From Sipunculus nudus (Eukaryota > Annelida > Sipuncula > Golfingiida > Sipunculidae): a stretch of 64,000 nucleotides of DNA. Under the pieces are notes generated by a model. It was not told the origin of the DNA. It did not search any database and saw only the letters and a list, made by a program, of their open reading frames with translations. The position numbers and the translations under genes are program-made. The stretch lies in contig CM049309.1 in NCBI GenBank assembly GCA_026874595.1, forward strand, positions 95,316,723 to 95,380,722, given 5' to 3'. This document shows positions 1-64,000 of this stretch, in pieces (position 1 is the first letter of the stretch; every line of letters starts with the position of its first letter).

Positions 1-302
1 TTTATCAATATCGAAAAAAGTCAACCCTTCTTTTTGGACTTCATCATGTGGAGAATATTGGCCTTAATATTACTTCATTTGACTTGCCCATCAAACAATC
101 CAATGATTTCACGTACTTGGAGTTTGTGCTTAATGAATACCTAACATTGACAGATCACGTAGCACAGGTAAACAAAGAGTCAATACATACCTCGAGACAC
201 CGCTTTGAAAATGTACAATGTCCTGATTCAGCCACATATTGTCTAGCCGTCATATGAAGATTTCAAAACCGAACCGAACATATTATGAATCGCAATTTTA
301 AC
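1..302. other. AT-rich flank, no gene recognised
   Basis: Unique-looking sequence left of the 36-bp array. A 69-codon plus-strand frame (48-257) has no motif, homology or splice support that I can see, so it is not called. Confidence 0.5.
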
Positions 303-490
303 TGATAGTACTAACCAAAGAAGCACTGGACAGAGGACTGATAGTTCCAAGTCAGGAAGCACTGGACAGAGCTCTGACAGTTCTAAGCCAGGAAGGATTG
401 GACAGAGAACTGACAGTGCTAAGTCAGGAAGCACTGGACAGAGCTCTGACAGTTCTAAGCCAGGAAGCACTGGACAGAGAACTGACAGTG
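303..490. repeat. Left edge of 36-bp minisatellite, 72-bp dimer form
   Basis: Diverged copies of the neighbouring 36-bp unit. Here two types alternate: one reads GAGCTCTGACAGTTCTAAGC and the next GAGAACTGACAGTGCTAAGT, so the true period is 72 bp. The dimer pattern does not continue into the main array. Confidence 0.85.
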
Positions 491-1716
491 CTAAGTCAGG
501 AAGCACTGTGCTAAGTCAGGAAGCACTGGACAGAGCTCTGGTAGTCCTAAGTCAGGAAGCACTGGACAGAGCTCTGGTAGTCCTAAGTCAGGAAGCACAG
601 GACAGAGCTCTGGTAGTCCTAAGTCAGGAAGCACTGGACAGAGCTCTGATAGTCCTAAGTCAGGAAGCACTGGACAGAGCTCTGGTAGTCCTAAGTCAGG
701 AAGCACTGGACAGAGCTCTGGTAGTTCTAAGTCAGGGTGCACAGGACAGACCTCTGATAGTTCTAAGTCAGGAAGCACTGGACAGAGCTCTGATAGTCCT
801 AAGTCAGGAAGCACTGGACAGAGCTCTGATAGTCCTAAGTCAGGAAGCACTGGACAGAGCTCTGGTAGTCCTAAGTCAGGGTGCACAGGACAGACCTCTG
901 GTAGTCCTAAGTCAGGGTGCACAGGACAGACCTCTGGTAGTCCTAAGTCAGGGTGCACAGGACAGACCTCTGATAGTCCTAAGTCAGGAAGCACTGGACA
1001 GAGCTCTGATAGTCCTAAGTCAGGAAGCACTGGACAGAGCTCTGATAGTCCTAAGTCAGGAAGCACTGGACAGAGCTCTGATAGTCCTAAGTCAGGAAGC
1101 ACTGGACAGAGCTCTGATAATCCTAAGTCAGGAAGCACTGGACAGAGCTCTGATAGTCCTAAGTCAGGAAGCACTGGACAGAGCTCTGATAGTCCTAAGT
1201 CAGGAAGCACTGGACAGAGCTCTGATAGTCCTAAGTCAGGGTGCACAGGACAGAGCTCTGATAGTCCTAAGTCAGGGTGCACAGGACAGAGTTCTGATAG
1301 TCCTAAGTCAGGAAGCACTGGACATAGCTCTGATAGTCCTAAGTCAGGAAGCACTGGACAGAGCTCTGATCGTCCTAAGTCAGGAAGCACTGGACAGAGC
1401 TCTGGTAGTCCTAAGTCAGGAAGCACTGGACAGAGCTCTGGTAGTCCTAAGTCAGGAAGCACTGGACAGAGCTCTGGTAGTCCTATGTCAGGAAGCACTG
1501 GACAGAGCTCTGGTAGTCCTAAGTCAGGAAGCACAGGACAGAGCTCTGATAGTCCTAAGTCAGGGTGCACAGGACAGAGCTCTGATAGTCCTAAGTCAGG
1601 AAGCACTGGACAGAGCTCTGATAGTCCTAAGTCAGGAAGCACTGGACAGAGCTCTGATAGTCCAAAGACAGGAAGCACTGGACAGAGCTCTGATAGTCAT
1701 AAGTCAGCAAGCACTG
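491..1716. repeat. 36-bp minisatellite, about 34 copies
   Basis: Tandem 36-bp unit beginning CTAAGTCAGGAAGCACTGG and ending ACAGAGCTCTGATAGTC. Two subtypes are intermixed: the common AAGCACTGG/AGAGCTCTG form and a minority GTGCACAGG/AGACCTCTG form that often sits in short runs (for example 880-975). A GAT/GGT switch varies independently. The left junction at 491-510 has a 20-bp partial unit. Because 36 is divisible by 3, the array is open in two plus frames (12-residue repeats VLSQEALDRALI and SGSTGQSSDSPK) and one minus frame (LPDLGLSELCPV). The subtype changes are mostly non-synonymous in every one of these frames, so I see no sign of protein-level selection and do not call a gene. Confidence 0.95.
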
Positions 1717-1939
1717 GTAAACGTTGTGAATTTGAACACTAAAACATCTGTAAATTCATGTCTTCACTTTCTGTGGTTAGCTTATGTAGATTTCAGTTAA
1801 GTACTTCCGACAACGAATTACAAGCTGTGATCAGACATACACAACATATATAAATGTATATGTGAAATATTTATATATCTTATCCAATAAGCATGAAACT
1901 AAACTTGTCAGGGTTAGCTTTCAAGAGGTTATTTTGGAA

Positions 1940-2535
1940 CCAACTGCTAAAAGGTATTATCGTTAGTATAATTTTATAGCTCAGTTTTTCCCAGACTCGC
2001 GAACAGATCATTTAAAACGATATTAAAGAACATGGGCCCTAGGACAGACCCCTTGGGAACGTCCTTTGTAATATTAACCCAGTCACTTGTATGGTAACGA
2101 AATCTAACCTGTTTCCTATGGGTCAGATAACTGGCTAGCGAAGTTAAAGAAGATCTAGACATGCCATATGCCTCCAATTTACTAATCAAAGATGATGTGG
2201 TATACAGTCAAAGGCTTTTGATAGGTCCATCATAACAAGACCACATTTAAGGCCAGGGTCTAAGGTAGACCGTATATCAACAGTCAACTAAATCAGCACA
2301 GACTGGCAACAATGGCCAGTCCTTAATGCAGATACACTAGGCTGAATAGTATTGGTTAAGAAAGTCTGCAATTGGTGTTCTAATAATCTCTCAAAATAAT
2401 TTTGATATGGAAGTAAGAACACTAACAGGTCTATAGTTTGTTTTTTTTAATTGCGGGTCAGCCTTTTTAAAAATAGGTCTGACATATGCATTTATACTGA
2501 TCAGGATTCCAAAATAATTCTCTACTCTTCCGCGT
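1940..2535 (-). mobile_element. Dead LINE reverse transcriptase fragment
   Basis: Read on the minus strand, this encodes the middle of a non-LTR retrotransposon reverse transcriptase, the enzyme that copies element RNA into DNA at the target site. Visible in order: a PIFKKAD stretch near 2470, YRPVSVL near 2435, a FERLLEHQL stretch, the MMDLSKAFDC motif near 2205-2235, and KGSVLGPMFFNI near 2020-2050. The copy is dead. There is an in-frame stop between the LLEHQL and DLSKAFD regions, a frameshift just after the PHH that follows DLSKAFD (about 2195), and a stop just before the catalytic box, which reads YTND at 1959-1970 where the family has YADD; the first catalytic aspartate is lost. No endonuclease part or 3' tail is recognisable. 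The motif style suits a CR1/jockey-type LINE, but the clade is not settled. Confidence 0.85.
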
Positions 2536-3006
2536 AGATAGGATAACCCTTAGGCCTGCTTACTGTTGATACACTGTGAAACTCATTTACCAATATGTAA
2601 AACGCACATTCACAGACAAATCTATATGAACCGCTTATGTTCAACAGTCCTGGCAAGCAGTGACACGTGAGAATGTTTAATGTATCGTAAAATAAGTTCT
2701 GTCAGATGTACCGCAGTTCAAGGGCTGGTCAAAGAACATGTTTACATTATTTGTGGCGGCGTCTTGAGAACCAAGGTGATCAAAGTGAAGGGTGTAGGTA
2801 AACTAACCTGAAGAGAGAACATACTCAGTGTTTCAACCTCTCACGCTTGTCCAGTTAATGATAATCTTCCTACAGTCGTCCGCTCTATTGACATCACCAG
2901 TATATTCCTTATTTTAATGGGTTTAAATGGCTTTTAGTTTGCTTGGTTATAAGGGACCAGCTCGGTCTGTGGCTCTCACCTTTGTGTGTCCTCACAGGAA
3001 CAGTCG
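2536..3006. other. No gene seen
   Basis: Unique-looking sequence. The part nearest 2536 may be further decayed LINE sequence, but I could not follow a reading frame there. Confidence 0.4.
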
Positions 3007-3027
3007 CCCCCCCCCCCCCCCCCCCCC
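3007..3027. repeat. Poly-C tract (21 C)
   Basis: Uninterrupted run of 21 cytosines. Several such tracts occur in the window (near 3773, 6065, 8941, and as part of a MITE at 17.1-17.3 kb). Confidence 0.98.
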
Positions 3028-3492
3028 GCAGATCACCGTGTACAAACCCCGTCATTAAGGGTGTGCAACCGGAATTCTGTGAGGGTTTACTTATGATTAT
3101 TCATGACTGAAGTAGAAAATGTCTTTGTCGCATGCAGGCTCCAATATATGAAGTTTATTTATCGTTCACAAACATGGCAGTTACCTCTCTCGGCGTGGAA
3201 TAATATGACGATGACCTCATTTTTTAAACATAAAGCTTAAGCTCTCTCAAACCCGGAGGATTAAGTAAACTTCCACACCTCGTAAAACAAACAAACGCTT
3301 CTTTATAGTTACATTTAATTTCCTAACGCAAAGGGGGACGGGATCCGCCCTTTAATGCTACACACACACACACACAAGCCCTTGTAAAGAGGTACACCAA
3401 TTCCTCAATGCAGTGTTCTAATAATAATATTATCACTGGTAGATCCAGGACAAAATTTTTGAGGTAAACATTTCGTCTGTCTTTTGACGGTC
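3028..3492. other. No gene; contains (AC)n
   Basis: Non-coding in appearance. A short AC dinucleotide run lies at 3360-3376. No exon or promoter is supported. Confidence 0.5.
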
Positions 3493-3627
3493 GAGGGTGT
3501 GTATCGGCTGATGGGTTGGGCGTGGGAGGGTGTGTATCGGCTGATGGGTTGGGCGTGGGAGGGTGTGTATCGGCTGAGGGGTTGGACGTGGGAGGGTGTG
3601 TATCGGCTGAGGGGTTGGGCGTGGGAG

Positions 3628-3630
<3 letters not shown>
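3493..3630. repeat. 33-bp minisatellite, 4.2 copies
   Basis: Unit begins GAGGGTGTGTATCGGCTGA and continues TGGGTTGGGCGTGG; copies start at about 3493, 3526, 3559 and 3592. It is open in several frames because 33 is divisible by 3; those frames are artefacts. It runs directly into a (TA)n tract. Confidence 0.95.

Positions 3631-3675
<45 letters not shown>
3630..3675. repeat. (TA)n microsatellite, about 46 bp
   Basis: Perfect alternating TA run joined to the right end of the 33-bp minisatellite. Confidence 0.98.
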
Positions 3676-3678
<3 letters not shown>

Positions 3679-3772
3679 GCATACATACATACATATCCAC
3701 TGAATTCGTTTTTTAAACCTCGGTACAAGTAAAGTATGACTGAAATCATGAATTCAAGTCGCAAGGCGCCGA

Positions 3773-3792
3773 CCCCCCCTCCCCCCCCCCCC
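3773..3792. repeat. Poly-C tract with one T
   Basis: Twenty positions of C with a single T at 3780. Confidence 0.95.
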
Positions 3793-4529
3793 GAGAATCC
3801 TTTAATAGGATGGTACTGGTATTTTACCAAAGAGGTATACGACGTATCCCGGAGGTTTACCCGACCATAGTAAAAAAGAAAATGTGGAAATTTCAATAAA
3901 AGAGATACGCTGCAGTTTCTAAACGACTAGTTATGATTTTTTGTACTACTCTGCGTGTATAATACCTGGTACCAAAAAGACTTAGTAGTTTTACACTATT
4001 CTTATCGTGTAGTTAGTTTAATCCTTAATATAGACAGGGTCATCAACTGGCCACGAGGGTAGATCCTTAAAAAACCTGACTAAATGCACAAACTAGACCT
4101 GCACACGAAGCACCGCAAAAAAAACCAGTATAGAGGTAGACCTACGTACACGGGAAAGGATAGTGAAAAAATAGATAGAAACGGATTCATAAACAAAAGT
4201 TACCTGAGGTGGCATGGGGACGCGTGTATCATTCGATCCCAAAAAGTGGCTAATATACGTCATAGATACATAAAGAAAGGGTACATTATCAAATTAATTT
4301 ACAGGCATTAGATGTCCTAATAACGTTTACTTTTATGTATTTCGTTGATTTATATGTATTTACGTCAGGAGTATATATGAATACGCTAAATTCTGTTCAT
4401 TTTTTACGTGTAAATATATTTCGCATAAATTCCGGCCCTTACCGGGTATTTCAAATGAGTCATTTATCACTATCACATTTATCACAATTAGGTTCAAGAC
4501 TTCACATGGTAGTGAATTATAAATGACTC
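3793..4529. other. No gene recognised
   Basis: AT-rich. Short open frames at 4084-4311 and 4335-4526 show no motif or splice context and are not called. Confidence 0.5.
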
Positions 4530-4603
4530 GCGTGCGTTCGTGAACAGCTCCGCTGGCCATAACGGTGCGTGCGTTCGTGAACAGCTCCGCTGGCCATAAC
4601 GGT
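4530..4603. repeat. Exact 37-bp tandem duplication
   Basis: Two identical head-to-tail copies (4530-4566 and 4567-4603) of a unit starting GCGTGCGTTCGTGAACAGC. It is GC-richer than its surroundings. Confidence 0.95.
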
Positions 4604-5689
4604 CCAAGGAATCTGAGATATGTTTGATGATGCACATGATCGGTGTGTCCTGGTGCAGACCAGTACCCGGTCAATCCGTCACCTCATCATGTCTCCCGTC
4701 CTGTGTGATTATTACCAGGTCCTTGACATTCCATACACTTACCCCCGGCTCATCAACAGCCAACCTGAATACATCTAACGACTATTGCCCCGCGGATACA
4801 AATAAATAATGAACAATAATATTTGTTCGAACACTTCAGTGTCGCCTGAATTTGTTATAGACTTGTCAAAAGTTCTATAGGGCCTGTTCTATGGAACCTC
4901 TGTACTTTAGGCTTCAGAAAACAAGCCAGTCTGTATTTTAGTCCATGGAATTCTCATGGAGTCTCAAAATAGATTATGGACTATAGAACCCAGGATCTGG
5001 GAATGGGAGGGTGTCACTGTTTTTTATTTCCCCAAGGGACCAATGACTTAAAGGTTCCAAACTCCTGGAGAAGGGTTTAAGCCTTACAGAAAGTCGTGAA
5101 TAAAACACTACCAAAAAGGATGGTTTGTCCCAGAAAGGGGGATTTAAACCCCTAACTCCCACCGTTTGGGTCCGCCCTTCAGGACGCTGAACATTTCTAT
5201 ATTTTCTTGGTAGCTGATTCACTTTCACATCTCTGTTATAAGTGTTATTATTTCAATTGACTTTATTTTTTTTTAAAATATGGTAATTATTTCAACTGAC
5301 ATTCTAAGACACAAGGGTGAATTTTTCAACTGACTTTCTCAGACAATATGGTAATTATTTCGACTCCTTTCAAGCTCTAATGCTAATTATTTAAATTATA
5401 TAACCAAACCTGTGTATAGTGCTGACAATATTTTCAATATTTTGATGTCAGAAACTGTGACGTCAATCAAATTCAAATGATCTGATATTTGGAAAACGGG
5501 TTACTTAAATTGCTTAGAGGTGTCTTAGTATAATCACGCAAGTTACTCGATATTGCCTGAATGTGTATCTCAGTAAAAAAATAATTGTTGTTTATGCATG
5601 TCACATCTTATAAAGATTTATTATGGCCTTTCTAATGACATAACGATGGTCCAATGATTTATTTTTATTATGTTTTTATTATAAATAGT
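4604..5689. other. No gene; tRNA-like stub and short repeats
   Basis: Mostly AT-rich. On the minus strand, 5135-5180 contains GGGGTTTAAATCCCCC, which folds like a T-arm with a B-box-like loop; it may be a SINE or tRNA relic (weak). At 5283-5370, TGGTAATTATTTCAACTGAC-type motifs recur three times as diverged short direct repeats. No exon is supported. Confidence 0.4.
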
Positions 5690-5790
5690 ATATTATAATT
5701 ATAATAATTATTATTCTATTATTATTATTATTATTATCAAAATACTACTACTTCTAATAATAATATTATATTGTTGTTGTTGTTGCTGTT
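5690..5790. repeat. AT-rich ATT/ATA simple-sequence block
   Basis: Imperfect TTA trinucleotide runs followed by a short TTG run near 5770. Low complexity, not coding. Confidence 0.85.
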
Positions 5791-6064
5791 ATTTTATCAT
5801 AAGTTTTAGTAGTAATAGGAGTATTTTATATGGCATTAACTAGGTTAACAATAAAAGTTAAATGAATACGTATACTTCGATCATTATCATACACGAGCAA
5901 ACATTCGACATTTTTTTATTGGAATAATGAAGATAGAATATAAATAGGATCAACACAAAAAGAATAAATGTAAAATGTTTATAAACAACTGCTGTCCTAA
6001 CAGTAAAATTAATTTCATTCCAAAGACCTCAGTTATGAAACATATCTCCAAATAATGTGGTAGA

Positions 6065-6131
6065 CCCCCCCCCCCCCCGCAACTAAAAAGGATATTAAAA
6101 AAATCCGGAAGAACATATATATATATATATT
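6065..6131. repeat. Poly-C (14) and nearby (AT)n
   Basis: Fourteen C at 6065-6078, then an AT dinucleotide run at 6115-6131. Confidence 0.9.
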
Positions 6132-7699
6132 ACATTTAAAGCGTCTGGGAGATAATTATCAAAAGGTGGTAAGTATAACGTTGTGTGGACATACGTCATC
6201 AAACTAAGTTTATTATCGGATATTATAGTATAGATGTCCTGGTATACTTGCTTCACTATTTCTCATTTTACAGATTTTCTGTTTATTTCGTCGATATTTT
6301 ATGCTTTTTCATTGGGACGAGAAGTATAGATGACGTACAAGCCGCTCGTTACAATGTATAAATAACCACATTCATAACCATATGAACTGGTATAACATTG
6401 GAAAACTGGCTGTCGCCATACCATGGCCTTCACTCTCATACACAGAAGCGGTCACCAGTAGGGCTCATTCAATCCCGCTACATTTGGACAATGGAAAATG
6501 ATTATAATTATTATCTAGAATTAGTATTAAATAATCAAAATATTTGATAAGCGTGGTAAAATCAACATTCCTGTAGAAGCTTTCGAAGAGAATAAAGAAA
6601 CACTCCGGAGAAGAATATACCGGTACTTGCTATAAATATTATTATAATAATTATTGTTATAATCATTATAATTATTATAATTATTATTATTATTATTATT
6701 ATACAATTTACCAACGGAAATAATACTTCAGGTCTGGGGCCAGTCAGTAAAAGAAAAGTTAAAACTGCGTGATATGATTTAATGTTCTTTCTCTGCCAAT
6801 ATGAAGGGATGTTAACAATATATAATGGGACGGAACGACTGACATTACAGGTAAAATTATATGAACTGACTGGCCAAAAAATACGTGGTGATTCTCTGTT
6901 TATGTGCCTGATAATTCAAGTAGGCTTATGTCTTTACAATTAACTGCCAATACCCTGAATGTTAATTATAACTTCATAATTTATCAAAATCGTTGAAGAG
7001 CTGATCCCCATTGCAAGTGTTGCCAGCACTGGATATTTAATATACTCCGGCAAACGATGATAAGTTCACACAAGTAAGAAAAATACCCGTTGGTCCCTGA
7101 TCCTGTGATGGTATAACCAGTCTCAGAACTTGCTTGTGGTGTTAGACGATATACTGAAGACCACTCAATCATACTCTCATATCATAATCCGTGCTCTGTA
7201 ACTATTGTTTAATACAGATAGGCCATTATCTACACTCACAAGTTAGGTTGGGAATATACAGGCAAGCTGAAATTTAACCAGGTGAGCCAATACAACAGCT
7301 CTGTTCAGGTACACGTTCAGTACAAGAAAACACCTACCTGGCGGCCGTGCTCTGTATTCTCAAGGGCCGTTGCTCGCTGACTGATACCTTATATACACAC
7401 CTAGCCCAAGATGTTTACTTCAGGCCTTCACTGGAGCATCTAGCACTATGATTGGTTAATGTTGTGTGTTAGTATCCCTCATCATGGGCAGACAGAGTTA
7501 GACTTCCCTTGTATGAATATGCCAACCAAAGCGTTTGATTGCATAACTGTCAAACCACACCCGTCCCAGGCGGGCCATTCACTGGCCGTCATCTAACGTC
7601 TATTGTATATATTCACTGACGCTTGCATTTGTGGACGGGCACATATACACGGGAATTCTTTTCACTGACAGTATACAAATTTCCGTCTCTCCCTCTCAG
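6132..7699. other. No gene recognised; ATT block at 6640-6702
   Basis: AT-rich with a TTA/ATT simple repeat at 6640-6702. Open frames are short and featureless. The last 20 bases before 7700 form the pyrimidine tract of the acceptor described in the next entry. Confidence 0.45.
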
Positions 7700-7810
7700 A
7701 TGTGAACAGCACACTGCACCGAATAAACTTTCCGAATGGGCACGGACATCTCACATTAAGTTTCTGGGTTAATCCTGTGGTGTTCAGAAAGCCACAACTC
7801 AGCATTAAAG
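7700..7810 (+). CDS. Candidate internal exon, unknown product
   Basis: A strong-looking splice acceptor (pyrimidine tract TCTCTCCCTCTCAG ending at 7699) precedes 111 bases that end AAAG before GTATTC at 7811. One frame is open through the exon: two leading bases, then VNSTLHRINFPNG and later LTLSFWVNP. It begins and ends in phase 1, so it is symmetric. The frame stays open past the donor to about 7902, so the donor is not forced. I recognise no family. There is no partner exon with independent support nearby. The evidence is splice-site resemblance only. Confidence 0.2.
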
Positions 7811-8795
7811 GTATTCTCCTGCCCTTGATTGGCCGTATGGAGTACCCAGGTTTACTGTCTGTTCGCTGCCTCGCATGTAATGCATTCAGAGACGAGGCTT
7901 AATGAACTCTCGGTGGTTGCAGGTACAAGATACTATATGGTTGTCGTGGTTACTAGATAGTATTGATGTATCATGGGATGCCCTGGTTATAACAACCCTT
8001 TTTCTTGGATTTTTTTTAATTTTTGCCTCTTTTGAAGAAATATAAAATCATCTAACAAATGAAAAACCTTGAAATATCACAAAATCATGGGAATCTGTTT
8101 TAATAGTATAATGCAGGACTGGTCAATACTCTGAAGCCTATGCACACCAAAGCCCTACAGTACAGGTAAATACATCCATATGGTATAAATGATTATTATG
8201 TGTTATAACATTTCAGAATTATCAATATATACCATTACACTATTATTCGAATATTATTCTAATGCAACATGTGATAACATATAGTTCTTTCGCAATTTTA
8301 ATTTTCGGAGAGTTTTGGATATGTAGAAGAGGTCAGGGGAGATTATAATTAGATTATTGATTGTCTTTACTATTTTGAGGTTATAGTTTGTCTTGACTTT
8401 GAATGTTGATGAAGGAAATATGAAGATTTAACAAAGAATGTACAGTTGTCACAGTAACAGTTTGTGAAATCTTTTTTATTCGCCAATGTAGTATGACAGA
8501 AATATCGGGGCGTACATATGTACATGTCTGATCAAATACTGGCGTCTGATTGGACGCTTGAAGTCCGTTACTGACAAGTTGCTAGTGTCGCCTTTTGGGA
8601 AGAGACGCGGTACCAATGAAAAATACTCAAAATTCCAAATTACGCCTTCGCAAATAAGTTTGATTACTTTTATATATTACCTTTTAATGCACGAATAAAT
8701 GTATAAATCTTGTGTCGTAGAGCATGTACAATATTTACATTAAAACATGTACAATATTTACTTGAAAAAAATATTCATTCCATGTAAAAATAATG
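7811..8795. other. No gene recognised
   Basis: AT-rich unique sequence. No motif, repeat array or exon signal that I can support. Confidence 0.5.
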
Positions 8796-8812
8796 TATAT
8801 ATATATATATAT
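8796..8812. repeat. Short (TA)n run
   Basis: Alternating TA of about 17 bp. Confidence 0.9.
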
Positions 8813-8940
8813 TATATATCCAACATAATCCAAGAAGGAAAATATTTTATATCTCCTTTTAAAATATTCCTCTTTTTTTTGGACTGTGACAACTGCGAAG
8901 AACGGACGCAGCGCTTTTGACATCAAAATCATTCCAGTCT

Positions 8941-8958
8941 CCCCCCCCCCCCCCCCCC
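8941..8958. repeat. Poly-C tract (18 C)
   Basis: Uninterrupted run of 18 C. Confidence 0.97.
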
Positions 8959-9217
8959 ACATGTATAAATGTCAGAATGGCCATGTTTGGCGGGTGGACA
9001 GATACATTTTTCTCCTGTTTTATTGTTATAACTTTATATGATTAGTTGTTTCGGAGTGACCGAAAAACAATTTATGTGTCCCTCAATTTAGACATTTATT
9101 ATAATAATGAAAGTTTTTTGGCCACATAATATGTACAATTCACAGCGGAATGAAATCTTCGGATTAAAAGAAACATGTTAGATATTTACAAACAAATAAC
9201 AAATTGCATACACCCAA

Positions 9218-9259
<42 letters not shown>

Positions 9260-9352
9260 TATATTTATTATTATTAATATAATTATTATTATTATAATTA
9301 TTTTACTAGTAGTATTATTATTTTATTATTATTATTATTATTATTATTTTTA
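9218..9352. repeat. (ATT)n microsatellite, imperfect
   Basis: TTA trinucleotide repeat with interruptions. The open frames it generates (runs of L or I) are artefacts. Confidence 0.95.
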
Positions 9353-9961
9353 TATGCTTATCCTACCTATTCATTATTTTGCAGTTGTTTAGTTTCATCT
9401 TTCATACGACAGATAGCCTTCATTATAATGTAGACTGACTATACTATTTTAATATAAATAGGTGATTCGTGTACAACGACACAGTCGTGACGAGTGAACA
9501 GTTCATTCCACAGGGCATAGGAATAACATGCCTATCGACAATTTGTGAATAACAGTAACAATATATAAGGCAACAGATAAATGTATATTAACCATGCTTC
9601 CCAAATAGTATATTAAAGAATCAAATTATGTTTGTTGATACTCCAGGAACCCTCTTGAAGGCATCAGGCTTGATTCATAGTAACAAACTGTTTCCTGCTT
9701 TGATATACAATCGTAGTTGCCCACAGATGGCGCTGCGATAGCGCCTTTGATCTGTCTCTTGATTTGTGGAGAAATAAGAAAAATAACACACTTGAGGACG
9801 ACAGTTCAAGACCAAGAACGTGTATATATCCGAAGCGTAGTCACTGAGGAGTTCCTTGACCAAAGTCCAATGCGACAACCGTTATTGATAATTATTATTA
9901 TTATTATTATTATTTATGTAGCTGACAGACATTGTATGGTCCACCGTCCGTGAATGATCTT
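9353..9961. other. No gene; small GC hairpin and (TTA)n
   Basis: Contains a perfect hairpin at 9729-9745 (GGCGCT, loop GCGAT, AGCGCC) and a TTA run at 9889-9916. Overlapping open frames on both strands at 9675-9953 have no recognisable domain. Confidence 0.45.
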
Positions 9962-10954
9962 GCTGTCACGTACATGATGATATAATGAATCCAGCTGTCA
10001 CGTACATGATGATATAATGAATCCAGCTGTCACGTACATGATGATATAATGAATCCAGCTGTCACGTACATGATGATATAATGAATCCAGCTGTCACGTA
10101 CATGATGATATAATGAATCCAGCTGTCACGTACATGATGATATAATGAATCCAGCTGTCACGTACATGATGATATAATGAATCCAGCTGTCACGTACATG
10201 ATGATATAATGAATCCAGCTGTCACGTACATGATGATATAATGAATCCAGCTGTCACGTACATGATGATATAATGAATCCAGCTGTCAAGTACATGATGA
10301 TATAATGAATCCAGCTGTCACGTACATGATGATATAATGAATCCAGCTGTCACGTACATGATGATATAATGAATCCAGCTGTCACGTACATGATGATATA
10401 ATGAATCCAGCTGTCACGTACATGATGATATAATAAATCCAGCTGTCACGTACATGATGATATAATGAATCCAGCTGTCACGTACATGATGATATAATGA
10501 ATCCAGCTGTCACGTACATGATGATATAATGAATCCAGCTGTCACGTACATGATGATATAATGAATCCAGCTGTCACGTACATGATGATATAATGAATCC
10601 AGCTGTCACGTACATGATGATATAATGAATCCAGCTGTCACGTACATGATGATATAATGAATCCAGCTGTCACGTACATGATGATATAATGAATCCAGCT
10701 GTCACGTACATGATGATATAATGAATCCAGCTGTCACGTACATGATGATATAATGAATCCAGCTGTCACGTACATGATGATATAATGAATCCAGCTGTCA
10801 CGTACATGATGATATAATGAATCCAGCTGTCACGTACATGATGATATAATGAATCCAGCTGTCACGTACATGATGATATAATGAATCCAGCTGTCACGTA
10901 CATGATGATATAATGAATCCAGCTGTCACGTACATGATGATATAATGAATCCAG
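9962..10954. repeat. 32-bp minisatellite, 31 near-identical copies
   Basis: Unit CCAGCTGTCACGTACATGAT followed by GATATAATGAAT. The array spans 993 bp, 31.0 units, with only two substitutions noticed (C to A at 10289, G to A at 10435). Because 32 is not divisible by 3 and each unit carries TAA/TGA triplets, no long frame exists. The homogeneity implies very recent expansion or gene conversion, or a collapsed or expanded assembly. Confidence 0.98.
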
Positions 10955-11002
10955 GCAACCAGCGGTATAGTCGAGTCAACACCATCCGGGTCCTGTCAAA
11001 TA

Positions 11003-11046
11003 TTACGTCATACAATTTTGGGGATATTGTCCACAAGTTATAAAAG
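11003..11046 (+). promoter_or_regulatory. Candidate core promoter: CRE-like site and TATA box
   Basis: TTACGTCA at 11003-11010 is a CRE/bZIP-type site. TATAAAAG at 11039-11046 matches the animal TATA-box consensus exactly. A start site would fall near 11070, 25-30 bp before the ATG of the exon at 11096. The array of 32-bp repeats ends only about 50 bp upstream. The base sequence is plainly there; function is inferred from spacing. Confidence 0.35.
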
Positions 11047-11095
11047 AAATATTCCTACTAGTATTAAACAGCAAGAACAGCGTGCAGATTGTATA

Positions 11096-11237
11096 ATGAC
11101 CAGAAGAATGAGTGAATATATCTGCATCATTGTCAGTATAAGTGCCATTGTACTATATAATACCTTTGAATCACATGTTCAAAGCATTTTACCACATGTG
11201 ATTACTGCGGCTCAGACTGACAAGCATCATGATAGGG
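11096..11237 (+). CDS. Candidate first exon with N-terminal signal/anchor
   Basis: The ATG at 11096 opens a 47-codon frame plus one base, ending at GATAGGG before GTATGT, a strong donor, at 11238. The peptide starts MTRRMSEY, then has a hydrophobic run ICIIVSISAIVLY (about residues 9-21), then a polar stretch ending TDKHHDR. This is how a signal peptide or type II membrane anchor looks. A TATA box lies 50 bp upstream at the right spacing. If unspliced, the frame continues to a stop near 11302. The exon ends in phase 1, compatible with the candidate exon at 51727 but also with any other phase-1 exon. No family is recognised, and a chance frame is possible. Confidence 0.3.
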
Positions 11238-11738
11238 GTATGTTTCTTCAGTTTTTGACAGCAATTAGTTTCGTTTGTTCTGGCAACCTTACACGTTGCT
11301 AATATTTACTCTATACACAAGCCTTTTTAAATCTTTTGTGGGCCAAAACCAGATATGTTGCATAACAGCCTAAACTGATCAATATTCCTTTCAGAGAGAC
11401 CTCTGCAATATTTGTGTAGCCATTGACGTCTCTTTAATACTTATTTGCCCAATACAACACGTTTTTGATGATGCATACATGCACTATCAATGTAATTAAT
11501 CCCTGCATTCCGCATTTTTACTCAAATGGGTACTCGGATATGTTCGGAGACCATCGGCTTATCTTTATGTGTACTGAGCGAAAACGCTGCAAGTTGGTCA
11601 ATGGCGTCCCGATGACGTCACAATATTAGGCCTCCTGTTTGGCTTCATTAAATGACAGAAAAATTTCTTCAGCATTAAATTGTTGCTGGTTTCATATAGC
11701 TGTGAAAATGAACTTTCTGACCAGAGTGTCATGCTTCC
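11238..11738. other. No further gene signal
   Basis: AT-rich sequence following the candidate donor. No clear acceptor-bounded exon seen. Confidence 0.45.
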
Positions 11739-12445
11739 TATAACATCAAGGGCTCACATTAAGCGCTGTATCACCAGGTGTTCACAACAAGTGCTTACTG
11801 TAAAATCAGGTGCTCACATCAAGTGCTTCCTGTAATATCAGGTGCTCACATCTAGTGTTTCCTATAACATCAGGTGCGCATGTCAAGTGCCTCCAGTAAC
11901 ATCAGGTGCTCACATCAAGTGCTCCTGTAACATCAGATGCTCACATCAAATGCTTCTTATAACATCTGATCAGGTGTTCACATTAAGTGCTTCCTGTTAC
12001 ATCAATGTGCTTCCTGTAACATCAAGTGCTCACATTAAGTGCTTCCTGTAACATCATGTGTTCACATCATGTGTTTCCTGCAACATCAGGTGCTCTAATT
12101 AAATGCTTTCTGAAAATCAGGTGCTCCCATCAAGTGCTTTCTGTAACATCATGTGCCCACATCAATTGCTCCCTGTAACATCAGGTGCTCACATCAAGTG
12201 CTTTCTGTCACATCATGTGCTCACATCAATTTCTCCCTGTAACATCATGTGCTCACATCAAGTGCTTTCTGTTCTGTAACATCAGGTGTTCACATCAAAT
12301 GCTTTCAGTAACATCAGGTGCTCACATCAAACGCTTCATGTATTACCAGGTGTTCACAACAAGTGCTCCTGGAACATCATGTGATCATATTGAGTGTTCC
12401 CTGAAAGATACGATGTTCCCCTCAAATGTCTCTTGCAATATCTGA
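11739..12445. repeat. Degenerate minisatellite, about 30-33 bp period
   Basis: About 22 diverged copies of a unit centred on CATCAGGTGCTCACATCAAG and TGCTTCCTGTAA. Copies differ in length and base sequence, so this array is much older than the 32-bp one at 10 kb. The two share no obvious sequence. Open frames here (11842-12051, 12185-12445) are repeat artefacts. Confidence 0.9.
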
Positions 12446-13285
12446 CATTCAAATCTCTCAATAGAAAGTGTGTCTCAATAGCTGTTTGTGTGGTAGTGTA
12501 GTGTAGCAGTGGCACTTGACACTTCTCGCTTTCAGCTATCACCGCTGGCTAGCTCACGTAAAAAAGGGAGCCCAGCATATAAGTCTCTACTGCCATAAAA
12601 TATCCAGCAAGCCCTAGGTGGAGCCACCCCGTTGGCGCCACATGGTAACTGGTTACCTTGCGGCCCCAGGCTAAACTATGAGGGACTCGGAGGTTTGGCC
12701 CCCAGATTATGGATGCGCATGGCCCACCGGCGTGTAGACACGTCCAGGCATACTCAAACAAAACTCCCAACTATGGGTCAAATAGGCAGCAGGGGTTGAT
12801 GCGCTGATGTCTGTGGCACCTAGAATACTGTACTCAGAGTCAGGATGGTACATCACAGCAGCCCGGGGACCAGATGAGCGTCTCGATGGTCAATAGTCAC
12901 AGGACATCAGACCTAGTGAGCTGGTCACTGCGGGGCAACTCGTCTACACCAGCCGTCGCACGCAAGTGGTCCGTCGGACAATGTTTTTCTGAGTCAAGAG
13001 GTGTTAGTCTGTCCTAGGCAAGCATTTTATCACTAACTCTCTGCCTCGGCGCTTGCCGTCTCAAGCATCTCTACTTCTCCATTGGAAAAAAAAAAGATTC
13101 TAAGCTACTGGCAAACTGTCTGTTACTCAAGGCGCGGTCGTTGCTCGGCAAGGTCGCTGTTGAAGGCAGGCATGACCTAGTCGTCATCCTATGACTGCCT
13201 CCAAAGTCTACTCCAAAGTCTCCATTATCTGTTGGAATAATTGCTCTCTCAGTTTGAAGTCCGATGCTGACTCACCATCACCATC
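12446..13285 (+). other. Probable 5' part of the LINE that follows
   Basis: This stretch is visibly less AT-rich than its surroundings and runs directly into LINE coding remnants. It is plausibly the leader and decayed first part of that element, but I could not follow a reading frame. The exact left end is unknown; a change in base composition occurs near 12540. Confidence 0.4.
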
Positions 13286-13845
13286 AACGCTGAGTTTACA
13301 CGCCTGAACATCAGCATAACAATCATCAGCGATACTTGGCATACTGGCAGGGGTTCCATTCGGGAAGCAGATTTCACATTCTTCCTGAATGGCCATCCAG
13401 AAGGAAAGCAACCAATGCATGGTGTAGGATTTGCGTGCGCAACAAATTTTTAGGCTCAATCAATCAACCTGTCCCAATTTCACCTCGCCTGATGTCTATG
13501 AGACTAGGCAAGTTAGGCAAGTTTCGCTTTGGAAACATAAATGACATTGGTCAGCGCTTGTTGGAAGCGTGCACCACCCACAAGCTATGCCTCACGGGAT
13601 CATACTCGCAGGGGACAGACAGCTCCAAAAAATACATGGCGCCATCCTCGATCAGGTTGCTGGCACCAGCTAGGTCATATTCCTCGTATGCGCGAACACC
13701 AACATGAGGTAACTCAATGCCGTACCTTGGACCCCGCTGACTGTGATATTGATCACTCCCCGGTGCGCTGCAAGCTACGGATGTCCCTGAGAAAGGCCCA
13801 ACATGAAAAGTTTAAACCCTCCCACCAGAGCTGTTCAAACCATTA
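13286..13845 (+). pseudogene. LINE endonuclease domain, disrupted
   Basis: The enzyme would nick the genomic target to prime reverse transcription. The first piece (13286-13450) reads on with SDTWHTGRGSIREADF and HGVGFACATNF, matching the middle of LINE apurinic-type endonucleases, and ends in TAG at 13451. The frame then shifts: SPRLMSMRL is joined abruptly to GNINDIGQRLLEACTTHKL (about 13530), skipping the part of the domain that normally lies between, so an internal deletion is inferred. Another shift near 13630 brings in WRHPRSGCWHQL, followed by ADCDIDHSPVRCKLRMS, the C-terminal SDH-type motif with DIDH. The N-terminus with the first catalytic residues is absent or unreadable. Confidence 0.85.
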
Positions 13846-13914
13846 GGTGATATCATAATATCCGAGCTCTTTCACTTTGTTTCACACATGCTGGGATGCT
13901 GGTCAGATTTCGAG

Positions 13915-15355
13915 GGGGCTACGGGACTCCCTTATCATTACGCTGTAAAAAAACAAGGGGATCGTACAGAACGCGACAACTAAAGAGGAACCTTCCTGCT
14001 TAACGTAGCCGGGAAGATACTGGCCCATGTTATTCTTCCACGCCTTTAGACACTGGCAGAGGGCATCATGCCTGAAAGCCAGTGTGGCTTCCGTCCGGCT
14101 CGCTCCGCAATCGACATGGTGTTCTGCATTCGTCAGCTCCAGGAGAAGTGTGTTTGGCAACAAATGCTTATCTTTATGGTATTTGTCGACTTCACCAAGG
14201 CTTTTGACTATGTCAGTCGGTCTGGTCTCCTATTGGTACTTCAAAGGCTTGGCTGTCCTCCAAAGATGCTAAAAATCTTTGAGGAGTTTCATCACAGCAT
14301 GAGGGCAACAGTTCGGTTTGAAGGCTCCCGATCAAAAAAGTTCCCGATCTCATGTGGTGTTTAGCAGGGGTGTGTTTTTCTCCGCCCGCTTTAGTCGAGC
14401 TTTCCCCGACGTCACTGGTGTGCAACTTGACAACCGCAGCTCCGACAAGTTGTTTAACCTGGCTAGAGCAGGTGCTAATACCAAAGTGAAAAGGGTAATT
14501 GTACGTGAACTGTTGTATGCAGATGATGGTGCCTTTGTCTCTCAATCCGAAGAAGATCCACAAGCACTAGGCTCAACCTTTGCAATAGCACGTGAGGAAT
14601 GTTGCCTGAGAATAGGCATTAAGAAGACAATGGTCCTAGCTCATCAAACCTCACTGTCACCGGGCATCAAGATAAACAACAACACTCTGGTACTGGTAAA
14701 TAAGTTCACATATTTAGGTCCTACTCTTAACAACACCAACAGCATTGAAGGCGAGGCCTCCACCATCTTTGACAGATTGCGCAAGCTGGTCTGGAACAAC
14801 AGGCACCTTTCTCTGTTGCTGAAAATCAGGGTTTAGCATGCTTGTGTCGTAAGAACTCTCCTGTATCCAAGTGAGACATGGCAAAGCTACCGGAAACAGT
14901 AACACGTTAAACCTCTTCCACCTTCGCCGAATTATGGGCGTGAACTGGAATGATCACGTCCCGAATTCAGTCGTGCTGGAGAAAACATGCTCCTCTGATT
15001 TATACACACTGTTACGCACCCGCCGCCTCCGCTGGGCTGGACATGTATATCGGTTGGATGACACCCGCCTGCCAAAAGCAATTATCTATGGAGAACTGGC
15101 TAATGCTCCAAGGCCATAAAGGTACCTAGGGTACAAAGTCTCTCTGAAACGTAATATTGCTGCATTCCAAATTGATGCTAACAACTGGGAGAATATCGCC
15201 ACCAACAGATCGTACTGGCGCTTGGCCATTGCTGAAGGATCAAGGACGTCCCAGGCTTCTTATCTGGACTCACTGGAGGAGAGACGCTTGAAACGTCATG
15301 CTAATCGTCGCTCACGACGCAAAGAGCCATCGTGTGTTATGACCAAGTTTATCTA
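13915..15355 (+). pseudogene. LINE reverse transcriptase and C-terminal tail, disrupted
   Basis: Visible in order: VAGKILAHVILPRL (about 14010-14050), MPESQCGFRPARSA (14068 on), FVDFTKAFDYVSR (about 14180-14220), ISCGV then a stop at 14362, and the catalytic YADD box intact at 14516-14527 within RELLYADDGAFVSQ. After IKINNNT and FTYLG, a stop at 14834 ends the frame. The tail resumes in another frame with HLRRIMGVNWNDHVPNS and LLRTRRLRWAGHV (about 14925-15050), then NNWENIATNRSYWR to about 15355. At least three frame changes and several stops make it non-functional, although the catalytic aspartates survive. The match to the tail typical of this LINE family is strong. Confidence 0.9.
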
Positions 15356-15664
15356 AAATGCATTAGACAGCACTTTGTCAAGTACAGCTGAATTTGTTCA
15401 GCAGCGAAATGGTTGTTTATTATCTCTTTGAAAAAGTACTTGTAGTCCATGTAATCTTGCCATGGGCCTTGTTTCGTAAAGGGGTTGGGGAGGGTATACA
15501 GTGTGACATTTCCCCCTCACTTTATAAGAGGAATGGGACACCACATTTAGGGGGGGGGGTGGATAAAGCACCCAATATTAACATTTTGTAATAATTTATA
15601 TAGCCATATATGTAGTTTAGTCATATTTTCCTGGATGATCTTTCAATTTTGAAAAATAAGGATA
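15356..15664. other. No gene; poly-G at 15550-15559
   Basis: Possibly the 3' untranslated part of the LINE grading into unique DNA. Contains a run of 10 G. The element's 3' end is not identifiable. Confidence 0.4.
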
Positions 15665-15796
15665 CGGTAGGAGTCAATCACCTCATCGTCATAATTGTTT
15701 TAGGTATGAGTCATATAACTTATCGTTACTCATATTTATTATAAGGTAAGTGTCAATTACCTCATCGTCATAATTGTTATAAAGTAGGTGTCAATT
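15665..15796. repeat. Decayed relative of the 38-bp minisatellite
   Basis: Two clear and one partial copy of CCTCATCGTCATAATTGT with TAAGGTAAGTGTCAATTA-type spacers. This is the same unit as the array at 19.15-19.8 kb. The spacer resembles the diverged right edge of that array (19720-19796) more than its centre. Confidence 0.85.
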
Positions 15797-16226
15797 GGGA
15801 GGTCAGCTGGTGCAAGAAAGCATGTGCTAGGGTGTCTTGAGCTCTCCAAAAAGTTTAACCTCAATCCAGGCGAGTAACCGTCATAATATTTGCATCCTCT
15901 TCTGAACCATGGTATTATTAAAAAATTGTACAAAAAAGTTTCAAGTTGCAAAATATCAAAACTCTTTAAATATTTAGATTCCTAAATAACAAAAGAGTAC
16001 TGTTCTGAAACATAATAGCGCCACCATTTTGGCTCTAAAATACATCTGATATAGGCACAAGTGCACTCACTTTGGCGATCTGCTTTGATTCGTTTTCACA
16101 GCAAGTGCATTCCCTTTAGCCACTTTATTATTTGTGAGGCCTTCAGTATCACCGGAGCATGACACCAGCTGACCCATCAGGTTTGATATGTTCCATGTTG
16201 TTTGCTTGTCTAAAAAAATGTGAGAT

Positions 16227-16229
<3 letters not shown>
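15797..16229. other. No gene recognised
   Basis: AT-rich, no supported feature. Confidence 0.5.

Positions 16230-16277
<48 letters not shown>
16230..16277. repeat. (TA)n microsatellite, about 48 bp
   Basis: Perfect alternating TA run. Confidence 0.97.
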
Positions 16278-16279
<2 letters not shown>

Positions 16280-16559
16280 GTGTTACTTATCAGCTTATTT
16301 GGGCCTGCTTAATCAATTTGTCATGAAATAAATAAATGTTTGAGTGTACATATTAGTTTGTCAGACTTTGATGACAGGAAGCGTCTAAGATCAAATCTAT
16401 CAACCTGCTCTTCAGACTCTTTTATATTTTCTTTAAAGAAAACTAAATATTTACATTCAGAGTCATTAAGTACTTGTTAGGCAAAATCTATAACCATGTC
16501 AAACAAAGGAGTTAGTCAAAAGAGACTTTTTGAAATGTTGGACAAAATTTAAAAATGAC

Positions 16560-17088
16560 TTGAAGTGTGAATTTAAAGCTCAGTTAAATGCTTACCTATA
16601 AAAAATGGAAGAAGGTGGGTTCGAACTGGAAAAACAAAACAAGTCACTCTCAGCAAAAGTATTCAATAATTGGAAGAAAATGCCAGTTTGAAAATTGAAC
16701 GTGTACAAACAAATAGGAAAGCTCATGAGGCAAGAAAACAATGCCATCAATAATAAGAAGTACTCCCGAAAATCAAACTTAAAGATTACTGGACTGCCTG
16801 GACATGATGCAAAAAACTGCAAAAACACTGTGCATAAAATATTAACAGAAAAAACTTAGAGTGGACGTGCTAGTTAACACAATGGATGCTGCCCACAGAG
16901 CTGGCAAGAAAAGATCAGGTAAACCGAGACCTATGAATGTTTTGTTTCAAAGTCGGGATGACAGAATGGCAGTTATCATAGAGAAGGGTGCTGAAAAACA
17001 CAGGAATTATTAGTGTAGATGATCTTTGTAAAGAAATGCTGAAGGTATTCAACAGAGTTAGAAAAGATTAAGAGGGTTTAGGTAGTAA
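16560..17088 (+). pseudogene. LINE ORF1 (RNA-binding) remnant
   Basis: ORF1 proteins coat the element RNA. In broken frames this stretch gives KSNLKITGLPGHDAKN, then DAAHRAGKKRSGKPRPMNVL (about 16885-16945) and IEKGAEKHRNY. This matches the RRM-type core of L1-like ORF1, where a D-R/A-AHR-GK motif is followed by PRP and a hydrophobic strand. Stops occur at about 16857 and after HRNY. The frame ends in the MITE insertion at 17089. Confidence 0.75.
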
Positions 17089-17290
17089 CAGTAGCGGATC
17101 CGGGGGGGGGGGGGCGGACACACCCTTTTTCCTCCGGAGCAACCTTTTTTAAGGGTTTAGGACAAAATTTTGCGTCCTGGACTCCCCTTTTCTGGACCGG
17201 GGACCTTTGTTTTAGGTTTTTCATTAGTCCTCCTGGGTTGGACCCCTCCCCCCCCCCCCCCCCTTTTCCTAAATCCTGGATCCACCCCTG
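17089..17290. mobile_element. MITE-like element, 202 bp, poly-G/poly-C arms
   Basis: The left end CAGTAGCGGATCC and right end GGATCCACCCCTG are inverted matches at 10 of 13 positions. Next to them lie G13 (17102-17114) and C16 (17248-17263), so the element can fold back on itself. No coding sequence. CAG-type GCGGATCC ends are seen in non-autonomous DNA transposons of several animals (from memory). No clean target duplication is visible. It lies inside the LINE ORF1 to ORF2 region and is therefore younger than that LINE. Confidence 0.7.
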
Positions 17291-17859
17291 AACTGTATGG
17301 TTTTTGACTGGGCAGATTTTTGCTCAGATTAAGGAGGATTTAGATAACATTGTACAAGTGAACTATGGAGATGATCTTGGCAACCTGTTTTCAACATTTA
17401 TTAATAAGACTTGAAATTTAACCAGTGGAGTGGCAATGTATGAATGTACATTTGTATCTAATAAGATTTACTGTTTGTCATCATTTTGACTTAAGAAAGA
17501 GATGCTAGAGACTATATTTTTTTGTTTTCCTCTGCATCACTTGTGTCTGGAGTATGTTTAATTATCCAGGGTTTATGCATTCAGAAATAAATGTTGGCGA
17601 AACCTGTATAATTCAGGTGATAACAAGTAATTTGATTTATATCTCATATGTTTAAAAAGAGAGTGGAAACTTCTTTTCAAGTATACAAATCAAGCAGGCC
17701 CCAAAGGCTAATTGATAAATATCATTTAAGAATGTCTATGGTATCTCAATGCTCATATTTATGTAAAGACTTCTTTGTGTACTCCTGTTTTATTCATGTA
17801 ACAAGTAACTGTATTAATGCCACAAAAAGTGGATGTCTCTCAAGTGCTATTAACAGAGC

Positions 17860-18560
17860 AAGGAAAGATTGGATCATATAATTGTTCTGATAGTATAATT
17901 AATATAGTGTCATTGAATGTCAGAGGTTTAAGACAATATGAAAAGAGAAAAAAAATATTTTACTGGTTCTATAAACAGGATTGTAAAATGGCATTCGGTA
18001 TCCAAGAATCATACAGTGATTTAAAAATTGGGAATGATTGGTCTTTAGAATGGCATGAACAAGTGTACATTTCACACGGTACATTAGCAAGCCGAGGTGT
18101 TATGATAATGACTGGGAAGAAAGCAGATTTTTAAATTTGAACAGATCATAGTATATATTGACGGTAGATATATCCTACTAAAATGTATTATTCAAGAGTG
18201 TCATACTTATTATGTAACATATATGCACCAAACACAGAAATGGAACAGGTAGAGAATTTCCAAAAGCTACATGGTGAGATAAAAAAAGGCTAATCATGGG
18301 GGGTTAATTTTAATGTTTGATACTGATGGGGAAAAAATTGAAAGGTCTTTTCAGCAAACACAGTTAATCATTGTTCGAATAGATATTTGGAGGATAAAGA
18401 AATCCTGATTTTAAAAGATATTGCTGGAGGCGATGGTTCCCTTGACACAGAGACGACTGGATTATTTTTTAATTTCAAATAATATTGAAACATCTGTACA
18501 GTCTGCTGATAGTTTTCTTCAGTCGGTACAGACCATTAAGCGATTTACTTAAAGTTTCAT
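17860..18560 (+). pseudogene. LINE ORF2 endonuclease domain remnant
   Basis: This domain nicks target DNA. Visible in order: INIVSLNVRGLRQYEKRKKI (LNVRGL at 17912-17929), FGIQESYSD (QES where the family has QET), YISHGTLASRGVMIM, and a stop after KADF near 18134. Further on, in shifted frames, come NIYAPNTEMEQ and a GG-FN-type strand broken by stops near 18300. Last are an FLISNNIETS-like stretch near 18470-18490 and TDH (about 18527) that marks the C-terminal catalytic site. The linker beyond includes KNKSGKGYWKFN near 18580. Several frameshifts and stops make it dead. Confidence 0.85.
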
Positions 18561-18850
18561 GTCTTAAAGAAAAATAAAAGTGGAAAGGGGTATTGGAAAT
18601 TTAATAAATCTCTTTTGTAAGATGAAGTGTATGTTTAAGTGTTGAGAAATAAAATTTTAGCATGGAAAGATCAAACCTCATTTACTAATACGGCAGGCTG
18701 CTGGGAAGTCTGTAAATACAAAATAAGGCAAATCACGGTACAATATTTAAAGTCAAATGCTGAAGAACGAAGATCAAATCTTGTCACTTGAGAAAACTGA
18801 ATGAATAATAAAGGAAATCATGTGATCATCCGGGAGACAAACTAGTCACA

Positions 18851-19050
18851 GAATATCAGTATTACCTCTGATTGTACGATTATATTCACAAGAAATTTGT
18901 ATGTTTATAAAGATATATATGTATGTTTATATAGATATAAATATATGACTGCACTTATGAAATGAATTATGAATAGCATGGCATTCTTTTTTTCACCACA
19001 TTATAGTAACAGTTGCTGTGTTGTCCTTATCTATGTATATTGTATGCATG

Positions 19051-19101
<51 letters not shown>

Positions 19102-19154
19102 GCATGGTGTCTCTGTATGTCTATATATACGTTTATGTATACGAATAAAAAAAA
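18851..19154. other. AT-rich gap with (TA)n at 19055-19097
   Basis: No coding signal. The 43-bp TA run lies about 55 bp left of the 38-bp array. Confidence 0.6.
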
Positions 19155-19796
19155 GGTGGGTGTCAGTACCTCATCGTCATAATTGTAATAAGGAAAGTGT
19201 AAATAACCTCATCGTCATAATTGTAATAAGGAAAGTGTAAATAACCTCATCGTCATAATTGAAATAAGGAAAGTGTAAATAACCTCATCGTCATAATTGA
19301 AATAAGGAAAGTGTAAATAACCTCATCGTCATAATTGTAATAAGGAAAGTGTAAATAACCTCATCGTCATAATTGTAATAAGGAAAGTGTAAATAACCTC
19401 ATCGTCATAATTGTAATAAGGAAAGTGTAAATAACCTCATCGTCATAATTGTAATAAGGAAAGTGTAAATAACCTCATCGTCATAATTGTAATAAGGAAA
19501 GTGTAAAAAACCTCATCGTCATAATTGTAATAAGGAAAGTGTAAATAACCTCATCGTCATAATTGTAATAAGGAAAGTGTAAATAACCTCATCGTCATAA
19601 TTGTAATAAGGAAAGTGTAAATAACCTCATCGTCATAATTGTAATAAGGAAAGTGTAAATAACCTCATCGTCATAATTGTTATAAGGAAAGTGTAAATAA
19701 CCTCATCGTCATAATTGTAATAAGGTAGGCGTTATTTACCTCACCCTCATAATTGTTATAAGGTAGGAGTTAATTACCTCATCCTCATAATTGTTA
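19155..19796. repeat. 38-bp minisatellite, about 17 copies
   Basis: Unit AACCTCATCGTCATAATTGT followed by AATAAGGAAAGTGTAAAT. The central copies are near identical (A/T change in TTGTAA/TTGAAA/TTGTTA, one T-to-A in GTAAAAAA near 19505). The last two copies (19720-19796) are diverged and resemble the separate copies at 15665-15796. Confidence 0.97.
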
Positions 19797-20238
19797 GCCC
19801 GATGTATGTTCTTGAGCTTTTATCAGATGTAAGTTATGCATAATATCGTGTTGGAAATTGAGCAAAATTATTCTCGTATGAAAAAATACATATACGTGGC
19901 GGAAGTGAAAAAACTTGTGATATTATAGGAGAGAACTTTTGCTTTATTAGTTATCAGGCGATTGTCCGGAATGTTTTGAGCAAGACCTGATTTTATGGGA
20001 GGCCGGGGATGGACCCGGGGGGGGGGGGGGGTGTCTGTCGATTGTCTCGCATTTGAAACAAACAAAGGTCTTGAAATATTCGTGAAAATCATTAAATGCC
20101 CGAAAACACATATAGGGCCTTTTTATGTGAAAATTATCATTTATATGACTTTATTATATTAAAGACTATATATGAAGTGAACACACGCTACCCACATTTA
20201 CATTAAGTTAAAAAGTAACAGCATCCGGTACGCTCCAC
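19797..20238. other. No gene; poly-G at 20017-20031
   Basis: Contains GGGGATGGACCC followed by 15 G, which faintly recalls the end of the MITE at 17.1 kb, but no second inverted end was found. Confidence 0.45.
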
Positions 20239-20246
20239 TCACGTGA
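20239..20246. promoter_or_regulatory. Palindromic E-box TCACGTGA
   Basis: A perfect palindrome of the type bound by USF/MITF-class bHLH factors, 91 bp before the ATG of the candidate exon at 20337. The sequence between them (20260-20290) is unusually GC-rich for this neighbourhood. A function is inferred only. Confidence 0.3.
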
Positions 20247-20336
20247 TCATCTCGAGGAGTTGTCATGGTCGCGCCCGCTGCCATGGTTGTACATTTGTCA
20301 TTTCACAAACTGGCCTCGCATATCATAGATTGATCT

Positions 20337-20406
20337 ATGGCGAACTTACACAGACAAATTAACCATCGCTACCGGAACAAAACACTCCCCAACATTACTG
20401 ACAGAG
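20337..20406 (+). CDS. Candidate first exon, unknown product
   Basis: The ATG at 20337 has G at +4. It opens 23 codons plus one base (starting MANLHRQINHRY, ending NITDR), followed by GTAATT at 20407 as a possible donor after ACAGAG. An E-box and GC-rich leader lie upstream. The peptide is basic and polar with no signal sequence. The exon ends in phase 1, so it could join the 51727 exon as well as the 11096 exon could. No family recognised; the donor is only moderate. Confidence 0.2.
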
Positions 20407-22855
20407 GTAATTTGTATTCATAAATAATATGAGGACATAAGAAACTTGGTCCTGTTTCTAAAGTTTAGCTTTATAGGTAGGAAGTAACTTTACTATATCC
20501 ATGATTTACATTTATTCCAAATGGTTGCCTATACAACCTTATGTAACACGTTAATATCTTCTTTCTTTAGCATATGGGCCATGTTTCTATTGTCAATAAT
20601 TTATTCAGCTCCATACAAAATGTATGGTATTGACACTTATATGTAAATGGTCGGGGATTTTGTGAATCATTGTGAGGGAAACAAGCCCATTTTCTCCTGT
20701 CAGGCTGTTGTTATGTTTTACATGTACATGAAGCATAAGGAATCGACGGGACATTGCCGTGTCTGTCATCAAGTTCGTCAAACCTGACGTGTAGGTATTT
20801 GCTTGCAGGGTGTTTCCTTAACTGACATGTTTTAAACATGATGACCAACATGTCCTCATGTTCATGCAGTCATTTGGTTATAGGGGAACAAAGAAGCAAC
20901 AACAGAGCAAAAATGGTTTTATATTTCATAGGTCGTATAGAGAGCAGCCTAATAAAATGTGCTCAGCATGATACTTTGTTTTACAGTGCACGGGAAGCCA
21001 AGCAAGGAGAAACTAGGCTTTTATATTTTTTACACCCTATGGCATCTAAGGTAATCTCGAAGTGACTGCACCGTTATATCCGACGTACTTACATGCAAAT
21101 TAGCTGGGTCGTTCAGGGACAAACTCCATATTTATTATTTATTAATGACCATAAGACGATCATGTCGATGCTCTCTATCAATATTTTTATTTCTGGTATG
21201 TCATGCTGAATTAAATTACGAGCTCGCCTGGCACTCTCCGCGTTAAAAATTCGCTTTCATGGAATATACCTGTCTCAGACAACCGAAAGCCTCTTAGCGA
21301 AGCGCTTGTCGTGACATCAGGAATGGAAAGTTATTGACATACATACATGATTACAGAGCACGTGAAGGTCACATGATCAGCCAAGCGATGTTGTTTGGTC
21401 ATAAAGTTGGCGCCTGGCTGCACGGTTGACACAGCTCGCGTTGTTCGATGGGACTATAAAATTAAACGGACATGTTGGGGAGCGGCATTTCGCTGAATTA
21501 TATGGACTGACAACAGGAGTTCCTCAAAAAATACAAATTTATACGTACAAATTGGCTCCTTTGTTGAAGATTGCATTTTTTCTGTTTTTAACGATTTTTT
21601 GCTTTTTTAACACAGTCAAATGACAGCAATTATGCCAGTTTCTCAGCTGTGGTTTCAACTGGTGTCTTGAAACCAGGTATGTTTTATGAACATGACTAGT
21701 TCCTTCAGTTGCAGAAGACTGGTGGTGCCACCTGAATTTTTTTTTCCGATCAAATCACAGCAATGTCAGTATTTAGATATGATGGTCTCTAGTGATGCAT
21801 TAATTGATCATAATTAGTTTCTTTAGTTCCTGAAGACTGGTGGCACCAAACATTTTTAGCTAACCTGTGAGCTTATGTGATGGTGTGGCATCGTTTTCCG
21901 TTGTTCATCGTACAGTCAATAAAGATATAAAAAGGAAAGGTTATAGTATATGACATGCAATTTGATTTAGGGCAGATTAGATTCATATAGTCAATAATTT
22001 ATGTGTTGTGGTCACCCATACCAGTTTTTAAGCAGTGATGTTTGTGTTACTGGTTCTTGTTCAAATTTTTTAGTACATGCATTGTTCATATACATGGTTC
22101 ACATGTACTTGAAAAGTAATGGTCCAACATTGAAGCACTATACCTGGTGTATATCCTGTTGCACAGGTTTGCATTAGGGCTGTAGGCTGTAGGCTGATGG
22201 CGTACTTGTTTTATCCAGAAAATATGTCAGCAATTTTTCAGCAGAACTTTACATAAGAAGTATTTATAGCCTCTTTAATTATACTATGGTTAATTTTATA
22301 ATATGAAAATTTATATGTAAATAATTTTTAAGTCCAAATGATAAATCCATAATTTGAATGCTAAAAATATGTCCTATTAGATATACCATATATATTTTTG
22401 TTGGTGGAAGAATTTAAAATTATAAAACGCCATATTTATTTTAACAAATAAGTAATGTATTTCATACATTGTGTATCTGCAATTTTTTACATAGTTGTCC
22501 CTGGCAGACTGTTCCTATTCCTGAGCCAAGAATGACTAAAAAGATTTTAGTGTACTGGTGACTATATGTTTCTGAACCATACAAATAGAATTATTTACTA
22601 TATTTTTAGTATATTCATCATTTATTCGAAAAAAATAATAATTTTTGGAGGATTTACTTTTAAAAATGTCCGTTTTACACTTTTTATCATGAAAATTCTT
22701 ACATTTTCAATATTTATAAGCAAAGTGTTGCAAACTGAATTGATAGATCATATGTTAGCCTTTTGTCCCTGAAGCAGGAACAAACGCAAAGTGAAAAAGA
22801 GATATCATGGCGAATTGTCAAGAAAGATGACACCACCAAACTATCTATTCCTATA
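20407..22855. other. Long stretch, no supported gene
   Basis: AT-rich. A diverged direct repeat of about 50 bp, centred on CAGAAGACTGGTGG and TGAAGACTGGTGG, occurs at about 21696-21745 and 21812-21860. A tiny exon-like interval at 21646-21678 (CAG acceptor, CCAG before GTATGT) has no other support. Small open frames (20838-21065, 21426-21623, 22566-22772) are featureless. Confidence 0.45.
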
Positions 22856-23472
22856 CAGTCGAACCTCTATAATGTAACAACTGTTAAATAAACACTGCCC
22901 TAGGCCCTGGTCTAGTTTTCATGTATTCTGACTACTAGTGATGGGCCAGAGGGGCATTTAGCTGTGTCACCTCATCACAGAGTATTAACTGGGTGAATGA
23001 GCAGGGCTTCCTTCCACCCTTGGTAGCCAATCAAACAAATATTAATTAATTAGCACAGAGCATCTAGTCTGGGATGACCTCTGATAATCTAATTAAAATG
23101 CATGCATCCCAAGCTTAGTCTTGAGTCAAGTAGATTATAATCATTATTATGCAATGTTCACTTGTACACCTGTAATTTTGGTTCATTTGTTTTGATTGTT
23201 GTTATTAAATTTATGATTATTATTAATAAATAATTAAGAATTAATACTATCTTAATAACTTTAAAAGCACTATAAAGAAGGCTTACAAAGTTGATATAAT
23301 GAGATAGTTCATCCTTGAAAATCCAAGAAGTGCCCACATTAGCTCAGGAAAACTGTCCACTTTACAGAATATAGAGGTGCCCACATTAGCTAAACATAAT
23401 AAAGAGAAGAAAAAACGGGACTGTCCAAAAGTGCCCACTTTATAGAGGTGCCCACGAGGAGAGGTTCCACTG
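22856..23472. mobile_element. Non-autonomous TIR transposon, 617 bp, TA duplication
   Basis: The left end CAGTCGAACCTCTATAA and the right end GAGGTTCCACTG are inverted repeats (reading CAGTCGAACCTCT against CAGTGGAACCTCT). Both ends are flanked by TA (22854-22855 and 23473-23474), the target duplication of Tc1/mariner/pogo elements. CAGT-AACCTC ends are typical of the pogo/Tigger group. The interior has no transposase frame and includes short internal repeats of GTGCCCACATTAGCT near 23330-23390. It is best called a MITE-type derivative. Confidence 0.75.
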
Positions 23473-23999
23473 TATATTCAATACTGAGCAAGTGGGAAAG
23501 TTAAAAAAAAAATTGTCAAACGTTAGGGAGGTCTTACAGTAGTGTCACTTAACATATAAAACTGCCTTGTCTTGCTGAAGTGATACTAATAAGCCTTACA
23601 TAACCCCCTAGGGTTTGATGACGTTTGTTTTCTTTCGCTTAAATTGTTTTCTTCCGTTCATTATTTGCGCTAGGTCTCCAATACGGCAGATTTTTCCAAT
23701 CCATATCTTCAGGGAAAATAATAGCCAAAAGTGACAGATTTTCATCAGATATTTGTCGGTAGGGGGAGGCATCTTTGTGATAGCTCGACGATTTAAGAAA
23801 GGCGCCCATTCACCTACCTTTTGAAAAAGAATATATGTGATTTCTGGCTTCCTCTGTGTATACATTAATGATCTAAGGGTTATTTTGGTTGTGAAAAGTT
23901 CTAATAAGGTTGTATATTTATATAAAATCACATTAGCAAAGACAAAGTTGACCACCCAAATGATGATAATAATGGTAATGTTCTACTTGTTTGAAGTCA
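23473..23999. other. No supported gene
   Basis: A 115-codon minus-strand frame (23608-23955) is the longest non-repeat frame nearby. It has no recognisable motif and is not called; it abuts the left edge of the 24-kb array. Confidence 0.4.
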
Positions 24000-25414
24000 T
24001 GTATATAAGGTGTATTCAACCTGACGGTACGATGTATACAGTTCGATGTATACAGTACGATATATACAGTACGATGTATACAATACGATGTATAATGAGT
24101 AATCATCCTGACAGCCCATGTATACATTACGATATATACAGTACGATGTATACAGTTCGATGTATACAGTTCGATGTATACAGTACGATGTATACAGTAC
24201 GATGTATAAGGAGTATTCATCCTGACGGTACGATGTATACAGTTCGATGTATACAGTACGATGTATACAGTACGATGTATACAATACGATGTATAAGGAG
24301 TATTCATCCTGACGGTACGATCTATACAGTACGATGTATGCAGTACGATGTATACAGTACGATGTAAACAGTACGATGTATACAGTTCGATGTATACAGT
24401 ACGATGTAAACAGTACGATGTATACAGTTCGATGTATAGAGTACGATGTAAACAGTACGATGTATAAGGAGTATTCATCCTGACGGTCAATGTATACAGT
24501 TCGATGTATAGAGTACGATGTAAACAGTACGATGTATAAGGAGTAATCATCCTGAGAGCACGATGTATACAGTACGATGCATACAGTGCGATGTATACAG
24601 TATGATGTATACAGTATGATATATACAGTACGATGTATACAGTACGATGTATAAGGAGTAATCATCCTGACAGCACGGTATATAAAGTACGATGTATACA
24701 GTACGATGTACACAGTACGATGTATACAGCACGATGTATAAGGAGTAATCATCCTGACAGCACGAAGTATACAGTACGATGTGTACAGTACGATGTATAA
24801 GGAGTATTTATCCTGACAGCACGATGTATACAGAACGATGTTTACAGTACGATGTATACAGTACGATGTATACAGTACGATGTATAAGGAGTTATCATCC
24901 AGACAGCACGATATATACAGTACGATGTATACAGTACGATGTATAAGGAGTATTCATCCTGACAGCACGATGTACACAGAACGATGTATACAGTACGATG
25001 TATACAGTACAATGTGTACAGTACGATGTACAAGGAGTAATCATCCTGACAGTAGGATGTATACAGTACGATGTATACAGTACGATGTATATAGTACGAT
25101 GTATCAGGAGTAATCATCCTGACAGCACGATGTATACAGTACGATGTATACAGTACGATGTATACAGTACGATGTATACAGTACGATGTATAAGGAGTAT
25201 TTATCCTGACAGCACGATGTATACAGAACGATGTATACAGTACGATGTATAAGGAGTATTTATCCTGACAGCACGATGTATACAGAACGATGTATACAAT
25301 ACGATGTATAAGGAGTTATTATCCTGACAGCACGATGTATACAGAACGATGTATACAGTACGATGTATAAGGAGTAATTATCCTGACAGCACGATGTATA
25401 CAGAACGATGTATA

Positions 25415-28400
25415 CAATACGATGTATAAGGAGTCTTCTTCCTGACAGCACGATGTATACAGAACGATGTATATAGTACGATGTATAAGAAGCAATCATT
25501 CTGACATCACGATATATACAGTACGATGCATACAATACGATATATAAGGAGTAATCATCCTGACAGCACGATGTATACAGAACGATGTATAAAGTACGAT
25601 GTATTAGGAGTATTCATCGTGACAGCACGATGTATAGAGAACGATGTATACAGTACGATGTATAGAGTATGATGTTTTCTGTACGATGTATAAGGAGTAA
25701 TCATTCTGACATCACGATTCATATGGTACGATGCATACAGGACGAAGTATACAGAACGATGTATAAAGTACGATGTTTTCTGTACGATGTATAAGGAGTA
25801 ATCATTCTGACATCACGATTCATATGGTACGATGTATACAGTACGATGTATACAGTACAATGTTTACAGTACGATGTATAAGGAGTAATCATTCTGACAT
25901 CACGATGTATATAGTACGATGTATACAGTACGATGTATAAGGAGCAATCATTCGGAAATCACGATGTATAAAGTACGAGGTATACAGTACGATGTATACA
26001 GTACGATGTATAAGGAATGATCATTCTGACATCATGACGTATATAGTACGATGTATACAGTAAGATGTATACAGAACGATATATACAGTACGATGTATAA
26101 GGAGTATTCATCCTGACAGCACGATGTATACAGAACGATGTTTACAGTACGATGTATAAGGAGTATTCATCCTGACAGCACGATGAGAACAGGACGCTGT
26201 ATACAGTACCATGTATAAGGAGTATTCATCTTGACAGCACGATGTATACAGAACGATATATACAGTACGATGTATACAGTACGATGTATACAGTACGATC
26301 TATAAGAAGCAATCATTCTGACATCACGATGTATACAGTACGATGCATACAGTACGATGTATACAGTGCGATGTATAAGGAATGATCATTCTGACATCAC
26401 GATGTATATAGTACGATGTATACAGTACGATGTATACAATACGATATATATACAGTACGATGCTTACAGTGAGATATATCAGGAGTAATCATTCTTACAT
26501 CACGATGTATATAGTACGATGTATAGAGTACGATGTATAGAGTACGATGTATACAGTACGATGTATACAGTACGATGTATAAGGAGTATTTATCCTGACA
26601 GCACGATGTTTACAGAACGATGTATACAGTACGATGTATAAGGAGTAATTATCCTGACAGCACGATGTTTACAGAACGATGTATACAGTACGATGTATAA
26701 GGAGTATTTATCCTGACAGCACGATGTTTACAGAACGATGTATACAGTACGATGTATAAGGAGTAATTATCCTGACAGCACGATGTTTACAAAACGATGT
26801 ATACAGTACGATCTATTAAGAGGAGTAATTATCCTGACAGCACGATGTTTACAGAACGATGTATACAGTACGATGTATAAGGAGTAATTATCTGACAGCA
26901 CGATGTATACAGAACGATGTATATAGTACGATGTATAAGAAGCAATCATTCTGACATCACGATATATACAGTACGATGCATACAGTACGATGTATACAGT
27001 GCGATGTATAAGGAATGATCATTCTGACATCACGATGTATTTAGTACGATATATACAGTACGATGTATAAGGAGTAATCATTCTGACATCACGATGTTTA
27101 TAGTATGATATATACAGTGCGATGTATACAGTACGATATATAGGGAATTATCATTCTGACATGACGATGTATATAGTACGATGTATACAGTACGATGTAT
27201 ACAGTACGATGTATACAGTAAAATGTATACAGTACAATGTATAAGGAGTAATCATTCTGACATCACAAAATATATATTACGATGTATACAGTAAGTTGTA
27301 TACAGTACGATATATAAGGAGTAATCATTCTGAAATCACGATGTATATAGTACGATGTTTACAGTGGGATGTATACAGTACGATGTTTAAGGATAAATCA
27401 TTCTGACATCATGATGTATAAAGTACGATGTATACAGTACGATATATTCAGTACAATGAATACAGTACGATATAAGGAGTAATAATTCTGACAGCAAGAT
27501 GTATATAGTACGATGTATATGGAATAATCATTCTGACATCACAATGTATATAGTACAAAGTATACAGCACGATGAATACAGTAAGAGGTATAATGAGTAA
27601 TCATTCTGATATCACGATGAATAAAGTACGATGCATACAGGACGATGTATACACTACGATGTATACAGTACGATGTATACAGTACGATGTAGAAGGACTA
27701 ATCATTCTGACATCACAATGTATATAGGATGATGTATACAGTATGATGTATACAGTACGATGTTTACAGTACGATGTATACAGTACGATGAATAAGGAGT
27801 AATCATTCTGACATCACGATGTATATACTACGATGTATACAGTACGATGTATACAGTACGATATATAAGGAGTAATCATTCTGAAATCGCGATGTATATA
27901 GTACGATGTTTACAGTACGATGTATACAGTACGATGTATAAGGAGTATTCATCGTGACAGCACGGTGTATACAGAACGATGTATACAGTACGATGTATAC
28001 AGTACGATATTTACTGAACGATGCACAATGAGTAATCATCCTCACAATACAATGTATACAGTACGATGTATAAGGAGTATTCATCCTGACAGCATGATGT
28101 ATACAGAACGATGTATACAGTACGATGTATAAGGAGTATTCATCGTGACAGCACGGTGTATACAGAACGATGTATACAGTACGATGTATACAGTACGATG
28201 TATATGGTACGATGTTTACAGTACGATGTATACAGTAAGATGTATAAAGTACGATATATAAGGAGTAATCATCCTGAAAGCACGATGTATACAGAACGAT
28301 GTATATAGTACGATGTATAAGGAGTATTCATCGTGACAGCATCATGTATACAGAACGATGTATTCAGTACGATGTATACAGTACGATGTATACAGTACGA

Positions 28401-28446
28401 TGTATAAGGAGTAATCATTCTGACATCACGATTCATATGGTACGAT
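25415..28446. repeat. Higher-order block A (3,197-bp spacing), first copy
   Basis: This block recurs at +3,197 bp (28612-31643). Only about five substitutions were noticed over 3 kb, for example T to A near 26290, T to C near 26410, two changes near 27165-27180 and T to A near 27355. The left breakpoint is shared at a GGAGTCTTCTTCCTGACAGC unit. The 166 bp between the copies are themselves built from motifs found at 25.55-25.83 kb. Confidence 0.92.
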
Positions 28447-28611
28447 GCATACAGGACGAAGTATACAGAACGATGTATAAAGTACGATGTTTTCTGTACG
28501 ATGTATAAGGAGTAATCATTCTGACATCACGATTCATATGGTACGATGCATACAATACGATATATAAGGAGTAATCATCCTGACAGCACGATGTATACAG
28601 AACGATGTATA

Positions 28612-31600
28612 AAGTACGATGTATAAGGAGTCTTCTTCCTGACAGCACGATGTATACAGAACGATGTATATAGTACGATGTATAAGAAGCAATCATTCTG
28701 ACATCACGATATATACAGTACGATGCATACAATACGATATATAAGGAGTAATCATCCTGACAGCACGATGTATACAGAACGATGTATAAAGTACGATGTA
28801 TTAGGAGTATTCATCGTGACAGCACGATGTATAGAGAACGATGTATACAGTACGATGTATAGAGTATGATGTTTTCTGTACGATGTATAAGGAGTAATCA
28901 TTCTGACATCACGATTCATATGGTACGATGCATACAGGACGAAGTATACAGAACGATGTATAAAGTACGATGTTTTCTGTACGATGTATAAGGAGTAATC
29001 ATTCTGACATCACGATTCATATGGTACGATGTATACAGTACGATGTATACAGTACAATGTTTACAGTACGATGTATAAGGAGTAATCATTCTGACATCAC
29101 GATGTATATAGTACGATGTATACAGTACGATGTATAAGGAGCAATCATTCGGAAATCACGATGTATAAAGTACGAGGTATACAGTACGATGTATACAGTA
29201 CGATGTATAAGGAATGATCATTCTGACATCATGACGTATATAGTACGATGTATACAGTAAGATGTATACAGAACGATATATACAGTACGATGTATAAGGA
29301 GTATTCATCCTGACAGCACGATGTATACAGAACGATGTTTACAGTACGATGTATAAGGAGTATTCATCCTGACAGCACGATGAGAACAGGACGCTGTATA
29401 CAGTACCATGTATAAGGAGTATTCATCTTGACAGCACGATGTATACAGAACGATATATACAGTACGATGTATACAGTACGATGAATACAGTACGATCTAT
29501 AAGAAGCAATCATTCTGACATCACGATGTATACAGTACGATGCATACAGTACGATGTATACAGTGCGATGTATAAGGAATGATCATTCTGACATCACGAT
29601 GTATATAGTACGATGCATACAGTACGATGTATACAATACGATATATATACAGTACGATGCTTACAGTGAGATATATCAGGAGTAATCATTCTTACATCAC
29701 GATGTATATAGTACGATGTATAGAGTACGATGTATAGAGTACGATGTATACAGTACGATGTATACAGTACGATGTATAAGGAGTATTTATCCTGACAGCA
29801 CGATGTTTACAGAACGATGTATACAGTACGATGTATAAGGAGTAATTATCCTGACAGCACGATGTTTACAGAACGATGTATACAGTACGATGTATAAGGA
29901 GTATTTATCCTGACAGCACGATGTTTACAGAACGATGTATACAGTACGATGTATAAGGAGTAATTATCCTGACAGCACGATGTTTACAAAACGATGTATA
30001 CAGTACGATCTATTAAGAGGAGTAATTATCCTGACAGCACGATGTTTACAGAACGATGTATACAGTACGATGTATAAGGAGTAATTATCTGACAGCACGA
30101 TGTATACAGAACGATGTATATAGTACGATGTATAAGAAGCAATCATTCTGACATCACGATATATACAGTACGATGCATACAGTACGATGTATACAGTGCG
30201 ATGTATAAGGAATGATCATTCTGACATCACGATGTATTTAGTACGATATATACAGTACGATGTATAAGGAGTAATCATTCTGACATCACGATGTTTATAG
30301 TATGATATATACAGTGCGATGTATACAGTACGATATATAGGGAATTATCATTCTGACATCACGATGTATAAAGTACGATGTATACAGTACGATGTATACA
30401 GTACGATGTATACAGTAAAATGTATACAGTACAATGTATAAGGAGTAATCATTCTGACATCACAAAATATATATTACGATGTATACAGTAAGTTGTATAC
30501 AGTACGATATATAAGGAGTAATCATTCTGAAATCACGATGTATATAGTACGATGATTACAGTGGGATGTATACAGTACGATGTTTAAGGATAAATCATTC
30601 TGACATCATGATGTATAAAGTACGATGTATACAGTACGATATATTCAGTACAATGAATACAGTACGATATAAGGAGTAATAATTCTGACAGCAAGATGTA
30701 TATAGTACGATGTATATGGAATAATCATTCTGACATCACAATGTATATAGTACAAAGTATACAGCACGATGAATACAGTAAGAGGTATAATGAGTAATCA
30801 TTCTGATATCACGATGAATAAAGTACGATGCATACAGGACGATGTATACACTACGATGTATACAGTACGATGTATACAGTACGATGTAGAAGGACTAATC
30901 ATTCTGACATCACAATGTATATAGGATGATGTATACAGTATGATGTATACAGTACGATGTTTACAGTACGATGTATACAGTACGATGAATAAGGAGTAAT
31001 CATTCTGACATCACGATGTATATACTACGATGTATACAGTACGATGTATACAGTACGATATATAAGGAGTAATCATTCTGAAATCGCGATGTATATAGTA
31101 CGATGTTTACAGTACGATGTATACAGTACGATGTATAAGGAGTATTCATCGTGACAGCACGGTGTATACAGAACGATGTATACAGTACGATGTATACAGT
31201 ACGATATTTACTGAACGATGCACAATGAGTAATCATCCTCACAATACAATGTATACAGTACGATGTATAAGGAGTATTCATCCTGACAGCATGATGTATA
31301 CAGAACGATGTATACAGTACGATGTATAAGGAGTATTCATCGTGACAGCACGGTGTATACAGAACGATGTATACAGTACGATGTATACAGTACGATGTAT
31401 ATGGTACGATGTTTACAGTACGATGTATACAGTAAGATGTATAAAGTACGATATATAAGGAGTAATCATCCTGAAAGCACGATGTATACAGAACGATGTA
31501 TATAGTACGATGTATAAGGAGTATTCATCGTGACAGCATCATGTATACAGAACGATGTATTCAGTACGATGTATACAGTACGATGTATACAGTACGATGT

Positions 31601-31643
31601 ATAAGGAGTAATCATTCTGACATCACGATTCATATGGTACGAT
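28612..31643. repeat. Higher-order block A, second copy
   Basis: Second copy of the 25415-28446 block. Identity stops near 31643, where the partner reads GATGCATACAGG and this copy reads GATGTAGACGG. Confidence 0.92.
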
Positions 31644-34600
31644 GTAGACGGTACGATGTATACAGTACGATGTATAAGGAATGATCATTCTGACATTACG
31701 ATGTATATAGTACGATGTATACAGTACGATGTATACAGTACGATGCTTAGAGTACGAAGTATAAGGAGTAATCATTCTGACATCACGATGTATATAGTAC
31801 AATGCATACAATAAGATTTATACAGTACGATGTATAAGGAGTAATCATTCTGACATCATGATGTATAAAGTATGATGTATACAGTACGATGTATACAGCA
31901 GGATATATAGGGAATAACCATTCTGACATCACGATGTATACAGTACGATGCATACAGTACGATGTATACAGTACGATGTATAAGGAATAATCATTCTGAC
32001 ATCACGATGTATATAGTACGATTTATAGAGTACGATGTATACAGTACGATGTATACAGTACGATGTATAAGGAGTAATCATTCTGACATCTCGATGTATT
32101 TAGTACGATATATACATTACGATGTATACAGTACGATGTATAAGGAATGATCATTCTGACATTACGATGTATAGAGTATGATGTAAACAGTACGATGTAT
32201 ACAGTACGATACTTACAGTGCGATATATAAGGAGTAATCATTCTGAAATCACGATGTATATAGTACGATGTTTACAGTGGGATGTATACAGTACGATGTT
32301 TAAGGATAAATCATTCCGACATCATGATGTATAAAGTACGGTGTATACGGTACGATGTATTCAGTACTATGAATACAGTACGAAATAAGGAGTAATAATT
32401 CTGACAGCAAGATGTATACAGTACGATGTATATGGAATAATCATTCTGACATCACAATGTATATAGTACGAAGTATACAGAACAATGTATACAGTACGAT
32501 GTATAAGGAGTAATCATTCTGACATCTCGATGTATTTAGTACGATATATACATTACGATGTATACAGGACGATGTATAAGGAATGATCATTCTGACATTA
32601 CGATGTATATAGTACGATGTAAACAGTGCGATGTATACAGTACGATGCTTACTGTGCGATATATAAGGAAGAATCATTCTGAAATCACGATGTATATAGT
32701 AAAAGGTTTACAGTGGGATGTATACAGTACGATGTTTAAGGATAAATCATTCTGACATCATGATGTATAAAGTACGGTGTATACAGTACGATGTATTCAG
32801 TACTATGAATACAGTACGAAATAAGGAGTAATAATTCTGACAGCAAGATGTATACAGTACGATGTATATGGAATAATCATTCTGACATCACAATGTATAT
32901 AGTACGAAGTATACAGAACAATGTATACAGTACGATGTTTAAGGAGTAATCATTCTGATATCAAGATGTATAAAGTACGATGCATACAGGATGATGTATA
33001 CACTACGATGTATAGAGTACGATCTATACAGTACGATGTATAAGGAGTAATCATTCTGACATCACAATGTATATAGGATGATGTATACAGTATGATGTAT
33101 ACAGTACAATGTTTACAGTACGATGTATATGGAATAATCATTCTGACATCACAATGTATATAGTACGAAGGATACAGAACAATGTATACAGTACGATGTT
33201 TAAGGAGTAATCATTCTGATATCAAGATGTATAAAGTACGATGCATACAGGATGATGTATACACTACGATGTATAGAGTACGATCTATACAGTACGATGA
33301 ATAAGGAGTAATCATTCTGACATCACAATGTATATACTACGATGTATACGGTACGATGTATACAGTACGATATATAAGGAGTAATCATTCTGAAATCGCG
33401 ATGTATATAGTACGATGTTTACAGTGCGATGTATAAGGAGTATTCATCCTGACAGCATGATGTATACAGAACGATGTATACAGTACGATGTATAAGGAGT
33501 ATTCATCGTGACAGCACGGTGTATACAGTACGATGTATACAGTACGATGTATACAGTACGATGTTTACTGTACGATGTACAAGGAGTAATCATCCTTACA
33601 ATACGATGTATACAGTACGATGTATAGAGTACGATGTATAGAGTACGATGTATACAGTACGATGTTTACAGTACGATGTATACAGTAAGATGTATAAAGT
33701 ACGATATATAAGGAGTAATCATCCTGACAGCACGATGTATACAGAACGATGTATATAGTACGATGTATAAGGAGTATTCATTCTGACATCACGATGTATA
33801 GAGTACGATATATACAGTACGATGTAAACAGTAGCATGTATAAGGAGTAACCATTCTGACATCACGATGTTTACAGTACGATGGATACAGTACGATGTAT
33901 ACAGTACGATGCTTAGAGTACGAAGTATAAGGAGTAATCATTCTGACATCACGATGTATATAGTACAATGCATACAGTAAGATTTATACAGTACGATATA
34001 TAAGGAGTAATCATTCTGACATCACGATGTATAGAGTACGATATATACAGTACGATGTATACAGTAGCATGTATAAGGAGTAACCATTCTGACATCATGA
34101 TGTATACATTACGATGGATACAGTACGATGTATACAGTACTATGTATAAGGAATGATCATTCTGACATTACGATGTATATAGTACGATGTATACAGTACG
34201 ATGTATACAGTACGATGCTTACAGTGCGATATATAAGGAGTAATCATTCTTACATCACGATGTATATAGTACGATGTATAGAGTACGATGTATACAGTAC
34301 GATGTATACAGTACGATGTATAAGGAGTATTTATCATGACAGCACGATGTATACAGAACGATGTATACAGTACGATGTATAAGGAGTATTTATCCTGACA
34401 TCACGATGTATACAGGACGATGTATAAGGATAAATCATTCTGACATCATGATGTATATAGTACGATGTATATAGTACGATTTATACAGTACGATAAATAC
34501 AGTACGATATAAGGAGTAATCATTCTGACAGCAAGATGTATACAGTACGATGTACAAGGAGTAATCATTCTGACAGCAAGATGTATACAGCACGATGTAT

Positions 34601-36559
34601 AAGGAGCAATCATTCTGACATCACAATGTATAAAGTACGATGTATACAGTACGATGTATACAGTGTGATGTATAAGGAGTAATCATTCTGATATCACGAT
34701 GTATAAAATACGATGCATACAGGACGATGTATACACTACGATGTATAAGGAATGATCATTCTGACATTACGATGTATATAGTACGATGTATACAGTAGGA
34801 TGTATACAGTACGATGCTTACAGTGCGATATATAAGGAGTAATCATTCTTACATCACGATGTATATAGTACGATGTATAGAGTACGATGTATACAGTACG
34901 ATGTATACAGTACGATGTATACAGTACGATGTATAAGGAGTATTTATCCTGACAGCACTATGTATACAGAACGATGTATACAGTACGATGTATAAGGAGT
35001 AATTATCCTGACATCACGATGTATACAGAACGATGTATACAGTACGATGTATAAGGAGTAATCATCCTGACAGCACGATGTATACAGAACGATGTATAAG
35101 GATAAATCATTCTGACATCATGATGTATATAGTACCATGTATACAGTACAATAAATACAGTACGATTTATACAGTACGATGTATACACTACGATCCTTGC
35201 AGTGCGATATATAAGGAGTAATCATTCTTACATCACGATGTATATAGTACGATTTTTACAGTGGGATGTATACAGTACGATGTATACAGTACGATGTATA
35301 AGGAATGATCATTCTGACATTACGATGTATATAGTACGATGTATAGAGTACGATTTATACAGTACGATGTATACAGTACGATGAATACAGTACGATGTAT
35401 AAGGAGTATTTATCCTGACAGCACTATGTATACAGAACGATGTATACAGTACGATGTATAAGGAGTAATTATCCTGACATCACGATGTATACAGAACGAT
35501 GTATACAGTACGATGTATAAGGAGTAATCATCCTGACAGCACGATGTATACAGAACGATGTATAAGGATAAATCATTCTGACATCATGATGTATATAGTA
35601 CGATGTATACAGTACAATAAATACAGTACGATAAATACAGTACGATATAAGGAGTAATCATTCTGACAACAAGATGTATACAGTATAATGTATAAGGAGT
35701 AATCATTCTGACAGCAAGATGTATACAGCACGATGTATAAGGAGTAATCATTCTGACATCACAATGTATAAAGTACGATGTATACAGTACGATGTATACA
35801 GTACGATGTATAAGGAGTAATCATTCTGTCATCACAATGTATATAGGATGATGTATACAGTATGATGTATACAGTACCATGTTTACAGTACGATGTATAC
35901 AGTACGATGAATAAGGAGTAATCATTCTGACTTCACAATGTATATACTACGATGTATACGGTACGATGTATACAGTACGATATATAAGGAGTAATCATTC
36001 TGAAATCGCGATGTATATAGTACGATGTTTACAGTGCGATGTATAAGGAGTATTCATCCAGACAGCATGATGTATACAGAACGATGTAAACAGTACGATG
36101 TATAAGGAGTATTCATCGTGACTGCACGGTGTATACAGTACGATGTATACAGTACGATGTATACAGTACGATGTTTACTGTACGATGTACAAGGAGTAAT
36201 CATCCTTACAATACGATGTATATAGTACGATGTATACAGTACGATGTATAGAGTACGATGTATACAGTACGATGTTTACAGTACGATGTATACAGTAAGA
36301 TGTATAAAGTACGATATATAAGGAGTAATCATCCTGACAGCACGATGTATACAGAACGATGTATATAGTACGATGTATAAGGAGTATTCATCGTGACAGC
36401 ACGATGTATACAGAACGATGTATACAGTACGATGTATACATTACGATGTATACAGTACGATGTATAAGGAGTTATCATTCTGACATCACGATTAATATGG
36501 TACGATGTAGACGATACGATGTATAAAGTACGATGTATAAGGAATGATCATTCTGACAT

Positions 36560-39530
36560 TACGAAGTATATAGTACAATGCATACAGTAAGATTTATACA
36601 GTACGATGTATAAGGAGTAATCATTCTGACATCACGATGTATAGAGTACGATATGTACAGTACGATGTATACAGTAGCATGTATAAGGAGTAACCATTCT
36701 GACATCACGATGTATACAGTACGATGGATTCAGTACGATGTATACAGTGCTATGTATAAGGAATGATCATTCTGACATTACGATGTATATAGTACGATGT
36801 ATACAGTACGATGTATACAGTACGATGCTTACAGTGCGATATATAAGGAGTAATCATTCTTACATCACGATGTATATAGTACGATGTATAGAGTACGATG
36901 TATAGAGTACGATGTATACAGTACGATGTATACAGTACGATGTATAAGGAGTATTTATCATGAAAGCACGATGTATACAGAACGATGTATACAGTTAATG
37001 TATAAGGAGTATTTATCATGACAGCACGATGTATACAGAACGATGTATACAGTACGATGTTTAAGGAGTATTTATCCTGACATCACGATGTATACAGAAC
37101 GATGTTTAAAGATAAATCATTCTGACATCATGATGTATATAGTACGATGTATATAGTACGATTTATACAGTACGATAAATACAGTACGATATAAGGAGTA
37201 ATCATTCTGACAGCAAGATGTATACAGTACGATGTACAAGGAGTAATCATTCTGACAGCAAGATGTATACAGCACGATGTATAAGGAGCAATCATTCTGA
37301 CATCACAATGTATATAGTACGATGTATAAGGAGTATTCATCGTGACAGCACGATTTATACAGAACGATGTATACAGTACGATGTATACAGTACGATGTAT
37401 ACAGTACGATGTATAAGGAGTTATCATTCTGACATCACGATTAATATGGTACGATGTAGACGATACGATGTATAAAGTACGATGTATAAGGAGTAATCAT
37501 TCTGACATCACGATGTATAAAGTACGATATGTACAGTACGATGTATACAGTAGCATGTATAAGGAGTAACCATTCTGACATCACGATGTTTACAGTACGA
37601 TGGATACAGTACGATGTATACAGTACGATGCTAAGAGTACGAAGTATAAGGAGTAATCATTCTGACATCACGATGTATATAGTACAATGCATACAGTAAG
37701 ATTTATACAGTACGATGTATAAGGAGAAATCATTCTGACATCACGATGTATAGAGTACGATATGTACAGTACGATGTATACAGTAGCATGTATAAGGAGT
37801 AACCATTCTGACATCACGATGTATACAGTACGATGGATTCAGTACGATGTATACAGTGCTATGTATAAGGAATGATCATTCTGACATTACGATGTATATA
37901 GTACGATGTATACAGTACGATGTATACAGTACGATGCTTACAGTGCGATATATAAGGAGTAATCATTCTTACATCACGATGTATATAGTACGATGTATAG
38001 AGTACGATGTATAGAGTACGATGTATACAGTACGATGTATACAGTACGATGTATAAGGAGTATTTATCATGAAAGCACGATGTATACAGAACGATGTATA
38101 CAGTTAATGTATAAGGAGTATTTATCATGACAGCACGATGTATACAGAACGATGTATACAGTACGATGTTTAAGGAGTATTTATCCTGACATCACGATGT
38201 ATACAGAACGATGTTTAAAGATAAATCATTCTGACATCATGATGTATATAGTACGATGTATATAGTACGATTTATACAGTACGATAAATACAGTACGATA
38301 TAAGGAGTAATCATTCTGACAGCAAGATGTATACAGTACGATGTACAAGGAGTAATCATTCTGACAGCAAGATGTATACAGCACGATGTATAAGGAGCAA
38401 TCATTCTGACATCACAATGTATATAGTACGATGTATAAGGAGTATTCATCGTGACAGCACGATTTATACAGAACGATGTATACAGTACGATGTATACAGT
38501 ACGATGTATACAGTACGATGTATAAGGAGTTATCATTCTGACATCACGATTAATATGGTACGATGTAGACGATACGATGTATAAAGTACGATGTATAAGG
38601 AGTAATCATTCTGACATCACGATGTATAAAGTACGATATGTACAGTACGATGTATACAGTAGCATGTATAAGGAGTAACCATTCTGACATCACGATGTTT
38701 ACAGTACGATGGATACAGTACGATGTATACAGTACGATGCTAAGAGTACGAAGTATAAGGAGTAATCATTCTGACATCACGATGTATATAGTACAATGCA
38801 TACAGTAAGATTTATACAGTACGATGTATAAGGAGAAATCATTCTGACATCACGATGTATAGAGTACGATATATACAGTACGATGTATACAGTAGCATGT
38901 ATAAGGAGTAACCATTCTGACATCACGATGTATACAGTACGATGGATTCAGTACGATGTATACAGTGCTATGTATAAGGAATGATCATTCTGACATTACG
39001 ATGTATATAGTACGATGTATACAGTACGATGTATACAGTACGATGCTTACAGTGCGATATATAAGGAGTAATCATTCTTACATCACGATGTATATAGTAC
39101 GATGTATAGAGTACGATGTATACAGTACGATGTATACAGTACGATGTATACAGTACGATGTATAAGGAGTATTTATCATGAAAGCACGATGTATACAGAA
39201 CGATGTATACAGTTAATGTATAAGGAGTATTTATCATGACAGCACGATGTATACAGAACGATGTATACAGTACGATGTATAAGGAGTATTTATCCTGACA
39301 TCACGATGTATACAGAACGATGTTTAAAGATAAATCATTCTGACATCATGATGTATATAGTACGATGTATATAGTACGATGTATACAGTACGATAAATAC
39401 AGTACGATATAAGGAGTAATCATTCTGACAGCAAGATGTATACAGTACGATGTACAAGGAGTAATCATTCTGACAGCAAGATGTATACAGCACGATGTAT
39501 AAGGAGCAATCATTCTGACATCACAATGTA
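36560..39530. repeat. 1,109-bp higher-order repeat, about 2.7 copies
   Basis: Landmarks recur at exactly +1,109: the block with ACAATGCATACAGTAAGATT at about 36569, 37678 and 38787, and the short-unit anomaly CAGTTAATGTATAAGG near 36992, 38101 and 39210. Differences are few. Parts of the same block occur again near 40080-40960 and 45050-45950. Confidence 0.92.
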
Positions 39531-40079
39531 TAAAGTACGATGTATACAGTACGATGTAAACAGTATGATGTATAAGGAGTAATCATTCTGATATCACGAT
39601 GTATAAAATACGATGCATACAGGACGATGTATACACTACGATGTATAAGGAATGATCATTCTGACATTACGATGTATATAGTACGATGTATACAGTAGGA
39701 TGTATACAGTACGATGCTTACAGTGCGATATATAAGGAGTAATCATTCTTACATCACGATGTATATAGTACGATGTATAGAGTACGATGTATACAGTACG
39801 ATGTATACAGTACGATGTATACAGTACGATGTATAAGGAGTATTTATCCTGACAGCACTATGTATACAGAACGATGTATACAGTACGATGTATAAGGAGT
39901 AATTATCCTGACATCACGATGTATACAGAACGATGTATACAGTACGATGTATAAGGAGTAATCATCCTGACAGCACGATGTATACAGAACGATGTATAAG
40001 GATAAATCATTCTGACATCATGATGTATATAGTACCATGTATACAGTACAATAAATACAGTACGATTTATACAGTACGA

Positions 40080-43000
40080 TGTATAAGGAGTAATCATTCT
40101 GACATCACGATGTATAGAGTACGATATGTACAGTACGATGTATACAGTAGCATGTATAAGGAGTAACCATTCTGACATCACGATGTTTACAGTACGATGG
40201 ATACAGTACGATGTATACAGTACGATGCTAAGAGTACGAAGTATAAGGAGTAATCATTCTGACATCACGATGTATATAGTACAATGCATACAGTAAGATT
40301 TATACAGTACGATGTATAAGGAGAAATCATTCTGACATCACGATGTATAGAGTACGATATATACAGTACGATGTATACAGTAGCATGTATAAGGAGTAAC
40401 CATTCTGACATCACGATGTATACAGTACGATGGATTCAGTACGATGTATACAGTGCTATGTATAAGGAATGATCATTCTGACATTACGATGTATATAGTA
40501 CGATGTATACAGTACGATGTATACAGTACGATGCTTACAGTGCGATATATAAGGAGTAATCATTCTTACATCACGATGTATATAGTACGATGTATAGAGT
40601 ACGATGTATAGAGTACGATGTATACAGTACGATGTATACAGTACGATGTATAAGGAGTATTTATCATGAAAGCACGATGTATACAGAACGATGTATACAG
40701 TTAATGTATAAGGAGTATTTATCATGACAGCACGATGTATACAGAACGATGTATACAGTACGATGTATAAGGAGTATTTATCCTGACATCACGATGTATA
40801 CAGAACGATGTATAAAGATAAATCATTCTGACATCATGATGTATATAGTACGATGTATATAGTACGATGTATACAGTACGATAAATACAGTACGATATAA
40901 GGAGTAATCATTCTGACAGCAAGATGTATACAGTACGATGTACAAGGAGTAATCATTCTGACAGCAAGATGTATACAGCACGATGTATAAGAAGCAATCA
41001 TTCTGACATCACAATGTATAAAGTACGATGTATACAGTACGATGTAAACAGTATGATGTATAAGGAGTAATCATTCTGATATCACGATGTATAAAATACG
41101 ATGCATACAGGACGATGTATACACTACGATGTATAAGGAATGATCATTCTGACATTACGATGTATATAGTACGATGTATACAGTAGGATGTATACAGTAC
41201 GATGCTTACAGTGCGATATATAAGGAGTAATCATTCTTACATCACGATGTATATAGTACGATGTATAGAGTACGATGTATACAGTACGATGTATACAGTA
41301 CGATGTATACAGTACGATGTATAAGGAGTATTTATCCTGACAGCACTATGTATACAGAACGTTGTATACAGTACGATGTATAAGGAGTTATTATCCTGAC
41401 ATCACGATGTATACAGAACGATGTATACAGTACGATGTATAAGGAGTAATCATCCTGACAGCACGATGTATACAGAACGATGTATAAGGATAAATCATTC
41501 TGACATCATGATGTATATAGTACCATGTATACAGTACAATAAATACAGTACGATAAATACAGTACGATATAAGGAGTAATCATTCTGACAGCAAGATGTA
41601 TACAGTATGATGTATAAGGAGTAATCATTCTGACAGCAAGATGTATACAGCACGATGTATAAGGAGTAATCATTCTGACATCACAATGTATAAAGTACGA
41701 TGTATACAGTACGATGTATACAGTATGATATATAAGGAGTAATCATTCTGATATCACGATGTATAAAGTACGATGCATACAGGACGATGTATACAGTACA
41801 ATGTATACAGTACGATGTATACACCACGATATATAAGGAGTAGTCATTCTGACATCACAATGTATATAGTATGATGTATACAGTACGATGTATACAGTAC
41901 GATATTTAAGGATAAATCATTCTGACATCATGATGTATAGTACGATGTATACAGTACGATGTATTCAGTACAATGAATACAGATACGATATAAGGAGTAA
42001 TAATTCTGACAGCAAGATGTTTATAGAACCATGTATATGGAATAATCATTCTGACATCACAATGTATATAGTATGAAGTATACAGCACGATGTATAAAGT
42101 AAGCGGTATAAGGATAAATCATTCTGACAGCACGATGTATATAGTACGATGTATACAGTATGATGAATACAGTCCGATATAAGGAGTATTCATTCTGACA
42201 TCAAGATGTATACAGTACGATGAAGAAGCAGTAGTCATTCTGACATCACCGTGTATATAGTACGATGTATACAGTACGATGTATAAGTAGTAGTCATTCT
42301 GACATCACGATGTATAAAGTACGATGTATACAGTACGATGTATACAGTACGATATATAAGGAGTAATCATTCTGACATCACGATGTAAACAGTACGATGT
42401 ATACAGTACGATGTATAAGGAGTAATCACTCTGACCTCACGATGTATATAGTACGATGTATACAATACGATGTATAAAGAGTAATCATTCTGACAGCACG
42501 ATGTATAGAGTACGATGTATACAGTACGATATATAAGGAGACATCATTCTGACATCACGATGTATATAGTACGATGTATACAATACGATGTATAAAGAGT
42601 AATCATTCTGACAGCACGATGTATAGAGTACGATGTATACAGTACGATATATAAGGAGACATCATTCTGACATCACGATGTATATAGTACGATGTATACA
42701 ATACGATGTATAAAGAGTAATCATTCTGACAGCACGATGTATATAGTACGATGTATTCAGTATGATTTATAAGGAGTAATCATTCTGACATCACGATGTA
42801 TATAGTACGATGTATACAGTATGATTTATAAAGAGTAATCATTCTGACAGCACGATGTATAGAGTACGATGTATTCAGTACGATAAATATGGAGAAATCA
42901 TTCTGACATCACGATGTATATAGTACGATATGTAAGGAATAATCATTCTGACATCACGATGTATATAGAACGATGTATACAGTACGATGTATACAGTACA

Positions 43001-43360
43001 TTGTAAACAGTACGATGAAGAAGTAATCATTCTGACAGCAAGATGTAAAAATTATGATGTATTAAATGACGATGTTTATAGTATGATGTAAATATTGAAA
43101 TGTATACAGTACGATGTATAAGGAGTAATCATTCTGAAAGCACGATGTATACAGTACGATGTATACAGTGCGATGTATAGAGGTAATCATTCTGACAGTA
43201 CGATGTATACAGTACGATGTATACAGTACGATGTATAAGGAGTAATCATTCTGACAGTACGATGTATACACTACGATGTATAGAGTACGATGTATACAGT
43301 ACGATGAATACAGTACGATATAAGGAGTAATCATTCTGACAGCAAGATGGATACAGTACG
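40080..43360. repeat. Higher-order block B (about 4.97 kb), first copy
   Basis: Matches 45053-48100. The offset is 4,973 bp over the left half (for example 41482 and 46455) and falls to about 4,741 bp at the right (43181 and 47922) because of internal length differences. It contains the only non-canonical tail of the array (TGATGTAAATATTGAAATG near 43083), also seen at 47824. Confidence 0.85.
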
Positions 43361-45052
43361 ATGTATACAGTACGATGTATAAGGAGTATTTATCCTGACA
43401 TCACGATGTATACAGGACGATGTATAAGGATAAATCATTCTGACATCATGATGTATATAGTACGATGTATATAGTACGATTTATACAGTACGATAAATAC
43501 AGTTCGATATAAGGAGTAATCATTCTGACAGCAAGATGTATACAGTACGATGTACAAGGAGTAATCATTCTGACAGCAAGATGTATACAGCACGATGTAT
43601 AAGGAGCAATCATTCTGACATCACAATGTATAAAGTACGATGTATACAGTACGATGTATACAATATGATGTATAAGGAATAATCATTCTGATATCACGAT
43701 GTATAAAATACGATGCATACAGGACGATGTATACACTACGATGTATAAGGAATGATCATTCTGACATTACGATGTATATAGTACGATGTATACAGTACGA
43801 TGTATACACTACGATCCTTGCAGTGCGATATATAAGGAGTAATCATTCTTACATCACGATGTATATAGTACGATTTTTACAGTGGGATGTATACAGTACG
43901 ATGTATACAGTACGATGTATAAGGAATGATCATTCTGACATTACGATGTATATAGTACGATGTATAGAGTACGATTTATACAGTACGATGTATACAGTAC
44001 GATGAATACAGTACGATGTATAAGGAGTATTTATCCTGACAGCACTATGTATACAGAACGATGTATACAGTACGATGTATAAGGAGTAATTATCCTGACA
44101 TCACGATGTATACAGAACGATGTATACAGTACGATGTATAAGGAGTAATCATCCTGACAGCACGATGTATACAGAACGATGTATAAGGAGTAATCATTCT
44201 GACATCACAATGTATAAAGTACGATGTATACAGTACGATGTATACAGTACGATGTATAAGGAGTAATCATTCTGTCATCACAATGTATATAGGATGATGT
44301 ATACAGTATGATGTATACAGTACCATGTTTACAGTACGATGTATACAGTACGATGAATAAGGAGTAATCATTCTGACTTCACAATGTATATACTACGATG
44401 TATACGGTACGATGTATACAGTACGATATATAAGGAGTAATCATTCTGAAATCGCGATGTATATAGTACGATGTTTACAGTGCGATGTATAAGGAGTATT
44501 CATCCAGACAGCATGATGTATACAGAACGATGTAAACAGTACGATGTATAAGGAGTATTCATCGTGACTGCACGGTGTATACAGTACGATGTATACAGTA
44601 CGATGTATACAGTACGATGTTTACTGTACGATGTACAAGGAGTAATCATCCTTACAATACGATGTATATAGTACGATGTATACAGTACGATGTATAGAGT
44701 ACGATGTATACAGTACGATGTTTACAGTACGATGTATACAGTAAGATATATAAAGTACGATATATAAGGAGTAATCATCCTGACAGCACGATGTATACAG
44801 AACGATGTATATAGTACGATGTATAAGGAGTATTCATCGTGACAGCAAGATGTATACAGAACGATGTATACAGTACGATGTATACAGTACGATGTATACA
44901 GTACGATGTATAAGGAGTAATCATTCTGACATCACGATTAATATGGTACGATGTAGACGATACGATGTATAAAGTACGATGTATAAGGAATGATCATTCT
45001 GACATTACGATGTATATAGTACAATGCATACAGTAAGATTTATACAGTACGA

Positions 45053-48000
45053 TGTATAAGGAGTAATCATTCTGACATCACGATGTATAGAGTACGATAT
45101 GTACAGTACGATGTATACAGTAGCATGTATAAGGAGTAACCATTCTGACATCACGATGTTTACAGTACGATGGATACAGTACGATGTATACAGTACGATG
45201 CTAAGAGTACGAAGTATAAGGAGTAATCATTCTGACATCACGATGTATATAGTACAATGCATACAGTAAGATTTATACAGTACGATGTATAAGGAGAAAT
45301 CATTCTGACATCACGATGTATAGAGTACGATATACACAGTACGATGTATACAGTAGCATGTATAAGGAGTAACCATTCTGACATCACGATGTATACAGTA
45401 CGATGGATTCAGTACGATGTATACAGTGCTATGTATAAGGAATGATCATTCTGACATTACGATGTATATAGTACGATGTATACAGTACGATGTATACAGT
45501 ACGATGCTTACAGTGCGATATATAAGGAGTAATCATTCTTACATCACGATGTATATAGTACGATGTATAGAGTACGATGTATAGAGTACGATGTATACAG
45601 TACGATGTATACAGTACGATGTATAAGGAGTATTTATCATGAAAGCACGATGTATACAGAACGATGTATACAGTTAATGTATAAGGAGTATTTATCATGA
45701 CAGCACGATGTATACAGAACGATGTATACAGTACGATGTATAAGGAGTATTTATCCTGACATCACGATGTATACAGAACGATGTATAAAGATAAATCATT
45801 CTGACATCATGATGTATATAGTACGATGTATATAGTACGATGTATACAGTACGATAAATACAGTACGATATAAGGAGTAATCATTCTGACAGCAAGATGT
45901 ATACAGTACGATGTACAAGGAGTAATCATTCTGACAGCAAGATGTATACAGCACGATGTATAAGGAGCAATCATTCTGACATCACAATGTATAAAGTACG
46001 ATGTATACAGTACGATGTAAACAGTATGATGTATAAGGAGTAATCATTCTGATATCACGATGTATAAAATACGATGCATACAGGACGATGTATACACTAC
46101 GATGTATAAGGAATGATCATTCTGACATTACGATGTATATAGTACGATGTATACAGTAGGATGTATACAGTACGATGCTTACAGTGCGATATATAAGGAG
46201 TAATCATTCTTACATCACGATGTATATAGTACGATGTATAGAGTACGATGTATACAGTACGATGTATACAGTACGATGTATACAGTACGATGTATAAGGA
46301 GTATTTATCCTGACAGCACTATGTATACAGAACGATGTATACAGTACGATGTATAAGGAGTTATTATCCTGACATCACGATGTATACAGAACGATGTATA
46401 CAGTACGATGTATAAGGAGTAATCATCCTGACAGCACGATGTATACAGAACGATGTATAAGGATAAATCATTCTGACATCATGATGTATATAGTACCATG
46501 TATAAAGTACGATGTATACAGTACGATGTATACAGTATGATATATAAGGAGTAATCATTCTGATATCACGATGTATAAAGTACGATGCATACAGGACGAT
46601 GTATACAGTACAATGTATACAGTTCGATGTATACACTACGATATATAAGGAGTAGTCATTCTGACATCACAATGTATATAGTATGATGTATACAGTACGA
46701 TCTATACAGTACGATATTTAAGGATAAATCATTCTGACATCATGATGTATAGTACGATGTATACAGTAGATGTATTCAGTACAATGAATACAGATACGAT
46801 ATAAGGAGTAATAATTCTGACAGCAAGATGTTTATAGAACCATGTATATGGAATAATCATTCTGACATTACAATGTATATAGTACGAAGTATACAGCACG
46901 TTGTATAAAGTAAGCGGTATAAGGATAAATCATTCTGACAGCACGATGTATATAGTACGATGTATACAGTATGATGAATACAGTCCGATATAAGGAGTAT
47001 TCATTCTGACATCAAGATGTATACAGTACGATGAAGAAGCAGTAGTCATTCTGACATCACCGTGTATACAGTACGATGTATACAGTACGATATATAAGGA
47101 GTAATCATTCTGACATCACGATGTAAACAGTACGATGTATACAGTACGATGTATAAGGAGTAATCATTCTGACCTCACGATGTATATAGTACGATGTATA
47201 CAATACGATGTATAAAGAGTAATCATTCTGACAGCACGATGTATAGAGTACGATGTATACAGTACGATATATAAGGAGACATCATTCTGACATCACGATG
47301 TATATAGTACGATGTATACAATACGATGTATAAAGAGTAATCATTCTGACAGCACGATGTATAGAGTACGATGTATACAGTACGATATATAAGGAGACAT
47401 CATTCTGACATCACGATGTATATAGTACGATGTATACAATACGATGTATAAAGAGTAATCATTCTGACAGCACGATGTATATAGTACGATGTATTCAGTA
47501 CGATGTATAAGGAGTAATCATTCTGACATCACGATGTATATAGTACGATGTATACAGTATGATTTATAAAGAGTAATCATTCTGACAGCACGATGTATAG
47601 AGTACGATGTATTCAGTACGATAAATATGGAGAAATCATTCTGACATCACGATGTATATAGTACGATATGTAAGGAATAATCATTCTGACATCACGATGT
47701 ATATAGAACGATGTATACAGTACGATGTATACAGTACATTGTAAACAGTACGATGTATAAGAAGTAATCATTCTGAAAGCACGATGTATAAATTATGATG
47801 TATTCAATGACGATGTTTATAGTATGATGTAAATATTGAAATGTATACAGTACGATGTATAAGGAGTAATCATTCTGAAAGCACGATGTATACAGTACGA
47901 TGTATACAGTGCGATGTATAGAGGTAATCATTCTGACAGTACGATGTATACAGTACGATGTATACAGTACGATGTATAAGGAGTAATCATTCTGACAGTA

Positions 48001-48100
48001 CGATGTATACACTACGATGTATAGAGTACGATGTATACAGTACGATGAATACAGTACGATATAAGGAGTAATCATTCTGACAGCAAGATGGATACAGTAC
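45053..48100. repeat. Higher-order block B, second copy
   Basis: Right-hand copy of block B, forming the right end of the array. The sequence between the two copies (43.38-45.05 kb) instead resembles 35.3-36.6 kb, so the array has been shuffled by more than one duplication. Confidence 0.85.
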
Positions 48101-48184
48101 GATGTATAAGGAGTAATCATTCTGACATCACAATGTATATAGTACGATGTATACAGTATGATGCATACAGTATGATGTATACAA

Positions 48185-50248
48185 AACTATCGTTTCTTCA
48201 TTGGTATAGACGTAAATGCTCCTATAACGTGATTAACCACAAGAGGGTTGTTTTAGCCTTGAAGTGCAAAATGTCATCTCTCTACAGAAATATATTATAA
48301 CAGCTAAGAAATTTTAAAATGTATCTCAGTATAACACACAACAATGTACGTGGATATAAAGGATGAGAGGGACGTCTGTGAAAAGACACCATAAATAAGC
48401 TTTTCTAAGAAGAAGAAAAAATTACCTAAAATCATATCTATATCCAAAATACAGTTAATTTGACAGTTATTAGTATGTTATGTCATAAAAAATAATTTAT
48501 CCTTACTTTAGTCCTTTTTTTTGGTACTGGTGTGACTACAATGACGATTTGTAATGTCAGTTATTTCAAAATCTAATATATTTGCAAATTACAACTCCTG
48601 ATATAAAAAAATTGTGAGATATTTATATTTCTATCGGTTGATTTTGGGAGACTTTTAGTATGTAAAACTACATAGCTTACGAAAATTCATTCTTCAAACA
48701 GAAATACTGTTGCAATTTTTACATTTTGTCTTTTTTTCTGGCTAGTGTAGATGGCCTTTAAAGCATTTCCACTCTTGAATTCACCAAAATACCAAAACAT
48801 TTAAAAAGCCTGAAACAAATTTCCTTTTCCATGATTCCCCATATTCTAACAACAGTATTGTTAAAAAATACAGTTTACACTTTCGTGAAAAGGGTCTTGT
48901 AATGTGGTTTTGTAAAGAGTTTTTTTTCAACCGCCCCAAGCGGCACAAAGGCTAGGTACGCCGCTGTGTATACTAATTTTGTGTACTTGATTAATTACGC
49001 AATTTATGACCTACGTACCCCTCCAAAGAGCATATTAGGGTTTTAGATTTTATTTCTGTTTCAATATTAGGGTATTTGGAGGTGGGATGGGGGATGATGG
49101 GGGGTGGACTCTCACAGATTCCACCATCAATTACAATTCTTTTCTTTTTGCTTTTTTTCTGCTTGTGTTTACGTTACATCTACAGTCTGCAGCACGGAGG
49201 AACTACCACACACGTCATAGTAGCACGAAGAAATATATTGTATTCAAAACAGCTCGTGACAGGCAATCAGAAAACTGATTTTATCAGTCAGCTGCAACGT
49301 TCTGCCTGTATGCCCATCCTGTGTTTGTATGAATGAGGTTCTTCTATATTTGGATTTTTACCACTGTTCTTTGGACGCTTTATAGTACAATCATGTTTAT
49401 GTGTACTCCCAACAGGAAGTAAACCTGCTGTACACTGTCTCCTCTTCATTTTATCTTTTATTAGTTAGTGTAAACTTTTTATACTTATTATTTATAACAA
49501 ACTATTCAAATTTAATTTATGCGTTCGATCTCTCACGTTAAAGAGTTTAAATGAAGTTTTATGACAGTTTGCCTCCTGCTGATACTGTATGAATTACAGG
49601 TTTTTTTTAGATAAAGGTAAAACTGTTACTCATGTTTATTTGCATAATATTTTGTGGCTGAACGTACAGCCAATATCCCCGTAATTTCAGTGATCAATCA
49701 TTAAAGAAATTCAAAGTATCCGTAAACAAGTCTGACTTGTCTAAAACCGTATCTAGTTTGCTTGTCCTTCAATTCGGGATGTTGGAATGAAAAAAAATTT
49801 GACATATTTGCCGTGAGACATCAGTATAGTGCTGAAGTTCAACTTGGTACGACTTTATTTTAAGTCGTACCAAAGAAATGGCGATATTTCGTGTGATGCT
49901 TAAGATAATGCAAAGTTTGGCCAGCTGGGGATTTTTTTTTTAAATTTGTTCTCCATATCTGATGTACATTTTAATTAATATATTTCAATGATTTAAAACT
50001 CCACAAGGTAGCGGGGCTTTTCATCATCCCCTTGGTCCGTTACTTCGTTTGTCTGCCAGTAATTTCACGATAAGCAATCCCTTAAATATTTAAGGAAAAT
50101 TAGATGACGATAATGTTTTTCTAATTTAATGAATAATATACCATTGTGAGGATATCCATTGGTACTGAATTATTTGTTTGCTTTGTTTAAGCGATCTCCT
50201 GTGAACCCGGCTGGTGCACCTTGACCCTTTGTACACAAGAACAGACTT
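48185..50248. other. AT-rich, no supported gene
   Basis: Unique-looking sequence. Overlapping frames at 49076-49336 show a hydrophobic run but no recognisable domain. A single transposon-end-like motif lies at 48952-48966. Confidence 0.5.
48952..48966 (-). other. Solitary hAT/MITE-like terminal motif
   Basis: CTAGGTACGCCGCTG is the reverse complement of CAGCGGCGTACCTAG, a form of the CAG-GGCGTA end found on many hAT-type MITEs. No partner end or 8-bp target duplication was found within 800 bp, so it may be a relic or chance. Confidence 0.3.
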
Positions 50249-51223
50249 CCAGGTATTTGCAGGCCTTGACTAAAGGTATATGTAAGCCTTTACTACAGGT
50301 ATATGTAGGCCTCGACTACTGGTATATGTAGGCCTTGACTACATGTATATATAGGCCTTGACTAGATGTATATAAAGGCCGTGACTACATGCATATGTAG
50401 GCCTTGGCTACATGTATATGTGGGCATTGACTACAGGTATATGTAGGCCTTGACTTCAGATATGTAGGCCTTGACTTCAGATATATAGGCCATGGTTACA
50501 TGTATGTGTAGGCCTTGACTATAGGCATATATAGGCCTTGATGACAGGTCTATGTAGGCCTACAGGTATATATAGGCCTTGACTACAGGTATATGTAAGC
50601 CTTGACTACAGGTATATGTAAGCCTTGACTACAGGTATATGTAAACCTTGAATTCAGGTTTATCTAGGCCTTGACTACAGGTATATATAGGCCTTGACTA
50701 CAGGTATGTGTAGGCCCTGACAGGTATATGTAAACCTTAAATTCAGGTATATCTAGGCCTTGACTACAGGTATATGTAAACCTTGAATTCAGGTATATGT
50801 AAACCTTGAATTCAGGTATATCTAGGCCTTGACTACAGGTATATGTAGGCCCTGACTACAGGTATATGTAAACCTTGACTACAGGTATATGTAAGCCTTG
50901 ACTACAGGTATATGTAAACCTTGAATTCAGGTGTATCTAGGCCTTGACTACAGGTATATGTAGGCCCTGACTACAGGTATATGTAAACCTTGACTACAGG
51001 TATATGTAAGCCTTGACTACAGGTTTATATAGGCCTTGATTACAGGTATGTGTAGGCCTGACTACAGATATATATATATATACATACATATATATGCATG
51101 CCTCGACTACATGTATATGTATGCCTTGACTACAGGTATATATAGGCCTTTACTACAAATAAATATAGGCCTGGCTACAGGTATGTGGAGGCCTTGATTA
51201 CAGGTATATGTAGCCCTTGACTA
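50249..51223. repeat. 23-bp minisatellite, about 42 copies
   Basis: Unit AGGCCTTGACTACAGGTATA followed by TGT. Variants: AGCCTTG, AAACCTTGAATTCAG and ATGTATATATAGG. Variant types come in local runs (the AAACCTTGAATTCAGG type at 50640-50940). A (TA)n run interrupts it at 51066-51094. Confidence 0.95.
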
Positions 51224-51726
51224 TATTTCTCGTTATTAATAAACCCCGTTTTGCAACTTGTCAACTTGACAAGAGCTCATAAAAACGATCTATGTTGCCT
51301 GCTTAATTTATACATTTTTGATTTCGTCTTTTTATATGATATTTCTTTAATTTTCCTTTTTTTTAAAAATGCTTTACCTGGATAGCCTATACATGTAGCT
51401 GATTTGCTGTTTTTCAATAGGGTCCTGGGTACAGTTGGGTTTACATGTGATACAATATATGATAAAACATAGCTTAAATAGATTGGATATGACACTTATA
51501 GCAGAATACAGTACTAAAGAATAAAGGATACAATTAATATCACAAAATGTAGTATTATATACATATATATATATATATTACAAACCCCACTTAACTAAAC
51601 TTAGGTGTCCTTGCACCTGTAAACTGCTTCATGCACGCCATGTGGTGCATGACATATTAGTCACGTCTCCTTTCACAGTCAGACAGCGATAAATTGACCA
51701 TGTGTCGTTTCATCTGTTATTTCCAG
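51224..51726. other. No gene; upstream flank of a micro-exon candidate
   Basis: AT-rich with a short (AT)n near 51560-51579. The last bases form a good acceptor tract (TTTCATCTGTTATTTCCAG). Confidence 0.5.
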
Positions 51727-51767
51727 TGTATCACGAGTATCCGTCACGTCACAGTTTTATACGTAAG
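51727..51767 (+). CDS. Candidate 41-bp internal exon
   Basis: Bounded by a consensus acceptor (TCATCTGTTATTTCCAG at 51710-51726) and a consensus donor (AAG before GTATGT at 51768). One frame is open: two leading bases, then YHEYPSRHSFIRK, ending on a complete codon. It therefore enters in phase 1 and leaves in phase 0. The other two frames are open too, because the interval is short. No family recognised. It could follow the 11096 or 20337 exon; in both joins the split codon is G plus TG (Val). Only splice-site quality supports it. Confidence 0.3.
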
Positions 51768-52066
51768 GTATGTACGTGTTCCTCATGTATGATAACATAT
51801 TGTTGTCCTGTCCATTAACCACTCTAACTGTCAGGAACCGTCCCACCCTCTGATATCTTGAGGTATATTATTTTGCCCCAAGATAGCGTAAACAGGGTGG
51901 ATCCTTCTGAAAAGGGATAAATTAAACGTCACATTGGAGAAATTCGTCAGAATATTTCCCATAGACGGATCGGACGGTGGATTAGAGTGATTGTTTCAAT
52001 GAATTAAGGTTGATAAATTTCTTAAGAATTATAAGGTACAGTTATATCATTGGAACGTTGAGACTT

Positions 52067-52137
52067 ACACATTGTTCATACGCTGGAGGTGTATACGCCT
52101 TACACATTGTTCATACGCTAGAGGCGTATATGCCTCA
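52067..52137. repeat. About 33-bp repeat, two copies
   Basis: Two copies of CACATTGTTCATACGCTGGA followed by GGTGTATACGCCTTA. The same unit continues on the far side of the GC-rich element, at 52768-52935. Confidence 0.85.
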
Positions 52138-52143
52138 AGTATA

Positions 52144-52760
52144 AGTCCCATAGAGGACCCGGCAGAGCTACTGCAGTGCCACGGATAGGTCCGGTATGAC
52201 CCGGGGTGTAAGCCGTGACGCTGCCGGAATGGTCCGGGATAGTCCGGGATGGTCCGGAATGGTCCCGGGACGGTCCGGGAGGGCGAGCCGGCAGTTTTTG
52301 GATGTCAAAAACTGCCGGAGCGATTCGTGATGATCCGGGGCGGAATTTAATCCGGGTTGATCCGGGGCTCATCCTTAGCTCTGACGGGGCTTTGCCGTGG
52401 GTGTATGTGCCACAGCCGTGGAAATCCGGGGCACTGCCGTGACAGTCCTTGGAGGTCCGGGAAAATGGAAACTACCCCGGCTGAGCAACGGACCAATACG
52501 GCAGAGCCCAGGACTTCCCCGGCAGTGCCCCGTCGGAGCTGCGAATCACCCCGGACTAGCGCGGCAAACAAAAGCAGGAATCCGTGGCGCATCCTTGGCG
52601 GACCGTGGTGAGACGTAGCTCTGCCGAGATAATCTGGGGCTCTACCGGGATAATTTCTGCCAAAAAACACCCCGGATCACCACGGACCACCCCGGACCGT
52701 ATCCGGGGTGATCCGTGGTAATCCTTGCCTATCCGTAGTACTGCCTGCTTCAGTGGGACT
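52144..52760. mobile_element. GC-rich foldback TIR element, 617 bp
   Basis: A sharply GC-rich island, full of CCGG and GGTCCGGGAT motifs, in AT-rich DNA. The left end AGTCCCATAGAGGACC and the inverted right end AGTCCCACTGAAGC match over the first seven bases. The similarity continues inside: both strands give GGCAG, CTAC and GGATAGG in the same order, so the arms are long imperfect inverted repeats. The same 33-bp repeat family lies on both sides, as if the element had inserted into that array. No transposase frame. The target duplication is unclear. Confidence 0.55.
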
Positions 52761-52767
52761 GTAGCAT

Positions 52768-52935
52768 TACACAGTGGCCATACGCTGGAGGCGTACACGC
52801 CTTACACAATTGCCATACGCTGGAGGCTAAAGCAAGCACGCCTTACACAGTGGTCAAACGCTGGAGGCGTTTACTAACGCAGAAGTCATGCGCTCGAGGC
52901 GTACAAGTCTTACGCAGTGGTTGTACTGCATTCGT
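52768..52935. repeat. About 33-bp repeat, right-hand copies
   Basis: Four or five imperfect copies of CATACGCTGGAGGCGTACAC with spacers CTTACACAGTGG. One copy has an insertion (AAAGCAAGCACG). Re-duplicated at 55292-55459. Confidence 0.8.
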
Positions 52936-54171
52936 TCCATTACTCCATCCGCCTTACCACTGCCTACTATAGCACGGTCCCACACAGCTCTGAGAAGTCA
53001 TCTGATAAAAACCTTTGTTGCAACACTTGATAAAGTCGGTATTAACATGACAGGTCTACGATAAGCACACATTTCACCGACTGTTGTTTGCCGGGCGGCT
53101 TCAGTACTTACGAAGATCAGATAAATCTCCAACTTTCTTCTCCAGAGCTGATAAAACCGCTAAAGTAGCCGTTGGCCAGAGACAAGATCACACATAAACA
53201 GACATCGCCCAGAAACAAGGGAACACAGGCAAAGACGTCTTTTCTCCACTGTCTTTCTGCAATGATCAGCTGCATGTAGGTCCTGAAAATTCTGCTAGGC
53301 CTTGTCAATCCCCGAATGCTTCACTCGCATTAATGAAATTCTTTATTAATGTTTGAAATGATATATAATCAAACAATTGTATTGAAATCCTATTGTAATT
53401 ATTGTGTGCACAGTTTGGTTGGTTTTCAATATGGCCACCAGATTGCACAGACAACAGGTGAGACCATCCTTCCACCAGATTTCGTTTCGATTCGAAACGT
53501 AACTCTCCCCGGAAGCACTGTGGGACAGCAGAGACTACTTGTTTCAACTGTCAAACTTCAGAATAAAAATTTGTTACATTTCAATGAAACAACTCCTGTT
53601 CATATTACACATGCGTATGCTTGCATAATATTACTAACGTGAAGTCTTAACGACAAGAACGCCTATGTTTATATGATTTGCCTTGATTTGCCAGTTGTAA
53701 TCCAACATGTTAAAACGGGATTTAACCCTATTCACAAAATTTTATCTACGCCGTTGGTGTATGTAGAAGCCGCGGTGCATTGTGGAGGACGGTGAGTCCG
53801 AGTCTGGGAAGTGTGGTGAGAGACCAACCGGGTAAATACTGCTTACGTCGACATGGTGTCCCCATCCCACACTTCGGACACAAATGTCCAGTCATATATA
53901 TATATATAAATGTGTGTTTATCTCTGTGTGTGTGTGATTTTTTGTTGTTATCTACTTTATTTATAAATTACAAGAAATGGAAGAAGCGTGTGTCGAAAAA
54001 AGAAGCCGGGGTATGTTTTAGGGTGCCTGTGATATTTATTTCATGTTGCTATGAGCCAAACTAAGTAAACTGCAAGCTTCTCTCGGCTTTAAAAAGGACT
54101 TTACAATCGTTTATATAGTTCATCTCTTTTATGAAGCCATTCATTAAGAAGCTGGATTAAAAATAAACTAA
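52936..54171. other. Unique segment, no firm gene
   Basis: Identical in substance to 55460-56695. It contains overlapping frames on both strands (53117-53308, 53305-53547 minus; 53349-53642, 53780-54064 plus) without recognisable domains. A weak first-exon candidate lies at 53431-53457. Confidence 0.4.
53431..53457 (+). CDS. Weak first-exon candidate (duplicated at 55955)
   Basis: An ATG with A at -3 and G at +4 (AATATGGCC) opens nine codons, MATRLHRQQ, up to CAG before GTGAGA, a consensus donor. The duplicate at 55955-55981 is identical. The interval is too short to carry weight: unspliced, a different frame is open across the region. It is listed because start and donor context are both good. 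Confidence 0.12.
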
Positions 54172-55030
54172 GAATCTGGTTTGGCAGTGTGATGAAAAAA
54201 GTCAATGACTGCTGTAAGTGACAAGCTGGGCTAATTAGTTTACCTGAGCACCACAAAACCCTTCCACCAAGAATATGGTTTCGCACTATGATGAAAAAAG
54301 GTCAGTGACTGCTGTAAGTGACTAGCTGGGCTAATTAGTTTACCAGAGCACCACAAAACCCTTCCACCAAGGATCTGGTTTTGCACTATGATGAAAAAAG
54401 GTCAGTGACTGCTGTAAGTGACTAGCTGGGCTAATTAGTTTACCAGAGCACCACAAAACCCTTCCACCAAGAATATGGTTTCACACTATGATGAAAAAAG
54501 GTCAGTGACTGCTGTAAGTGACTAGCTGGGCTAATTAGTTTACCAGAGCACCACAAAACCCTTCCACCAAGAATATGGTTTCGCACTATGATGAAAAAAG
54601 GTCAATGACTGCTGTAAGTGACTAGCTGGGCTAATTAGTTTACCAGAGCACCACAAAATCCTTCCACCAAGAATATGGTTTCGCACTATGATGAAAAAAG
54701 GTCAATGACTGCTGTAAGTGACTAGCTGGGCTAATTAGTTTACCAGAGCACCACAAAACCCTTCCACCATGAATATGGTTTCGCACTATGATGAAAAAAG
54801 GTCAATGACTGCTGTAAGTGACTAGCTGGGCTAATTAGTTTACCAGAGCACCACAAAACCCTTCCACCAAGAATATGGTTTCGCACTATGATGAAAAAAG
54901 GTCAGTGACTGCTGTAAGTGACTAGCTGGGCTAATTAGTTTACCAGAGCACTACAAAACCCTTCCACCAAGAATATGGTTTCACACTATGATGAAAAAAG
55001 GTCAGTGACTGCTGTAAGTGACTAGCTGGG
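54172..55030. repeat. 100-bp satellite, array 1 (about 8.5 copies)
   Basis: Unit of exactly 100 bp: CACTATGATGAAAAAAGGTC, then AGTGACTGCTGTAAGTGACT, then AGCTGGGCTAATTAGTTTAC, then CAGAGCACCACAAAACCCTT, then CCACCAAGAATATGGTTTCG. The array is cut at 55030 by the duplication junction. Most monomers here are of the AGAATATGG type. Confidence 0.97.
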
Positions 55031-57554
55031 CCCAGGACTTCCCCGGCAGTGCCCCGTCGGAGCTGCGAATCACCCCGGACTAGCGCGGCAAACAAAAGCA
55101 GGAATCCGTGGCGCATCCTTGGCGGACCGTGGTGAGACGTAGCTCTGCCGAGATAATCTGGGGCTCTACCGGGATAATTTCTGCCAAAAAACACCCCGGA
55201 TCACCACGGACCACCCCGGACCGTATCCGGGGTGATCCGTGGTAATCCTTGCCTATCCGTAGTACTGCCTGCTTCAGTGGGACTGTAGCATTACACAGTG
55301 GCCATACGCTGGAGGCGTACACGCCTTACACAATTGCCATACGCTGGAGGCTAAAGCAAGCACGCCTTACACAGTGGTCATACGCTGGAGGCGTTTACTA
55401 ACGCAGAAGTCATGCGCTCGAGGCGTACAAGTCTTACGCAGTGGTTGTACTGCATTCGTTCCATTACTCCATCCGCCTTACCACTGCCTACTATAGCACG
55501 GTCCCACACAGCTCTGAGAAGTCATCTGATAAAAACCTTTGTTGCAACACTTGATAAAGTCGGTATTAACATGACTGGTCTACGATAAGCACACATTTCA
55601 CCGACTGTTGTTTGCCGGGCGGCTTCAGTACTTACGAAGATCAGATAAATCTCCAACTTTCTTCTCCAGAGCTGATAAAACCGCTAAAGTAGCCGTTGGC
55701 CAGAGACAAGATCACACATAAACAGACATCGCCCAGAAACAAGGGAACACAGGCAAAGACGTCTTTTCTCCACTGTCTTTCTGCAATGATCAGCTGCATG
55801 TAGGTCCTGAAAATTCTGCTAGGCCTTGTCAATCCCCGAATGCTTCACTCGCATTAATGAAATTCTTTATTAATGTTTGAAATGATATATAATCAAACAA
55901 TTGTATTGAAATCCTATTGTAATTATTGTGTGCACAGTTTGGTTGGTTTTCAATATGGCCACCAGATTGCACAGACAACAGGTGAGACCATCCTTCCACC
56001 AGATTTCGTTTCGATTCGAAACGTAACTCTCCCCGGAAGCACTGTGGGACAGCAGAGACTACTTGTTTCAACTGTCAAACTTCAGAATAAAAATTTGTTA
56101 CATTTCAATGAAACAACTCCTGTTCATATTACACATGCGTATGCTTGCATAATATTACTAACGTGAAGTCTTAACGACAAGAACGCCTATGTTTATATGA
56201 TTTGCCTTGATTTGCCAGTTGTAATCCAACATGTTAAAACGGGATTTAACCCTATTCACAAAATTTTATCTACGCCGTTGGTGTATGTAGAAGCCGCGGT
56301 GCATTGTGGAGGACGGTGAGTCCGAGTCTGGGAAGTGTGGTGAGAGACCAACCGGGTAAATACTGCTTACGTCGACATGGTGTCCCCATCCCACACTTCG
56401 GACACAAATGTCCAGTCATATATATATATATAAATGTGTGTTTATCTCTGTGTGTGTGTGATTTTTTGTTGTTATCTACTTTATTTATAAATTACAAGAA
56501 ATGGAAGAAGCGTGTGTCGAAAAAAGAAGCCGGGGTATGTTTTAGGGTGCCTGTGATATTTATTTCATGTTGCTATGAGCCAAACTAAGTAAACTGCAAG
56601 CTTCTCTCGGCTTTAAAAAGGACTTTACAATCGTTTATATAGTTCATCTCTTTTATGAAGCCATTCATTAAGAAGCTGGATTAAAAATAAACTAAGAATC
56701 TGGTTTGGCAGTGTGATGAAAAAAGTCAATCACTGCTGTAAGTGACAAGCTGGGCTAATTAGTTTACCTGAGCACCACAAAACCCTTCCACCAAGAATAT
56801 GGTTTCGCACTATGATGAAAAAAGGTCAGTGACTGCTGTAAGTGACTAGCTGGGCTAATTAGTTTACCAGAGCACCACAAAACCCTTCCACCAAGGATCT
56901 GGTTTTGCACTATGATGAAAAAAGGTCAGTGACTGCTGTAAGTGACTAGCTGGGCTAATTAGTTTACCAGAGCACCACAAAACCCTTCCACCAAGAATAT
57001 GGTTTCACACTATGATGAAAAAAGGTCAGTGACTGCTGTAAGTGACTAGCTGGGCTAATTAGTTTACCAGAGCACCACAAAACCCTTCCACCAAGAATAT
57101 GGTTTCGCACTATGATGAAAAAAGGTCAATGACTGCTGTAAGTGACTAGCTGGGCTAATTAGTTTACCAGAGCACCACAAAATCCTTCCACCAAGAATAT
57201 GGTTTCGCACTATGATGAAAAAGGTCAATGACTGCTGTAAGTGACTAACTGGGCTAATTAGTTTACCAGAGCACCACAAAACCCTTCCACCAAGAATATG
57301 GTTTCGCACTATGATGAAAAAAGGTCAATGACTGCTGTAAGTGACTAGCTGGGCTAATTAGTTTACCAGAGCACCACAAAACCCTTCCACCAAGAATATG
57401 GTTTCGCACTATGATGAAAAAAGGTCAGTGACTGCTGTAAGTGACTAGCTGGGCTAATTAGTTTACCAGAGCACTACAAAACCCTTCCACCAAGAATATG
57501 GTTTCACACTATGATGAAAAAAGGTCAGTGACTGCTGTAAGTGACTAGCTGGGC
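55031..57554. repeat. 2,524-bp tandem duplication, copy 2
   Basis: Second copy. Its left junction fuses a partial 100-bp satellite monomer (GACTAGCTGGG) directly to CCCAGGACTTCC of the GC-rich element. The joint shares only about four bases (GGGC/GCCC context), which suggests end-joining, not homologous exchange. Confidence 0.93.
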
Positions 57555-58009
57555 TAATTAGTTTACCTGAGCACCACAAAACCCTTCCACCAAGGATCTG
57601 GTTTCACACTATGATGAAAAAAGTCAATGACTGCTGTAAGTGACTAGCTGGGCTAATTAGTTTACCTGAGCACCACAAAACCCTTCCACCACGGATCTGG
57701 TTTCACACTATGATGAAAAAAGGTCAGTGACTGCTGTAAGTGACTAGCTGGGCTAATTAGTTTACCAGAGCACCACAAAACCCTTCCACCAAGGATCTGG
57801 TTTCACACTATGATGAAATAAGTCAATGACTGCTGTAAGTGACTAGCTGGGATAATTAGTTTACCTGAGCACCACAAAACCCTTCCACCAAGGATCTGGT
57901 TTCACACTATGATGAAAAAAGGTCAGTGACTGCTGTAAGTGACAAGCTGGGCTAATTAGTTTACCTGAGCACCACAAAACCCTTCCACCAAGGATCTGGT
58001 TTCACACTA

Positions 58010-60410
58010 TGATGAAAAAAGGTCTGTGACTGCTGTAAGTGACTAGCTGGGCTAATTAGTTTACCAGAGCACCACAAAACCCTTCCACCAAGGATCTGGT
58101 TTCACACTATGATGAAAAAAGTCAATGACTGCTGTAAGTGACAAGCTGGGATAATTAGTTTACCTGAGCACCACAAAACCCTTCCACCAAGGATCTGGTT
58201 TCACACTATGATGAAAATAGGTCAGTGACTGCTGTAAGTGACAAGCTGGGCTAATTAGTTTACCTGAGCACCACAAAACCCTTCCACCAAGATCTGGTTT
58301 CGCACTATGATGAAAAAAGGTCTGTGACTGCTGTAAGTGACTAGCTGGGCTAATTAGTTTACGTGTGCACCACAAAACCCTTCCACCAAGGATCTGGTTT
58401 CACACTATGATGAAAAAAAGGTCAGTGACTGCTGTTAGTGACTAGCTGGGCTAATTAGTTTACCTGAGCACCACAAAACCCTTCTCCCAAGGATCTTGTT
58501 TCACACTATGATGAAAAAAAGGTCAGTGACTGCTGTAAGTGACTAGCTGGGCTAATTAGTTTACCAGAGCACCACAAAACCCTTCCACCAAGGATCTGGT
58601 TTCACACTATGATGAAAAAAGGTCAGTGACTGCTGTAAGTGACTAGCTGGGCTAATTAGTTTAAATGAGCACCACAAAACCCTTCCACCAAGAATATGGT
58701 TTCACACTATGATGAAAAAAGGTCAATGACTGCTGTAAGTGACTAGCTGGGCTAATTAGTTTACCAGAGCACCACAAAACCCTTCCACCAAGAATATGGT
58801 TTCACACTATGATGAAAAAAGGTCAGTGACTGCTGTAAGTGACTAACTGGGCTAATTAGTTTACCAGAGCACAACAAAACACTTCCACCAAGAATCTGGT
58901 TTCACACTATGATGAAAAAAGGTCACTGACTGCTGTAAGTGACTAGCTGGGCTAATTAGTTTACCTGAGCACCACAAAACCCTTCCACCAAGGATCTGGT
59001 TTCACACTATGATGAAAAAAGGTCAGTGACTGCTGTAAGTGACTAGCTGGGCTAATTAGTTTACCTGAGCACCACAAATCCCTTCCACCAAGGATCTGGT
59101 TTCACACTATGATGAAAAAAGGTCAGTGACTGCTGTAAGTGACAAGCTGGGCTAATTTGTTTACCTGAGCACCACAAAACCCTTCCACCAAGGATCTGGT
59201 TTCACACTATGATCAAAAAAGGTCAGTGACTGCTGTAAGTGACTAGCTGGGCTAATTAGTTTACCAGAGCACCACAAAACCCTTCCACCAAGGATCTGGT
59301 TTCACACCATGATGAAAAAAGTCAATGACTGCTGTAAGTGACTAGCTGGGCTAATTAGTTTACCGGAGCACCACAAAACCCTTCCACCAAGGATCTGGTT
59401 TCACACTATGATGAAAAAAGATCAGTGACTGCTGTAAGTGACAAGCTGGGCTAATTAGTTTACCTGAGCACCACAAAACCCTTCCACCAAGGATCTGGTT
59501 TCACACTATGATGAAAAAAGGTCAGTGACTGCTGTAAGTGACTAGCTGGGCTAATTAGTTTACCTGAGCACCACAAAACCCTTCCACCAAGGATCTGGTT
59601 TCGCACTATGATAAAAAAAGGTCAGTGACTGCTGTAAGTGACTAGCTGGGCTAATTAGTTTACCTGAGCACCACAAAACCCTTCCACCAAGGATCTGGTT
59701 TCACACTATGATGAAAAAAGTCAATGACTGCTGTAAGTGACTAGCTGGGCTAATTAGTTTACCTGAGCACCACAAAACCCTTCCAGCAAGAATATGGTTT
59801 CGCACTATGATGAAAAAAAGGTCAGTGACTGCTGTAAGTGACAAGCTGGGCTAATTAGTTTACCAGAGCACCACAAAACCCTTCCACCAAAAATCTGGTT
59901 TCACACTATGATGAAAAAAGTCAATGACTGCTGTAAGTGACTAGCGGGGCTAATTAATTTACCTGAGAACCACAAAACCCTTCCACCTAGGATCTGGTTT
60001 CACACTATGATGAAAAAAGGTCAGTGACTGCTGTAAGTGACAAGCTGGGCTAATTAGTTTACCTGAGCACCACAAAACCCTTCCACCAAGGATCTGGTTT
60101 CACACTATGATGAAAAAAGGTCAGTGACTGCTGTAAGTGACTAGCTGGGCTAATTAGTTTACTAGATTACCACAAAACCCTTCCACCAAGGATCTGGTTT
60201 CACACTGATGAAAAAAGTCAATGACTGCTGTAAGTGACAAGCTGGGCTAATTAGTTTACCTGAGCACCACAAAACCCTTCCACCAAGGATCTGGTTTCAC
60301 ACTATGATTAAAAAAGGTCAGTGGCTGCTTTAAGTGACTAGCTGGGCTAATTAGTTTACCTGAGCACCACGAAACCCTTCCACCAAGGATCTGGTTTCAC
60401 ACTATTATGC
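58010..60410. repeat. 3,590-bp higher-order repeat, first copy
   Basis: Rare monomer variants recur at exactly +3,590: GCTGTTAGTG (58431, 62021), TTCTCCCAAGGATCTTG (58491, 62081), ACACCATGATG (59303, 62893), CTAGCGGGGC (59941, 63531) and ACTATTATGC (60401, 63991). I saw no difference at the points checked. The copy starts near a GGTCTGTGAC monomer at 58021. Confidence 0.93.
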
Positions 60411-60954
60411 AAAAAGGTCAGTGACTGCTGTAAGTGACTAGCTGGGCTAATTAGTTTACCAGAGCACCACAAAACCCTTCCACCAAGGATCTGGTTTCAC
60501 ACTATGATGAAAAAAGGTCAGTGACTGCTGTAAGTGACAAGCTGGGCTAATTTGTTTACCTGAGCACCACAAAACCCTTCCACCAAGGATCTGGTTTCAC
60601 ACTATGATCAAAAAAGGTCAGTGACTGCTGTAAGTGACTAGCTGGGCTAATTAGTTTACCAGAGCACCACAAAACCCTTCCACCAAGGATCTGGTTTCAC
60701 ACTATGATGAAAAAAGTCAATGACTGCTGTAAGTGACTAGCTGGGCTAATTAGTTTACCGGAGCACCACAAAACCCTTCCACCAAGGATCTGGTTTCACA
60801 CTATGATGAAAAAAGATCAGTGACTGCTGTAAGTGACAAGCTGGGCTAATTAGTTTACCTGAGCACCACAAAACCCTTCCACCAAGGATCTGGTTTCACA
60901 CTATGATGAAAAAAGGTCAGTGACTGCTGTAAGTGACTAGCTGGGCTAATTAGT

Positions 60955-61950
60955 TTACCAGAGCACCACAAAACCCTTCCACCAAGGATCTGGTTTCACA
61001 CTATGATGAAAAAAGTCAATGACTGCTGTAAGTGACAAGCTGGGATAATTAGTTTACCTGAGCACCACAAAACCCTTCCACCAAGGATCTGGTTTCACAC
61101 TATGATGAAAATAGGTCAGTGACTGCTGTAAGTGACAAGCTGGGCTAATTAGTTTACCTGAGCACCACAAAACCCTTCCACCAAGATCTGGTTTCGCACT
61201 ATTATGAAAAAAGGTCTGTGACTGCTGTAAGTGACTAGCTGGGCTAATTAGTTTACCAGAGCACCACAAAACCCTTCCACCAAGGATCTGGTTTCACACT
61301 ATGATGAACAAAGGTCAGTGACTGCTGTAAGTGACTAGCTGGGCTAATTAGTTTACCAGAGCACCACAAAACCCTTCCACCAAGGATCTGGTTTCACACT
61401 ATGATGAAAAAAGTCAATGACTGCTGTAAGTGACAAGCTGGGATAATTAGTTTACCTGAGCACCACAAAACCCTTCCACCAAGGATCTGGTTTCACACTA
61501 TGATGAAAATAGGTCAGTGACTGCTGTAAGTGACAAGCTGGGCTAATTAGTTTACCTGAGCACCACAAAACCCTTCCACCAAGATCTGGTTTCGCACTAT
61601 GATGAAAAAAGGTCTGTGACTGCTGTAAGTGACTAGCTGGGCTAATTAGTTTACCAGAGCACCACAAAACCCTTCCACCAAGGATCTGGTTTCACACTAT
61701 GATGAAAAAAGTCAATGACTGCTGTAAGTGACAAGCTGGGATAATTAGTTTACCTGAGCACCACAAAACCCTTCCACCAAGGATCTGGTTTCACACTATG
61801 ATGAAAATAGGTCAGTGACTGCTGTAAGTGACAAGCTGGGCTAATTAGTTTACCTGAGCACCACAAAACCCTTCCACCAAGATCTGGTTTCGCACTATGA
61901 TGAAAAAAGGTCTGTGACTGCTGTAAGTGACTAGCTGGGCTAATTAGTTT
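60955..61950. repeat. About 298-bp trimer repeats within the satellite
   Basis: Three monomers in fixed order (AAGCTGGGATAATTAG, then GAAAATAGGTCAG, then CCAAGATCTGGTTTCGC with GGTCTGTGAC) form a trimer seen near 61030, 61430 and 61730. The spacing is 398 then 298 bp because one extra monomer lies between the first two. Confidence 0.88.
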
Positions 61951-64000
61951 ACGTGTGCACCACAAAACCCTTCCACCAAGGATCTGGTTTCACACTATGA
62001 TGAAAAAAAGGTCAGTGACTGCTGTTAGTGACTAGCTGGGCTAATTAGTTTACCTGAGCACCACAAAACCCTTCTCCCAAGGATCTTGTTTCACACTATG
62101 ATGAAAAAAAGGTCAGTGACTGCTGTAAGTGACTAGCTGGGCTAATTAGTTTACCAGAGCACCACAAAACCCTTCCACCAAGGATCTGGTTTCACACTAT
62201 GATGAAAAAAGGTCAGTGACTGCTGTAAGTGACTAGCTGGGCTAATTAGTTTAAATGAGCACCACAAAACCCTTCCACCAAGAATATGGTTTCACACTAT
62301 GATGAAAAAAGGTCAATGACTGCTGTAAGTGACTAGCTGGGCTAATTAGTTTACCAGAGCACCACAAAACCCTTCCACCAAGAATATGGTTTCACACTAT
62401 GATGAAAAAAGGTCAGTGACTGCTGTAAGTGACTAACTGGGCTAATTAGTTTACCAGAGCACAACAAAACACTTCCACCAAGAATCTGGTTTCACACTAT
62501 GATGAAAAAAGGTCACTGACTGCTGTAAGTGACTAGCTGGGCTAATTAGTTTACCTGAGCACCACAAAACCCTTCCACCAAGGATCTGGTTTCACACTAT
62601 GATGAAAAAAGGTCAGTGACTGCTGTAAGTGACTAGCTGGGCTAATTAGTTTACCTGAGCACCACAAATCCCTTCCACCAAGGATCTGGTTTCACACTAT
62701 GATGAAAAAAGGTCAGTGACTGCTGTAAGTGACAAGCTGGGCTAATTTGTTTACCTGAGCACCACAAAACCCTTCCACCAAGGATCTGGTTTCACACTAT
62801 GATCAAAAAAGGTCAGTGACTGCTGTAAGTGACTAGCTGGGCTAATTAGTTTACCAGAGCACCACAAAACCCTTCCACCAAGGATCTGGTTTCACACCAT
62901 GATGAAAAAAGTCAATGACTGCTGTAAGTGACTAGCTGGGCTAATTAGTTTACCGGAGCACCACAAAACCCTTCCACCAAGGATCTGGTTTCACACTATG
63001 ATGAAAAAAGATCAGTGACTGCTGTAAGTGACAAGCTGGGCTAATTAGTTTACCTGAGCACCACAAAACCCTTCCACCAAGGATCTGGTTTCACACTATG
63101 ATGAAAAAAGGTCAGTGACTGCTGTAAGTGACTAGCTGGGCTAATTAGTTTACCTGAGCACCACAAAACCCTTCCACCAAGGATCTGGTTTCGCACTATG
63201 ATAAAAAAAGGTCAGTGACTGCTGTAAGTGACTAGCTGGGCTAATTAGTTTACCTGAGCACCACAAAACCCTTCCACCAAGGATCTGGTTTCACACTATG
63301 ATGAAAAAAGTCAATGACTGCTGTAAGTGACTAGCTGGGCTAATTAGTTTACCTGAGCACCACAAAACCCTTCCAGCAAGAATATGGTTTCGCACTATGA
63401 TGAAAAAAAGGTCAGTGACTGCTGTAAGTGACAAGCTGGGCTAATTAGTTTACCAGAGCACCACAAAACCCTTCCACCAAAAATCTGGTTTCACACTATG
63501 ATGAAAAAAGTCAATGACTGCTGTAAGTGACTAGCGGGGCTAATTAATTTACCTGAGAACCACAAAACCCTTCCACCTAGGATCTGGTTTCACACTATGA
63601 TGAAAAAAGGTCAGTGACTGCTGTAAGTGACAAGCTGGGCTAATTAGTTTACCTGAGCACCACAAAACCCTTCCACCAAGGATCTGGTTTCACACTATGA
63701 TGAAAAAAGGTCAGTGACTGCTGTAAGTGACTAGCTGGGCTAATTAGTTTACTAGATTACCACAAAACCCTTCCACCAAGGATCTGGTTTCACACTGATG
63801 AAAAAAGTCAATGACTGCTGTAAGTGACAAGCTGGGCTAATTAGTTTACCTGAGCACCACAAAACCCTTCCACCAAGGATCTGGTTTCACACTATGATTA
63901 AAAAAGGTCAGTGGCTGCTTTAAGTGACTAGCTGGGCTAATTAGTTTACCTGAGCACCACGAAACCCTTCCACCAAGGATCTGGTTTCACACTATTATGC
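61600..64000. repeat. 3,590-bp higher-order repeat, second copy (cut by window)
   Basis: Second copy of 58010-60410; it reaches the window end still in register. Confidence 0.93.

What the first reader, a model, noticed from the sequence alone, without database searches (positions are those of the whole stretch)
24000..48184. 24-kb array whose 14-bp monomer carries a perfect palindrome
Each ACGATGTATACAGT monomer contains TGTATACA, which is its own reverse complement, and GTAC is formed at the joints. A single strand could form hairpins every 14 bp over 24 kb, and both strands look alike to a sequence-specific binder. Long arrays of such a short, regular palindrome are unusual. A structural role or a replication or recombination hotspot is my inference.
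Basis: partly seen in the sequence, partly recalled or inferred. Interest (0 to 1): 0.75.

Follow-up and report, generated by a model that had tools for sequence, protein, structure and literature searches.

The report
Large single-locus two-unit minisatellite array
A 24-kb stretch of short repeats in a large, probably eukaryotic genome is real and occurs at one place only, but its "palindrome" looks like a chance feature of a short repeat, and the array is best read as an ordinary, recently expanding minisatellite.

Summary
The array is real (24027-48184) but is not a uniform 14-bp palindrome array. It mixes 990 14-bp units (A, ACGATGTATACAGT; 285 exact) with 334 31-bp units (B, A plus a 17-bp insert), in A(1-10)B blocks of one orientation. 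The 8-bp palindrome survives in 471 of 978 full-length A units; its position 11 is the least conserved base; 9.8% of shuffled 14-mers carry one as long. Predicted folding of array windows is like that of shuffles. By equal counts, all 857 forward near-matches to an A dimer in the genome lie in this array. It grew recently: 17,240 of 24,158 bp lie in near-identical internal pairs (0-0.94% divergent, up to 3,030 bp), and units stay in register. It lies 2.16 Mb from a contig end among other minisatellites; 2 of 16 background 10-kb samples fall in arrays of 6.78 kb or more. Its right edge abuts the inner end of a dispersed inverted-repeat element's arm. Verdict: a large single-locus complex minisatellite, a new member of a known kind. 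Allele polymorphism and assembly artefact could not be tested.

The parts
24027..48184 (+). Tandem array of 990 14-bp A units and 334 31-bp B units in A(1-10)B blocks, all units in one orientation
   Evidence: TRF; unit parse; strand counts; block analysis
23997..24026 (+). Degenerate B-like unit at the left edge
   Evidence: by eye on the sequence; not scored
25418..31644 (+). Pair of 3,030-bp segments (25418-28447 and 28615-31644, lag 3,197), 5 mismatches (0.17%): the largest near-identical pair
36566..41554 (+). Overlapping near-identical segments: 36566-38423 / 37675-39532 (0.27%) and 38585-40066 / 40073-41554 (0.40%)
40064..46504 (+). 1,468-bp segment 40064-41531 repeated at 45037-46504 (0.20%)
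42325..47755 (+). 693-bp segment 42325-43017 repeated at 47063-47755 (0.43%)
48189..48744 (+). Arm of a dispersed inverted-repeat element (mostly 71-78% identity to 39 other scored places); its inner end abuts the array
23798..23909 (+). About 110-bp dispersed repeat (mostly 89-95% identity to its copies), about 90 bp left of the array
23100..23478 (+). Dispersed repeat remnant (87-95% identity to 39 other scored candidates); the query began at 23100, so it may extend further left

Best explanation
It is a large, single-locus, complex minisatellite about 2.16 Mb from a contig end. Shown: two related units (A, 14 bp; B = A with a 17-bp insert) form composite A(n)B blocks, and the array holds many near-identical internal segments of about 0.4-3 kb in register with the units. 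Inferred: these segments arose by unequal homologous exchange or repair synthesis between misaligned repeats (unequal crossing-over, sister-strand invasion or replication slippage), and the array has no function tied to the palindrome. TGTATACA is then an accident of the founding 14-mer.
For: Single locus: the genome has 857 forward matches to the A dimer at up to 3 mismatches, and the window alone has 857; all 78 exact 24-mers are listed in it. B core: 255 of 259 forward matches lie in the window; the other 4 and the 1 reverse match are at the level of the reversed-pattern control (3 and 6). Composite blocks: 334 blocks, 186 distinct, mean 72 bp; the first A after a B has its own plurality consensus (ACGATGTATATAGT), and BB never occurs (84.3 expected if order were random, units not being independent). 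Recent growth: 16 near-identical pairs (lags searched up to 15,999) covering 17,240 of 24,158 bp, 0-0.94% divergent. Register held: apart from a 2-bp edge piece, the 43 off-length units of 1,324 are within 3 bp of 14 or 31, as homologous rather than end-joined junctions would leave. Palindrome not kept: position 11 is the consensus in 0.733 of A units, the lowest of 14; double changes 0/16/7/6 against 0.6/23.8/3.2/3.0 expected, and 0/6/2/2 against 1.0/6.4/1.8/2.1 among distinct units; 8 of the 29 compensate. Setting: neighbouring 10-kb stretches are 41-79% tandem repeat; 2 of 16 background stretches lie in arrays of 6.78 kb or more.
Against: BB is never seen although 46 blocks have one A, which free gain and loss of single A units would not predict. 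Two of the four dyad pairs show about twice the expected double changes in the raw counts (not among distinct units). CpG observed/expected is 1.61 in the array against 0.61 and 0.40 on the two sides, so some chromatin peculiarity is not excluded. No reads, second haplotype or relative were available, so polymorphism, the central prediction, is untested. Near-identical segments could include assembly errors. Whether the contig is a whole chromosome is not known.
Confidence: 0.85

Rival explanations
1. The palindrome is functional: each TGTATACA extrudes a hairpin or cruciform, or is bound by a dimeric protein, giving the array a structural or recombination role.
For: 473 copies of the 8-mer in 24 kb against 11 in 200 kb sampled elsewhere; dyad density 0.389 against 0.344 in shuffles; palindromes of different units pair in an artificial five-copy strand (13 of 200 shuffles as stable); two of four dyad pairs with about twice the expected double changes in raw counts.
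Against: About half of full-length A units and the B consensus lack it; the most variable base lies inside it; among distinct units double changes are at expectation. Array windows fold no better than shuffles on either strand. 9.8% of random 14-mers would have it. The count of the 8-mer follows from repetition alone.
Confidence: 0.05
2. The array was seeded by the inner end of the arm of the dispersed inverted-repeat element that it abuts, as tandem repeats inside the foldback element Tetris seeded satellite arrays in Drosophila virilis, and then expanded.
For: Homology to dispersed copies starts at window 48189, five bases after the array ends, in 8 of 43 non-self match rows, and in none of them earlier; in paired copies this is the inner side of the arm. 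Of six of these 8 copies read at this point, five carry a shared inner stretch of about 60-75 bp and the sixth the nearer 45 bp or so; the window has the array there. By eye, L048 has TGTATAAG..GAGT..CAT..GACATCA like the B unit.
Against: Alignment scores of that stretch to the array are mostly within shuffles: of 18 comparisons the lowest counts are 12, 26 and 32 of 500 shuffles (L048 and L050 to the array tail, L050 to the unit model), and 12 of 18 are above 100. TRF finds no tandem repeat at the boundary in the six copies, only two weak two-copy rows further inward. The other arm was not found left of the array in the window.
Confidence: 0.2
3. Part of the length is an assembly artefact (duplicated repeat copies).
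For: Near-identical 3.0-kb and 1.9-kb segments adjoin or overlap their copies; no reads were available.
Against: The copies differ at scattered sites (5 of 3,030; 5 of 1,858), the window has no Ns, and divergent units make up much of the array (246 distinct unit variants).
Confidence: 0.1

Closest known systems
Large human minisatellite at 16q24.1 (8.7 kb, 33-bp unit; PMC4411736, passages read)
   Same: Single-locus (in human) imperfect minisatellite of many kb, flanked by dispersed repeats; that paper reports that human minisatellites over 1 kb cluster near centromeres and telomeres.
   Different: Ours is longer (24 kb), uses two interleaved units, and its polymorphism is untested.
Complex (multi-unit) tandem repeats of the human genome (PMC10502081, passages read)
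   Same: One array composed of more than one unit type.
   Different: There, complex arrays tend to have units under 10 bp and minisatellites tend to be single-unit; here the units are 14 and 31 bp.
Subtelomeric minisatellite expansions in frogs (PMC10794172, passages read)
   Same: Tandem repeats expanded in extended subtelomeres, attributed there to unequal crossing-over.
   Different: The minisatellite described there comes from a SINE spread through the genome and expanded at subtelomeric copies; this one is at one place only.
Tetris/TIR-220 satellite arrays of Drosophila virilis (PMC4079207, passages read)
   Same: Tandem array next to the arm of an inverted-repeat element.
   Different: There the repeats are part of the arm; here derivation from the arm was tested and not shown.
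Dyad-rich centromeric sequences (PMC9070824, passages read)
   Same: Short dyads under 10 bp repeated along a region.
   Different: Here the dyads are not visibly maintained, the array is small and 2.16 Mb from a contig end, and centromere identity was not examined.

Membership tests
Minisatellite / complex tandem repeat | Head-to-tail units of about 7-100 bp | tested here: met
   14- and 31-bp units, one orientation
Minisatellite / complex tandem repeat | Locus-specific array rather than a genome-wide family | tested here: met
   857 forward near-matches in the genome, 857 in the window
Minisatellite / complex tandem repeat | Turnover by in-register duplication and homogenisation | tested here: met
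   16 near-identical pairs; off-length units within 3 bp except one edge piece; the mechanism itself is inferred
Minisatellite / complex tandem repeat | Length polymorphism between alleles (VNTR) | not testable with these tools
   one haplotype, no reads
Dyad-symmetric (non-B-forming) satellite | Predicted hairpin potential above shuffles | tested here: not met
   mean z -0.33 (+) and -0.59 (-), like the flanks; dyad density a little above shuffles (0.389 vs 0.344); cruciform extrusion under supercoiling was not modelled
Dyad-symmetric (non-B-forming) satellite | Dyad maintained by compensating change | tested here: not met
   8 of 29 double changes compensate; double changes at expectation among distinct units, twice it at two of four pairs in raw counts
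Satellite seeded inside a foldback/TIR element | Repeat unit recognisably part of the element | tested here: inconclusive
   18 alignments against shuffles, lowest 12 of 500, 12 of 18 above 100 of 500
Satellite seeded inside a foldback/TIR element | Array bounded by both arms | tested here: not met
   right arm only; blastn found no inverted arm in window 1-24026, only matches of 35 bp or less
Protein-coding repeat | Unit length keeping an open frame | tested here: not met
   14 and 31 are not multiples of 3; longest stop-to-stop frame overlapping the array 318 aa, at its left edge, no Pfam match; it was the only frame lying mostly in the array given to Pfam

The most novel reading that the evidence does not exclude
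The array is a single-locus, CpG-dense (1,112 CpG, observed/expected 1.61) chromatin element whose hundreds of identical dyad sites load a dimeric DNA-binding protein: a functional macrosatellite built from 14-bp units. Nothing here shows binding, methylation or transcription.
Probability: 0.04. Interest if true: 0.6.

Novelty: new member of a known kind. Interest (0 to 1): 0.22.

Why it matters
It is a well-resolved example of how a giant minisatellite grows: composite blocks, in-register kb-scale duplications, a single locus and one edge at a dispersed element's arm. The palindrome result is a useful caution: a 14-bp unit of this composition carries an 8-bp palindrome by chance in about one case in ten, and repetition then multiplies it.

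Tried and rejected
Rfam (gathering thresholds) and tRNA scans of the window: nothing. Pfam on ten frames of the window: one reverse-transcriptase fragment at 14050-14364 and no hit for the one array frame given. Hairpin role: rejected on folding and conservation. Coding array: rejected by unit lengths. Origin from the neighbouring element's arm: suggestive by eye, not supported by shuffles. Left flank as the other arm or as inner part of the element: no convincing match. Polarity along the array: A-unit identity to consensus is flat, 0.888-0.940 per kb. Literature: in six answered searches of open-access papers I saw only the top 8 to 12 listings of each and no paper on this array among them; none of the searches used its sequence, and the species is unknown to me. 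Whether other large arrays of this genome are also single-locus and a COX1 search to place the host did not complete.

Full report
What is there. The window lies at C4:95316723-95380722 of a 1.43-Gb assembly in 153 contigs. C4 is 97,527,750 bases long, so the array (C4:95340749-95364906) ends 2.16 Mb from the contig end. TRF finds an array at 24027-48183, period 14, 64% matches, with further periods such as 45, 59, 73 and 87. A dynamic-programming parse with two units accounts for these periods: 990 A units (ACGATGTATACAGT, 14 bp) and 334 B units (ACGATGTATAAGGAGTAATCATTCTGACAGC, 31 bp), where B is A with 17 bp inserted after ATGTATA. Runs of A before a B are 1 to 10 long (46, 95, 82, 69, 33, 3, 5 and 1 blocks with 1, 2, 3, 4, 5, 6, 7 and 10 As), and BB never occurs. 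In blocks with two or more As, the A that follows a B has its own plurality consensus, ACGATGTATATAGT (T at position 11 in 0.43 of 284), and carries the palindrome in 0.29 of cases, against 0.58 of 286 for the A before a B. The repeat is thus a composite A(n)B block, mean 72 bp, 186 distinct among 334.

The palindrome. TGTATACA occurs 473 times in the array. Of 978 A units of exactly 14 bp (12 off-length A units dropped), 471 have it, and no other perfect 8-bp palindrome occurs at that place. Position 11, inside the palindrome, is the least conserved of the 14 (0.733). Changes on both sides of the dyad occur 0, 16, 7 and 6 times for the four pairs, against 0.6, 23.8, 3.2 and 3.0 expected, and 8 of these 29 restore pairing. 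Two pairs are thus at about twice expectation in raw counts, but collapsed to 134 distinct units the counts are 0, 6, 2 and 2 against 1.0, 6.4, 1.8 and 2.1. A shuffled circular 14-mer of the same composition has a palindrome of 8 bp or more in 19,672 of 200,000 trials. Five strands (one array stretch on both strands, two further + stretches and an artificial five-copy strand) gave fold z-scores of -1.57 to +0.99; the most negative is the artificial strand, where palindromes of different units pair (13 of 200 shuffles as good). Thirty random 140-base windows per class gave mean z -0.33 (array +), -0.59 (array -), -0.18 (left flank) and -0.57 (right flank), with z below -2 in 2, 3, 2 and 5 of 30. 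The array is strand-asymmetric: ACGATGTATA occurs 693 times on + and never on -.

One locus. A 24-base A-dimer pattern with up to 3 mismatches has 857 forward matches and 1 reverse match in the genome (reversed-pattern control 1 and 1; only the first 100 places were listed). The window holds 857 forward and 0 reverse, so the counts leave no forward match elsewhere. The exact 24-mer occurs 78 times, all listed in the array. The B core with up to 2 mismatches occurs 259 times forward and once reverse (control 3 and 6), 255 of them in the window. More diverged relatives would have been missed by these patterns.

How it grew. Ungapped comparison of the array with itself (lags 14 to 15,999) gives 16 near-identical segment pairs covering 17,240 of 24,158 bp. 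The largest is 3,030 bp with 5 mismatches at a lag of 3,197; then 1,858 bp with 5 (lag 1,109), 1,482 bp with 6 (lag 1,488), and 1,468 bp with 3 (lag 4,973). The lowest divergence is 0% (401 bp) and the highest 0.94%. Of 1,324 units 44 are off-length; apart from a 2-bp edge piece they are within 3 bp of 14 or 31. No truncated unit marks a junction in this parse, which fits homologous exchange between misaligned repeats rather than random end-joining; that mechanism is inference. Identity to the A consensus is even along the array, 0.888-0.940 per kb.

Setting. Four neighbouring 10-kb stretches (L025-L028) are 79, 49, 76 and 41% tandem repeat of period 7 or more. Of 16 background stretches (L029-L044) two lie in arrays of 6.78 kb or more (L034, whole 10 kb, 52-bp unit; L035, 6,780 bp, 32-bp unit), and the mean tandem fraction is 0.19. 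Long tandem arrays are therefore common here. This sample is small and was not random: I chose round coordinates on contigs 1-10. CpG observed/expected is 1.61 in the array against 0.61 to its left and 0.40 to its right; each consensus unit contains one CpG, so this follows from the unit.

The edges. On the left, 23100-23478 and 23798-23909 are dispersed repeats; about 90 bp separate the latter from the first degenerate unit. On the right, window 48189-48744 matches 39 other scored places (40 of 270 candidates scored, self included; 43 non-self rows), mostly at 71-78% identity. Several copies come as inverted pairs, left copy on - and right copy on +, spanning about 4.5-4.7 kb on C10, C4, C5 and C7 and 1.6 and 0.8 kb on C1 and C11 (my arithmetic). 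This looks like a DNA transposon with long inverted arms; its class was not tested. In that arrangement the array lies on the inner side of the arm. Eight of the 43 rows start at 48189 and none earlier. In six of these eight, read for 300 bases further inward, five share about 60-75 bp (AGAGTGGGCATGGACATC...) and the sixth (L049) the nearer 45 bp or so; TRF finds no tandem repeat at the boundary, only two weak two-copy rows further inward in L049 and L050. The inner stretch resembles the B unit by eye in one or two copies, but in 18 comparisons with 500 shuffles each the lowest counts of shuffles reaching the observed score were 12, 26 and 32, and 12 of 18 were above 100. Against 6,000 background 77-mers the best copy, L050, was matched or exceeded by 130, the others by 698 to 5,034. 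So origin from the element is not shown. A second arm was not found to the left within the window.

Verdict. The array is a large, recently expanding, single-locus complex minisatellite. Its palindrome looks incidental. Closest known cases are the 8.7-kb human 16q24.1 minisatellite (PMC4411736), multi-unit human tandem repeats (PMC10502081), subtelomeric tandem-repeat growth in frogs (PMC10794172), foldback-seeded satellites (PMC4079207) and, for the dyad idea, dyad-rich centromeres (PMC9070824); of each I read passages only.

Noticed in passing
window 302-1717: 36-bp array (39.8 copies) with long open frames on both strands, up to 503 aa stop to stop, 36 being a multiple of 3. Pfam hits of the 503-aa frame are all below the curated cut-offs; the 415-aa frame has none. 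Only 1 CpG in 1.4 kb.
   Followed up: partly
window 56694-64000 and L026 1-1464: 100-bp tandem array running off the window, 94% matches, CpG-poor (observed/expected 0.07), with similar-looking longer-period repeats beyond it in L026-L027.
   Followed up: no
window 53337-54064 and 55861-56588: Two pairs of open frames with identical translations 2,524 bp apart suggest a segment duplication next to the 100-bp arrays.
   Followed up: no
window 9962-10954: 32-bp array of 31 copies with 99% matches: probably very young.
   Followed up: no
window 14050-14364: Reverse-transcriptase fragment (Pfam RVT_1, E 9.2e-08), probably the remnant of a retroelement.
   Followed up: no
L034 1-10000: A background sample that lies wholly inside a 52-bp array with CpG observed/expected 0.07.
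   Followed up: no
window 24027-48184: B is never followed by B (0 in 334 B units; 84.3 expected at random order) although 46 blocks have a single A: unexplained.
   Followed up: partly
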